A stretch of DNA of 50,856 bases. Origin: Calditrichia bacterium. GTDB taxonomy: Bacteria > Calditrichota > Calditrichia > RBG-13-44-9 > J075. A program made the translations under genes and the position numbers. The notes beneath the pieces were generated by a model. The model searched no databases and had not been told where the DNA came from. It saw nothing but the letters and a program-made list of their open reading frames with translations. Where the stretch lies: the NCBI GenBank assembly GCA_028284905.1, contig JANQQU010000070.1:1-50856 (forward strand), written 5' to 3'. Shown in pieces: positions 1-50,856 of this stretch. Each line of letters opens with the position of its first letter. The stretch's first letter is position 1.

Positions 1-385
1 TTATTAAGCAGGGAGTTCGTATCTTTATATCGTTTCTCTATCTGGCCACAGATTGCGCCAGAACAAAAAGGAACTTGATTTTCAATATAGCAGGGATCCC
101 TTTGGGGCACTCCTCGCGATGACAATGAAATAACATTTAGCATTAACGATGTAGCACTACCAAGTATCTTTATCAAAACTTTGAAGTTGACTCAGCTTTT
201 TGATAATCTTTTCCGATTCCCAATTCTTGAACTCAGGAAAGAAAGATGGTCGACAGCCGTTTTTTAGCCCCTGTAAAATATAGAGTTAGGTGCTGATTCT
301 TTTGGAGTTTTTCCTAAGTTTAGCTAAAGATTGGTCGTTACGGCAGCGATCATAGAGGGTTTAAATTGTTGGTACGAAATTTGAA
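1..385. other. Intergenic leader region with a repeat remnant
   Basis: No convincing gene is visible in the first 385 bases. The stretch contains a remnant of the MITE-like element described at 8524-8688 (see 107-163). The remainder is AT-rich and I see no clear promoter in it. Confidence 0.6.
107..163. repeat. Truncated copy of MITE-like element
   Basis: Bases 107-124 (GCACTCCTCGCGATGACA) are identical to 8635-8652. The following stretch to CACTACCA (155-162) resembles the end of that longer element, which also closes with CACTACCA at 8674-8681. Only the right-hand end is present here, so this is a decayed or truncated copy. Confidence 0.6.
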
Positions 386-417
386 CTTTACAAGAAAATG
401 ATCAATTTCTTGTAAAG
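386..417 (+). promoter_or_regulatory. Perfect hairpin covering the ribosome binding site
   Basis: CTTTACAAGAAA (386-397) and TTTCTTGTAAAG (406-417) form a perfect 12-bp stem with an 8-base loop. The right arm includes the first bases of the AAAGGGG Shine-Dalgarno (414-420) of the lipoprotein gene starting at 427. Folding would partly hide that site, so translation may respond to temperature, a ligand or an RNA partner. An operator for a DNA-binding protein is the alternative reading. Confidence 0.6.
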
Positions 418-426
418 GGGAAATCC

Positions 427-876
427 ATGAAAATATTTCAACTATTAATTATGTTTATCCTGCTCTCCATTTATGGATGCAGCAACGCAACCGATCTTGA
501 TTCAGCAGATACGCGGATTTTAAATGCTGTCAATAATGGTGAATCCGGTTACCATTCCGGCATTGAGTTAAGCGAAGATATTATCCGTTATCAATTTCGC
601 AATTTCAATAGAGAAGATTTTGAAACCACTGTTGAAATGAATCGCAATCAATGGCGGACATTTATGCGGCAGATTGATTTGAATGAGTTGAGAGCACTTT
701 CGCAGGAACTGTCCTGCGATATATGTCCAGTGGATGGGAGTAGTGAAACAATTACTGTTGTAACCACCGATGACTCGGTGACAGTCATAATGGATGCCGA
801 TGAAGCAGTCGCAGAGATTGAAGACTTGCTAACAGAATTAAGAAATATCCGCGCAGCGCTGGAAGAATTGCGTTAA
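427..876 (+). CDS. Putative lipoprotein of unknown function
   Basis: The 149-residue product starts with a hydrophobic signal segment ending in a lipobox-like YGC (Cys18), so it is probably an acylated periplasmic or outer-membrane lipoprotein. The rest is acidic and hydrophilic, with a C-X2-C pair (CDIC, about residues 97-100) and a helical Glu/Leu-rich C terminus. I do not recognise a family. The ATG is preceded by AAAGGGG at a good distance, and that ribosome site is partly covered by a perfect hairpin (386-417). The gene stands alone, with a glycosyltransferase about 140 bp downstream on the same strand. The CXXC pair could bind metal or form a disulfide; that is inference only. Confidence 0.65.
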   Translation: MKIFQLLIMFILLSIYGCSNATDLDSADTRILNAVNNGESGYHSGIELSEDIIRYQFRNFNREDFETTVEMNRNQWRTFMRQIDLNELRALSQELSCDICPVDGSSETITVVTTDDSVTVIMDADEAVAEIEDLLTELRNIRAALEELR

Positions 877-1017
877 ATAATGCCGTTTTAAGTATCAATT
901 TTTCTACAGGGATAAGATTCCACATGCTACTTCCGAAAAAACGGTTGTTTTTTCCTGGGCTTCTGCCGTACAATGCGCCCCTGAAAACGGACTGACAAAA
1001 TAACTGATGCAAGCAGC

Positions 1018-1788
1018 ATGACTTTATCGATCACGATTATCGGACATAACGAAGGGTATCACCTGGAGGAGCTTCTCCCAACGCTCGCCTGGGCAGACGA
1101 AGTGGTTTATGTCGACTGCGAAAGCAATGATGATTCCCTGGAAATTGCTCGTCGGCATGGCTGCAAAACATTTTCCCGCCCAAATGACATGAACCTCAAT
1201 CGCAATAAAAGCTTTGCCATGGAGAAGAGTCATGGCGAATGGATTTTCTATCTTGATCCGGATGAGCGCATCAGTGAGCGATTGTCCGAAGAAATTCTCT
1301 CCCGCCTCGCCGCCGGACCTTCCGAGGTTGCTTTTAAACTTGACCGGCGTAATTATTTCTTTGGGCATTGGTTAAAGCGTGGTGGACAATATCCGGATAC
1401 CCAGCTACGACTCTTTCGCCGGGGCAGCGCTCATTTTCCCAATCGCCATGTGCATGAAAAACTGACAGTCGATGGAAAAATCGGAAAGCTTAGACAGCCA
1501 ATGGCACATTATTCCTATCTGACGATCTCCCAGTTTATTCAGAAATTTGATTTCTACACTTCCTTCGAAGCGAATTTTCTCCATCAGCAGGGGGAGAAGG
1601 TCTCGGGAAAAAATCATTTCCGATATTTTCTCTGGAAACCCTTTACCCGCTTCTGGAAACGCTATCTGCTTAAGGGAGGCTTTCGCGATGGCGTGCCGGG
1701 ATTCTTCGCTGCCGTTTTCGATGCCGTCAATTTTATGGTGCGCTACTTCAAGCTTTGGGAATTAGAGAAAAAGAAACCCGCCGATTAA
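1018..1788 (+). CDS. Family 2 glycosyltransferase (WaaE/KdtX-like)
   Basis: The 256-residue protein has a GT-A fold N terminus (SITIIGHNEG, residues 4-13), an acidic DPDE metal/sugar-nucleotide motif at 80-83, and the NRNKSFAMEK stretch before it that is usual in the lipopolysaccharide-core GT2 subfamily typified by WaaE (KdtX), which adds glucose to heptose. Length fits that family. The C terminus is basic and aromatic (FFGHW, RYFKLWELEKKK), suggesting peripheral attachment to the inner membrane. No other sugar-transfer genes are adjacent, so the acceptor cannot be told from context. No strong Shine-Dalgarno precedes the ATG; the start is supported by the N-terminal beta-strand beginning immediately. 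Confidence 0.85.
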   Translation: MTLSITIIGHNEGYHLEELLPTLAWADEVVYVDCESNDDSLEIARRHGCKTFSRPNDMNLNRNKSFAMEKSHGEWIFYLDPDERISERLSEEILSRLAAGPSEVAFKLDRRNYFFGHWLKRGGQYPDTQLRLFRRGSAHFPNRHVHEKLTVDGKIGKLRQPMAHYSYLTISQFIQKFDFYTSFEANFLHQQGEKVSGKNHFRYFLWKPFTRFWKRYLLKGGFRDGVPGFFAAVFDAVNFMVRYFKLWELEKKKPAD

Positions 1789-1813
1789 AATTCCGATCAA
1801 TTTATACAACTAC

Positions 1814-1842
1814 TTGACAAAGTGTGTTTTTTGAAATACATT
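1814..1842 (+). promoter_or_regulatory. Sigma70-type promoter of the MarR gene
   Basis: TTGACA (1814-1819) and TACATT (1837-1842) are separated by exactly 17 bp, close to the sigma70 consensus. The MarR gene starts 27 bases after the -10 box. The palindrome at 1843-1856 directly abuts the -10 box. Confidence 0.7.
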
Positions 1843-1856
1843 GTTGATGTATCAAC
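1843..1856. promoter_or_regulatory. MarR-type operator, copy 1
   Basis: GTTGATGTATCAAC is a 6-2-6 palindrome at the transcription start region of the MarR gene. The same core TTGATGTATCAA recurs at 2345-2356 before the dioxygenase gene. Placement fits autorepression by the MarR protein encoded at 1869. Confidence 0.7.
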
Positions 1857-1868
1857 TAAAAGGAACAA

Positions 1869-2306
1869 ATGAATCAGGAAAAAATAACAGACACGCTTGG
1901 CTATTTGCTACACCGGGCAACCCGCGGATTAACGAACCGGCTGCATCGGAATTTTGCTGCCGCTGGTTATCCGATTACCGTCGATCAATGGCGTATCTTC
2001 AGCTTGCTCTGGGAAAATGATGGTCTTTGCCAGCGGCATATGGCGGAAGCCATCGACAAGGATAAGGCCAGTCTCGCAAGAACGCTGGATATCATGGAGA
2101 AGCAAAGCTATCTGATTCGTATTCCCGATCAGAAAGACCGGCGGCAAAAGTTGGTTTACCTGACGAAACAAGGAAAACAACTGCAGGAAAAGCTGCTGCC
2201 AATTGTAGAAGAAACCCTTGAAGAAACCCGGGGAGAACTTAGCGAAGCAGAGGTGGACACTTTAAAATCGCTGCTTTGCCAAATTATCCGTAATTTGAAA
2301 GGATAG
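1869..2306 (+). CDS. MarR family transcriptional regulator
   Basis: This 145-residue protein has the MarR winged-helix layout: an N-terminal dimerisation helix, a DNA-recognition helix around residues 60-75 (DKDKASLARTLDIMEK), the wing with DQKDRRQKLVYLT at about 84-96, and a C-terminal helix. It starts at an ATG behind AAAAGGAAC. Its own promoter and that of the next gene share the palindrome TTGATGTATCAA, so it probably represses itself and the ring-cleaving dioxygenase. Together with that enzyme and the esterase at 3777 it resembles the MhqR quinone/hydroquinone regulon of Bacillus. The ligand is inferred. Two cysteines are present, so redox sensing is an alternative. Confidence 0.85.
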   Translation: MNQEKITDTLGYLLHRATRGLTNRLHRNFAAAGYPITVDQWRIFSLLWENDGLCQRHMAEAIDKDKASLARTLDIMEKQSYLIRIPDQKDRRQKLVYLTKQGKQLQEKLLPIVEETLEETRGELSEAEVDTLKSLLCQIIRNLKG

Positions 2307-2343
2307 CATCTGAATTGAGTGCTTGATTTTTTTTGATTTTTTA

Positions 2344-2357
2344 GTTGATGTATCAAT
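2344..2357. promoter_or_regulatory. MarR-type operator, copy 2
   Basis: GTTGATGTATCAAT repeats the operator at 1843-1856 with one changed end base. It lies in the 124-bp gap before the dioxygenase gene. A weak promoter, TTGATT (2333-2338), 18 bp, TTAATT (2357-2362), would place the operator in the spacer. Confidence 0.65.
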
Positions 2358-2430
2358 TAATTTTGATTTGCATTTAATCTGTTGAGCGAATAATACGCTC
2401 GGCAATTTGAAATAGAGAAAGGAGTCGATC

Positions 2431-3390
2431 ATGGCTGCATTAACTCATGGTATTCATCACGTTACCGCGATGGCTGGAGATGCCCAAAAAAACGTCGATT
2501 TTTATGTTGGCATTCTCGGGCTACGCATGTTGAAAAAAACAATCAATTTTGATGATCCCTTTACCTATCATTTTTATTTCGGGGATCATGGTGGCGAACC
2601 GGGAACGATTATGACCTTTTTTCCCTGGTCTTCCCGGGGCATGAAAGGCCGGCAGGGAGCCGGACAAGTAACCGTCACCAGTTTTTCTGTCGCGAAAGAT
2701 GCATTGGAATATTGGATTGAGCGGCTGGAAGCAAATAAGATTACTGTTGCCGGTCCTTTTGAAAGAATGGGCGAATCGGTAATCGCTTTTGATGATTTTG
2801 ATGGGCTGTCCCTGGAAATTATCGCGGCGGAAAATGATGAACGGTCCGGATTGGACAATGGCGATGTGCCATCCGCATATTCGATAAAAGGATTTCATAG
2901 CGTTACCTTGCTGGAAAATAACTACCAGGCAACCGCAGCAGTGCTGAATGATCGCTTAGGCTTCCGGGAAGCGGGAAATGAGGAGAATCGTTATCGCTAC
3001 ATCTCTGGGGATGGCAGTGCGGGAACAATCGTCGATATTATCCATCAGCCCAATGCAACTCGCGGTATTATGGGCGTGGGTACTGTGCACCATGTCGCCT
3101 GGCGCATCGCTGATGACGATAATCAACTTGTCCTCCGTAAGAACCTGGTAAATGCGGGATTCAATGTCTCTCCGGTAATGGACCGGAATTATTTCCATTC
3201 CATCTATTTTCGGGAGCCGGGCGGTGTACTCTTTGAGGGCGCAACCGATCCCCCGGGATTTACTGTGGATGAACCTCTGGAAACGCTTGGTGCGCATCTG
3301 AAACTGCCACCCTGGATGGAAGAAAATCGGGAGGAGATTGAAAAACATCTCCCGCAAATTACGATGCCGGGAGAAGGAAAAAACGCTTAG
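2431..3390 (+). CDS. Ring-cleaving dioxygenase, VOC superfamily (MhqA/MhqO-like)
   Basis: The 319-residue protein has two vicinal-oxygen-chelate modules. It opens with GIHHVTAMAGD and has a second HHVAWR module. The predicted Fe(II) ligands are His10, His221 and Glu269 (GGVLFEGATDPPGF), and the last motif is typical of hydroquinone/catechol-cleaving MhqA, MhqO and PcpA-like enzymes. The likely role is oxygen-dependent opening of hydroquinones or catechols formed from quinone stress. GAAAGGAG lies at the right distance from the ATG. The upstream operator is shared with the MarR gene, so expression should rise when that repressor binds its ligand. The true substrate cannot be told from sequence. 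Confidence 0.85.
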   Translation: MAALTHGIHHVTAMAGDAQKNVDFYVGILGLRMLKKTINFDDPFTYHFYFGDHGGEPGTIMTFFPWSSRGMKGRQGAGQVTVTSFSVAKDALEYWIERLEANKITVAGPFERMGESVIAFDDFDGLSLEIIAAENDERSGLDNGDVPSAYSIKGFHSVTLLENNYQATAAVLNDRLGFREAGNEENRYRYISGDGSAGTIVDIIHQPNATRGIMGVGTVHHVAWRIADDDNQLVLRKNLVNAGFNVSPVMDRNYFHSIYFREPGGVLFEGATDPPGFTVDEPLETLGAHLKLPPWMEENREEIEKHLPQITMPGEGKNA

Positions 3391-3416
3391 CCGTTAAATT
3401 CAGGGAAATAACTCTG

Positions 3417-3735
3417 TAACCCCTTCAGGGTTAATAAATGAATTGTCTTTAGCAGGGGGCGTTGAAAGATCGCCCCCTGCTATGAATATGTAACACCTTC
3501 GGCGTATTATACCGCAAAGCGGTTGCATTTTTTAACCCCGGGGCTGTTTATTAGCCCGGGTTAAAAAAGTTAAAAGTATCTTATCCTGATAGGGTTTCAC
3601 AAGAAGCTATCAACCCTTGGCGTATTATACCGCAAAGCGGTTACATTTTTTAACCCGGGGCTGTTTATTAGCCCCGGGTTAAAAAAGAGAAATGAATTTT
3701 ACCCTGAAAGGGTTTCAAAAGAAGCGATCAACCCT
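3417..3735. repeat. Chain of small hairpins with a 118-bp tandem unit
   Basis: This gap is almost entirely built from small palindromes. They are TAACCC/GGGTTA (3417-3433), an 11-bp stem AGCAGGGGGCG/CGCCCCCTGCT (3451-3481), ACCGCaaaGCGGT (3511-3523 and again from 3629), and an AT-flanked GC stem. The unit starting GGCGTATTAT at 3501 repeats at 3619, a period of 118. In copy 2 the large stem is perfect: 17 bp, 3646-3662 with 3670-3686, loop of 7. In copy 1 it has a 2-base bulge (3528-3568). A third partial unit follows (3721 on). It could act as a terminator between the dioxygenase and esterase genes. A likely relative is at 41301-41375. Confidence 0.75.
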
Positions 3736-3776
3736 CTTGGGGAAGAAATATTAGGAAAAATTAACAAACGGAGATA

Positions 3777-4445
3777 ATGATGGATAAAAATAAAACACCT
3801 TTTCAGGGACCACATCAGGATCGCCCCTGGACAGAAGCCGGTAGTGCACTGGCCGATGCGGAAATCGCGATGATTATGATTCACGGCCGCGGCGCAGATG
3901 CCCGCGATATTCTTACCCTTGGGCCGGAGTTACAGCGCGATCGCATCGCCTTCCTGGCGCCGACTGCTGCGGGCAATACCTGGTATCCAAACAGCTTCCT
4001 GGCGCCGATGCCCAGCAACGAACCGGGATTGTCATCCGGGCTGCAGTTGATTGATGATATGCTGGCGCATCTGGCAGATAATGGCTTTCCGGCTGAAAAA
4101 GTAATTCTGCTGGGATTTTCCCAGGGCGCATGCCTGTCTCTGGAATACGCCGCGAGGAATCCCCGGCGCTATGGAGGTATCGCCGGGTTGAGCGGGGGGC
4201 TGATCGGCCCGCCCGGCACTCCCCGGGATTATCCCGGCAGCTTGGCCGGAACGCCGGTGTTTCTGGGCTGTAGTGGTGTGGATTTTCATATTCCCAAAGA
4301 AAGAGTACAGGAAACCACCCGGGTGCTCAGTGCAATGGACGCCAGCGTGCAGGAAAGACTGTATCCGGGCATGGGGCATACCGTGAATAAGGATGAGATT
4401 GCCCAGGTGCAATTAATGGTCGATGATTTGATGAGCGGCCAATAA
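3777..4445 (+). CDS. Alpha/beta-hydrolase carboxylesterase/phospholipase (MhqD-like)
   Basis: The 222-residue protein is of the short carboxylesterase/lysophospholipase type. It has the oxyanion region IHGRGADARD (35-44), the nucleophile elbow GFSQG with Ser115, and a probable Asp169 (GVDFHIP) and His201 (GMGHTVN) completing the triad. No signal peptide is seen, so it is cytoplasmic. Family members hydrolyse small esters or lysophospholipids. In Bacillus the homologue MhqD sits in the MhqR quinone regulon with a ring-cleaving dioxygenase, as here. Two ATGs (3777, 3780) follow CGGAG, and the second has the better spacing. No copy of the upstream operator is seen at this gene, so co-regulation would need readthrough across the hairpin chain. 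Confidence 0.85.
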   Translation: MMDKNKTPFQGPHQDRPWTEAGSALADAEIAMIMIHGRGADARDILTLGPELQRDRIAFLAPTAAGNTWYPNSFLAPMPSNEPGLSSGLQLIDDMLAHLADNGFPAEKVILLGFSQGACLSLEYAARNPRRYGGIAGLSGGLIGPPGTPRDYPGSLAGTPVFLGCSGVDFHIPKERVQETTRVLSAMDASVQERLYPGMGHTVNKDEIAQVQLMVDDLMSGQ

Positions 4446-4455
4446 ACAGTATTAA

Positions 4456-4561
4456 ATTTAGCGGCAGTATTCAGGTTCCGAAGCATAAGAAAAATGCCCT
4501 TAAAGTTAATTTCTTAAAAGCTTTAGATGTACTAACGGTCAACGACTTACTGCCGCTAAAT
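4456..4561. repeat. 106-bp element bounded by 14-bp inverted repeats
   Basis: ATTTAGCGGCAGTA (4456-4469) is repeated perfectly inverted as TACTGCCGCTAAAT (4548-4561), enclosing 78 bases without a gene. It begins 11 bases after the esterase stop. It may be a miniature inverted-repeat element or a long stem terminator. No flanking target duplication is obvious. Confidence 0.55.
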
Positions 4562-4661
4562 ATGTTATCTTGGTTGGCTGAAGAGAAAGGATTACTGTAT
4601 CATATGCGGTAATCATACCCGATAATCACATTTCTCATTGTTTGGCGAAGGAGAGGAACGG

Positions 4662-4769
4662 ATGATAACCAAAATGGTTGATATACCGATCTCTAAACAA
4701 GGAAGTAAGCCAGGTGAACAATGGAAAAATTATCCCATAAAAGAATTGTCCATAAATGGTCTTCATTGA
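4662..4769 (+). CDS. Possible 35-residue leader ORF overlapping the response regulator start
   Basis: An ATG at 4662 sits 8 bases after a strong AAGGAG (4648-4653) and opens a 35-codon frame ending at TGA 4767-4769. It overlaps the first 49 bases of the receiver-domain gene (start 4721) in another frame. The peptide is basic and hydrophilic and matches no family I know. It may be a translated leader that couples ribosomes to the downstream start, whose own AGGTGA site is very close to its ATG. A sequencing frameshift joining the two frames is the other reading. Confidence 0.35.
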   Translation: MITKMVDIPISKQGSKPGEQWKNYPIKELSINGLH

Positions 4770-5959
4770 CCCTTGATCAAGAACCATCCATACAACCCGC
4801 CTCTGAAAGTGCCCGGAAAACCGCAGCAGAAAAGCCGGTACTGCTGCTGGGGAGTAATGATCCGTTTTTTCGGGAATTTCTGGAAAATTTTCTCCGCGAC
4901 GTCGGTTTTCAAGTCGTTACCGCTCTCGATGGTTATGCCGTTTCCGAAGCTGTGATGAATCATTCGCCGGCCCTAATTATGCTGGAGCAGGACCTGCCCG
5001 GCATTGACGGAGAATTTCTTTGCCGGGATCTGAAAGTCAATAAAGAAACCCGGGCCTTACCGGTAGTGTTGATTGTTCCGGAAAAACAAATGGCCAGCGG
5101 AAACTGGGTAGACACCCAGGCGGATGTCGTTATTGCCAAGCCGTTTCATAAGCTGGCGATGCTTTGCGAAATTCGCGAATTGCTGGCAATAAATATCGAT
5201 CCAACCACCTTTTCCCCCCGCGATCTTCGGGAAGCGATCGTTTTGACGCTGGAGCAGTTGCCGGAAGGAAAGTGCGCCAAGCCGGAACTGGTTTATCAAC
5301 TGGCGGTTTTCCTGAAGATCCGTAACAGTTTCTCCCTGGATTTCGAGTTTGCACAGCGGTTGAATGCCGCCCTCGACGAGTTGAAGTGCCAGATGGTTGT
5401 TACGGAATTCGTTCAGGAAAATGCTTTGTTCCTGCAGTTAATGAATCCCTACCGGAAAGAAATAAAAGATGCTGATCACTCCGCTGAGATAGATGAGCAG
5501 CAAATGCCTGCGAAGCCCTTGTCGTCAAATCAAGATGTTATGAAACCCCATCCACAGGTTTACAGCCGGGAAGCGCTGCTGCTGGCTAATATTAATCGGC
5601 ATTTTCAAGGGAAAGGGAATCTTGATAACGGTGTCGATTATGAGAAATTGCGGATGGTGACGACCCATCCACAGACCCAGGCCAGCGTGATGGTTTATTT
5701 TACCGGTGTAAAAAACCAGCTGTTTCTAAAAACAGCGTTGCCCTGCGTAGATGCTTCCATCGATGATATCCTTGCATTTTATACCCGCCCGGGAACCATC
5801 GGTCATTTTTGCCTGGAAGAGCGGCAGGGGAAACGCTACTTTGTGATTCGCAAAGAGATTGATTTGTTGATGAATGCGCCGGAGAGTATTCTCTGGATAA
5901 TTGAGCAGATCGTTACCGAAGCGATTGAAGTGGCGGGAATGATCAGCCAGAAGAAATAA
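4721..5959 (+). CDS. Pseudo-receiver response regulator with unknown output domains
   Basis: The 412-residue protein has a receiver fold at about 38-150, but its switch residues are altered. The acidic pair is Ser45-Asn46 and the phospho-acceptor position is Glu89 (in IMLEQDLPGIDG). The conserved Thr position is Val119; only Lys140 (AKPF) is kept. It should therefore not be phosphorylated normally, and Glu may mimic the phosphorylated state. Residues about 158-250 are helical and unrecognised. The C-terminal 130 residues have an alternating beta/alpha pattern faintly like YbjN or secretion-chaperone folds. No histidine kinase is adjacent. The start is uncertain because a short overlapping frame (4662) has the better ribosome site. 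Confidence 0.75.
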   Translation: MEKLSHKRIVHKWSSLTLDQEPSIQPASESARKTAAEKPVLLLGSNDPFFREFLENFLRDVGFQVVTALDGYAVSEAVMNHSPALIMLEQDLPGIDGEFLCRDLKVNKETRALPVVLIVPEKQMASGNWVDTQADVVIAKPFHKLAMLCEIRELLAINIDPTTFSPRDLREAIVLTLEQLPEGKCAKPELVYQLAVFLKIRNSFSLDFEFAQRLNAALDELKCQMVVTEFVQENALFLQLMNPYRKEIKDADHSAEIDEQQMPAKPLSSNQDVMKPHPQVYSREALLLANINRHFQGKGNLDNGVDYEKLRMVTTHPQTQASVMVYFTGVKNQLFLKTALPCVDASIDDILAFYTRPGTIGHFCLEERQGKRYFVIRKEIDLLMNAPESILWIIEQIVTEAIEVAGMISQKK

Positions 5960-5960
5960 T

Positions 5961-6014
5961 AGTGGCAGTAGCAGTGGGCAGTTGCAGGATAAGTCTTTGC
6001 TGCCCACTGCTACT
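5961..6014. repeat. GCAGTR word array with inverted partner, convergent-gene hairpin
   Basis: The words GCAGTA, GCAGTG, GGCAGT and TGCAGG recur at 6-7 base spacing. AGTAGCAGTGGGCAG (5967-5981) is perfectly inverted at 6000-6014. It begins 2 bases after the response-regulator stop and lies before the stop of the convergent gene at 6059. It can act as a terminator for both. The same word family appears at 24815-24880. Confidence 0.7.
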
Positions 6015-6058
6015 AAATTACGGACTTCCCTGATTTCTTCTTGGGAAACCCTATATAA

Positions 6059-6880
6059 CTAGTCCATTTTAAAAGCTGCTAAATCCACTGCAGCGGAATC
6101 CGAATATACACTGGCAGGTAGTTCTTTAAATACAGCGATATTCTCTACTTTTCCTCTGCCACGATCTCCTGAAAGCATGATGTTATCAAAGCGCGTCCAG
6201 TTACTCCAGGGTGTGCTCAAGCGTGGTTCAGGATCATTCGCATCGGAATAATAATCCCATTGGCCCACTAGTCGCGTTTCCTTATCAACATACACCAGAT
6301 ATTTGTTTTGCGGCGTTCTGCCAACTTCTTTAAAAGTTAATTCCAACACATCAGCCTGTTTACCGCCAATCATTGTATCCTGCTCAGCCATTTTTAGGGT
6401 AACGCCGCTATCCTTTAACTTATATGGCATAAACAGCCAGTATCCATCGTTGATCCAAACATTTTTAGCAAACTCGAGGCTTTTTGCCAAAGAATCCGGA
6501 TGGTCTACAGCAACACCATTTTTCCAGGCTTTCCCTTCGCCGCTATTTATGTTCATCAATACCAGCAAATCTTTGGAAGCCATGCGGTAATCACCGTTCC
6601 ATTTGTCCCAGACATGTGCCCGGCGACCAAAAAATTTCCAGGCGATATGCCGGGTATTATCCCAGTTGTCGCGCCCGCCCATTGCTGCCATGGTTTCATC
6701 GGCGATTTTGATTGCGGCAGGATCGGAGCCGGCAGCGTCAAATCCCGGTAAGGCCGGATTTTCCGAATCCTGGGCGAGCAGTGCGCTGGAAACGGTTGTA
6801 ATTGAAATTAATAGTATGACTAATATTTGTCCGAAAAGATGCTTCACAATTATTCTCCCTGTTAGATTATCACACAGCAT
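6059..6880 (-). CDS. Secreted protein of unknown function (DUF6503-like)
   Basis: The product is 273 residues, or shorter if translation starts at an internal Met just before the hydrophobic segment. A signal peptide ends near SALLAQ, so it should be periplasmic. The mature part begins with an AAIKIADETMAAMGGRDNWDNTRHIAWKF pattern (split here: AAIKIADETMAAMGGRD, then NWDNTRHIAWKF). This pattern and the later YLVYVDKETRLV are typical of secreted FCB proteins with a lipoprotein-sorting-like half-barrel fold. The biochemical role is unknown. The gene is transcribed towards the response regulator, with a shared hairpin between. Its upstream neighbour is a small membrane protein gene ending at 7002. 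Confidence 0.65.
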   Translation of the reverse strand: MLCDNLTGRIIVKHLFGQILVILLISITTVSSALLAQDSENPALPGFDAAGSDPAAIKIADETMAAMGGRDNWDNTRHIAWKFFGRRAHVWDKWNGDYRMASKDLLVLMNINSGEGKAWKNGVAVDHPDSLAKSLEFAKNVWINDGYWLFMPYKLKDSGVTLKMAEQDTMIGGKQADVLELTFKEVGRTPQNKYLVYVDKETRLVGQWDYYSDANDPEPRLSTPWSNWTRFDNIMLSGDRGRGKVENIAVFKELPASVYSDSAAVDLAAFKMD

Positions 6881-6944
6881 ACTATAAAAATATCAGTTTT
6901 GTTTGCCCAAAAACTATAAACTCTTGTGCTGTAACGCTATCAAT

Positions 6945-6978
6945 AAAAAAGGCGGTATCGAAAACGATCCGCCTTTTT
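6945..6978 (-). terminator. Rho-independent terminator of the 82-residue gene
   Basis: AAAAAGGCGG(T)ATCG pairs with CGATCCGCCTTTTT with one bulged base and a 4-base loop. On the minus strand this is a GC stem followed by a run of T, 24 bases after the stop of the gene at 7002. The A and T runs on both sides make it potentially bidirectional. Confidence 0.85.
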
Positions 6979-7001
6979 AAAAATATATGGAATTTAGCTG
7001 A

Positions 7002-7250
7002 TTATTCAAATGAAAGTTTACCGAAAAGCATCATCAAGAGTACTGATAAGATAATCACCAGGAACATCTTTAAGAGATTATTATCATAGTCGTCATGATA
7101 TTGCGGACGAGGTCGCTTCTTCGGATCTGACTCGATCGGAATAAGCTGTTTCCGGCGATTTACTGGCGTAATATTGAAAAAATCCTGAATCCAGGCAAGA
7201 AAGGAACGAACGCAATCTACAACTCGCTCTTTAATACTTGTTAAACGCAT
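7002..7250 (-). CDS. Small single-pass (tail-anchored) membrane protein
   Basis: This 82-residue protein has a basic amphipathic N terminus, a proline/lysine-rich middle (KKRPRPQYHDDYD, about 44-56) and one strongly hydrophobic segment near the C terminus (LKMFLVIILSVLLMMLFG, about 60-77). It therefore looks tail-anchored with most of the chain in the cytoplasm. I do not recognise a family. AGGAGG lies before the ATG on the minus strand, and a clear terminator follows, so it is a real stand-alone transcription unit. Confidence 0.65.
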   Translation of the reverse strand: MRLTSIKERVVDCVRSFLAWIQDFFNITPVNRRKQLIPIESDPKKRPRPQYHDDYDNNLLKMFLVIILSVLLMMLFGKLSFE

Positions 7251-7464
7251 AACTACCTCCTGGGTAAAAAACTACTGCCAACCGAAAACTTTGCTTTTTG
7301 CAATCTATATTCTAATAAGTGAATTTCCATTTCAAGCGTGGTGACATAAGTCTAAATACCATTACTTTTTTCGAAATCCGTTATCTTCAATTCTGTTTAC
7401 GAGAAAACGGCGATATTGTTCATTAACGAACTTTTCCGGGAAAGTCAAGATATTTTCCCTCGAA

Positions 7465-8490
7465 TTAGAAATGCATGTTCACTAAAGGGAGAATTCTTAA
7501 AAATTTGGGATTATTACGGACATAATTGATCAATCCGAACTGGATACCTTTTAACTTTCGGGCATAATTCAGAATGCCGATCGATACGCCCTTTTGCAAG
7601 CCGCGCATCCGGTTGAATGCACTGAATGCAAGTCCTTCGTACTGTCCACCCGGCTCAATGCTGACGGTTCCCAATGCCAGGGATGCCCCACGAATATCGA
7701 CACCACCGACGCCGAAACCGGCAATGCTGATGCCATCGATCATTCTGCTGCCGATGCCAATGCCGGCAATGTTAATACCGGTGATTTTCTCACCCGACCC
7801 AATGCCGATACCGGCAAGGTTTATTCCGGTTAACATGCCGCCGGTGCCAACGGCCAGACCAGCGATATTGATGCCGGTGATATCTCGTCCGGCGCCAACT
7901 GCCAAACCACTTAAAGTGATACCGTTAATATTTTCCCCGGTGCCGACACCAAGCAGCCCAAAGGTAAATCCGCTAATATTTTCTCCGGCTCCAGTCGCCA
8001 GACCACCAATGCTTATACCATTCAAATCTCTGCCGGCACCCACTGCCAGCAATCCAAAATTGAATCCGCTGACATTTTCTCCGGCACCGACTGCCAAGCC
8101 ACCAATGTTTATGCCGCTGACATCCCGGCCGGCACCAACCGCCAGAAGGCCAAGGGAGATGCCACTAAGGTTTTCCCGGGCACCAACACCCAGCGCACCG
8201 ATGGATACGCCGCTAATATTCCCCGCGTCAGGAAAAACGCCCAGGGAAAGACCGCTGACGTCCGCGTATTCGTTGCGGTTGGAATGCCAGAAAGTGATGT
8301 TTACGCCACGAATACGCTCTACATCGCGATCGCGAAAGTTAATGCGCAATCCGGTAAAATTTTTCGAATTGCCAATGCTGATGCCATTGCTCTCCGTGGG
8401 GATATCAAGACTGGCGGAATTCTCTTCCCCGGCAGATAAACTGCTGAGACAAAAGCTGGTCAAAAGAATCAATAGTAAATTTTTCATCAT
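7465..8490 (-). CDS. LA_2272-type surface repeat protein with 16-residue repeats
   Basis: The 341-residue protein has a signal peptide (to about SLSA, residue 20) and then at least ten tandem 16-residue repeats from about residue 77 to 265, with consensus N-x-S-G-x-x-x-G-x-L-A-V-G-A-G-E/R. Neighbouring repeats alternate (GLLAVGAGR then GGLAVGAGE), so the true unit may be 32 residues. The pattern matches the LA_2272/LA_2273 surface-repeat family known from Leptospira and FCB genomes, probably a beta-rich outer-membrane or exported structure. The C terminus (ILPLVNMHF) ends in Phe like an outer-membrane protein. The repeats create a long Pro-rich open frame on the other strand, which I consider a shadow. 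Confidence 0.75.
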   Translation of the reverse strand: MMKNLLLILLTSFCLSSLSAGEENSASLDIPTESNGISIGNSKNFTGLRINFRDRDVERIRGVNITFWHSNRNEYADVSGLSLGVFPDAGNISGVSIGALGVGARENLSGISLGLLAVGAGRDVSGINIGGLAVGAGENVSGFNFGLLAVGAGRDLNGISIGGLATGAGENISGFTFGLLGVGTGENINGITLSGLAVGAGRDITGINIAGLAVGTGGMLTGINLAGIGIGSGEKITGINIAGIGIGSRMIDGISIAGFGVGGVDIRGASLALGTVSIEPGGQYEGLAFSAFNRMRGLQKGVSIGILNYARKLKGIQFGLINYVRNNPKFLRILPLVNMHF

Positions 8491-8523
8491 AAAATCCTCT
8501 CAAATAATTTTAATGGCCGCTAT

Positions 8524-8688
8524 AAAAATTTAGGTAGTGATAAAGAAGCAATGCTCTTCAATCCGGTCATTGCGAGGCGCTTTTTGCCGAAGCAATCTTA
8601 AACGTGCATGCAACATGGAGATCGCTTCGTCGCTGCACTCCTCGCGATGACAGCTTTAGTATTACATGTCTAACACTACCAAAATTTA
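8524..8688. repeat. MITE-like element with terminal inverted repeats
   Basis: The ends AAATTTAGGTAGTG (from 8526) and CACTACCAAAATTTA (8674-8688) are near-perfect inverted repeats. Inside, TCATTGCGAGGCGC...GAAGCAATCT (from about 8567) is roughly inverted as GAGATCGCTTCGTCGC...CTCCTCGCGATGACA (to 8652), so most of the element folds on itself. The TCATTGCGAGG / CCTCGCGATGA core resembles a dispersed intergenic repeat seen in several bacterial phyla. A truncated copy lies at 107-163. No protein is encoded. Confidence 0.7.
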
Positions 8689-8726
8689 TTGGCAAAGATG
8701 ACTAGCTGCCACCTTTGCCAAACTGT

Positions 8727-11132
8727 TTATTCGTAGCGAATTGCATTTACCGGATTTGCCAACGCTGCTTTTAGCGCTTGAAAGATGACGCTGCCAGCGG
8801 CGATGAGAAAAGCGAGTGCTGCGCTAAAGAGAAAAGCGCCAATCCCCAACTCGTAATGATAGGGAAAGCCGTTGAGCCATTCCTGCATATAAAAATAGGC
8901 GATGGGCCAGGCGAGTAAATTCGCGAATAATACCAGGCGGGTAAATTCATCGGATAGCAGGGTGACAATACCGGGAATGGAAGCACCGAGTGTTTTTCGG
9001 ATGCCGATCTCCTTGCGCCGTTGCTCGGCAGTGTAGGATGCTAGGCCAAAGATGCCCAGGCAGGCGATAAAAATTGCCAGTCCGGAAAAGTAGATAAAAA
9101 TTTCCATAAATCGCGCTTCAGAATTGTAGAGCTGGTGAATGTCTTCATCCAGGAATGTGCTGCTGAACGGCTCATCCGCGATGATGGTGTCCCATTTATC
9201 TTTCAGAAAATCGATAGCTGCCGGCATATCGCGGGCGCTAATTTTAATCGACATCCAGTTGATCCAGTTCCGGGACATAAAAAAGACTGCCGGTTGAATT
9301 TCCGTATGCAAAGATTCGAAGTGAATATTACGAGCGACGCCGACCACTGCGCCTTTTTTCGGAATCCATTGAAAACTGTCGTTGACGGTGCTGGTTTCGA
9401 ACCATTTTCCAAGCGGTTGCTCCCATCCGATTTCCTGAACAGCAGCTTCGTTGAGAATAATTCCTTCCTCAAAATCCGATCCGTATGCCTCGGAAAAGCT
9501 GCGTCCCTCAATGATCTCGATACCTAAAGTTTCGAAGAAATCGTAATCGACGGTGACGACTTTGATCGATGTTGCTTTCTCCGGATCGACCCCTTCTGCC
9601 TTGTAGCCAAGGTTGCTGCTCAGGCGGCGTGTCGGTCGTTTGTTTGAGGCGGTGACACTTATAATGTCGCTATTCTTCAGAACTTCTGTTTTATAAGTCG
9701 CATACAATTCCTGCCCCGGATGGGGAATGATGACGACCTGCTCCGGTTCGATACCGAGCTTTTTGTTGCGGAGAAAATCCAGCTGGTTATAAGTGACAGT
9801 GGTGCAGATTATCAACACGATGGAAATACTGAATTGCAAAATTACCAGCCCTTTGCGCAGCCAGGAGGCCGAAGAACGAATACTTTTAATGCCTTTCAGA
9901 ACAGCAAGGGGATTAAAGGCGGAAAGGAAGAAAGCCGGGTAACTACCTGCAAAGATTCCAACCAGCAGGGAGAGGCCGAAAAAGCCGGCGAGTAAAGGCC
10001 AGTTATTGGCAACATCGATTGCCATTTCCTTGCCGGCAAATTCGTTAAAGACAGGTAAAAATAAGAGCACGATGAGAAATGCCAAACCGACGGCGAACAG
10101 GGTGATTAGGATTGCTTCTCCCAAAAATTGGGTGATTAGCTGCTGCCGATAGGCCCCGAGTACTTTTCGCATTCCTACTTCCCGGGCGCGATTGGCCGAG
10201 CGGGCTGTTGCCAGATTCATGTAATTAATCGAAGCGATTAGCAATAGGAATGCGGCAATTGCACTGAATATGTAAACATAAAGAATGTCGCCATTTGGCT
10301 CAATTTCACCGCGCAGGTGGGACTTTAGATGAATGTCCTTCAAGGGCTGTAAATAAAGTTCGGCAAAGTTATTGAAATTTTCATCAACATGCCTGGTGCC
10401 AAAATCCGGAAGTTGACTTTCCAGTCTGCTGGCAGCATAATTTTCCGGCAATCGTAAATAGGTATAACTGCTTCCTTCCCCCCAGTTTTGCAGAACGATG
10501 TCGAGGAAAATTTGCGGTCCGGTATTCATGGACATCATCATATCGAAATGGAAATGGGAATGAACCGGCATCTCCTCCATAATCCCGGTAACTCTCCAGT
10601 CGTGGTATTCGCCGTAATGTTCGATGCGTAATGTTTTGCCAATCGGGTCTTCTTCACCAAAGTATTTTTGAGCAACCGCCTCGGTAAGAACGATCGAAAA
10701 TGGCGCTTGCAGAACGGTGGCAGGATCTCCGTTGATTAAAGGCGCGGTGAAAAACTGAAAGAAATCTTCGTCCGCAAAACATAGTCCGGTCTCCTGAAAA
10801 CGAAGATCATCTTTTTCTACCATGGCATGCCAGGGGCGTAAGCGAATGGCTGCTTCGATTTCATTAAAAGCGGATTTCAGTGTGGGGGCAAGGCGATAAG
10901 ACATAATAGGGGAAGAGGAGATGCTGCCATTCGGTCGTTTCCAATCGATCGCCACCCGGTAGATCCGGTCTCCATCCAAATGATGCTGATCGTATTTTAA
11001 TTCGTCCTGCACAAACAGGACAATAAGGAAACAGCAGGCAATACCGATTGCTAATCCCAGGACATTTATCAGGGAGTAAGCTTTGTATTTGCGGATATTG
11101 CGCAGGGCGATTTTAAGATAGCTTTGCAACAT
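8727..11132 (-). CDS. ABC transporter permease, MacB/FtsX type
   Basis: The 801-residue protein has the FCB-type layout: an N-terminal LKIALRNIRKYKAYSLINVLGLAIG segment (read as LKIALRNIRKYKAYSL plus the membrane part INVLGLAIG) with the first membrane helix, a large periplasmic MacB-core domain, a three-helix FtsX unit (about 285-420), a second periplasmic domain, and a C-terminal FtsX unit containing RRKEIGIRKTLGAS. It ends ANPVNAIRYE. Such permeases work with an ATPase in mechanotransmission, exporting lipoproteins or peptides, or in cell-envelope stress. No ATPase gene is adjacent, so its partner must lie elsewhere. fdhD lies upstream on the same strand, separated by a 300-bp repeat-filled gap. 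Confidence 0.88.
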   Translation of the reverse strand: MLQSYLKIALRNIRKYKAYSLINVLGLAIGIACCFLIVLFVQDELKYDQHHLDGDRIYRVAIDWKRPNGSISSSPIMSYRLAPTLKSAFNEIEAAIRLRPWHAMVEKDDLRFQETGLCFADEDFFQFFTAPLINGDPATVLQAPFSIVLTEAVAQKYFGEEDPIGKTLRIEHYGEYHDWRVTGIMEEMPVHSHFHFDMMMSMNTGPQIFLDIVLQNWGEGSSYTYLRLPENYAASRLESQLPDFGTRHVDENFNNFAELYLQPLKDIHLKSHLRGEIEPNGDILYVYIFSAIAAFLLLIASINYMNLATARSANRAREVGMRKVLGAYRQQLITQFLGEAILITLFAVGLAFLIVLLFLPVFNEFAGKEMAIDVANNWPLLAGFFGLSLLVGIFAGSYPAFFLSAFNPLAVLKGIKSIRSSASWLRKGLVILQFSISIVLIICTTVTYNQLDFLRNKKLGIEPEQVVIIPHPGQELYATYKTEVLKNSDIISVTASNKRPTRRLSSNLGYKAEGVDPEKATSIKVVTVDYDFFETLGIEIIEGRSFSEAYGSDFEEGIILNEAAVQEIGWEQPLGKWFETSTVNDSFQWIPKKGAVVGVARNIHFESLHTEIQPAVFFMSRNWINWMSIKISARDMPAAIDFLKDKWDTIIADEPFSSTFLDEDIHQLYNSEARFMEIFIYFSGLAIFIACLGIFGLASYTAEQRRKEIGIRKTLGASIPGIVTLLSDEFTRLVLFANLLAWPIAYFYMQEWLNGFPYHYELGIGAFLFSAALAFLIAAGSVIFQALKAALANPVNAIRYE

Positions 11133-11154
11133 GGGCTGGGCTCTCCGTTTTGTA

Positions 11155-11365
11155 AGTTCAAAATTCGGAGTTCAAAGTTCAGAGTCTTATCTCGTTCCTA
11201 TTCCGGAGGACCGGAATGGGAACGCAATTGTTTGCGAAATTCTGTTTCGCGGGCAAGAACTGATTGGGAAACAGAGTTTCCCGCATACTTCATTCCCATT
11301 CCGGCCCTCCGGAATAGGAACGAGGCCCTAACGAGGTGTCAACTTTGAACTCCAAACTCTGAATT
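11155..11365. repeat. Nested inverted repeat: heptad arrays around a 32-bp stem
   Basis: The left flank reads in heptads AGTTCAA, AATTCGG, AGTTCAA, AGTTCAG (11155-11182). The right flank carries the inverted heptads TTGAACT, CCAAACT, CTGAATT (11345-11365). Between them a 32-bp stem with one mismatch joins 11191-11222 (starting CTCGTTCCTATTCCGGAGG) and 11293-11324. The loop holds a further imperfect inverted pair around CTGTTTCGC / GGGAAACAG. It fills most of the gap between the permease and fdhD. It may be a terminator after fdhD or a mobile palindromic element. Confidence 0.75.
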
Positions 11366-11431
11366 AGATACTTGAAAAGCTGAAAGGTTTGCTTACGGGA
11401 GAGAATGCGAGATGTTTCTGAAAGATAAATA

Positions 11432-12277
11432 CTAACGGAGACGTTGCTCCCCGGCATAGACATTGTATCGGTCTTCCCGCAAAAAGCCGACAAGCGTGAT
11501 GCCATATTCACGGGCAAGTTCCACGGCGAGGCTGCTCGGTGCGCCGATTGAGGCAATCATTGGAATACCGGCAAGAATTGCTTTTTGAATCAGCTCAAAG
11601 CTGGCCCGGCCACTCAAGAGTAAAACGGTATTCGATAGGGGCATAAAGCCATTCAGAATTTGATCGCCGACTAACTTGTCGAGAGCATTATGACGACCGA
11701 TATCTTCAAATGACTTCAGGAGGTTGCCACTGGTATCAAATAACCCGACAGCGTGTAAGCCCCCGGTGCGGGAGAAGGTGGATTGTGCACGGAAGAGTTT
11801 TTCCGGTAAAGCAGCGAGATAATCCTGGGAAATCCTAAAATCACCCAGCGGATTTATTGCACAAGCCTGACGAACCAGTTCCAGTGAGGCTTTTCCGCAA
11901 ATACCGCAACTGGAATTGATATAGACATTACGGCTAAGAATGGCGGGGTCGAAGACGGAGTTTTCGCTGAGCAGGATGTTGACAATATTGAATTGCTGCA
12001 GCTCATCCCGGGGGACGCAATAGGCGATTTCCCGAATATCATCCCGGCCTTGAATAACACTTTCGCTGAAGAGAAACCCGGTCGCCAGCTCAAAGTCTTT
12101 CCCAGGAGTGCGCATTGTAACAGCCAGGGAATGATAGGTGCCGTTAAAATCTTTCGCAGAAGCTGCCCGGATTTCCAACGGCTCTTCAACCGCCAGCTGG
12201 TCAGATTTATGCTTGCTTTGTGTCCCATTAATGCTGGTGATAGTAAACCGGGACGTCGTGCCATGGCGATTGCTCAT
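11432..12277 (-). CDS. fdhD: Formate dehydrogenase accessory sulfurtransferase FdhD
   Basis: The 281-residue protein matches FdhD. It has EEPLEIR near residue 31, TMRTPGKDFELATGFLFSE at about 54-72, and the key CGICG motif (Cys124, Cys127). Further motifs are RTGGLHAVGLFD, EDIGRHNALDKLVG and SGRASFELIQKA. FdhD carries sulfur from a cysteine desulfurase to the molybdenum/tungsten bis-MGD cofactor of formate dehydrogenases, and acts in the cytoplasm. No formate dehydrogenase or cofactor gene lies in the window, so its client must be elsewhere. It is followed by the nested repeat at 11155-11365 and preceded by a word-repeat gap next to mrp. Confidence 0.93.
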   Translation of the reverse strand: MSNRHGTTSRFTITSINGTQSKHKSDQLAVEEPLEIRAASAKDFNGTYHSLAVTMRTPGKDFELATGFLFSESVIQGRDDIREIAYCVPRDELQQFNIVNILLSENSVFDPAILSRNVYINSSCGICGKASLELVRQACAINPLGDFRISQDYLAALPEKLFRAQSTFSRTGGLHAVGLFDTSGNLLKSFEDIGRHNALDKLVGDQILNGFMPLSNTVLLLSGRASFELIQKAILAGIPMIASIGAPSSLAVELAREYGITLVGFLREDRYNVYAGEQRLR

Positions 12278-12322
12278 CCGGAAAATGTATCCTTAACAAT
12301 TGTGATATCTGAATATTGAAGA

Positions 12323-12404
12323 AGGAAATGGGCAGATATACAAATATGCAAATGTATCATTGCCTTATTTGTATTTTTGCCCATTTGCCCATTTGTATAT
12401 TTGC
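12323..12404. repeat. GGCAAATG / ATATAC word array with inverted partner
   Basis: The gap between fdhD and mrp holds AAATGGGCAGATATACAAATATGC and, inverted, GCCCATTTGCCCATTTGTATAT (both shown in part). ATATACAAAT (12336-12345) pairs perfectly with ATTTGTATAT (12391-12400). The array ends 7-10 bases from the mrp stop on the minus strand. The same GGCAAATG word is used on the other side of mrp (13628-13677). Confidence 0.65.
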
Positions 12405-12410
12405 TTCTTA

Positions 12411-13490
12411 TTACCGTCCGACTCTTTCCAGTAATCCCTGCGCCAGCAGTTCCTTGGCAATTTCCCTAAATGCTTTGGTGGCCTCACTGTCCGGGTTTTT
12501 GGCAACAATCGGTACGCCGGTATCACCGCCTTCGGCAATTTCCGGATCAATAGGAATTTCGCCAAGAAAAGGCACGCCCAATTCAAAGGCTGCTTTCGGG
12601 CCACCACCTTTACCGAAAATGTAAACCGGCTCCCCGGTGGCAGCGTTGGGATAAAAACTCATATTTTCTAAGATGCCAAAGGTTGGAGTGTTCAGCTTTT
12701 TAAACATTTGGTATCCCCGGCGGGCGTCCACCAGAGAAACTTCCTGCGGGGTGGTTACGACGACAGCGCCGGTAATCGGGGTCTTTTGGACCAGGCTCAG
12801 CTGCACATCACCAGTGCCGGGAGGCAAATCGATAACCAGTACATCCAATTCTCCCCAGGCGACATCTTTCAGGAACTGATCGACAGCCTTGATGACCATC
12901 GGGCCGCGCCAGACAACCGGCGTATCTTTATCGAGAATGAATCCCATCGACATCATCTTGATATCATACTTTTCCAGAGGGAGCAGTTTTTGATCCTGAT
13001 TGACCATCGGTTTGTCATGAATACCCATCATAATGTCGACACTGGGGCCGTAGATGTCGCTGTCCATCAAACCAACTTTCAGACCTTCCTGGGAGAGGGC
13101 AATTGCCAGATTAGTACTAACAGTGGATTTGCCAACGCCGCCTTTACCGGAAGCAACTGCCAGCACACTTTTAATACCCGGGATCGGCGCTCTGCCAGCC
13201 CAGGGATCATTTGGCTTGGCATTCTGCCCGGGCATGGCCATGGTCGGAATTCCTTCCATTACCATCACGCGACGCTCGGGAAGTTCTGCTTTCATTAAGT
13301 CCTGTATTTCCTGCTTGACGGTCGCCTTGGTCTCCGCATTCTTTGTATTAAACTTTAAATCGATAGTGATTCGACTATCCTGAATATTGATATTGCTGAT
13401 TATCCCGAAGGTAACAATGTCATGGTTAAAGCCGGGGTAAGAGATTCTGCTAAGGAGCGATCGGATATAGTCTTCGGTTATCTGGGGCAT
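12411..13490 (-). CDS. mrp: Mrp/NBP35-family iron-sulfur carrier ATPase
   Basis: The 359-residue protein has an N-terminal MIP18 (DUF59) domain (about 5-75) and a SIMIBI ATPase domain with deviant Walker A SGKGGVGKS at 114-122, then DSDIYGPSVDIMMG and DLPPGTGDVQLS. Mrp/ApbC proteins hold and transfer 4Fe-4S clusters to apo-enzymes in the cytoplasm. The cysteine pair normally found after ENMS (CPHC in many homologues) is absent: the segment reads ENMSFYPNAATGEPVYIFG. The same loss is usual in Bacteroidota-type Mrp, which supports an FCB origin and means cluster binding must use other residues or partners. It is flanked on both sides by word-repeat hairpins. Confidence 0.92.
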   Translation of the reverse strand: MPQITEDYIRSLLSRISYPGFNHDIVTFGIISNINIQDSRITIDLKFNTKNAETKATVKQEIQDLMKAELPERRVMVMEGIPTMAMPGQNAKPNDPWAGRAPIPGIKSVLAVASGKGGVGKSTVSTNLAIALSQEGLKVGLMDSDIYGPSVDIMMGIHDKPMVNQDQKLLPLEKYDIKMMSMGFILDKDTPVVWRGPMVIKAVDQFLKDVAWGELDVLVIDLPPGTGDVQLSLVQKTPITGAVVVTTPQEVSLVDARRGYQMFKKLNTPTFGILENMSFYPNAATGEPVYIFGKGGGPKAAFELGVPFLGEIPIDPEIAEGGDTGVPIVAKNPDSEATKAFREIAKELLAQGLLERVGR

Positions 13491-13627
13491 GGCTTTTCCT
13501 TCTGCTTATATATCAAACGTTTATTGTCCGATGATGTATCGGCCCGGCAGGATACAAAAATCTGCCAGATCAATAAAATACGATGGGAAAGCTGTGGTTT
13601 CAAGCAGCAAGAAAAAAGAGGGAGGTA

Positions 13628-13677
13628 GCAAATGGGCAAATGGGCAAATGAACAAAAATGCAAAAATGCCCATTTGC
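13628..13677. repeat. GGCAAATG tandem array with inverted partner
   Basis: CAAATG recurs at 13629, 13637 and 13645, an 8-base period. The word GCAAATGGGCA (13628-13638 or 13636-13646) is perfectly inverted as TGCCCATTTGC (13667-13677). The array ends 5 bases before the plsX stop on the minus strand, and lies in front of mrp. Confidence 0.7.
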
Positions 13678-13682
13678 ATATT

Positions 13683-14726
13683 CTATTGATCAAACATGCG
13701 CATATAAAATTCTTTCATGGATTTTTCCATACTCTTGACCAGGTCACTCTGCGCGGAAAGTTCTGCCAGCAAAATGGCGTTCATAATCGCTTTTGCTTTA
13801 GAGCGGCCGTGCGCTTTGATAATCAGTTTTTTGAATCCGAGAATAGGTGCGCCGCCGTATTCGGAATAATCCAACCGCCGCTTTAATTTCTTTAGTACCG
13901 GGGAAAGCATTAAAAGTCCCGCCTTGGAAAGCAGATTTTTTTTCCAGATGCGTTTACCGGTTTGCACGGACAGTTCCGCCATGCCCTCAATGCTTTTCAA
14001 GGCTATATTGCCAATATATCCTTCCGTAACGATGACGTCGGCAACGCCGCGCATGATATCTTTCCCTTCGATATTTCCGATGAAGTTAATTGATGGCATT
14101 TCCCGGAGAGTTTTGTTCGTTTCTTTCAACACTGCGTGACCCTTGGTTTCCTCGGTGCCGATATTCAGGAGACCAACGCGCGGATTGGGGATTGCCATAA
14201 CTTCCTGCAAATAGTGAATACCCATAATTGCAAAACTGACCAATTGCGGCACGGTGCAATGTAAAGTGGCGCCAATATCAAGAATAATCGAAATGCCCGG
14301 ATCTTCCCGTTTTTGTTTCATTGCCGGAAATACTGTGGCAATCACCCCGCGTTCGATACTGGCCATGCGGGGAATTTCCCGGGAGCAGGCCATGACAGTT
14401 GCACCAGTGCTGCCGGCGCTAACCAGGGCGTCGCCTTTGCCATCACGAATCAGCTTGGCGGCAACAACGATAGAAGAATTAGGTTTTTCTTCAATCGCCG
14501 TTTTCGGATCTTCTTCCATACCGATAACATCTGTCGACGGTACCACATGCCAGCGATCTTTGGAGAGCTTTTCCTGCAATAACATGTCCATAATGCTATT
14601 TTCTTCACCGACAAAAATACATTGAATAGTCTTGCTTTCCTTGCAGGCCATCACCGCGCCTTTTATTATTTCTTGCGGTGCGTGATCTCCGCCCATTGCA
14701 TCGATAACAATTCGATTATATTTCAT
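13683..14726 (-). CDS. plsX: Phosphate acyltransferase PlsX
   Basis: The 347-residue product has the PlsX signature from the start: RIVIDAMGGDHAPQEIIKGA. Later come SAGSTGATVMACSREIPR, the NIGTEETKGH segment and IEGKDIMRGVADVIVTEGYIGN (split by function, not shown in full). PlsX turns acyl-ACP into acyl-phosphate, which PlsY uses to make lysophosphatidic acid. It is a peripheral membrane enzyme. Length is standard. The usual neighbours rpmF and fabH are not in the window. mrp follows downstream on the same strand across a word-repeat gap, and upstream lies a long non-coding stretch before ppdK on the other strand. Confidence 0.95.
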   Translation of the reverse strand: MKYNRIVIDAMGGDHAPQEIIKGAVMACKESKTIQCIFVGEENSIMDMLLQEKLSKDRWHVVPSTDVIGMEEDPKTAIEEKPNSSIVVAAKLIRDGKGDALVSAGSTGATVMACSREIPRMASIERGVIATVFPAMKQKREDPGISIILDIGATLHCTVPQLVSFAIMGIHYLQEVMAIPNPRVGLLNIGTEETKGHAVLKETNKTLREMPSINFIGNIEGKDIMRGVADVIVTEGYIGNIALKSIEGMAELSVQTGKRIWKKNLLSKAGLLMLSPVLKKLKRRLDYSEYGGAPILGFKKLIIKAHGRSKAKAIMNAILLAELSAQSDLVKSMEKSMKEFYMRMFDQ

Positions 14727-15479
14727 CCTTATTTCTCCATGCTGTTCTCGGGAATCGTTGGAGGAATCGCGTAAATTTACGCTAAAACAATATCTGTATT
14801 CGATTTTGAAATTGATTTTCCGCGCAGAAGAATATACTCAGCCGGCCGGGATATTCCAAATTGGCCAGCGGGTGAACGTTTCCGGAAAATCCGTCACGCT
14901 CTTTGAAAGTTTTTGCCTGCATCTGTATTGCGGTAGCGGTGTTTTTAGAGGAAAGCTCCCTGAAATTTTTCAAGCATTGTAAATATGGACCCTGTTAAGC
15001 TGCAATGTTGTCGGCACTAATTGTAATCTTTAACGACAGTCGTTATCGGCTTTCGCGGAATTATTCAATTTATTCGGATGATTTTCAAATATATAATGAT
15101 AAAAATTCCAAGTTTTATTAATTCTTTTGCAAAAAGAGGAAAATGAGGTTACATTGAAAGTCTAAAATTTTATATGGTAAGTGAAAGCAAAATGATGAGC
15201 GATTTATTCCTGAACGAATGCACCTAAAAAGTTCGTAAATCGTTAAAAATATTAAAAATGGCTCACCTTATTTTTAGTACCTCTATAACCAGTTATTTCC
15301 TTTCTTATTTCATAATTACTATTCTATTTAATCGGATCTTATTCTCAAAACCGGGAGCGGTATATCGTTTGACGGTATGATTATATTTCCAAATCGAATT
15401 TTGATTCATAAATCACTAAGTTAATGGTATGAATATTCGTAATTACTCTATAATCCAATGTGGTGTTTAAGGAGGATAT
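14727..15479. other. 750-bp AT-rich divergent intergenic region
   Basis: This gap separates divergent plsX and ppdK and must carry both promoters. It has only two short overlapping open frames (14758-14982 plus, 14782-14973 minus), which lack ribosome sites and family resemblance. The part from 15060 is very AT-rich. Near 15401-15440 there are TGATTCATAAATCA and TATGAATATTCG, loosely like ARG boxes bound by ArgR. The match is weak. A strong AAGGAGG immediately precedes the ppdK ATG. Confidence 0.5.
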
Positions 15480-18194
15480 ATGTCTCAGAAGCATGTTTAT
15501 TTTTTCGGCGGTAATAAAGCCGATGGAAAATCGGAAATGAAAAATTTGCTGGGTGGTAAAGGAGCAAACCTGGCGGAGATGGTCAATCTCGGTATTCCGG
15601 TACCGGCAGGTTTTACCATTTCAACCGATGTATGTACTCACTATTATGATAATAATAACAGTTATCCTGAAGGTCTTAAAGAGGAAGTTTTAGAAGCCTT
15701 ACGGAAAGTAGAAGCCGAAATGGGTGCCACTTTCGGCGATGTAGAAAATCCTCTGTTGGTTTCGGTTCGTTCCGGTGCCCGTGTTTCTATGCCTGGTATG
15801 ATGGATACCGTTTTGAACCTGGGTTTAAATGATACGACCGTTCAGGGAATCATTGCCAAAACCGATAATCCCCGTTTTGCTTATGACTCCTATCGTCGTT
15901 TCGTAGCAATGTATGGCGATGTGGTTTTAGGCGTTGGCGCTGCGACTCACGATGATATCGATCCTTTCGAAGAAATCCTTGAAGATAAGAAGAAACTCCG
16001 TGGCGTAACCAATGATACTGATTTGACCGCGGATGACTTGAAAGAAATCGTTGGTGAGTTTAAAGCAGTTATCAAAAAACGCCTGGGTGTCGATTTCCCG
16101 GAAGACCCGATGGATCAGCTCTGGGGCGCTGTTGGCGCTGTTTTTGGTTCCTGGCATAACGATCGCGCGATTGTTTATCGTCAGATCAACAACATTCCCA
16201 GCGAATGGGGTACCGCAGTAAACGTGCAGAGCATGGTTTACGGTAATATGGGTGAAAATAGTGGTACCGGCGTTGCCTTTACCCGCGACCCTGCCACCGG
16301 CGAAAAAATACTCTATGGTGAGTATTTAATCAATGCTCAGGGCGAAGACGTTGTTGCCGGCACCAGAACACCGGAACCGATTGCCCGTCTGAAAGATGAT
16401 ATGCCTGCTGTTTACCAGGAGTTCGTCGATATTTGTAATCGCCTGGAGAATCACTATCGGGATATGCTCGATGTCGAATTTACCATTCAAGACGGCCGCC
16501 TGTGGATGCTGCAAACCCGCGTAGGTAAGCGCACCGGTGCTGCGGCATTCCGTATTGCTGTTGAGCAGGTAGAAGAAAAATTAATTGCTAAAGAAGAAGC
16601 ATTAATGCGCTTGCAGCCGGAACAATTGAACCAGCTTCTCCGCCCGATTTTTGATCCCGAGCAGAAGGCTCAGACAATTGAAGATGGCAATTTGCTAACC
16701 AAAGGTTTGAATGCCGGTCCCGGCGCTGCCAGTGGCCGCGTAGTTTTTAACGCTGCCGATGCGGTTAGCTGGTCCACCGAAGGTGAAAAAGTGCTGCTAG
16801 TCCGTGTGGAAACCTCCCCGGAGGATATTAAGGGAATGCACGCTGCTAATGGTATTTTGACCGCTCGTGGGGGGATGACCTCGCACGCCGCCCTGGTTGG
16901 CCGTCAAATGGGTAAGGTGTGTGTCGTTGGTGCCGGAGAGCTGGAAATCAATTATAAAGCTCGCAATTTTCATGTGGGTGATCACTTGGTTAAAGAGGGG
17001 GACTGGGTGTCTATTGATGGCACTACCGGTGAAGTTATCCGGGGTCGCCTGGAAACCCGTCCTTCGGAAGTGCTTCAAGTGCTTTTGGATAAAACTCTTG
17101 ATGCCAGCAGCTCCCAGGACTATCACATCTATGATACGATTATGAATTGGGCAGATGAATACCGCCGTCTACGCGTTCGCACGAATGCCGATCAACCGGA
17201 TCAGGCTGCTCAGGCTTTAGCTTTTGGTGCAGAAGGTATTGGCCTTTGCCGTACCGAGCACATGTTTTTCGAAGACCATCGGATTGATTCCATGCGGGCG
17301 ATGATTCTCGCAGATAGTTTGGAAGGCCGGCAATATGCACTTGGTAAACTACTGCCGATGCAGCGAGATGATTTCAAGGGGCTTTTCAAAGAAATGAACG
17401 GCCGTCCAGTAACAATTCGCTTGCTGGATCCGCCATTGCACGAATTCTTGCCGCATAGCAATGAAGAATTGCGGGACCTTGCCAAGAAACTGGATGTTAG
17501 CTTTAAGAAGCTTCGTTCCCGTGTTGATGCATTACATGAGTTTAACCCGATGCTTGGCCACCGTGGTTGCCGTCTCGGAATGGTTTATCCGGAAATTACA
17601 GCAATGCAGAGCCGGGCTATTCTTGAGGCTGCCTGCGAAGTACAGAAAGAAGGTATCGATGTCCATCCGGAAATCATGATTCCGTTGATTTCACATGTGA
17701 AGGAACTGGAAGGGCAGACACAGGTTGTGCGGGATACCGCCAAGGCTGTATTTGAAGAGCATGGCATCGAAGTTGATTATATGGTTGGTACCATGATCGA
17801 GATTCCTCGTGCCGCCATCACCGCCGGTGATGTTGCCAAGGTTGCGGAATTCTTCAGCTTTGGTACCAATGACCTTACCCAGACTACATTTGGTATGTCC
17901 CGCGATGACTCCGGTACATTTCTGCCGCATTATGTAGAAAATAGTATTTTGGAAAGCGATCCGTTCCAGAGCATTGATCAGGAAGGCGTTGGTGCTTTGA
18001 TGGAATGGGGCGTTAGCCGTGGCCGTGAATCCCGCGAAGACTTAAAAGTTGGTATTTGCGGCGAGCATGGTGGTGAGCCGAAATCAGTAGAATTCTGCCA
18101 CCGTCAGAACCTCGACTATGTTAGCTGTTCTCCATTCCGCGTGCCGATTGCCAGACTGGCTGCTGCACAAGCGGTATTACGGGAGAAAAACTAA
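15480..18194 (+). CDS. ppdK: Pyruvate, phosphate dikinase
   Basis: The 904-residue protein is full-length PPDK. It has the N-terminal ATP-grasp domain ([21 protein letters not shown] near 28), the central phosphohistidine domain with [16 protein letters not shown] (catalytic His about residue 465), and the C-terminal PEP/pyruvate barrel ending with CGEHGGEP (catalytic Cys about 860). It reversibly converts pyruvate, ATP and phosphate to phosphoenolpyruvate, AMP and pyrophosphate. It can serve gluconeogenesis or pyrophosphate-linked glycolysis. AAGGAGGATAT precedes the ATG. Its codons look biased to an optimal subset (for example GGT, CGT), suggesting high expression. A 30-bp perfect palindrome follows the stop. 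No PPDK regulatory protein gene is nearby. Confidence 0.97.
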
Positions 18195-18199
18195 TTCCG

Positions 18200-18229
18200 C
18201 GGCTCATGGCGGATATCCGCCATGAGCCG
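18200..18229 (+). terminator. Perfect 30-bp palindrome after ppdK
   Basis: Starting CGGCTCATGGCGGAT, the 30 bases are a perfect palindrome centred on GATATC, 5 bases after the ppdK stop. It is followed by TATTTATT rather than a clean T run. It may be a terminator, an mRNA-stabilising 3' stem or a DNA-binding site. Confidence 0.65.
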
Positions 18230-18238
18230 TATTTATTC

Positions 18239-18349
18239 CCTGCAGGCAACTGCTGCAGGTTGAAATAATAACGGCGATCTTAGGATGAGATCGTGAAGGA
18301 ATGAGTGGGTACTCGTTCAGCACGGAGAGGGATTGGCTGTCTCTGTCCG
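18239..18349 (+). promoter_or_regulatory. Series of four small hairpins before argR
   Basis: Four stems follow one another: CCTGCAG/CTGCAGG (18239-18259), CGATCT/AGATCG (18275-18293), GAATGAG/CTCGTTC with one G-U pair (18299-18318), and CGGA-GAG/CTC-TG-TCCG with a bulge (18323-18349). Loops are 6-7 bases in the first three. This could be a structured 5' leader or small RNA. A TTGACA at 18355-18360 has no good -10 partner, so the argR promoter may lie upstream of these stems. Confidence 0.4.
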
Positions 18350-18450
18350 GATTGTTGACATTTTGACGTTTAAGGGCTTGTGCTGTTTCGAACAGCGATT
18401 AATTCAGGGATGTTTTACAGTGGATGTATTTAATTGTAAAGGAGAACAAG

Positions 18451-18906
18451 ATGGCGAAAAAGAAAGAACGTCAGTTTGCCATTAAACGTATTGTTCAAGA
18501 AGAACGAATTTCCAATCAGGCCGATTTGCTGCAGCGCCTGGAAGGCCGGGGATATTCAACAACCCAGGCAACCCTTTCTCGCGATCTTCACGAAATGGGG
18601 ATTATTCGCGTACCAACACCGGAGGGATACCGGTATGTCATATCCGAGCAGGAAGGCAATCATTCCTTTGTAAAAATAGTTGGAATGGAGATATTAGGTA
18701 TTTATTTTAACGAGCAGTTGCTGGTAGTAAAAACGATCACCGGCCGGGCAACAGGCGTTGCCTTGTTTATCGATCAGATTAAGCACCGTAATATTCTCGC
18801 AACTGTTGCCGGGGAAAACTCAATTTTAGTGATTCCGGATTCTGTTAATAACATTGGGAAGATCAAAGAAGATTTGGAAAGCATTGCTTGTCAAAAATGG
18901 AGCTGA
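18451..18906 (+). CDS. argR: Arginine repressor ArgR
   Basis: With the ATG at 18451, behind AAAGGAG, the product is 151 residues, the normal ArgR size; an upstream in-frame ATG at 18424 lacks a ribosome site. The N-terminal winged helix contains IKRIVQEERISNQADLL and TTQATLSRDLHEMGIIRVP, the ArgR recognition region. The C-terminal half has the hexamer/arginine-binding pattern (LLVVKTITGRATGVALFIDQ, IKHRNILATVAGENSILVI), although the usual GTxxGDDT run reads as TVAGENSI. ArgR represses arginine synthesis or activates its breakdown when arginine binds. No arginine genes are nearby. It overlaps the next gene by 10 bases, so the two are translated together. Confidence 0.9.
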   Translation: MAKKKERQFAIKRIVQEERISNQADLLQRLEGRGYSTTQATLSRDLHEMGIIRVPTPEGYRYVISEQEGNHSFVKIVGMEILGIYFNEQLLVVKTITGRATGVALFIDQIKHRNILATVAGENSILVIPDSVNNIGKIKEDLESIACQKWS

Positions 18907-21518
18907 AAAAGAAAGTTGATAATGCGTTTCTCTCGTTTGTTTCCAAACCCGGAAGATATGTCGGAAATGAATACAATGCAGTAAATAAAGATCCGGAATC
19001 GGTGAAAATCCGGGCCGCACTATGCTTCACCGATGTTTATGAATCCGGACTTCGCAATGTCACTTTCGAAGCACTATACCACTTATTAAATGCGGAAGCG
19101 GATGTCTGGGCAGAACGAATTTATACGCCCTGGACAGACGCCGAAGCCCTGCTGAATGATCAGCAAATCCCTTTGTTCTCTTTAGAATCCAAAACCGCCC
19201 TCAGTGATTTCTTGCTGGCCGGTTTTTATTTTCAGGACCGGCTTTCCTACACCAATTTTTTAACGATGCTTCATTTAGGCGGCCTGCAATTTCGGGCCGC
19301 TGAAAGACCGGATGATTCCCCGCTGTTAATTGGTTTTGGGCCGGCAATGAGTAATCCGGAGCCGGTCGCCCCGTTCCTGGATGCCGTCATCGTCGGTGCC
19401 TCTCTGGATAGCTGGCTGGCTGTTGCCAGGGAGCTTCAGGGTGCCGATCCAACAGAAAATAAATCTGCAAAACTGGCCCGCCTTGCAGAAATTCCCGGCG
19501 TTTACATTCCTTCGCTTTATCAACCCGTTTATAACGATTTTCAGGAATTGCAGGGGATCGAACGTCAGGCAACGTATGCCCCGGACCGCATCCAATCCAG
19601 TAATGGGGAACAGCGGCGCGCCATGCCGTCCACTGCTTTTGAACCACTGTTGCCCCTGGGAGAAATCACTTACCAGTCCAACGGTGCCGGTAGTGGCCGT
19701 GAATATTCCGGGCAAAGAGATAAATACTGGGAAATCCCCAATCGCTTATTCGAACCGAGTGCGCCGTTTATCGAAGGCGAACTGTTTTACGAGATCCAGA
19801 AGAATATCCGCAAAACCGGACCCGGCCGCATCGAAAAGCTAATGTCTTTTGATCGGAAATACAGCGAAAGCGGCTGGATGCAGGCGAAAGAAATTTCTTC
19901 AGTAAACGGGCAAAAAATTTCTCTCGGCCCCGATAACATCCGGTTTTCCATTTTACGCGATACTGTTGATAGTTTTTATAATGAGATGAGGGAAAATGAA
20001 TTTGTTTTACAACCATTGTCGGGAAGTGGGCGGCTCCGGCATGTTGTAAACGTACAGTATCGTGAACAAGCCTTGTTGGATGCATTAAAGGCAGTTTCAG
20101 ACAGTGGCTGGCCGCTGGTACGTATGAATTTTATCATTGGCCTGCCCACCGAAAAAGATTCGGATATCGACAGCACAATCGCCTTGATTAAAAAGTGTGC
20201 TGCTGTTGTCCGGGATGCAAAAGCGTGTGAACTGGTTGTGTCGCTGGAAGCATTTTCTCCGAAACCGCATACGCCGTTTCAATGGGAAAAGCAGGAAAGC
20301 CAGTCTGCACTTCGCCGCAAATTTGAGAAAATTAGTAATGCCTGTAACGATCTGAATATCCGCTGCCTTACTCAACATCCGGAAACCGTAACGTTAAAAA
20401 CGGTGCTTGCCCGAGGCGATCGGAAGTTAGCAGCGGTTATTGAAAACGCCTGGCAGGCAGGCGCCCGTTTTGATAGCCATGATGAGGGCAAAAATTCAAC
20501 TCTATGGGCGCAGGCATTTGAAAAGGCCGGTATTCCCCGGCAAAACTATTTGTTGCCGATATCGATAACGGTTGCGTTACCCTGGGATCATATCGATTTA
20601 GGCGTCGACAAAGGCTGGCTGAAAGAAGAAAAATTGATGGCCCATCAAGCCAAGCATAATACCGCCAACAAAGATGTATTATCCATTGGCTATGGTGGCA
20701 TGCCGGAAAAAGATTTTGAACGCTTAATCCGGGCGGTAACCCGCGACACAGTGGACCGAAGCAATGCCACAATCGGCGGCCTGCCAACTGCAGCTCCAGC
20801 GACAATGCAGTATGGCCGGAAAGGGAAAAAACGCCAGGCGCCGGTATCAGTCATCAAGAGAAAGGTGCGTATTCGCTATGCAAAAACGAGTATGGCACGC
20901 TTCCTTTCCCAGTCTGATATCGTGCGTGTTTTGGACCGTTCCGCCCGCCTGGCGAAGATTCCACTGGTATATTCACAGGGAATTCGCCGCAATCCGAAAA
21001 TTTCTTATGGTTTCCCGCTACCTCCAGGTATTGCATCTACGGCAGAATATGTCGATATTGAAGTGGAAATTGGGCGGGAAACAGATATTCAAAATCGCTA
21101 TAACGAATTTTTGCCGGATGGTGTGAAGATTTTACAATATCAGGGAATCTTCAGTAAAGTACCGGCACTGGCAACTGTAATTAATCGCTCGACTTACGAA
21201 GCGTTGCTCATCGGCAGCACGGTACCGGAAAATCTCTTTGCGGATTGGATGGCACGCTCCGAGGCGTTGATAAAACGTCCGACGAAGGATGGCCCGAAAG
21301 AGATCAATGTGCGCCCCTACATACAGCAACTGGATTATCGAGACGACAAACTCTTTATTACAATCGATACGATTGAGGGAAAAACTGTTAAAATAACCGA
21401 AGTGCTGACATCGCTGTTCGAATCATCCAATATCGATTTTCGGCAGTTCCCGGTTCAAAGAACGGGTCAGTTTATAACAAGAGATGATACTGTTTTAACA
21501 CCCTTTGATATTCTCTAG
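18897..21518 (+). CDS. TIGR03960/DUF2344-type protein lacking radical-SAM cysteines
   Basis: The 873-residue protein follows the fused TIGR03960 radical-SAM plus DUF2344 architecture. The N terminus has KPGRYVGNEYN, RIYTPWTDAEALL and IPLFSLES. The middle has SGSGRLRHVVN, IGLPTEKDSD, FSPKPHTPFQWE, LARGDRKL and LPWDHIDLGVDK. The C-terminal DUF2344 part has RIRYAKTSMARFLSQSDIVR and YSQGIRRNPKISYGFPLPPG. The CX3CX2C cluster motif expected before the barrel is absent, as is the CxxCGxC tail usually found before DUF2344. Only five cysteines remain, none clustered. It should not bind the 4Fe-4S cluster. It overlaps argR by 10 bases; a TTG 9 bases earlier is also possible. RNase G follows, the usual neighbour of this family. 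Confidence 0.85.
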   Translation: MELKKKVDNAFLSFVSKPGRYVGNEYNAVNKDPESVKIRAALCFTDVYESGLRNVTFEALYHLLNAEADVWAERIYTPWTDAEALLNDQQIPLFSLESKTALSDFLLAGFYFQDRLSYTNFLTMLHLGGLQFRAAERPDDSPLLIGFGPAMSNPEPVAPFLDAVIVGASLDSWLAVARELQGADPTENKSAKLARLAEIPGVYIPSLYQPVYNDFQELQGIERQATYAPDRIQSSNGEQRRAMPSTAFEPLLPLGEITYQSNGAGSGREYSGQRDKYWEIPNRLFEPSAPFIEGELFYEIQKNIRKTGPGRIEKLMSFDRKYSESGWMQAKEISSVNGQKISLGPDNIRFSILRDTVDSFYNEMRENEFVLQPLSGSGRLRHVVNVQYREQALLDALKAVSDSGWPLVRMNFIIGLPTEKDSDIDSTIALIKKCAAVVRDAKACELVVSLEAFSPKPHTPFQWEKQESQSALRRKFEKISNACNDLNIRCLTQHPETVTLKTVLARGDRKLAAVIENAWQAGARFDSHDEGKNSTLWAQAFEKAGIPRQNYLLPISITVALPWDHIDLGVDKGWLKEEKLMAHQAKHNTANKDVLSIGYGGMPEKDFERLIRAVTRDTVDRSNATIGGLPTAAPATMQYGRKGKKRQAPVSVIKRKVRIRYAKTSMARFLSQSDIVRVLDRSARLAKIPLVYSQGIRRNPKISYGFPLPPGIASTAEYVDIEVEIGRETDIQNRYNEFLPDGVKILQYQGIFSKVPALATVINRSTYEALLIGSTVPENLFADWMARSEALIKRPTKDGPKEINVRPYIQQLDYRDDKLFITIDTIEGKTVKITEVLTSLFESSNIDFRQFPVQRTGQFITRDDTVLTPFDIL

Positions 21519-21852
21519 CATTTACCGGGGCAGATAACAAGTGGCATATTAAAAAAAATGTGCCATCTGTTAAGTGCCTCAGGAAACCAGAATTTGCCAG
21601 AGACTTCCTTGGGAATCACAATTTTTTTACCGGTTTATTGCGGATATCAGTCCGATTAGACATCTGATCAGGTTAACTGGTTACCGCTAGAGACTTTCGC
21701 CGCAGGCCCCATCACGTATAAGATTTAGCGGCCACAGGCGCGACCACCACGGTATTATCACCCGCTTCTTGCTCGAAATCAGTCATTTTCGAGAACTTTC
21801 AGGATACTGTACTCCAGCGACCCCGGCACTTTCGTGGAAAAGGAAGTGTGCG
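21519..21852 (+). other. 334-bp leader before RNase E/G gene
   Basis: No gene is supported here. A short frame extends the RNase gene upstream to 21769, but it lacks a ribosome site and family resemblance, so I treat the stretch as 5' leader. RNase E mRNAs often have long leaders used in autoregulation. A weak stem TGGCA...TGCCA occurs at about 21543-21567. Nothing stronger is visible. Confidence 0.4.
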
Positions 21853-23433
21853 ATGTACAAGGAAATTATTATTAACTCTACGAATGAGGATATCCGTATT
21901 GCTATTATGGAAAGCGGTAAGCTCGTAGAGATTTTTGTGGAACGGCCGGATCATGAAAGAATGGTCGGGGATATTTACAAAGGGAAGGTTCGAAAAGTAG
22001 TTAAAGGCATGCAAGCAGCATTTATCGATATCGGTTTTCCGCAGGATGGATTTCTGCATTTTTCCGATATGGGCGATAATATGAATCAACTATTTGTCGA
22101 TGTTGTGCAGGATGCCGTTGAGAAAAATGGCAGTGATAAAAGCAATGGCAAGGAAAACGGTGGCGGCAGACGTCGTGGACGGAGAGGGAGCGGTGGTGTT
22201 GATCCCTCCGAAATGCTCCGGAACGGCCAGGAAATTACCGTGCAAATTGTCAAAGAGCCGATTTCCAACAAGGGCCCGCGGGTTAGTACCGAACTAACAA
22301 TTCCCGGGCGTTTTTTAGTACTGGTGCCAAACCAGCAAAGAATTGGGGTTTCCCGCAAAATTTCATCTTCGAAAGAGCGCCGGCGTTTACGGACGTTGGT
22401 TCGTAAAATGCTGCCGGAGAATTTCGGTCTGATTGTCCGCACGGTTGCTGCGGATAAACCCAGTAAATTAATCGAACAGGATTTGAGCAAGCTGCTTAAG
22501 CAGTGGGAAGAAATTCAGTCCAGTATGAATGATGCAGAGCCTTATACGCTCCTTTTTCAGGACCTTGGAATGGCTTCCAGCGTTATTCGCGATCTCTTTA
22601 CGGAAGATGTTAAGCGAGTGGTCGTCGATTCCCGGAAAATGTATCGGGAAATTACCCGCTATCTGAAATATGTCGGCTCGTCCTTGCTGGAGAGAGTGGA
22701 ATACTACAGGGGCAAAAAACCGGTTTTTGATGTCTATAAGATCGAAGATGAAATACAGCGCAGTCTGCAGAAAAAAGTCTGGATGGATAATGGCGGTTAC
22801 GTGATTGTCGAACATACCGAAGCATTAACGGTGGTCGATGTGAATAGTGGGCGCTATTTCGGCCGGAAAGACCATGAAAAAAATTCCCTGAAAATCAATT
22901 TGGAAGCCGCCCGGGAGATTGCCCGGCAAATGCGCTTGCGCGATGTCGGTGGACTGATCGTTATCGACTTTATTGATATGGAAGATGCATCCAATAAACG
23001 CAAGGTACAGTCCGAACTGCAACGGGAATTTTCCCGTGACCGCGCTGTTAGCAAAATTGAGCCGATCAGCCGTTTTGGCCTCATCGAAATGACCCGCCAG
23101 CGCATCCGGCCCAGCCTGATTTATAATATTGCCAAATCCTGCCCCACTTGCGAAGGTAACGGATTGATCTGGACGGAAGGGACGGTCATGGCAAATATTG
23201 AGCGGGCGATTCGCCGCTACGTCGCATCCCGCCTGGACCGCCGGGTGATTGTTCAGGTGCATCCGGATATGATCGAATATCTGGATGACAAAAAGAGCGG
23301 CCGCCGCTTTAAGCTGATGTGGAAATACTGGGTGCGGATTATTGCCGAGACTGATGAGACTTTGCTGCCGCATGAATTTCGCTTGCTCACCAAGCGTAAC
23401 CGTAAAGATGTAACTAAAGATTTTGCATATTAA
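21853..23433 (+). CDS. rng: Rne/Rng family endoribonuclease
   Basis: With the ATG at 21853, behind AAAGGAAG, the product is 526 residues. It begins MYKEIIINSTNEDIRIAIME as in RNase G. An S1 domain (about 35-140) is interrupted by a Gly/Arg/Asn-rich insert (GGGRRRGRRGSGG). The RNase H-like catalytic region follows, with TVVDVNSGR and IVIDFIDM supplying the metal-binding aspartates. The Zn-link CPTCEGNG comes next and then a C-terminal tail. There is no long degradosome scaffold, so it is RNase G-like. It cuts single-stranded AU-rich RNA with monophosphate 5' ends, in rRNA maturation and mRNA decay. The gene ends directly at a heptad array (23435-23505). Confidence 0.93.
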   Translation: MYKEIIINSTNEDIRIAIMESGKLVEIFVERPDHERMVGDIYKGKVRKVVKGMQAAFIDIGFPQDGFLHFSDMGDNMNQLFVDVVQDAVEKNGSDKSNGKENGGGRRRGRRGSGGVDPSEMLRNGQEITVQIVKEPISNKGPRVSTELTIPGRFLVLVPNQQRIGVSRKISSSKERRRLRTLVRKMLPENFGLIVRTVAADKPSKLIEQDLSKLLKQWEEIQSSMNDAEPYTLLFQDLGMASSVIRDLFTEDVKRVVVDSRKMYREITRYLKYVGSSLLERVEYYRGKKPVFDVYKIEDEIQRSLQKKVWMDNGGYVIVEHTEALTVVDVNSGRYFGRKDHEKNSLKINLEAAREIARQMRLRDVGGLIVIDFIDMEDASNKRKVQSELQREFSRDRAVSKIEPISRFGLIEMTRQRIRPSLIYNIAKSCPTCEGNGLIWTEGTVMANIERAIRRYVASRLDRRVIVQVHPDMIEYLDDKKSGRRFKLMWKYWVRIIAETDETLLPHEFRLLTKRNRKDVTKDFAY

Positions 23434-23434
23434 A

Positions 23435-23505
23435 AGTTCAAAGTTCAGAGTTCAAGGTTCAGAGTTGAATTATAGCTTTGAACTTTAAACATTGAACTCT
23501 GAACT
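23435..23505. repeat. AGTTCAR heptad array and inverted heptads
   Basis: Immediately after the rng stop come five in-register heptads: AGTTCAA, AGTTCAG, AGTTCAA, GGTTCAG, AGTTGAA (23435-23469). After 8 bases there are four inverted heptads: TTGAACT, TTAAACA, TTGAACT, CTGAACT (23478-23505). The best stem is 14 bp, 23442-23455 with 23492-23505. Several alternative registers can pair. Confidence 0.85.
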
Positions 23506-23620
23506 ATCTTTTATTCAGTTTACCGGGAGATTAACTGAATGATGCTGTTCCGTGACGGCAACTGTTATCACTATCTAAGTGTAGTTTACTGTTAATTGAA
23601 AAAACAGAGGAGTTTTAGTA

Positions 23621-24772
23621 ATGGATTATTACCGTTTCGGAAGAGTGCTAGTACCGGAAGGAGGGATGTTCGAAGATGTCGACAGTGCCCTGGAGTTTAC
23701 CCGCGAAGTTGAGCAGGAATCTTTGCTGGAGCAAATTCAGGATCTTGGGTTTACGACCGACGAAGAGGGCGTACTTCATGTGTTGATTAATAACAAGCGT
23801 TATAATATTACGCTTTCCGCCCTGAAAGACCTCTGCAAATTATTGAAAGTGCCGGCAAGTTATATCAATAAATTCCCTGGCAGAGATCTGGTGCTGGAAA
23901 ACCTCAACAACAATCCTTATCTCAAGGAAAATACCGATACTGTTAAGCTGGCAATCTGGGCACATGAGGAACATCCGGTAATTACCGGTGTACTGCCCGG
24001 CGCGGACGGCGGCCCCTCCTTTACAGAATACCTGGAAATGTTGCAGGATAGCGAAGTCTTTGATCGGGAGAATGTCGAGCTGGATCAAATTGCGATTACC
24101 GGCGAAGAGATGGTTTTGTATTTTTTTCTCCCGGAAGAACTGAATCATGAACGGTTCAGTTTTAATCTCGGTTATGCCATGCATTATTCCGCGACGACAG
24201 CTGCGGATTTTGTTATTTATCCGTTCTGTAAAATGACCGTCGTTGCAAATTCCGGCGAACCCTTCGACTTCGATTTTGAAAGCAGCACGAAACTGCATAT
24301 CGCCAAACGGAAAAAGGAAGATTTCCTTTCCGAGCTGATGGATGTTGCGCCGAGCTACGTCGGCCAAGATCTGGGCGCTTACTATGAAGAAGTGGTAAAG
24401 TATGGCACGGTTTCCCGCAATCTCGATGAAGTAAAATACGCGATTCTGAAATATCTGAAATCGAAAGCGGTTTCAACTTATAACTACGGCGGCATGAAAA
24501 TCGATGGCAACGAAGTGGCGCAGGAAGTGATTCCGGAGTATAAAGAATTCTACCAGGCCAATCAGGAACAATTGAAAACCGAGGCGACTTATTCCACGAA
24601 TAATCTGCCGGTCGGTTTTTATTTGCCAGCGTATTTCAACCGCTTCTTCACGTTTCCGTCCAATATTGAAAATCCGGCATTTATGATCCGCTATCGGAAA
24701 GCAATCGGTGCTTGTTTAAACAAGATGCTTGATGAAGTGGGAGATGTGGTCGTGGATACCCAGCCGGAGTAG
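23621..24772 (+). CDS. DUF932-like protein of unknown function
   Basis: The 383-residue product starts behind GAGGAG at a good distance. The segment LCKLLKVPASYINKFPGRD (about 71-89) resembles the DUF932 family of phage and plasmid proteins, where a similar helix-turn stretch follows an N-terminal beta region. The later domain (about 100-300) is alpha/beta with many aromatic residues, and LPVGFYLPAYFNRFFTFP is notable near the C terminus. No signal peptide or membrane segment is seen. DUF932 functions are not well known. No phage genes surround it. It could instead be a host-specific protein; the family call rests on pattern memory alone. Confidence 0.5.
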   Translation: MDYYRFGRVLVPEGGMFEDVDSALEFTREVEQESLLEQIQDLGFTTDEEGVLHVLINNKRYNITLSALKDLCKLLKVPASYINKFPGRDLVLENLNNNPYLKENTDTVKLAIWAHEEHPVITGVLPGADGGPSFTEYLEMLQDSEVFDRENVELDQIAITGEEMVLYFFLPEELNHERFSFNLGYAMHYSATTAADFVIYPFCKMTVVANSGEPFDFDFESSTKLHIAKRKKEDFLSELMDVAPSYVGQDLGAYYEEVVKYGTVSRNLDEVKYAILKYLKSKAVSTYNYGGMKIDGNEVAQEVIPEYKEFYQANQEQLKTEATYSTNNLPVGFYLPAYFNRFFTFPSNIENPAFMIRYRKAIGACLNKMLDEVGDVVVDTQPE

Positions 24773-24814
24773 TGGCGAGTATTTAAGTTGATGCAAAATT
24801 AAATAGTATTAGTC

Positions 24815-24880
24815 AAGTGGCAGTAGCAGTTGCAGTCGGCAGGAAAGAATTACTGCCACTGCTTACTGCTACTGCCACTT
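24815..24880. repeat. GCAGTR word array with 16-bp inverted partner
   Basis: GCAG recurs at 24820, 24826, 24832 and 24839 (6-7 base steps). AAGTGGCAGTAGCAGT (24815-24830) is perfectly inverted at 24865-24880, followed by a T run. It lies between convergent genes and ends 2 bases from the stop of the minus-strand gene at 24883. It shares its word with 5961-6014 and is a likely two-way terminator. Confidence 0.8.
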
Positions 24881-24882
24881 TT

Positions 24883-25980
24883 TTATTCTTCTCGTTTGTC
24901 CTGCAATAATTCTTCGTATTCTTCCTTCGCTTCCAGAACAATATCAATATATGACTGACTGTCGGAAAGAAATCCGGCTTTTTCCATCAGCGTAAAGAAA
25001 GCAGTGAAAGATGCCAGTAGTAAATTCTCACCGGTCTCGTTGGCTTTCATCTTCCGGAAGAAATAATCGAGCATAAATTCTTCTACCAGGTCTGCTTCAA
25101 AGGAAAGCAGATAATTCTGGCGATTGTCGATTAAAAAGTTGTTGAGGAAAGTGCGGATATTTTTGCGTTGTGCGCTAACTTCCGTTGCAGAAAACTCCTG
25201 GCTCTCGAGATACTTACCAAACAGGCTAACCACGCCACTGTGCAGTTCCCGGGCTTTCGGAATGTTCGGGTCATCTTCCTGATAAAAATTGACCCCGCCT
25301 TCCAGGCCAGCCAATTCTTGATGGAGAGTAGAAAGCGCGGAAAACTCATCGTCCGGCAGGAGGGCTTTAGCTGCAGCTGGATCTATCTCGGGAACTTCCG
25401 GTGTATCCAATGTGAATGCCGGTGCTGCCGCGCTGACCGGTTCTTCTGCCGGTGCTGTTGCTGCGGGTGCGCCTTCATCTGCTTCCTCTTCCTCGGGGGC
25501 GAAGTTTACATCAACTGCTGCCTGAATTTCTTCCGCTGTAAAGCGATTCAGCTCTTCTTCGGTATGGCTTTCCGGGGAGAAGTGAATGTGGCGCTTCAGC
25601 ATAATGTCGCAAAGCTCCTCAAAATTCATCTCCGAAGACCAGGGTTGCTGCTCGTAAGCGGTTTTCAATGTTGCGAGTTTGATGTCCCGCTGGGCCATAT
25701 CCTGCTCTGCAAAGCCCTGCCAGAATCCCTGAATGAGGGTTGCTAATGACTGCATGGCAGTCATGTCCTGTGGCTGAGCGAGCATAACGATCGGCTCGGA
25801 AAAGTCCATCATGCTTTTCGCCGGGCCAGACATTCCGCCGGGCATATTGCCGGGCATATTCATCATAAACTGTTTTCTTTTCGGGCGGGTCTTGCGAACG
25901 GCTTTTTTGACTGAACGCCGCTTCAGCGCTTTCGCCTGACGATTTTTCTGATTTTTCTTTTTACTCTTCTTCTTCGCCAT
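24883..25980 (-). CDS. Unknown protein with a basic N terminus and acidic linker
   Basis: The 365-residue product starts with a strongly basic stretch of about 40 residues (Lys/Arg-rich, KKKSKKKNQKNRQ), then NMPGNMPGGMSGP. A helical region (about 70-165) is joined by an Ala/Glu/Pro-rich acidic linker (about 165-205) to a helical C-terminal domain (about 215-360). The basic tail suggests binding to nucleic acid or ribosomes. I recognise no family. There is no signal peptide. It is transcribed alone, converging on the DUF932-like gene with a shared hairpin, and lies upstream of nothing obviously related. Composition resembles neighbouring genes. Confidence 0.6.
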   Translation of the reverse strand: MAKKKSKKKNQKNRQAKALKRRSVKKAVRKTRPKRKQFMMNMPGNMPGGMSGPAKSMMDFSEPIVMLAQPQDMTAMQSLATLIQGFWQGFAEQDMAQRDIKLATLKTAYEQQPWSSEMNFEELCDIMLKRHIHFSPESHTEEELNRFTAEEIQAAVDVNFAPEEEEADEGAPAATAPAEEPVSAAAPAFTLDTPEVPEIDPAAAKALLPDDEFSALSTLHQELAGLEGGVNFYQEDDPNIPKARELHSGVVSLFGKYLESQEFSATEVSAQRKNIRTFLNNFLIDNRQNYLLSFEADLVEEFMLDYFFRKMKANETGENLLLASFTAFFTLMEKAGFLSDSQSYIDIVLEAKEEYEELLQDKREE

Positions 25981-26096
25981 TGATCTATTCCTTGGTTACA
26001 GTTCTATTGCGCACGATCTTTCTTCGGTTGTAAACCGGAAAAAGATAAGTGGTGCGCCGCGGTAACGCAATGGAATTGTAGGATTTTTGGAAGGGA

Positions 26097-28190
26097 CTAG
26101 CGGGTGGATTCCAGCTGCTTTAATAATGATTTTGCCTGGGGATCATCCGGGGTAATAGCGAGCACTTTCCGAAGATATTCGATGGCAACATCTGTCTCTC
26201 CCAGGGAATTGTAAATAAAGGCCAGGTTGCCGTATGCCGGTGCAAAATTAGGATTGACCCGTACTGCCCGCTCAAAAAAGGATTTTGCCCGGCGCTGCTT
26301 TCCTTCCATCATATCCAGGTAGCCCAGATTGTAAAGGGCCCGCAGATCGTCCGGCGCTAATTTTAAAGCATTCTGCAGATGATAGCGGGCGGTTTTGATA
26401 TCAGATTTCTGGTAGGCATAGTATTCACCCATGCCGATATGCCCCGGGGCGTAAGAAGGTTGATTTTTTACCGCTTTACGATACGTCGCCAGGGCAGCGT
26501 TTTTATCGCCGCTTTGCAGCTGCAAATCCCCCAAAACAGTGCTAGCCGCACTGTTGGCCGGCATCATTGCCAACGCCTTTTGATACGCTTCTGCTGCCTC
26601 GTCTTTCCGGTCCAGCTTATGTAATGTTTGCCCTAATAGAAAATGCGCCCGGGCATTTTCCTTATCCAAATCTGCGGCTTTTTGCAAATGGGGGCGGGCG
26701 TCTGCCGGTTGGTCGGATAGATAGTAAGCATTGCCAAGATTATATAAACCATTTACATGATCCGGCACTTTCTGCAAACCTGCTGTAAGCAATTCGATCG
26801 CTTTTTCCAGGTGCTGTTGCTGGCGACCGGATTCCCCATAATAGGAGAGATAAGCAATGCCGAGGCGGACAGCCGCTGCCGGGTCATTTTCGATCCAGAA
26901 GGGCTTCAGGTTGATCGCCGCACTTTTACCATTCTGCTTTTCTGCCTGGCGAAGCGGTGTTTTGCGGATCCAATGATCAGTAAAATTGACATGAAGAACA
27001 TCGTCCGTATTTCCCTGGGGCATATGGCAGTCGATACAATCAGCAGTGGCACGATGATCTGCTTCGGCGAAATTATTACTCAATCGTTCAATTTGATGAC
27101 AATCGATGCACTGGTTGTTGTAGACTGCCCGCGAGAAGGTCGCCGCCGGCTGATGTGGGTCGTGGCAGGTAATACAGGTCAGCTGACCAGCGCTTTCCGT
27201 ATAACAGGCGCTGAGTGACATCCGGGCGCCATGACTGGCTACTTGAAATTTATCATCAGCCGGCTGTCCATCGACAAAGACTGTTTTCCATTCCTTTAGC
27301 GCCATGCCAGGGCGAAAATCTGCCTCATTTTTATCCGCTTTCATAACGCTGACTTTTCCCTGCAAATGACATTGCGAACAAACATCCATTTGCCCTTCGG
27401 CAGTAAGGTGAGCGGGATTGACTATGCTGCTGTCCCGCTCGCCCGTCTGTAGAGAATCGTAGCGAACTTTACTAAAGCGTTTATCAACATGTTTTTCTCC
27501 CGGACCATGGCAACGTTCGCAGCCAATGCCTTCCTGAATCTTGCCATAATGATTGAGAGAATAGGGGGTATAATCGGAAAAAGAATTGTGGCAGTTCATG
27601 CAGGCTTCCAGCACCGGTCGGGAAAATCGATGATTTTCCACCTGGTAACCCGGGCTAAGTCCCCAACTGTTCTTTTCCTGGAACCAGGTCACCGGCATCT
27701 CATAAACAAATCCGTTTTCTACACGAAGATAGGTGCGGGCCTGATTACCGGAACCAACAATATAATCTACCTGGTAAGTTAGCTCGTGAATGCGTTTGCC
27801 TTTGGCATTTAGGCGATATTCCGTCTGGTAAAAATTGCCAGCTTTTGCCTGCATTTCATAATGGAGATTACTGGCCGGGTCGTAAACGTGATTATTGCTG
27901 GTATAATCTTCAATAACATTTTCAGTGGTTGGTTTGTAGAAAGAGCGGCCCATACCAGTTTGTTTGTAAGTCTGGAAAATGTCGTTGTGGCAGACGGCGC
28001 ATTCCGCGTCGCCGACATAACGAACCCCCGGTGCATGGTTGGCAAATTCATAAGTCGTGGCAGATGCATTAGCGTCCGTTTCTTGTTTCGGGATTGATTC
28101 ACACCCGGAAAAAAACACTGGAAAAAAGAAGAGAAAAACGATGTGTACAGCATAAAAACGCAATTGAGGGTGAGTCATGCATCTGACCAT
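26097..28190 (-). CDS. Seven-heme c-type cytochrome with TPR domain, lipoprotein
   Basis: The 697-residue protein has a signal segment ending in a lipobox (FFSGC, Cys30), so it is probably anchored outside the inner membrane. Seven CXXCH heme sites follow: CAVCH (64-68), CMNCH, CERCH, CSQCH, CITCH, CIDCH and CIDCH (the last about residue 390). The C-terminal 250 residues form about seven TPR units (for example AHFLLGQTLHKLDRKDEAAEAYQKAL). Such proteins move electrons in the periplasm, and the TPR part likely docks a partner. Similar TPR/c554-like cytochromes occur in FCB and Planctomycetes genomes. A start at 28178 (MTHPQ) is equally possible. No terminal reductase or oxidase is adjacent. Confidence 0.88.
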   Translation of the reverse strand: MVRCMTHPQLRFYAVHIVFLFFFPVFFSGCESIPKQETDANASATTYEFANHAPGVRYVGDAECAVCHNDIFQTYKQTGMGRSFYKPTTENVIEDYTSNNHVYDPASNLHYEMQAKAGNFYQTEYRLNAKGKRIHELTYQVDYIVGSGNQARTYLRVENGFVYEMPVTWFQEKNSWGLSPGYQVENHRFSRPVLEACMNCHNSFSDYTPYSLNHYGKIQEGIGCERCHGPGEKHVDKRFSKVRYDSLQTGERDSSIVNPAHLTAEGQMDVCSQCHLQGKVSVMKADKNEADFRPGMALKEWKTVFVDGQPADDKFQVASHGARMSLSACYTESAGQLTCITCHDPHQPAATFSRAVYNNQCIDCHQIERLSNNFAEADHRATADCIDCHMPQGNTDDVLHVNFTDHWIRKTPLRQAEKQNGKSAAINLKPFWIENDPAAAVRLGIAYLSYYGESGRQQQHLEKAIELLTAGLQKVPDHVNGLYNLGNAYYLSDQPADARPHLQKAADLDKENARAHFLLGQTLHKLDRKDEAAEAYQKALAMMPANSAASTVLGDLQLQSGDKNAALATYRKAVKNQPSYAPGHIGMGEYYAYQKSDIKTARYHLQNALKLAPDDLRALYNLGYLDMMEGKQRRAKSFFERAVRVNPNFAPAYGNLAFIYNSLGETDVAIEYLRKVLAITPDDPQAKSLLKQLESTR

Positions 28191-28268
28191 TGTTTCGGAT
28201 TAATGAGCAGCGGTTCCGGATAATATAGAGGTCTGGAAGGAAGAAACCAAATGGGCAAACGCTATTAA

Positions 28269-28308
28269 CAAAAAACGCCCTGCGGTTAAAATCACAGGGC
28301 GTTTTTTT
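28269..28308 (-). terminator. Rho-independent terminator after the RND gene
   Basis: AAAAAACGCCCTG and CAGGGCGTTTTTTT form a GC stem with a 12-base loop, bordered by A and T runs, 21 bases beyond the RND permease stop on the minus strand. It can work in both directions and insulates the efflux operon from the cytochrome gene. Confidence 0.9.
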
Positions 28309-28328
28309 ATAAAAATTATCGAAGTGGA

Positions 28329-31300
28329 TTACGTCGTTTGCGGCGCTTCATCTAAACCGTCTAAGGATTCGTATTCCGTTTCAGCTGGCTCTTCCGTTTC
28401 TTTACTGACGAAGAGGTCGCTAAGTATGTAATACATAATCGGCACGACGATTAATGTCAATACAGTGGCGAAAAGCAGACCGTAGATGACTGCGACACCC
28501 ATACTGCTCCAAAACTGAGAGCTGTCTGTGCCATATTGAATGAACCGGTTCAGCGTGGTTGAACCTGAGAGCAAACCGATAAAGTCGATATTGATGCCAA
28601 TCGTCAGGGGAATCAACCCGAGGATGGTGGTAATTGCTGTAAGAATTACCGGGCGCAAGCGTGTTTTTCCGCCCTGAACAATCGCTTCCAATTTGGAATA
28701 TCCACGCTCCCGTAACTTCTGTATATAATCGATAAGCACAATCGCATTATTCACCACCACCCCGGCAAGTGATATTATCCCAATCCCGGTCATGATAATT
28801 CCAAAGGGGCGCATGGTAATCCATAATCCGAAGAAAACACCAAAGAACGAAAGTAAAACGGACATGAGAATAACAAACGGCAGCGTTACCGAATTAAATT
28901 CCGAGACGAGGATGAAGAAAATCAGGAAGATGGAAATCAGAAAGGCATTCGCCAGAAAGTCCATCGACTTTTGTTGTTCCTCATTCTGACCGGCAAAGGA
29001 AATCGTGTAACCGGCCGGTACTAAAAATCCTTCCAGGCGCGCCTTGCAAGCTTCCAACACTTCTGCCGGGTTTTGGGCCAGCGATTCGGCGGTAATCAGT
29101 ACTACCCGATCGCCATCGACGTGATTAATACTGCTCAGGCCGGAAGCGAGCTGAATCGTAGCAAAGTTTGCCAGGGGATAGTGTACACCCTCATGGAAAA
29201 CGGTGAGGTTCAAGAGATCATTATAACTTCGCCGGAAATTTTGCTGGAACCGCACAGTGATATCATATTCATCAGTACCAACCCGGTATTCTGAAGCCTC
29301 AGTACCGTTTACTGCGGTACGAATGGTATTCGCGACCATCTGGGTGTTCAAGCCGAGCATCGCCGCTTTTTCCCGATCGATCCGCACTGTTAGTTCCGGT
29401 TTACCTTTCTGAAAACTGTTCTTGATTTTAGTAATATTGGGAACATCTTCGATGACTTTAATGATATCCGTTGCGATGCTCGAGAGAACATCGTATTCCG
29501 GCCCGCGGATCTGAATTTCCACAGGCTTTCCGGTAGGCGGCCCATCTTCTATCTTGGTAACATCGACAGTTGCACCGGGAATACCACGAATTGCTTCCGC
29601 GACTTCATCCATGGTAATAAAAGAGTTCTGTTCCCGGTCGACGCGGTCGAGCAGCTCCAGGGTTACCTGGGAACGATGTGAAACGCTGCCACCGGCCCCG
29701 AAATCGAAAGGATCGGAAACATTGCCGACATTGGAAACATATGCTTCCAGATCCGCCGCACCTTTTATCCGGTCTTCTACGATTTTAACGATATCATCGG
29801 AGGTTTGTACGCGGGTGCCTAACGGGGCCTCGATATCGACAATAATTTGCTGTGGCTCCGTATTCGGGAATAGCTCTACGCCGTAATGGGCGAAATTTGT
29901 GATTGCCCAAAGCAAGAACATTGCAATGAAGCCGGTAAACGTCATCGCCAGCGTTTTTTTGCGGTTGTCAAGTGCCCAGCGCAGTGAGCTTTCATAATGG
30001 ACCATCAACCAGCGCAGAAAACGATCGCCCCAGAGATTTTCCATATTCGGGTTCAATTTAAGAAATCTGGAAGCGATGACCGGATTAAATATCAGTCCGA
30101 CAAATAGCGAACAACTGAGAGTGATGATCAGCGTAATCGGGAGGAATTTCATAAACTCTCCCATCATATCATCCCAGAAAATCAACGGAATGAACGCCAT
30201 CAATGTCGTGGCAGTAGAAACAACAACAGCGATGCCGACCTCTGCAGTGCCGTCTTTGGCAGCTTGCATCAGGCTCTTGCCTTCTTCATGATGACGATAG
30301 ATATTTTCCACGATCACGATAGCATTATCCACCAGCATGCCGAGGGCAAGGATCAGGCTGAAGAGAACCATCATATTCAGCGTATAGCCGAGAAAACCGA
30401 TGATCATAAACGAAATGAGCATTGAGAGTGGTATGGCTATGCCAACCAGCAGACCATTGCGGGCCCCCATAAAGAAGTAGAGTACGAAAACCACTAACAA
30501 TAGTCCGGAAATAATATTGTTTTCCAGGTCGCTCACCATCGTGTTGATTTGTTCGGACATGTCCATTACAAGAACATATTCCGTGGTTGAAGGGAAATTC
30601 TTGCTCTCTTCTTTGAGAATCTTGCGAATATCCTCAGTCATCCGTATGATATTCTCACCGCTTCGTTTGGTGATGTTCAGCGTTACGCTGGACTTGCCAT
30701 TCAGGCGGGAAAAACTGGTTTCGTCTTTAAATCCGAAATAGACATCGGCGAGGTCGTAGAGATAAATTGGCGTGCCGTTTTTGGCTTCCACGACGATGTT
30801 TTCCAATTCTTGCAGAGAATTAAATTCTCCCGGTACGCGCACCGTCCATTTGAGGTCGGCACTCTCCGTGGAACCACCGGGAATCGTCAGATTCTCCTGC
30901 TGAATGGCTTTGGTAACATCTTCCACACCAATATTGTAGTATTTCAGACGGGCGGGATTAACGTCCACCCGAACTTCCCGTTCCAGGCCACCGGTAATAT
31001 TCACTTCCAGAACGCCGGATACGCCTTCGATAATATCCTGCAAATCTTCAGCAATCTTTTTTAGTTTGACCAGCGATTCCTGTCCGGTAATGCTAACGAT
31101 CATGATTGGGACGTTCTCGAAATTGATCTCCTGGACAATCGGATCATCGAGATCACGCGGCAATTCCGGTCTGGCCTGATCGACCTTTTCCCGCACTTTT
31201 CGCACCGCTTCGTCCACATCCATATTCGGTTCGAAAGTAGCTGTAATGCTGGCATACCCTTCCGTTGCCTTCGAGGTCATCTCTTCTACCTGGGAAATTT

Positions 31301-31517
31301 CTTCCAGCTTGTCTTCCAGGGGTTCCAATACCAGCGTTTCGAGGTCCAGCGGAGATACCCCGACATAAGGGGTTGCTACATAGACAATCGGTTGCTTGAT
31401 ATCCGGAAAGGATTCTACCGGCAGGCTATTATAGGAAATTAATCCGCCGATAGTAATGATTGTCAGTAGCACAAAAACACTGGTTTTATGACCAAGTGAT
31501 ATATTGGTAATTTTCAT
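28329..31517 (-). CDS. RND efflux pump inner-membrane transporter
   Basis: The 1062-residue product is a full-length AcrB/HAE1-type RND transporter. It opens with an N-terminal helix and PVESFPDIKQPIVYVATPYVG (split: PVESFPDIKQP, then YVATPYVG). It has two large periplasmic loops and two six-helix bundles, including GMLVDNAIVIVENIYRH (about 405-421) and the second-half GVVVNNAIVLIDYI. Proton-relay acidic residues lie in the first motif. It forms a trimer that drives drugs or metabolites out through a TolC-type channel, using the proton gradient. It is the last gene of a TetR-TolC-MFP-RND operon; 19 bases separate it from the adaptor gene. The substrate is unknown. Confidence 0.95.
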   Translation of the reverse strand: MKITNISLGHKTSVFVLLTIITIGGLISYNSLPVESFPDIKQPIVYVATPYVGVSPLDLETLVLEPLEDKLEEISQVEEMTSKATEGYASITATFEPNMDVDEAVRKVREKVDQARPELPRDLDDPIVQEINFENVPIMIVSITGQESLVKLKKIAEDLQDIIEGVSGVLEVNITGGLEREVRVDVNPARLKYYNIGVEDVTKAIQQENLTIPGGSTESADLKWTVRVPGEFNSLQELENIVVEAKNGTPIYLYDLADVYFGFKDETSFSRLNGKSSVTLNITKRSGENIIRMTEDIRKILKEESKNFPSTTEYVLVMDMSEQINTMVSDLENNIISGLLLVVFVLYFFMGARNGLLVGIAIPLSMLISFMIIGFLGYTLNMMVLFSLILALGMLVDNAIVIVENIYRHHEEGKSLMQAAKDGTAEVGIAVVVSTATTLMAFIPLIFWDDMMGEFMKFLPITLIITLSCSLFVGLIFNPVIASRFLKLNPNMENLWGDRFLRWLMVHYESSLRWALDNRKKTLAMTFTGFIAMFLLWAITNFAHYGVELFPNTEPQQIIVDIEAPLGTRVQTSDDIVKIVEDRIKGAADLEAYVSNVGNVSDPFDFGAGGSVSHRSQVTLELLDRVDREQNSFITMDEVAEAIRGIPGATVDVTKIEDGPPTGKPVEIQIRGPEYDVLSSIATDIIKVIEDVPNITKIKNSFQKGKPELTVRIDREKAAMLGLNTQMVANTIRTAVNGTEASEYRVGTDEYDITVRFQQNFRRSYNDLLNLTVFHEGVHYPLANFATIQLASGLSSINHVDGDRVVLITAESLAQNPAEVLEACKARLEGFLVPAGYTISFAGQNEEQQKSMDFLANAFLISIFLIFFILVSEFNSVTLPFVILMSVLLSFFGVFFGLWITMRPFGIIMTGIGIISLAGVVVNNAIVLIDYIQKLRERGYSKLEAIVQGGKTRLRPVILTAITTILGLIPLTIGINIDFIGLLSGSTTLNRFIQYGTDSSQFWSSMGVAVIYGLLFATVLTLIVVPIMYYILSDLFVSKETEEPAETEYESLDGLDEAPQTT

Positions 31518-31536
31518 GCTTTCCTCTTAATTTCTG

Positions 31537-32577
31537 CTAGTTTTTAAAATCCAGTAAAGTGCCGTCACTTAAATTACGATGGCCGACAACAATCAGCTTG
31601 TCACTGGGGGCTAACCCATCGACCAGCACGGAATTACGATAAATAGCGCGTTGATTGACGACAACTTTCTTTGCCCGGTCCTGGTTAGCAACAAATACAT
31701 GCCAGCCATTTTCCGACTCGATGAGGGCATCCAGCGGAACGACAATGCTGTTGGGAAATTCTTCCCGCAAGACCCGCACATTGGCGATCATTTCCGGGGC
31801 AAGCTTCCGGCCTTTATTGGGGATTACCACTTCGACCTGAAAAGTGCGGTTCGAAGGATCGATGCTCCGGGAAACAAAGGATACCTTTGCTTCAACCTTC
31901 ATATCCGGATAGGCATCGAAGGTCAATTCCACCGGGGTGCCGATTTCAATATCTCCGAGGAAACGCTCGGCGACGCCAGCGCGGATTTTCAGATAATCAT
32001 TGTCAATAAACTCGAAGATCGGGGTCATCGCATTGGCATAAGCGCCGAGGTCATAATAGCGCTCGTTAACGATACCACGAAGCGGTGCGGTGATGAACAA
32101 TTTCTCATAACGTACCTTAGCGAGATTATAAGCGGCCTTCGCTGCATTCAGGCTATATTTGGCACCAAGAAATTCATTCTCGGATATCGCCCGTTTTTTA
32201 TAGAGTACATCGCGGCTCTTGTATTCCAGTTCTGCTTGCTGCAATGCTGCCTGTGCTTGCTCATACTGTGCTTCCAATACCTTGTTCTCCAGAACGGCGA
32301 GGGTATCGTTAGCGCCAGCATAGCGGCCTTTATCGACAATAACCTTCCGTAATAAACCCGGTTCTTCCACAATTATTTGAACGTGATTGCGGGCGTGAAC
32401 AACACCGGTAACTTCCAGGTAATTCGCGAAGGATTGTTTTTGCAACTGCATGGTTTTCACCGGAATGGAGCGCTCCGTGCTTTCTTCCGTTTTTGATTCT
32501 GCGTTGCCCTCGTCTGTGCATTGCATCAGGAAGAATGATGCGATCATCAGCAAAGCAAATGTGCATACTCGTTGCAT
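31537..32577 (-). CDS. RND periplasmic adaptor (membrane fusion protein)
   Basis: With the ATG at 32577, behind CAGGAG on the minus strand, the product is 346 residues with a signal segment ending in LMQC (Cys20), so it is a lipoprotein in the periplasm. The lipoyl half-motifs (VIVEEPGLLRKVIVDKGRYA and APLRGIVNERYYDLGAYA), the helical hairpin (about 95-155) and beta-barrel domain (FDAYPDMKVEAKVSFVSRSID) are in the usual order. It links the RND pump to the TolC channel. The gene lies between tolC-like and RND genes in one operon. A longer frame begins 45 bases upstream but lacks a ribosome site. Confidence 0.93.
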   Translation of the reverse strand: MQRVCTFALLMIASFFLMQCTDEGNAESKTEESTERSIPVKTMQLQKQSFANYLEVTGVVHARNHVQIIVEEPGLLRKVIVDKGRYAGANDTLAVLENKVLEAQYEQAQAALQQAELEYKSRDVLYKKRAISENEFLGAKYSLNAAKAAYNLAKVRYEKLFITAPLRGIVNERYYDLGAYANAMTPIFEFIDNDYLKIRAGVAERFLGDIEIGTPVELTFDAYPDMKVEAKVSFVSRSIDPSNRTFQVEVVIPNKGRKLAPEMIANVRVLREEFPNSIVVPLDALIESENGWHVFVANQDRAKKVVVNQRAIYRNSVLVDGLAPSDKLIVVGHRNLSDGTLLDFKN

Positions 32578-32676
32578 GTAAACTCCTGTAAATGTAAAGT
32601 GATTAAATCGTTTAATTATCATTTCTGTTCTTCTTTACTATTAAATTTTTCCCGTTAAACTTTTAATGCGATTCTC

Positions 32677-33996
32677 TTATTCCGGATTGCTTGGCACAAC
32701 GCCGGTCGCAAGCTGCCAATCGAAGTAAGCCGAGAGATAATCGAAAATGGCTGAGTAATAATTCACCTGCGATTGATCCAGCGCTACCCGACTGTCCTTC
32801 AGCTCTACCTGGGTAGAAAGGCCGTTGTCGACGCGGGTTTCGGCAATATCAAACGCTCGTCGTGCGGTGCTCTCTGCTTTCATTGTGGCTTCGACACGCT
32901 CCTTCGCTTCCTGCAGGCGGAGATAAATATTCGCCAGTTCGATGCGAACATTACTATTCGCTTCACTGATTTGGGCATCGACCCGGTCTACTTCAGATTG
33001 GGCTCTCCGCACCTGGGCGGCATTATATCCACCGGAAAAAATAGGAATGCTGAGGTTCAATCCCAGAACGATGTTGTCGTTGTCCTGTTCCAGCTTGAAC
33101 TCATCGGAGGTTGCCGAATAGCTGTAGCGCAGGGTGCCTTCCAAACGGGGCAGGTAAAGCGCTTTCTTTGCCTTAACGTTGGTTTCCTGCAGGCGTTTCT
33201 GCCAGATCAACGCATTGTAATCCGGGCGACGACCGAGCACTTCATCGATAGAGGGCGCTGCCGGGAGATTCGGAATGCTACCGATCGATCCCTTCAAGAT
33301 CATTTCTTCATCGATGGAAACGCCGATCATCATCTTCAGATTATTTAGTGACTGTTCATAATTTTTCTTCGCTTCGATTGTCTGGGGAACGCTGTTTTGC
33401 CAGCGCACTTCCGCCTGGAGCAGATCGAATTCAGAGAGAATACCAGCATCGAACTTCGCCTTAATGTTTTCATAATTCTCTTTCGCGCTCGACTCGGATT
33501 CTCCGGCAACTTCTGCAACCTTTTCCAGCAACAGCGTCTGGTAAAATGCCTGCTTGGCGAGGGTGACCGTTGTCTGCCGAACAGATTCGAAACCGAAAGT
33601 GGTGTACTTCTTTAAGCGGTTTGCGGCTTGCAATGCATAGCCAACTTCAAAGCTGAAAAGCGTCTGCCGCAGAATTGCGTTCATAGAAAATTCATTATTA
33701 AAGGAAGTCTGAAAACTGGAAGTCTCCAGCTCGCCGGTCTCCGGATTTTCTACGGTAAAGAAAAAACGGTTCTGCTTAAAGTTGCGATTATAACCGGCAT
33801 CAACATCAATTTTTGGAAAGGCATCTGAAAATGCCTGTAGTTTTTCTGCGGAAGCCATTTTCAGATCGGCCTGCGCAAGTTTTATCGCAATATTGTTTTT
33901 TTCTGCCATTTCAATGACTGTCCGAAGGTCATACTCTCCGGCGGTCAGATTTAGCATCATCGCGGTTAAGAAAGTGATTATCCATCGAGTTACCAT
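32677..33996 (-). CDS. TolC family outer-membrane efflux channel
   Basis: The 439-residue protein has a signal peptide (to about LTAGE) and two OEP repeats rich in heptad coiled-coil helices, for example LAKQAFYQTLLLEKVAEVAGES (in part) and SNVRIELANIYLRLQEAKERVEA (in part). It contains LVLGLNLSIPIFSGGYNAAQV-like strand sequence (seen as GLNLSIPIFSGG). It forms the outer-membrane and periplasmic tunnel for the RND pump in the same operon. Its ATG overlaps the TAA of the TetR gene as TAATG, so translation is coupled. Length is typical for FCB TolC proteins. Confidence 0.93.
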   Translation of the reverse strand: MVTRWIITFLTAMMLNLTAGEYDLRTVIEMAEKNNIAIKLAQADLKMASAEKLQAFSDAFPKIDVDAGYNRNFKQNRFFFTVENPETGELETSSFQTSFNNEFSMNAILRQTLFSFEVGYALQAANRLKKYTTFGFESVRQTTVTLAKQAFYQTLLLEKVAEVAGESESSAKENYENIKAKFDAGILSEFDLLQAEVRWQNSVPQTIEAKKNYEQSLNNLKMMIGVSIDEEMILKGSIGSIPNLPAAPSIDEVLGRRPDYNALIWQKRLQETNVKAKKALYLPRLEGTLRYSYSATSDEFKLEQDNDNIVLGLNLSIPIFSGGYNAAQVRRAQSEVDRVDAQISEANSNVRIELANIYLRLQEAKERVEATMKAESTARRAFDIAETRVDNGLSTQVELKDSRVALDQSQVNYYSAIFDYLSAYFDWQLATGVVPSNPE

Positions 33997-34583
33997 TAAT
34001 TTCTCCTTTTCAAACCGTTTAAGAGCAGATTAATCATCGTTTCCACTACTTTATCCTGCTTCTCCTGTGGATAATGTTGAATCCAGTCCAGATTCAAAAA
34101 TTCCGTCATATATACCAGGGTTACTGCGGTTAACTCTTCGTCTTCAATGTCGAAGAGCCCTTCTTCCCGCCCTTCCCGCAAAAGGGGAATAAGCTTCTTT
34201 ATATATAGCGTGTTGAGTTTCTCCACGATTGGATGCCCGTGTGGAGAGTGTTCGCATAAATAGCGGGGGAGGTCCGCAACAACGTCTGCATGTTGCTTTA
34301 GTTTATGATATGAAATTCTAAAAAAGTGCTTCACCTTTTCGTCTGCGCTACTGTTATCAGGAATTTCCTGTTCGACAGCTTCCATAAAAAAAGTCGCTTC
34401 TTCGATGACAATTTCGTCGAAGATAGATTCTTTACTGGGGTAGTAATAATAAAGTGTTGGCTTGGCCAGTCCGCTTTGCCGGGCGATGTCACCCATGGAG
34501 GTTTTATTGAAACCGAGGCGAAAGAATAATTCCCGGGCGGATTGCCGTATAATTGTTTTCTTTTCTATATCTGCTGGAGGCAT
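33996..34583 (-). CDS. TetR/AcrR family repressor of the efflux operon
   Basis: The 195-residue protein has an N-terminal TetR helix-turn-helix (residues about 8-55: ARELFFRLGFNKTSMGDIAR, then GLAKPTLYYYYPSKESIF) and a helical ligand-binding C terminus. It is the first gene of the efflux operon and overlaps tolC by one base (TAATG). Two perfect dyads upstream (34587-34595 with 34649-34657, and 34613-34620 with 34633-34640) are probable operators, so it likely represses itself and the pump until a pump substrate binds. The inducer is unknown. Confidence 0.92.
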   Translation of the reverse strand: MPPADIEKKTIIRQSARELFFRLGFNKTSMGDIARQSGLAKPTLYYYYPSKESIFDEIVIEEATFFMEAVEQEIPDNSSADEKVKHFFRISYHKLKQHADVVADLPRYLCEHSPHGHPIVEKLNTLYIKKLIPLLREGREEGLFDIEDEELTAVTLVYMTEFLNLDWIQHYPQEKQDKVVETMINLLLNGLKRRN

Positions 34584-34586
34584 TTT

Positions 34587-34657
34587 TTTCTCGAATTAAT
34601 AAAAATTTAAACTTTCGACCAATTCTGGAAACGGTCGAAAATATAACGTTCGAGAAA
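34587..34657. promoter_or_regulatory. TetR operator candidates before the efflux operon
   Basis: TTTCGACC (34613-34620) and GGTCGAAA (34633-34640) form a perfect dyad with a 12-base spacer. TTTCTCGAA (34587-34595) and TTCGAGAAA (34649-34657) form a second 9-bp dyad around it, close to but not exactly concentric. They lie directly upstream of the TetR start. The shared TCGA core suggests that one protein binds both. Confidence 0.65.
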
Positions 34658-34721
34658 TAAAAACGCTAGTAAAAAAGAAATGTTTCACTAAATAAAAAAT
34701 TTCACAAACAAAAAATTTTCA

Positions 34722-34753
34722 AATTCGGAATTCGGAATTCGGAATTCCGAATT
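34722..34753. repeat. AATTCGG heptad array ending in a palindrome
   Basis: Three tandem AATTCGG heptads (34722-34742) run into AATTCCGAATT, so that 34736-34753 is a perfect 18-bp palindrome. It ends 1 base before the stop of the minus-strand fusion gene at 34755. The same three heptads occur at 44624-44644. Confidence 0.8.
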
Positions 34754-34754
34754 T

Positions 34755-37070
34755 TTACAATTCGTTCAGAATTTCATCCAGGTTTTCAATGACCTGATCG
34801 ACATTATCCCGGGAAAACACCAATGGTGGCTTTATCTTAATAACATTGTGTAGCGGACCATCCGTGCTGAGGAGGATACCGCGGTTGCGCATTTCTTCGA
34901 TAATCATACTGGCGGTTTCTGCGGCTGGTGTTAAAGTTTCCCGGTCGTGAACCAATTCTGCCCCAATAAATAATCCCAATCCACGCACATCCCCGATGAT
35001 TGGGTGACGAGCCTGTAATTCCCGTAATTTTTCCAGGAAATAAGTGCCGGTGCGCTGGGCGTTTTCCTGAAGATGGTCATCCTCGATTGCATCTAATACC
35101 GCCAGACCAACAGCGCAGGAGACCGGGTTACCACCGAACGTATTGAAATACTCCATGCCATTGTTAAAGGCATCGGCAATTTCCGGCGTGGTGATTACCG
35201 CCGCGAGTGGATGGCCATTGCCAATTGGTTTACCGAGGGTGACGATGTCCGGCACGACATCCTGATGCTCAAATGCCCAGAAGTGGCTACCGACCCGTCC
35301 GAAGCCAACCTGTACTTCATCGGCAATGCAAAGTCCGCCGGCTTTCCGGATATGTTGAAAAGCGGTTTTCAGGTAGTTCGGAGGCAGCACAATCTGTCCG
35401 CCACAACCGAGCAGCGATTCACAAATAAATGCTGCCGGCTGTTTACCCTGATCGGCCATTTCGTGGATGATTCGCTGGACATCCGCCGCATATTTTTCAC
35501 CGGCCTGCGGATCATCACTACGATATGCACCGCGGTAAGGATCTGGCATCAGTGCTTTATGAATGTGCGCTTCCGCGCCCTTGCCCCCGGGACCGTCAAA
35601 TTTGTATGAGCTTAGTTCGATCACCGAAGTGGTGGTGCCATGATAGGCGCCGTCGACCACGACAATATCTTTTTGTCCGGTAAAATTGCGGGCGAGTCGC
35701 AAAGCCAGATCATTCGCTTCGCTGCCGGAACAGGTAAAAAAGCATACGCTGAGCGGATCGGGAAAAGTGGCGGTTAGTCGCCGGGCATATTCTACTAAAT
35801 GATCATGAAGATAGCGCGTATTTGTATTCAAACGGGCAATTTGCTGCTGCGCTGCCCGCGCGACTCGCGGATGGCAATGCCCGACATGACAAACGTTATT
35901 CACACAATCCAGGTAGGTCTCTCCATTTTCCTCAAAGAGATACTGCATGGCCCCGCGATTGATTTTCAAATGCTTTTGATAGGAAATGCTCATGTTTCGC
36001 CCGAGGTGCTTTTTCCGCGCTTTCAGGAGAGCGGTCGATGTCTCTTTAGGCTGGGAAGGAGACATATTACAGGCTTCCCGGAAAATAGCTTTGGCATGCT
36101 CCGGGTTAATAGCAATAAATTTTTCGAGTAAGTCCCAGGCGGGTTTTTCGCTGACCCGAATATATTCGTTCTCCGGATCTTCGGTGATTTTTTTAGCGGA
36201 CATACTAACGCTGACGCAGAGCCGCGCGCAGATCAGGTAGAAAAGGATGTCGACCTCCCGGCGCTGCAGGGGAAATACTGAGTGATACCCGCGAATAACT
36301 GTTGCTGCTGCGGCAAGTGGATCGGCTTTCCCCATCAGGGTATAAGCAAGGGTAATCGCCAGCTCACAAATTGTGTTGGAGTAGAGCAAGTCGCCGAAGT
36401 CGATAATGCCGCTAATCTTTTTACCATCACTGAGCAGATTGTAATCGTTGCCGTCGTTATGGATGACGCTCATCCGCAATGTTTGCAGCTCGGGCAACGC
36501 TTCAGTTTCAAATTGGAGATAAAAATATTCGGCAATTGTCCTTCGTTGTGGGTCTCTGATAAACTTTGTGAGCGGCAAAACCATTAGCGTATTGCGCAGA
36601 TCCCAGTCATAATGTCGCCGGGCCGCTGGATGGGAAAAACCGGCTAAATGCTGATCGATGGTTCCCATAAATTTGCCAATGTTGCTGAGTAGTTCCGGAG
36701 AATGATCTTCAACGTCGACCAGGAAACGACCTGGCAGAAAAGATAATAGACGGGCCAGGTGCGTGACGCCGTTTTTGCCATCCAGACGGCTAATCGCCTG
36801 GCCGGCTTTATCCGAAAAAGTTTGCTGGCAGGGAATTGCCGGCGTCGCTTTGGCAAGCAGTGTCATTACCTGATGCTGCGCATCCAGATACCAATAGTCC
36901 TCCTCGGCATGATAAATTTTGAAAACATATTCCTGCCCGTTGTTGACATCCCGGGCATGAAAATTCTGATCATCATAGCTGACTAATGATTTAACAGTGG
37001 CGGAAATGCCATACTGATTGGCGAGAATTTCCTGCACTTCTTTTTCGGAAAACCGGGGAGGCGTTACCAT
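34755..37070 (-). CDS. Fused APH-type kinase and class III PLP phospho-lyase
   Basis: With the ATG at 37070 (GGAG at 7 bases) the product is 771 residues. Its first 330 residues are an aminoglycoside-phosphotransferase-like kinase with the catalytic loop HNDGNDYN and the metal Asp in IIDFGD. The rest is a class III aminotransferase fold very like AGXT2L1/AGXT2L2: [46 protein letters not shown] and the PLP lysine in [11 protein letters not shown]. In vertebrates the corresponding separate enzymes phosphorylate hydroxylysine and eliminate phosphate and ammonia from phosphohydroxylysine or phosphoethanolamine. The fusion should phosphorylate an amino alcohol and then split it. An M23-like domain often present in bacterial fusions is absent. 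The substrate is unknown. Confidence 0.88.
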
Positions 37071-37284
37071 TCTCTGCTCCATATTTTGGAAAGTTCTGCA
37101 GCGCTTATTTTTTGCCAGCAAAGTTATCTTACTTACTGCAGAAATTCAAAGAAGATAATATTCTCTTTCACCTATTGGATATTTGCATCCTGCTTGGGAT
37201 ATTCTTTCCCAAACCGCCCGGAAAACTTTTCCGGCGCGGCGGCGTTGAACCGGATAAGCGAAGGCATTTTAATACAGGTGGGTT

Positions 37285-38127
37285 ATGAGAAATATTTTCA
37301 AAATACTATTGGTCTGGGGAATTCTAATTCTGGCTGGTGGGCAGTTATTGGCGGACTCGCTGGTGCGCATCACTTTGAAGAATGGCCACCAGTTTGAAGC
37401 AGTCATCAACAAGATCGAGAAATGGGGACTGAAGGCGGAAGATGGCCGCACAATTGCTTTTAGCGTCATCGACAATATTTTTACGCCGGATGAAGCTTTC
37501 GTTGCGGAAATCGCTGCTGTGTTACCAGATCTCGCCCCGAAAAAAAGCGCGCGTGGATATGATTATGATATGAAGAATGTCGTGCTGCCAACGGTGGAAT
37601 CTCCCCAAAAAAATTACTTCCAGTATAATCAGCCTCTGGGTATCATTTTTACCGGGTCGACGAAAAAACTGGATGGCCTGCGGGCAGCAATACAGATAAA
37701 ACCGGAAAAAAGCAAACGCTTCTTTTTCCGGGCGGGCTTCTCCCAGGGCAGCTACCGTACCGGCGATATCTATCGACTGGAATTGGAAGATGCCATTGTT
37801 GATTCTTCCATTTTGGAATATTCTGCTGCTGGCTTTGATATCGGCGGTGGCATCTCCTTTCGGATACCACCGGGAGAAATTTTGCTAATGCTCAATTACG
37901 GAAAAAAATGGCTGGACGCCCGGGCGGATACCGATACGGAAGAGAATCGCGAGATTTTCTCCGAATCACGGGATATGATTTCCATCAGCGCCTATTACCA
38001 TCCAAAAGCTTTGGAGAAGGTGCCGCTGCTCATTTCCATCGGTCCGCGCTACTATTTCCGCGATATTAAGACGTTCGAAAACGGCGGACAGCTTTCCGTG
38101 GATATTGGGTTGGGATTTGTGTTTTAA
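37285..38127 (+). CDS. Exported protein with Sm-like N terminus and beta-barrel C terminus
   Basis: The 280-residue product has a signal peptide (to about LLADS), then a short SH3/Sm-like module (LVRITLKNGHQFEAVINKIE, GLKAEDGRTIAFSVIDNIF, about 25-70). The C-terminal 160 residues have alternating hydrophobic strands (for example FFFRAGFSQGSYRTGDIYRL, in part, and VPLLISIGPRYYFRD) and end in VDIGLGFVF, a terminal Phe as in outer-membrane beta-barrels. It is probably an outer-membrane protein of unknown role. The gene stands alone between the divergent fusion gene and a convergent alkaline phosphatase. A heptad array begins 16 bases after its stop. Confidence 0.65.
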   Translation: MRNIFKILLVWGILILAGGQLLADSLVRITLKNGHQFEAVINKIEKWGLKAEDGRTIAFSVIDNIFTPDEAFVAEIAAVLPDLAPKKSARGYDYDMKNVVLPTVESPQKNYFQYNQPLGIIFTGSTKKLDGLRAAIQIKPEKSKRFFFRAGFSQGSYRTGDIYRLELEDAIVDSSILEYSAAGFDIGGGISFRIPPGEILLMLNYGKKWLDARADTDTEENREIFSESRDMISISAYYHPKALEKVPLLISIGPRYYFRDIKTFENGGQLSVDIGLGFVF

Positions 38128-38142
38128 AGAAAAAGAGAAGAT

Positions 38143-38264
38143 TCAATATCCAATATCCAATAACCAATATTCAATATCCAACGCTCAATTTTTTCTGTAA
38201 ATTGGTAAGTTTTTTCGTCTTCTACTTCAATATTGGACATTGGGCGTTGGATATTGGACATTGA
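38143..38264. repeat. CCAATAT heptad array and inverted heptads
   Basis: Seven in-register heptads (TCAATAT, CCAATAT, CCAATAA, CCAATAT, TCAATAT, CCAACGC, TCAATTT; 38143-38191) are followed by 38 bases. Then come five inverted heptads (ATATTGG, ACATTGG, GCGTTGG, ATATTGG, ACATTGA; 38230-38264). AATATCCAACGCTCAAT (38173-38189) pairs with 38239-38255 with one mismatch. It lies between convergent genes. The word recurs at 50733-50756. Confidence 0.85.
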
Positions 38265-38309
38265 AAGAAATCGCGAACAACTCATCAGCATCATTCGCAT
38301 CCCAATAAT

Positions 38310-39485
38310 TTACTCATTCAGCATTCTCGGAAAATCAGGGAAACCAAGCAGACTGGCCATAATTTTCGGGACGATGGTATTATCATTCACACCGACGAAT
38401 TTATCGCTGTGGGGACCGAAGGCAAAGATCGGTACCGGGTGGCAGGTATGCTTATTGGTAATCCATTGCACTTTCATGTCATCTCCGGAGAGTTTGCCAC
38501 CGGTGATGCCCATACCGCCGGTTTCATGATCGGCAGTTGCAACGACGAGAGTGTTCCCATCTGCCATTGCGAAGTCCAATGCTGCGCCGATGGCATCATC
38601 AAAAGTTTTCATCTCCCGGATAACATGGTCGAAGTCGTTATTATGCGCCGCCCAATCAATCTGGCTGCCTTCCACCATCAGAATAAAGCCATTTTCATTT
38701 TGCGAAAGAATTTCGATTGCCTTTTCGGTCATCTCTTGCAATGAGGGCTCTTCCGGCGCATTATAAAAGCCATCAGTCTGGAAAAGACCCAACAGTTTTC
38801 CTCGTTTCACTTTTGCCATATCTGTGCGGTTATCGACATAAGTGTAGCCATTCCGAATTGCGTCTTTAACAAGATGCCGGTCATCTTTCCGTTTTCCTTC
38901 CGGCAGGCTTTCAGGAAGAAAATACTGCCGCCCTCCTCCCAGCATAACTTGCACGTTTGAAGAAATGACATGCGGCGCAATATGATAGTCCCATCTTCGC
39001 GACGGGTAATTCAGCATAAAAGCAGCCGGAGTGGCATGGGTTAATGAAGCTGTGGCAACAATACCGGTGGCCAGCGCTTTTTCCTGCGCTGCCTGGATAA
39101 TCGTCTGTACCCGGGTATGGTCCGGCAACATCGCCAGCATGCCGTTGCGGGTTTTAAAGCCGGTTGACAATGCGGTTGCTCCGGCGGCAGAATCGGTGTT
39201 TAGTTTATCTTTTGAATGTGTGTATAGTAAGCCGGTCGATGGCATTCGTTCTACATTTAGTCTCCCATGAGCGCCGACCAGCTTAAATTTCCCGGCGCTC
39301 AGTTGAGGAATACCCATGCCATCGCCGATAAACAAAATAATATTCTTCACCGGCGAATCCGGTTGAATTGGCAAGGGATCCGCCAGAACATTTTTCGGCT
39401 GATATACCCGGGTCCCCAGTGTGAGCATTATGACTGAATAGAATAGAAAAAGTGTACTGTATTTCATCCATTTCAAGGACTTCAT
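38310..39485 (-). CDS. Alkaline phosphatase, PhoA family
   Basis: With the ATG at 39485, behind AAGGAGG on the minus strand, the product is 391 residues. A signal peptide precedes the mature domain, so it is periplasmic. FIGDGMG supplies a metal Asp (Asp55), and TDSAAGATALSTG carries the nucleophile Ser99. VEGSQIDWAAHNND and TADHETGGM supply the remaining zinc ligands, and the late His is in NKHTCHPVPIFAFGP. It hydrolyses phosphate monoesters, using two zinc ions and magnesium. It is slightly shorter than E. coli PhoA. No phosphate-regulon genes are nearby. The gene converges on the barrel gene with a heptad array between. Confidence 0.93.
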   Translation of the reverse strand: MKSLKWMKYSTLFLFYSVIMLTLGTRVYQPKNVLADPLPIQPDSPVKNIILFIGDGMGIPQLSAGKFKLVGAHGRLNVERMPSTGLLYTHSKDKLNTDSAAGATALSTGFKTRNGMLAMLPDHTRVQTIIQAAQEKALATGIVATASLTHATPAAFMLNYPSRRWDYHIAPHVISSNVQVMLGGGRQYFLPESLPEGKRKDDRHLVKDAIRNGYTYVDNRTDMAKVKRGKLLGLFQTDGFYNAPEEPSLQEMTEKAIEILSQNENGFILMVEGSQIDWAAHNNDFDHVIREMKTFDDAIGAALDFAMADGNTLVVATADHETGGMGITGGKLSGDDMKVQWITNKHTCHPVPIFAFGPHSDKFVGVNDNTIVPKIMASLLGFPDFPRMLNE

Positions 39486-39790
39486 TTCAACCTCCTTATT
39501 AGTAATAAATCCATTATCAAACACAATAAAATATAGTGTTTAAGTGTTTGTTTTTGATTGGTTTGAGGTTTCTTTTTTGTGAAGGGTGTGTTGAGTAAAA
39601 GATATGGTTGTAATGTTTTTTTAATAGGCTGAAGTTATTAGACATTCAGGCTCTAGGAGAAAAATATCAATAGCTTACCTACTTCCCTAAACCGCTAACC
39701 GCCTAATCCCTAATTGCCTACCCACAAAAAAAATCACCCGAGCCTGGGGAGGACTCGGGTGGGTGGTAGGTGGTAGATGCAGGGTTCTTA
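39486..39790. other. 305-bp intergenic region with word repeat and terminator
   Basis: No gene is supported. It holds the promoter side of the alkaline phosphatase gene, a CCTAA-rich stretch in which CTAA recurs at 39687, 39695, 39703 and 39710 and CTA at 39718 (7-8 base steps), and the sulfotransferase terminator. CCTACCCAC (39717-39725) is approximately inverted at 39759-39770 (GTGGGTGGTAGG). Confidence 0.6.
39726..39761 (-). terminator. Rho-independent terminator of the sulfotransferase gene
   Basis: On the minus strand CACCCGAG pairs with CTCGGGTG (39735-39761), with inner CCT/AGG pairing. It is followed by eight T (A run at 39726-39733 on the plus strand). It lies about 30 bases after the sulfotransferase stop. 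Confidence 0.9.
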
Positions 39791-40897
39791 TTATGATGAG
39801 GCAAATGATTGGTCGCCATTTCCTGACAGGGGGCGGCCGGGTGATACCGTTTTTCGGGTGCGTCTGAATTTCAATTTATACTCTTCCCGGTAAGTCCGGG
39901 CTTTGCTGATCAGGCCTTTTATTCCTTCACCGCGCAGTAGTTTCCGGAAAGCGTTCTGCAGATGATGCCAGATAAGGCGACGGAGGCTGACATTTTCGCC
40001 CAGTAACTCCGGGTGGGTGACTTCGTAGCCGAGGAAGTCCAGCAATTCTCCCCCCATTCGTTCAAATGCTTTCACTTGCGTCGGGCCCATTTCTTTTTTC
40101 CATTTATTGTAATTATCCCGTTTGACTTTTGGAGAGGTGACTTTTTCGAACTCCCGCACCAGTGTGAACTGATCGCCACTGTAATCAATGAAACGGAGCA
40201 AGCGGGCGAATTCCCTTTCCGGATGCTGTACCCATTTTTCATAAAACATTTCGATGTAAGTCGCTCGGCCAAGATCACGTCCGAAATTGATGGCACTCTG
40301 CACGCGTTTGCCCCAGTGCAAAGCAGCAAGTAACGGATCTTTCGGGCCCCACTCCAGTTTGGAGAGGGAAAGCGCCACATCGCGCCCGTCACGAATCAGA
40401 TGAACAAACTTGGCGTCGGGGAAAAGTTGAAACAGTTCGCGGGCATGGATGGCATAATCCGGGGTTTTCCCACCCCAGCGATCTGCGCCTTTCAGATATG
40501 CCCACTCAGCATAAAAGCGGCGGACGATTTCTGCGTAGGTTCTTTCTTCCATATTTTCAATAAATTCATCCACATCAATATGTAAACCTTTAAAGCGCTT
40601 GGCAAAGTCCGGGATTTCGATGATATCCTGTATCAGGCGGCGGAGATTATCCAACTCGTTTAAATCCCCGTAAAAAGGGAGAAGCTTGATTAAACGGATG
40701 AAATGACCATTATCCCGGCCAAATCCGATGCGGAGATGCCGCTGGACCAGCCGATATAGGAATGAAGTGCCGGATCTCTGGGAACCGATAATAAAGATCG
40801 GGGCAGAATTTTTAATTCTGCGAATCGCAATTTCTTTCTCAGATAAGCGGTTGCTTTTTAAATACTGGCTGGTGTCAGCGGTTAAAATACCTTCCAT
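39791..40897 (-). CDS. PAPS-dependent sulfotransferase family protein
   Basis: The 368-residue protein has the P-loop-like 5'-phosphosulfate site IIGSQRSGTSFLYRL (36-50). The 3'-phosphate site HLIRDGRDVALSLSK lies about residues 166-180 (Arg and Ser contacts), in the standard order for sulfotransferase family 3. A catalytic His/Glu is likely but not certain from sequence. It moves sulfate from PAPS to a carbohydrate, lipid or peptide. No signal peptide is seen, so it is cytoplasmic. AAAGGAAA precedes the ATG. No PAPS synthesis or acceptor genes are adjacent. It has its own terminator. Confidence 0.85.
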   Translation of the reverse strand: MEGILTADTSQYLKSNRLSEKEIAIRRIKNSAPIFIIGSQRSGTSFLYRLVQRHLRIGFGRDNGHFIRLIKLLPFYGDLNELDNLRRLIQDIIEIPDFAKRFKGLHIDVDEFIENMEERTYAEIVRRFYAEWAYLKGADRWGGKTPDYAIHARELFQLFPDAKFVHLIRDGRDVALSLSKLEWGPKDPLLAALHWGKRVQSAINFGRDLGRATYIEMFYEKWVQHPEREFARLLRFIDYSGDQFTLVREFEKVTSPKVKRDNYNKWKKEMGPTQVKAFERMGGELLDFLGYEVTHPELLGENVSLRRLIWHHLQNAFRKLLRGEGIKGLISKARTYREEYKLKFRRTRKTVSPGRPLSGNGDQSFASS

Positions 40898-41300
40898 GAT
40901 ATTTTCCTTTAATTTTATTCGTCAATCAAATACGTGTTATCTACGATTATTTCCCGGCGAATCGCTTATCTGGCTTGGCTGTATAGAGAAGAGATTTCCG
41001 GCGTTTTTAACTGGGACAAACTGTTGGATGACTTTTCGTTGGTCGTCAATCAATGCCTGAGAGATGATCGGTATGCATTCAGGAGTGGAACAGTGAAAGG
41101 CAGATGAGTTAGAAAAGAAGCATGCATCCCTGCAGTGTTGAAGTCTCTTTTGTCAATTTGTCGGTGTTGAGAATGATCAAGTAACTGCTAATAATCTAGA
41201 GGGAGGGAGTTGCAATCTCGTTTCAGCGATAATAAAAGAAAATGACGAATGGAAAGGGAAATCGTTATCGATCAGATACACTTTGTTGGTTTTCTTTAAC

Positions 41301-41375
41301 ATCCCTGGGATGGAAAAGATATCCCAGGGTTTGTTCTGTAATGCCTTCGGCATGAAAAATGAATTACATCTTAGC
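41301..41375. repeat. Hairpin-chain element, likely relative of 3417-3735
   Basis: CCCTGGGAT (41303-41311) pairs perfectly with ATCCCAGGG (41321-41329). Then comes TGTAATGCCTTCGGCATG and later ATTACATC, so TGTAAT/ATTACA enclose a small ATGCCttcGGCAT stem. The TGTAA-x-CCTTCGGC-x core resembles 3489-3506 at the first hairpin chain. It lies behind the BNR gene stop and may terminate transcription. Confidence 0.6.
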
Positions 41376-41378
41376 GGC

Positions 41379-41399
41379 CTAAAGCCTAAAGCCTAAAGC
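41379..41399. repeat. Three tandem CTAAAGC heptads
   Basis: CTAAAGC is repeated three times exactly, ending 2 bases before the stop codon of the minus-strand BNR gene (41402). No inverted partner is visible. Confidence 0.8.
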
Positions 41400-41401
41400 C
41401 T

Positions 41402-44400
41402 CTAATCCACCGATACCGCGGGAATGTTACCATCGCGCACAATCTGGTTATAGGCCGGGAGGTCGCTGGCAAGAACGTCTTTAAGTTTCGCCAATTCCGC
41501 ATCGACCAGCGCGGTTAGCTCATTTTTCACCGCTACGGCCTGATCGGTCGGGCGCTGACTGCCGATGGACATATACGATGCCAAAGTAGCCAATTTGTTA
41601 TTCAGGCGAATCGGAAAATTCAGTGGATCCTGCCGGCTTTGGTTATTGGTCTGATAGAGCGTTTCTTCGATTTCCTTCAACTTTTCCAGCATCGCTTTGC
41701 CGGCGGACTTAATCGCTTCTCCCTGGTCTTTCTCCAGGCGACTCTCTACAGTTTTCACCTGCTTGCGCACTTTGCGGATCTTTTCGATGCCTTCATGGAC
41801 TTCCGTCAATTTATCACGGATTTCACTGAGGAAATCGAATTGCGCCTGCATATCTTCCTGACTGACATCCAGGCGGGGATTGGCAAGAATTTCAAATGGT
41901 ACCGTGCTGGAATCGCCATCGACAATCAGGCGGGCCTGGTACGTTCCGGGAACCGCCTTCGGGCCCTGCAGTTGTCCCCACCAGAGAATCAATCCCGCAA
42001 ATTTCTTTGCATCGGGATAGCGCATATCCCAGACGAAGCGGTTCATGCCGGCCTTCAGAGTGATATCCGCGCCGCTTTCCTTCTTCGATTTCGGGGTAAA
42101 TTTTTTGATCAATTTGCCATCGTTGTCAAGAATCTTCAGGGCGATAGCATTACTGTCCGGCGCAGACTTCAAATAATAATGCAGCATCACACCGGCTGGG
42201 GGATTCTGTCCGCGCGTCTTCGATCCTTTCGCGGTGCTGCCGGAGAAAGGATAGGTCGGGCGTGGTTCATAGAGCCAATAGTTATCCGCAGCGGCTGCAT
42301 CCGCCAATTGATGGAGCGGAGTGAGATCATCCAATACCCAAAAGGAGCGCCCCTGCGTAGCGACGATCAAATCGTTTTCCTTCAAAGCGAGATCGGTAAT
42401 CGGGACGATAGGGAGATTGCGTTGGAACGATTGCCAACTGGTGCCATCATCAAAAGATATGTAGAGGCCGCTTTCCGTGCCGGCATAGAGCAGTCCCGGT
42501 TGATTGGGATCGGCACGAATTGCCCGGGTAAAATGATTCGGATCGATGCCGTCGGTAATTTTTTTCCAGGTCTTTCCATAATCGAGGGTTCTGTAGAGAT
42601 AGGGACGGAAATCGTCCAGCTTGTAACGGGTGCCGGCAACATAGAGGCCGCCAGGTTCGCTGGGATGCGCCTCGATGCCGTTGATCAGCATCCACTCCGG
42701 CATCATCTTTTTCGGTGGGGTGACGTTCTCCCAATTTTCTCCGCCGTCGCGGGTAATATGGATTAAACCATCGTCGGAACCGGCCCAGATAACCCCGGCT
42801 TCGTGCGGGCTTTCCAATGCCGCGAAAATAGTGCAATAATACTCGACGCTGGTATTATCCTTGGTAATTGGTCCTCCGGATGGCCCCAATTTGCTGGCAT
42901 CATTGCGCGTTAGATCCGGACTAATGATTTCCCAATTTTGCCCTTCTGTGGTTGTCTTGAAGAGATGATTGCCAGCGGTGTAGAGCACGTTCGGATCGTG
43001 CGGGGAAAAGAAAATCGGGAAATTCCACTGAAAGCGGTATTTCATCCCTTCCGCGCCATGTCCCATGGGATTATCCGGCCAAACATCAATGATGCGGTTA
43101 GTACCGGTGCTATGATCGTAGCGATTGAGAAAACCGTCATAGGAACCGCCGTAAACGATATCGGGATTGTCCGGATGTGGGGCGATATGACCACTTTCCC
43201 CGCCGGCGGTCGGCTTCCAGTTCCGTTCGCTGATGCCGTTGCCATTAGTGCGATGATAAATCCGCACGGTGGAATTATCCTGCTGCGCGCCGTAAATACG
43301 ATAGGGAAAATGATTATCGGTAGTCACCCGGTAAAACTGCGCGGTGGGCTGATTGTGATAAGTCGTCCAGCTTTCCCCGCCGTTAACGGTAACCTGGGCC
43401 CCGCCGTCGTCGCCAATTACCATGCGCGACGGCTCTTCGGGATCGATCCAGAGATCGTGATGATCGCCATGGGGCGTGCCAATCCGTTCGTAGGTTTTTC
43501 CGCCATCTTTGGAGCGCCAGAAACGCACGTTCAGCACGTAAACCATATCTTCGTTCTGCGTATCGGCATAGATGCGGGTGTAATACCAGGCGCGCTGGCG
43601 CAGCTTTCGTTCCTCGTTAACCTTGATCCATTTTTTGCCGCCATCATCGGATCGGAAAACACCGCCGTTTTGCGCTTCAATAATCGTCCAGATACGGTTG
43701 GAATTGACTGGAGAAACCGTCACACCGATAATACCGACAGTACCTTGCGGCAATCCTTCGCTGCGGGTAATTTCCGTCCAGCTATCCCCACCATCGGTAG
43801 ACTTCCAGAGGCTGGATCCTTCGCCACCGCTTTCCAGACTGTAAGGCGTGCGAAGGATGCGCCAGAAGCTGGCATAAAGCACCCGGGAGTTATTTGGATC
43901 CATTACCAGGTCCACTGCACCGACTTCATTATTTACAAAAAGAATTCGTTCCCAGGTTTTTCCGCCATCGTTGCTGCGGTAGACCCCACGTTCTTCATTC
44001 GGTCCAAAAAGGTGGCCAAGCACGGCGGCGTATACCAGATCGGGATTTTTCGGATGAATGCGTATGCGGGGAATGCGCCGGGAATCTTTCAAACCCATTT
44101 GTTTCCAGGATTCTCCACCATCGAGTGATTTCCAAACACCGTATCCATGGGAAACATTACCCCGCACCGTTTTTTCGCCACCACCAACATAGATGACATT
44201 CGGATCCCATTCACTAACAGCAACAGCGCCGATGGAGCCACCGAAGTAACCGTCGGAAATATTCCCCCAGGTCTGCCCGCCGTCATTCGTTTTCCAGACG
44301 CCGCCGCCGGTGCCGCCAAAATAGAAGGTCATCGGCTGGTCGGGCACACCGGTGACTGCTGCAGAACGACCGCCGCGAAACGGGCCAATGCTGCGAAAGG

Positions 44401-44527
44401 TAAGGGCGTTGTAATAAGATGAATCGTAGGAAACCGCCTTTTGCGCATGCGCGGTATTGTCCATAAAAAGGAAAATGAGTATCATTATACCGAAGCAATA
44501 GCGGTAGATTGAGGGAATGTTGGTCAT
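41402..44527 (-). CDS. Large secreted Asp-box (BNR/VPS10-like) beta-propeller protein
   Basis: With the ATG at 44527, behind AAGGAGA on the minus strand, the product is 1041 residues with a signal peptide ending near AHA. It contains about ten Asp-box motifs of the S/T-x-D-G-G-x-T-W type (KTNDGGQTWGN, KSLDGGESWKQ, RSNDGGKTWER, KSTDGGDSWTE, RSDDGGKKW, ITRDGGENW and others), so two stacked beta-propellers are expected, as in sialidase/VPS10 proteins. A C-terminal Ig-like/FlgD-type part (FVWDMRYPDAKKF) and a coiled-coil region follow. Known relatives are annotated as glycosyl hydrolases, but no sialidase arginine triad is evident. It may bind or process extracellular polymers. Confidence 0.85.
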   Translation of the reverse strand: MTNIPSIYRYCFGIMILIFLFMDNTAHAQKAVSYDSSYYNALTFRSIGPFRGGRSAAVTGVPDQPMTFYFGGTGGGVWKTNDGGQTWGNISDGYFGGSIGAVAVSEWDPNVIYVGGGEKTVRGNVSHGYGVWKSLDGGESWKQMGLKDSRRIPRIRIHPKNPDLVYAAVLGHLFGPNEERGVYRSNDGGKTWERILFVNNEVGAVDLVMDPNNSRVLYASFWRILRTPYSLESGGEGSSLWKSTDGGDSWTEITRSEGLPQGTVGIIGVTVSPVNSNRIWTIIEAQNGGVFRSDDGGKKWIKVNEERKLRQRAWYYTRIYADTQNEDMVYVLNVRFWRSKDGGKTYERIGTPHGDHHDLWIDPEEPSRMVIGDDGGAQVTVNGGESWTTYHNQPTAQFYRVTTDNHFPYRIYGAQQDNSTVRIYHRTNGNGISERNWKPTAGGESGHIAPHPDNPDIVYGGSYDGFLNRYDHSTGTNRIIDVWPDNPMGHGAEGMKYRFQWNFPIFFSPHDPNVLYTAGNHLFKTTTEGQNWEIISPDLTRNDASKLGPSGGPITKDNTSVEYYCTIFAALESPHEAGVIWAGSDDGLIHITRDGGENWENVTPPKKMMPEWMLINGIEAHPSEPGGLYVAGTRYKLDDFRPYLYRTLDYGKTWKKITDGIDPNHFTRAIRADPNQPGLLYAGTESGLYISFDDGTSWQSFQRNLPIVPITDLALKENDLIVATQGRSFWVLDDLTPLHQLADAAAADNYWLYEPRPTYPFSGSTAKGSKTRGQNPPAGVMLHYYLKSAPDSNAIALKILDNDGKLIKKFTPKSKKESGADITLKAGMNRFVWDMRYPDAKKFAGLILWWGQLQGPKAVPGTYQARLIVDGDSSTVPFEILANPRLDVSQEDMQAQFDFLSEIRDKLTEVHEGIEKIRKVRKQVKTVESRLEKDQGEAIKSAGKAMLEKLKEIEETLYQTNNQSRQDPLNFPIRLNNKLATLASYMSIGSQRPTDQAVAVKNELTALVDAELAKLKDVLASDLPAYNQIVRDGNIPAVSVD

Positions 44528-44623
44528 GTCTGTCTCCTTTTCATATCGGGGTGAGAAATATTGAAAAATGAAAATAGCGATTCCCGGGGATTTAACCAAG
44601 ATTGCTTGAAAAATGCTTAATGA

Positions 44624-44644
44624 AATTCGGAATTCGGAATTCGG
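44624..44644. repeat. Three tandem AATTCGG heptads
   Basis: AATTCGG is repeated three times exactly, identical to the start of 34722-34753. It lies in the gap between the divergent BNR and sigma-factor genes, so it is not next to a stop codon. No inverted partner is close, except a loose GAATTCAGAATTC at about 44709. Confidence 0.75.
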
Positions 44645-44812
44645 AATTTGCCTACTACTGCGTCCGGGATTGTTTTGAAACTTTATAGTGAATGTGGCAA
44701 TAAAAAAGAATTCAGAATTCTCAATATAAAATATCCAATGTTGAAGGTTTTTCTTTAACTGAGTTTGTAAACTTTTGGTATAACATCTTAATGCGCCGGG
44801 GGCGATGATCGA

Positions 44813-45382
44813 ATGAAAGAGCGGTATCAGACATCCAGCGATGCGGATTTGCTGATTGCAATTCGCACGTCAGATGCAGAGGCCTTTGAGGCACTCTATT
44901 ACCGCTATTATGGGGAGATTAAGGGATTTATTCGCCGTAAATTCGGATTGGATGAAGAAGCTGCCCGCGATTTGCTGCAGGAGGTGTTTGCGCGCATTTG
45001 GGAAAAGCGAGGGACCCTCGACCCGGAAAAATCCATTCGGGCTTTTCTTTATCAGATTGCCCGTAACCGTTGTATCGATCAATTGCGCAAATCCGGGCGG
45101 GAAGTAAATCTTTCCCTGGCAGAATATGAAGCACTGGTCGCCGATGTGCCGGATGATTTACAAATGCTCGTTCAGCAAGCAGTCAATCAACTACCGGCGC
45201 CATTGCGGGAAGTAGTAGTGATGAAGTGGATCGAAGGCCGAAAATACAAAGAGATTGGACAAATTCTCGGCATTTCCCCCCGCACTGTGGAACAACGAAT
45301 GGGTAAAGCGATGAAAATTCTGCTGCAAAAATTGAAGGATGCGCTGATCTTCTTGGCTTTTTCGAGTATTATTAATCTTTGA
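44813..45382 (+). CDS. ECF sigma-70 factor (FecI-like)
   Basis: The 189-residue protein has sigma region 2 (about 20-90: EAFEALYYRYYGEIKGFIRR (in part), DLLQEVFARIWEKR, FLYQIARNRCIDQLRK) and region 4 (about 120-175: LPAPLREVVVMKW, YKEIGQILGISPRTVEQRM), and nothing between, the ECF layout. It should direct RNA polymerase to the receptor or export genes of this locus when released by the FecR-type protein encoded at 45746. The two are separated by a 360-bp repeat-filled gap, whereas such pairs usually lie close together. Confidence 0.93.
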   Translation: MKERYQTSSDADLLIAIRTSDAEAFEALYYRYYGEIKGFIRRKFGLDEEAARDLLQEVFARIWEKRGTLDPEKSIRAFLYQIARNRCIDQLRKSGREVNLSLAEYEALVADVPDDLQMLVQQAVNQLPAPLREVVVMKWIEGRKYKEIGQILGISPRTVEQRMGKAMKILLQKLKDALIFLAFSSIINL

Positions 45383-45387
45383 TGTTG

Positions 45388-45560
45388 CGCTCCCTGCGGT
45401 CGCTGATGGTTGCGTTCCCTTCGGTCACTGATGGCTCCGCTTCGCTGATGGTTGCCGCTCCTTTCAGTCGCTGATGGCTAAGAATCTGGAGTTACTTGTC
45501 TTTTAACCATTAACGACCGCAGGGAGTGGAGCCATTAGCGACGTCAGGAGCGGAGCCATT
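45388..45560. repeat. 25-nt tandem array with inverted copies after the sigma gene
   Basis: CTGATGG recurs at 45403, 45428, 45445 and 45471 (steps 25, 17, 26), marking four units of about 25 nt such as CTCCCTGCGGTCGCTGATGG. The inverted unit follows, with CCATT at 45507, 45532 and 45556 (steps 25, 24). CTCCCTGCGGTCG (45390-45402) pairs perfectly with 45514-45526, and ATGGCTCCGCT (45431-45441) with 45549-45559. It begins 6 bases after the sigma-gene stop. Several pairings compete. Confidence 0.8.
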
Positions 45561-45745
45561 CTCCTCAGAATTCTAATCATGCACGAAGAATGTTCTTTTC
45601 CGAAATATCGTCTCACAAAAAAAATCTTCCCCCTTATAGTGATTTTTCAATCTCCTGCGTAATACCAAATAGATGCATCTGAAATCGTCATGCGATGCAA
45701 AAGGATATGCAAGCGTATGACATGTTGAAAAGAAAGGTAAAAGCA

Positions 45746-46756
45746 ATGAGAGACTCCCGAGTTTACGAAATGATAGTCCGTTACCTCTCCGGAGAAATGA
45801 GTGCGAAAGAGAAGCGGGCAATGGATGAATGGATGAATAAAAATCCGGATAACCGATTGCTCTTCGAACAGGCCGCGCAGCTTTGGAAGGTCGGTGCGGA
45901 TGGTGCGCTGGAAGACGTCTCTCAAATTGACAAAGACTGGCAAAAGCTGCAGATCCAACTCGGGATGGCACCGGCAGAAGCCGCGCCGGAAGCTGCTCCT
46001 GCACCGGAAGTTATTCCGATGCCGATTGCCCCGAGCGTCCCGGAAAGTCGTTTTCGGGCTATTGTCGGCGTAGCGGCAGCACTGTTGTTACTGGCAGCAT
46101 TTAGCCTTTTTCTCTTCAACAGCAGTAATACAGTAGTCGTTGCTACAGGCAACGGCGAACAGGAAAATGTGCGCTTGCCTGATGGCAGCGAAATCGCGCT
46201 TAACTATGCCAGCGAATTGCAGTATGCCGCGGATTTTAGTGGCGATATTCGACGCATCCGCTTGCAGGGAGAAGCTTTCCTGAATGTGGTTTCCGATGGC
46301 AGGCCGTTTATCGTCGAAACTGAAAATGCCCGGGTGGAAGTGCTTGGCACTGCCTTTAACGTTTGGCAGCGGGGCGAAACTACCCGCGTAGTGCTGGTAG
46401 AAGGAAAAGTGCGTTTGCAGGGCGCGGATAATACCGCAGTGCTGCTGGAGAAAGACCAGGCAAGCAGTTGCAGTGGAAGCGGCCCGCCGACACCGCCGGA
46501 AACAGTGGCAGCAAATCGTTTACTCGGCTGGCGCAGTGGCAAACTGGTTTTTGAAGCGACGCCACTCCAGGAAATTCTCGCTGAGTTACAATGGAAGTAT
46601 AATGTGACGATAGCGTTGGATGCCCCCGAAGTTGGGCAAAAAACTGTTAGCGCGGTATTTCATACACCAACGCTGGAAAGTGTGCTTCGCTCGGTTTGTG
46701 AGTCGCTAAATCTGCAGTATCGGCAGGACGCAGAAAGATTTATCGTATCAAAATAA
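45746..46756 (+). CDS. FecR family anti-sigma / sigma regulator
   Basis: With the ATG at 45746 (AAAGG before it) the product is 336 residues. The N-terminal domain (VRYLSGEMSAKEKRAMDEWM, in part) binds the sigma factor. A single membrane helix (about 120-140: IVGVAAALLLLAAFSLFLF) follows. The periplasmic FecR domain (NVRLPDGSEIALNY, FIVETENARVEVLGTAFNVW) and DUF4974 C terminus (LQEILAELQWKYNVTI) come last. It should relay a signal from the TonB receptor (46775) to the ECF sigma factor across the inner membrane. It lies 18 bases before the receptor gene. Longer in-frame starts (45695, 45722) have poorer ribosome sites. Confidence 0.9.
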   Translation: MRDSRVYEMIVRYLSGEMSAKEKRAMDEWMNKNPDNRLLFEQAAQLWKVGADGALEDVSQIDKDWQKLQIQLGMAPAEAAPEAAPAPEVIPMPIAPSVPESRFRAIVGVAAALLLLAAFSLFLFNSSNTVVVATGNGEQENVRLPDGSEIALNYASELQYAADFSGDIRRIRLQGEAFLNVVSDGRPFIVETENARVEVLGTAFNVWQRGETTRVVLVEGKVRLQGADNTAVLLEKDQASSCSGSGPPTPPETVAANRLLGWRSGKLVFEATPLQEILAELQWKYNVTIALDAPEVGQKTVSAVFHTPTLESVLRSVCESLNLQYRQDAERFIVSK

Positions 46757-46774
46757 CAGCGGAAGGAAATAATC

Positions 46775-49567
46775 ATGTTCAACACCGTCTGGAAAAACCT
46801 TTTCAAATATATCATTTTAGTTACCTGTATTTACAGCAGTCAAGTCGTCGCGAATGAAGATACTACCCGTTCAATTACACTGGTTTTACAGAAAGCAACG
46901 TTAAAAACAGCGATACAGTCTATTTCAGAACAGAGCGGTATTTCGATTGTTTACAGTGAAGAGCTGCTAAAGGGGAAAGTAGTTAATTGCAATTTTAAGG
47001 ATACACCGCTGGAAAAAGTTTTACAGGAACTGTTACGAAAAAATGGCTTGAAAGCAGTCAAGTCTTCTCCGGGAATTTTTGTTCTGAAAGCCCTTTCCAA
47101 AGGGGAGGGCACAGCGGTTTCCGGCTATGTGCTGGATGCGGTCAGTGGCGCTGCACTACCCAATGCTAATATTGCCGTCAGCGGTACGCTTAATGGCACT
47201 TTTAGTGATGCCCGGGGGCGTTTTCAATTGAATAATCTTGCCGACGGCCGGCAAGCGCTGAAAGTGGATTACATCGGTTACCGCCCCAGGGTTGTTGCGA
47301 TTCCCGATCAGCGGACAGATGCTCCGTTGCATATTGTGCTGCAGTCGGAAGCAATTCCGCTGGCGGAAGTGAATGCTAATTCCGGGAGTAAAAATTATCT
47401 GGATATTGCCAGAATGCCCGGAAAAGTAGCGCTATCGCTCGATCAGTTGGCTGTTTTGCCGGGCAATGGCGAACAGGATATATTCGATGCATTGACAATC
47501 TTGCCGGGCGTTACCAATAGCAACGATGGCAATACCCAGTTCTATTTTCGCGGAGGCACACCCTCGCAAAACAAGATTACGCTCGATGGTGTGCCGGTCT
47601 ATCGAAGTGGCCGTGCCCTGGGGGCAATGAGTATTTTCTCCGCTGATATTATCCGCGATATGACCGTCTATAAAGGAGGCCATCCGGCGAAATATGGCGA
47701 TGCCCTTTCCGGTGTTGTCGCCCTGGAAACAGTCAGCGGGGACACGCAAAAATTGCATCTCTCCGCGAATACAACAGCAGTGGGCAGCCAGGGGATGCTG
47801 CAGATACCACTTGCGGGGAAAGGTGCGTTGGTAGTGTCCGGCAGAAGGTCGCTTACCCAGCACTACATTGGGGATTTATATGATAATGCCCGCAGCGCTA
47901 CCTTTAGTGCGATTGACTATACCCGGCAAAGATATTTCTTAAACGCCCTGGACTTTGGGAACGAAACCGAGCTTTCCTTTTATGATCTTTTTGGAAAATT
48001 GACCCTGCTGCCGGGCAAAAAGAACACGCTATCGTTCAGCGCTTTTCGCTCCCGGGATTTTTCCGATGATATTGGTCGTTTCAGTAATTTCCAGATAACC
48101 GAGCCGGATGATCCTGAACCTTTTGATTTAAATCGCATAAACAATCGCGGCCAGAATACTACGGAAAACACCCTGGCGAGCGGCCGCTTTTCCCGCCAGT
48201 GGAATGCCGATGCGCTTTCATCCTTCCAGGTCAGCTATTCTCATTATGACAATAAATTCTACTCGGAAAGGGAAAGAGATTTACGGGAAGGATTCAGTCG
48301 GAGAATGAGCTATAATTTTGCGGATTTTAAAGAGCTGCTATTCAAGGCGGATCATACCTGGCAGGCTGGTAATAAATTGCAATTGGATGCCGGTGGGAGC
48401 TATTCTCGGAAAATGCTCCAAAATGGCCTGGCGATTCAGATGATTAACGGACTGTTTTATCCCGATTGGGAACCTTCCGAAAGGATGAACCTGGTCTCGA
48501 TTCTGGCTCAAGAGCTTCATCAGGAAGAGATCTTTTTTGATGGCGATTTAATCGAAAGATTTAATGAGGCGCATGATCCGGTGAAAACGGAAGACGTTGC
48601 CCTTTACGTTGAGGGACTCTGGCAGCCGCTTCCTGGGGCGGAAATTAAGCTTGGCTTGCGCGGGGTGCGGTTTAAAGAAGATTTAAATCAGGCTGTATTT
48701 CAGTACCTGGAGCCGCGCATTTCCGCGAGCTATCAGCTGGGGCGGGGATTTTCCCTGAAGGGGTTCTGGGGAGAATATCATCAATTCCTCGATCGGGTGA
48801 GCGGGGATGTCTGGGACTGGGTGCCGTTCTATAATGAACAGTGGGTGCTGGCTGAGGATAATCGCTATCAGCCCGGATTCTCCCGCCATGCCATTGCCGG
48901 ATTACAATATGAAAGCAAATCACTCCTGTTTGACCTGGAGGTCTATCGAAAAAAAATGCGTGGTTTGCGGGAATATAGTTACAGCTGGAATTTCTATGGT
49001 GAGATTATGCCGGCGTTCAGCGATGGGGAATTATACGCGCAACTACTTGCCGGAGACGGCATATCCCGTGGAGTGGATATGCTGCTGCAAAAGAAGGGCG
49101 GTTTGCTGAACGGTTGGATCAGCTATGCCTACAACGAAACGAAGATCCGTACTAGTGAGCAGACGTTGCTCAATCCCCGTGAACTACCGCATCAGCTGGC
49201 TGTAGTGGGGAATCTTACGCCGGGGAAATGGCATTTTTCCGCAGCCTGGCATTATGCCTCCGGCCGCCCGGCCCGCGAGATCTATTTTGATGCGGATTTT
49301 GTAACGGTCTGGCGATTTTCATATCTGAACAACGGCCGTTTGCCGGATACCCATCGGATGGACGTCAGCATATCTCGCACGCTTCCTCTTGGCGCTTTCG
49401 ATGCCCGGGCCGGATTATCTATATATAATGTATATGATCAGGAAAACGTCCTTTACCGGAAACCGATGATTACTTCCTATTACGACCCGGAAAGCCTGCC
49501 GACAGTTCTTTACGAAGTAAAAGGGCTGGGAATTACGCCGAATTTCTTTCTGCAGGTTCGCCTGTAA
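46775..49567 (+). CDS. TonB-dependent receptor with STN and carboxypeptidase-like domains
   Basis: The 930-residue protein has a signal peptide, an STN (secretin/TonB short N-terminal) domain (about 30-110: ISEQSGISIVYSEELLKGK, TPLEKVLQELL), and a CarboxypepD-regulatory Ig-like domain (about 115-195: SGYVLDAVSGAALPNANI). A plug (about 210-320: LPGVTNSNDGNTQFYFRGG, ITLDGVPVYRSG) and a beta-barrel ending FFLQVRL follow. It imports a large substrate across the outer membrane using TonB energy. The STN domain signals to FecR, completing a FecI/FecR/FecA-like cascade with the two genes upstream. No SusD-like partner is present, so the substrate may be a siderophore, vitamin or peptide rather than a glycan. 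Confidence 0.93.
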   Translation: MFNTVWKNLFKYIILVTCIYSSQVVANEDTTRSITLVLQKATLKTAIQSISEQSGISIVYSEELLKGKVVNCNFKDTPLEKVLQELLRKNGLKAVKSSPGIFVLKALSKGEGTAVSGYVLDAVSGAALPNANIAVSGTLNGTFSDARGRFQLNNLADGRQALKVDYIGYRPRVVAIPDQRTDAPLHIVLQSEAIPLAEVNANSGSKNYLDIARMPGKVALSLDQLAVLPGNGEQDIFDALTILPGVTNSNDGNTQFYFRGGTPSQNKITLDGVPVYRSGRALGAMSIFSADIIRDMTVYKGGHPAKYGDALSGVVALETVSGDTQKLHLSANTTAVGSQGMLQIPLAGKGALVVSGRRSLTQHYIGDLYDNARSATFSAIDYTRQRYFLNALDFGNETELSFYDLFGKLTLLPGKKNTLSFSAFRSRDFSDDIGRFSNFQITEPDDPEPFDLNRINNRGQNTTENTLASGRFSRQWNADALSSFQVSYSHYDNKFYSERERDLREGFSRRMSYNFADFKELLFKADHTWQAGNKLQLDAGGSYSRKMLQNGLAIQMINGLFYPDWEPSERMNLVSILAQELHQEEIFFDGDLIERFNEAHDPVKTEDVALYVEGLWQPLPGAEIKLGLRGVRFKEDLNQAVFQYLEPRISASYQLGRGFSLKGFWGEYHQFLDRVSGDVWDWVPFYNEQWVLAEDNRYQPGFSRHAIAGLQYESKSLLFDLEVYRKKMRGLREYSYSWNFYGEIMPAFSDGELYAQLLAGDGISRGVDMLLQKKGGLLNGWISYAYNETKIRTSEQTLLNPRELPHQLAVVGNLTPGKWHFSAAWHYASGRPAREIYFDADFVTVWRFSYLNNGRLPDTHRMDVSISRTLPLGAFDARAGLSIYNVYDQENVLYRKPMITSYYDPESLPTVLYEVKGLGITPNFFLQVRL

Positions 49568-49675
49568 GGCACAATATATTGTATTAAAAATGAGAAATCC
49601 TTGCCATAAACTTCCGGGCAATATTGCGGAGATCCGTGAGTTGCCTGGAAGCTTTATTGCAGAAAAGGGTACGTT

Positions 49676-50593
49676 CTAGTACAAGAATCCTTCATATTTT
49701 TCCCCGGCAGTTATTTTTAAATCGAGATGATTCCCTTGCGGGGGTAGGGGGCAGGTTGCATAAGGCGTATAGGCGCAGGGAGGATTGTAGGCTTTATTAA
49801 AATCGAGAAAAACAACGCCTTCTTCATTCGGCTTTTTGGTGTAGAGGTAACGGCCGGCATCGTAGGTGCCTTCGCCATTACTGTCATCGGAAAAAATGAT
49901 GAAAAATTCGTCATCGCTGTCAAGGGTTTCCAACTGCCAGCTTTTACCATTCAATTCGAACGCCAAAATACCCGGGGAAGGCGTATCATTGATGGTGCCA
50001 AGCACGTTCGCAACCGGAATGGACTTTGGCGGATCATAGGGCGTAAAGGTTGCAGTCACCCGCCAGTCGGGATTAACCGGATAGCGTTCGATTTTTTTCA
50101 ATTTGGCAATATTAGGATGGGAAGCATCTCTCAGGCGGATGCCCACTCGATTGCCACGCTTTAATGCAAACCAACTGAGCGCCCCATGTGCCAGGATCGG
50201 TAACTCGGTGACGTCTTTCCCAAAAACTTGCATATTATCCACCAGGCGCTCTTTGAACTTCACTTCGACATCTCGCTGGGTGCGGAAAAAAACCGACTCG
50301 CCATCAAGAATGAAAGTACCGACTTTCGGCGCTCCGGAAGGAAAAACAATATTATTAGCACTGTCGGCCCCAGCAGTATTCTCCCCTTCTTCCAGCCAAT
50401 AAAGTCCGGCCAGACTCAGCCAGCCATCCGGCTTCTTTAAGCGGTCAAACCTTGCCTGCTGCCATTCTTCGATTTCCTGAACGTAAGCAGGATCAACTTC
50501 GGATTTTCCGTTAAAATATTCGCAGTTGCTAAATAGTAGAATGCCGGAGAAAATAATAATGAGGAGAATTGCGGAATGATTTAGGGGACGCAT
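49676..50593 (-). CDS. DUF1684 family lipoprotein
   Basis: The 305-residue product has a signal segment ending in a lipobox (SNC, Cys24), so it is probably a periplasmic lipoprotein. The DUF1684 pattern is clear: EIEEWQQARFDRLKKPDGWL (in part), LAGLYWLEEG, then late DAGRYLYTKKPNEEGVVFLDFNKAYNPPCAYTPYATCPLPP (in part: LDFNKAYNPPCAY and CPLPPQGNHLDLKITAGEK). The family is widespread and its function unknown. The gene converges on the TonB receptor, about 110 bp away. It has no obvious partner in the window. Confidence 0.85.
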   Translation of the reverse strand: MRPLNHSAILLIIIFSGILLFSNCEYFNGKSEVDPAYVQEIEEWQQARFDRLKKPDGWLSLAGLYWLEEGENTAGADSANNIVFPSGAPKVGTFILDGESVFFRTQRDVEVKFKERLVDNMQVFGKDVTELPILAHGALSWFALKRGNRVGIRLRDASHPNIAKLKKIERYPVNPDWRVTATFTPYDPPKSIPVANVLGTINDTPSPGILAFELNGKSWQLETLDSDDEFFIIFSDDSNGEGTYDAGRYLYTKKPNEEGVVFLDFNKAYNPPCAYTPYATCPLPPQGNHLDLKITAGEKYEGFLY

Positions 50594-50732
50594 ATCAAAT
50601 ACCCGTTTGCTTTGGTTTAACTGCCGTTCATGGCATCAAACGCGCAAACTAAGCAATTTTTCCCCGAAATGCAAAGCGGCGGAAAAGAAATGTTATTGAT
50701 GGGAATTTGATGAAGAAAGCGAAAAAGTAGAA

Positions 50733-50756
50733 TGTCCAATATCCAATATCCAATTT
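50733..50756. repeat. CCAATAT heptad array
   Basis: TCCAATA/CCAATAT heptads run CCAATAT, CCAATAT, CCAATTT (50736-50756), the same word as 38143-38264. An inverted partner may lie beyond the end of the window. Confidence 0.7.
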
Positions 50757-50856
50757 CCGGTAGTCACCCGTTTTGCTGTTGTTTTTTAATAGGTATCGTT
50801 TTTAGCAATTCTCTAACAGTCCATTGGTGATCAGTAATTTTGGCGGCCATTGCCGG

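Follow-up and report, generated by a model that had tools for sequence, protein, structure and literature searches.

What is the array of seven-base words that begins directly behind an RNase gene in this Calditrichia genome, and why do inverted words follow it? The window, the whole stretch of 50,856 nucleotides analysed here, is one contig (C3) of an 8.55-Mb genome. The locus is laid out as follows:

21769 to 23433, plus strand: RNase E/G family gene (rng; Pfam PF10150, E=8.5e-102), its stop codon abutting the array
23435 to 23469, plus strand: family A unit (GTTCA+RR) of five words, 1 nt past the stop, core directed away from the upstream gene
23477 to 23504, minus strand: inverted family A unit of four words

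The order is TAA (23431–23433), A, then AGTTCAA AGTTCAG AGTTCAA GGTTCAG AGTTGAA, TTATAGC, and TTTGAAC TTTAAAC ATTGAAC TCTGAAC, with TTATAGC as a single spacer word between the five direct and four inverted words at 23435–23504. The earlier note had described just this stop-adjacent arrangement of 7-nt words, and the observation stands. The strict 7-base register that it saw across both arms is chance at the rng locus, as 15 family-A pairs are spread over six classes modulo 7. Alignments with rng orthologues from five relatives reach residue 552–553 of 554. In the orthologous gap, one relative (G002) carries GCTGTAG repeats and then words resembling inverted copies, another (G005) has words with a GTGTT core, and a third (G003) has a GC-rich terminator. 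Because the gap differs among these three, the words evidently turn over, a point that had been put forward for checking.

The remaining sites listed earlier in the window all exist, and they resolve into the following units:

5961 to 6014, unstranded: family F pair (GCAGT+N, period 6), beginning 1 nt past the stop at 5959
11155 to 11185, plus strand: family A unit lying 22 nt ahead of a minus-strand gene (start codon at 11132) and directed away from that gene
11340 to 11365, minus strand: degenerate inverted family A unit, with other palindromic repeats between the two arms
12323 to 12404, unstranded: family C pair (GCAAAT+NN, period 8), 7 nt from the stop at 12411
13628 to 13677, unstranded: family C element, near the stop at 13683
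24815 to 24880, unstranded: family F pair with convergent genes on either side, the right arm ending beside the stop at 24883
34722 to 34753, unstranded: family D unit (AATTCGG, with GAATTC as self-complementary core), separated by 1 nt from the minus-strand stop at 34755
38138 to 38189, plus strand: family B unit (YCAAT+NN) of seven words, 10 nt past the stop at 38127
38232 to 38264, minus strand: inverted family B unit, 46 nt from the opposing stop
41377 to 41401, minus strand: GCCTAAA-type unit (read from the gene, AGGCTTT) that directly abuts the minus-strand stop at 41402
44624 to 44648, unstranded: family D unit in a divergent gap, away from stops
50731 to 50758, plus strand: single family B unit (AATATCC, period 7)

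That most of these sites touch or nearly touch a stop codon holds for eight of ten, which lie within ~15 nt, but not for the array at 11155–11365, 22 nt from a start codon and 67 nt from a stop, nor for that at 44624–44644, in the middle of its divergent gap. Arrays in the window number eight against 0.1 in shuffled sequence at period 7 and two against 0.1 at period 8, and no Rfam model matched within the window at the gathering threshold.

Several neighbouring features deserve description in their own right. At 45380–45560 the array design appears in a longer-word form, in which 17–25-nt words (TGATGGYTGCG...) start with the stop codon TGA of the gene at 44813–45382 and are followed by inverted 24–25-nt words (CCATTARCGAC...). 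At 39690–39790, ahead of the stop at 39791, a classic GC-rich terminator with a T-run is nested with a CTACCAC-type array on one side and inverted GGTTAG-type words on the other. Between the heptad arms at 11190–11325 lies another dispersed palindromic repeat (CGTTCCYATTCCGGAGG...CCGGAATGGGAACG), and a similar one occupies the space between arms at C47:38215. The CCTGATGCAGCCG element is found between family E arms (C52:294414) and also 3' of a family A unit (C54:113177), so different arm families can have interiors in common. Finally, a 118-bp tandem duplication fills the gap between two genes at 3496–3735.

We then asked of the genome what the window suggests. To detect arrays, intergenic DNA was scanned for maximal-scoring self-match runs at a given lag, with dinucleotide shuffles as control and genes called by a purpose-written small hexamer-based caller. 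About 1.44 Mb consisted of contiguous pieces chosen regardless of arrays (about a fifth of the genome sampled as stretches). The 1.23 Mb underlying the shuffle and stop-distance statistics include a small share of array-chosen 20-kb pieces (C47, C12 and two C67 pieces later joined contiguous), and further loci chosen for carrying arrays enter the polarity, mismatch and arm-matching counts. The 7-base autocorrelation proposed for scanning is in clear excess in the 1.23 Mb: 70 intergenic arrays at lag 7 versus 1.7 in shuffles, 26 versus 0.3 at lag 8 and 60 versus 0.0 at lag 14, while counts at lags 4, 5 and 9–13 are close to chance. In 831 kb, lag-7 arrays were intergenic in 43 cases versus nine in coding sequence; arrays occur in 87 of 823 intergenic gaps, about one in ten. 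Placement follows stop codons: 37 of the 90 arrays in gaps with at least one stop lie no more than 5 nt from it, against 7.0 under random placement (maximum 14 in 500 placements). Start proximity is not enriched, with 2 of 80 arrays within 5 nt of a start and 4.4 expected. Besides the stop-adjacent location emphasized earlier, arrays also lie beside start codons and in divergent gaps. At C52:97752, C52:294414 and C67:101878 the stop codon of the upstream gene is supplied by an array word, so arrays can overlap coding ends. The array observation is confirmed as real, and chance is excluded.

The words belong to genome-wide families. Six were set by eye from the first arrays seen and counted afterwards: A (GTTCA+RR), B (YCAAT+NN), C (GCAAAT+NN, also given as GCAAAT+GG, period 8), D (AATTCGG), E (TCGTT+NN) and F (GCAGT+N, period 6). 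Arrays mostly hold 3–5 words of 6–9 nt, and the forms with periods 6, 8 and 9 are of the same class as the heptads, in line with the kinship suggested earlier for 6–8-base forms. Mismatches between successive words concentrate in particular phases (1630 versus 1257 ± 32), and the variable phases are adjacent to a degree matched in 1 of 2000 permutations; since mismatches cluster in adjacent phases, each word is best described as a core plus a variable spacer. Unit size is also constrained. Exactly four counted cores occur in 26 of 33 family B arms, which have defined ends (RAATGTCC ... GTAGAAGT), and four are counted in 33 of 56 family A arms. Searched as exact 20-mers, family A gives 19 occurrences in this genome and family C 94, and neither gives any in 39 other genomes of the phylum. 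The proposal that sequences vary whereas period, inversion and location are kept is thus upheld within the genome and among relatives, but the words are not free: they belong to families that extend across the genome, each built on a conserved core.

The design recurs in three genera of the same family, with other words. Array counts against shuffles are 26 versus 0.3 at lag 7 in G005, 15 versus 0.3 at lag 8 in G002 and 10 versus 0.0 at lag 7 in G003. Outside the family, little is seen at lag 7 in the samples from a different family of the order (G008) or of the class (G017); G017 has five lag-8 arrays. Distant rng-bearing relatives served as an outgroup sample and contain a few similar arrays; among them, stop-adjacent arrays with inverted words, including an 8-nt CAAAGAC type, were seen in Myxococcales (Myxococcota; L040) and Thermoanaerobaculales (Acidobacteriota; L044).

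Polarity is the rule that holds: at stops and at starts alike, an array leads out of the gene into the gap. In the direction leaving the neighbouring gene, the core is forward in 62 cases versus 7 reversed at stops and in 29 versus 3 at starts, and gaps with a single arm behave alike (33:7 at stops, 19:3 at starts). The same direction appears in G-skew, a check independent of the choice of families, which points away from the gene at 71:27 for stops and 23:8 for starts, compared with ~1:1 in array-free gaps; in G005 the ratio at stops is 18:4. Where two arrays share a gap they face inward by skew in 42 cases and outward in 5, and the adjacent pairs of G003 are inward-facing in five of six cases despite unrelated words. 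Pairs that mix families are inward in all cases (12, with 0 outward), as in the 55-bp gap at C51:9666–9720, where a family C unit follows the stop and an inverted family A unit precedes the next start. Same-family pairs make up 33 of 45, compared with ~25% expected under independence, and the two arms are therefore not fully independent.

These observations bear directly on the explanations offered so far. That the arrays act as RNA hairpins, terminating transcription or protecting mRNA 3' ends as the earlier note had suggested, draws on their strong predicted folds (z −7.1 for 23431–23520 and −10.2 for 24815–24882), on stop proximity and on a shortage of canonical terminators in array gaps: 1 of 82 tandem gaps with an array versus 54 of 524 others (Fisher p 0.0035), and 4 of 48 versus 32 of 132 in convergent gaps (Fisher p 0.020). 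The folds, however, are strong because two complementary arrays must fold so, and the shortage may reflect replacement or partly less free sequence. Mismatches in the hairpins on the transcribed strand in tandem gaps comprise 45 GU and 55 AC, compared with 45 GU and 12 AC in canonical GC-stem/T-run terminators of the same genome (Fisher p=4.6e-5), whose ratio indicates that the test can detect selection on RNA. No U-tract follows the array stems (mean 2.8 T in the next 10 nt; six or more in 5 of 54), arrays per stop are similar in tandem and convergent gaps, pairs also occur in divergent gaps, and the 12 inward mixed-family pairs consist of non-complementary words unable to pair. Hence a role as RNA hairpins is very unlikely, and the hairpins look like a by-product of facing arrays. 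Template switching, the other origin suggested earlier, would combine with polymerase slippage to make the arrays a neutral product. Slippage has been suggested for the bacterial heptamer excess (as cited in PMC4692102), long arrays exist, and a few elements such as C7:56071 look mirrored; a mirror test on arms pre-selected for good pairing likewise hinted at mirroring, and a between-element test was used instead. In that test, arms match those of their own element no better than those of others (20.5 versus 21.3 in family A, 17.2 versus 18.3 in family E), and the family B values of 19.3 versus 17.8 lie within the permutation range. Local inverted copying and compensatory change are disfavoured by this result, and local inverted duplication was rejected. 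With one core at tens of loci here and none in relatives, fixed polarity and a preferred size also against it, an origin by slippage and template switching is improbable and already largely refuted. The arms might instead be the ends of cut-and-paste or RAYT-mobilised miniature elements in the strict sense (MITE or REPIN), for they are inverted, multicopy and extragenic around a variable interior, and the genome has two Y1_Tnp (RAYT-type) genes. Yet there is no target-site duplication (own 2.60 versus swapped 2.71), pairs mix families, interiors look unrelated, and the Y1_Tnp gene inspected is surrounded by other palindromes; we give such elements very little credence.

The reading that we prefer, tentatively and at somewhat less than even confidence, is that the arrays are dispersed, non-coding, polar units of short-word repeats that would spread and be retained at the DNA level through recognition of their core. 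A unit consists of ~3–5 words of 6–9 nt (roughly 25–40 nt), with variable positions between conserved cores, and a genome carries several word families side by side, each of them at tens of loci. At gene boundaries the core, and usually the G-rich strand, runs 5'–3' from gene into gap. With both boundaries occupied the units face each other, and if they share a family the result looks like an inverted repeat. The units would be spread and kept by a factor that recognises the core, insertion being tolerated only outside coding sequence. Effects on transcripts would be secondary, since the units would spread and persist as DNA. This proposal accommodates the period-specific excess and stop proximity, the core/spacer structure with clustered adjacent variable phases, the genome-specific 20-mers and word turnover in the rng gap, the preferred size, polarity, G-skew and inward facing including the mixed-family pairs, and the missing signs of RNA structure and of mirrored arms. 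Against it, the analysis identified neither a trans-acting factor nor a transposase or excision intermediate, the one of two Y1_Tnp genes inspected lacks flanking heptad arrays, interiors between arms look unrelated and have no target-site duplication, same-family pairs exceed independence, and the families were chosen by eye before counting; one recognition protein per family is also awkward with several families turning over at genus level. Its main rival holds that selection maintains the arrays as directional binding sites, tandem boxes at which cooperative proteins would mark the boundaries of genes or restrict transcription or replication on its way out of a gene in either direction. The ribbon-helix-helix proteins omega and MetJ bind contiguous 7- and 8-bp boxes, and conserved cores with variable spacers, a preferred number of words, orientation set by the boundary at both gene ends and few canonical terminators in array gaps would all suit such sites. 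However, such sites would call for many co-evolving proteins, given the several cores and periods per genome that are all replaced in sister genera; an orientation that is symmetric between the 5' and 3' ends of genes is hard to fit to a role in transcription; and the terminator deficit may partly be space occupied by the array. Binding sites of this kind are possible but unlikely. More doubtful is end-directed addition, in which intergenic break ends would be trimmed to the coding boundary, extended from a template in a telomerase-like manner and rejoined, leaving inward arrays on both sides. Such a process would be expected to produce polarity on both sides, arms that can stand alone or belong to different families, spacers that are not mirrored, a G-rich outgoing strand and genome-specific words, and DRT10 is a bacterial precedent for templated synthesis of tandem repeats (PMC12632851). 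But the only reverse transcriptase found in the genome at E≤0.001 is a single RVT_1 match of the group II intron type with an HNH domain (L248, C62:22001–29000), Ku is absent from seven genomes of the family, several templates would be needed, and simple templated copying with neutral decay would not be expected to yield a core/spacer constraint.

Whichever process is responsible, gene ends in at least one bacterial family are shaped by such units, in ~1/10 of the gaps here and likewise with other words in relatives. What were loose repeat curiosities become one testable question, namely what makes or keeps short repeats directed out of genes. Genome annotation and terminator prediction, meanwhile, risk misreading the array stems.

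How do the arrays compare with known systems? Integron attC sites are hairpins after stops with GTTRRRY boxes; they were dropped as candidates, the arrays here being multi-word and adjoining ordinary chromosomal genes. In lifestyle the dispersed units are REPIN/REP-like, outside that family. Like REPINs and BIMEs they are multicopy extragenic units, often in inverted pairs with a variable linker, some ≤15 nt from stops, but REPs are palindromic single units tied to RAYTs, whereas these are short-word arrays able to pair across families (PMC3116915, PMC12306157). One conserved palindromic doublet as replicative unit was not found; pairs mix families, interiors vary and arms are not mirrored. 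The inspected Y1_Tnp gene (C52:264555–264902, L106), whose flanks lack heptad arrays, is preceded by repeated CCTGGACTAACGTCCTGG palindromes that may constitute a REPIN system of their own; the second such gene lies at C24:34588 (L247). DRT10 likewise makes tandem short repeats in bacteria, with a 9-nt period in one system, but the genome here yielded no reverse transcriptase of that kind (PMC12632851). The TAACTGA repeats of Beggiatoaceae, cyanobacteria and Bacteroidetes and the cyanobacterial STRRs are also intergenic direct repeats of heptamers; unlike the arrays here, the TAACTGA sets are direct and lie mostly ahead of start codons, with only one indirect repeat in the Guaymas genome (PMC4679880). 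Only a few arrays of that type occur here, for instance at C52:97752 (CAGTTAT/CAGTTGA, after a stop) and C54:79657, and the main families differ from it.

The inverted, stop-adjacent form had been thought undescribed, but paired forms were already on record. According to the available text of the report on Geobacter metallireducens, three site classes (1–3) consist of tandem 7–8-nt boxes, mostly paired on opposite strands at variable distance and near unrelated genes, and a fourth is said to resemble multicopy sequences of many other genomes; the sites are read there as those of global regulators, and no analysis of stop adjacency or polarity was found in that text (PMC2700814). Closer still are the GGGAATC heptads of Xanthomonas campestris and X. 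axonopodis and the GGGGA(C/T)T heptads of Nostoc, intergenic and dispersed repeats whose quadruplexes were studied and for which no function was found (PMC4692102). The Xanthomonas heptads prefer four units, form 70–75 convergent inverted pairs, lie at a mean of ~28 nt from the nearer ORF and favour the coding strand after ORFs and the non-coding strand before them (PMC4692102). The present arrays share with them tandem 7-nt words of conserved core and variable positions (here with periods 6, 8 and 9 too), convergent inverted pairs, a unit size near four and, with Nostoc as well, a strand preference. Unlike those lineages, each with one G-quadruplex-capable word, this genome has many families, most without G-tracts (GGG is missing from the consensus words of A, B and E), and mixed-family pairs and periods of 6–9 besides; RNA structure and mirroring were also tested against statistically. 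Together, polarity and the mixed-family pairs do away with the customary hairpin or terminator reading and also with the Xanthomonas quadruplex reading. Polarity recurs here with words unable to form quadruplexes. It would be a far-reaching step, and one that we consider highly improbable, to see the Xanthomonas GGGAATC repeats, the paired Geobacter octamers and the families here as outputs of a single telomerase-like process, in which one machine conserved across phyla would write short polar repeats, whatever their word, from the boundaries of genes outward, for example by template-directed extension of broken ends. As a class, the arrays described here are a broader, mostly non-quadruplex variant of the Xanthomonas and Nostoc heptad kind.
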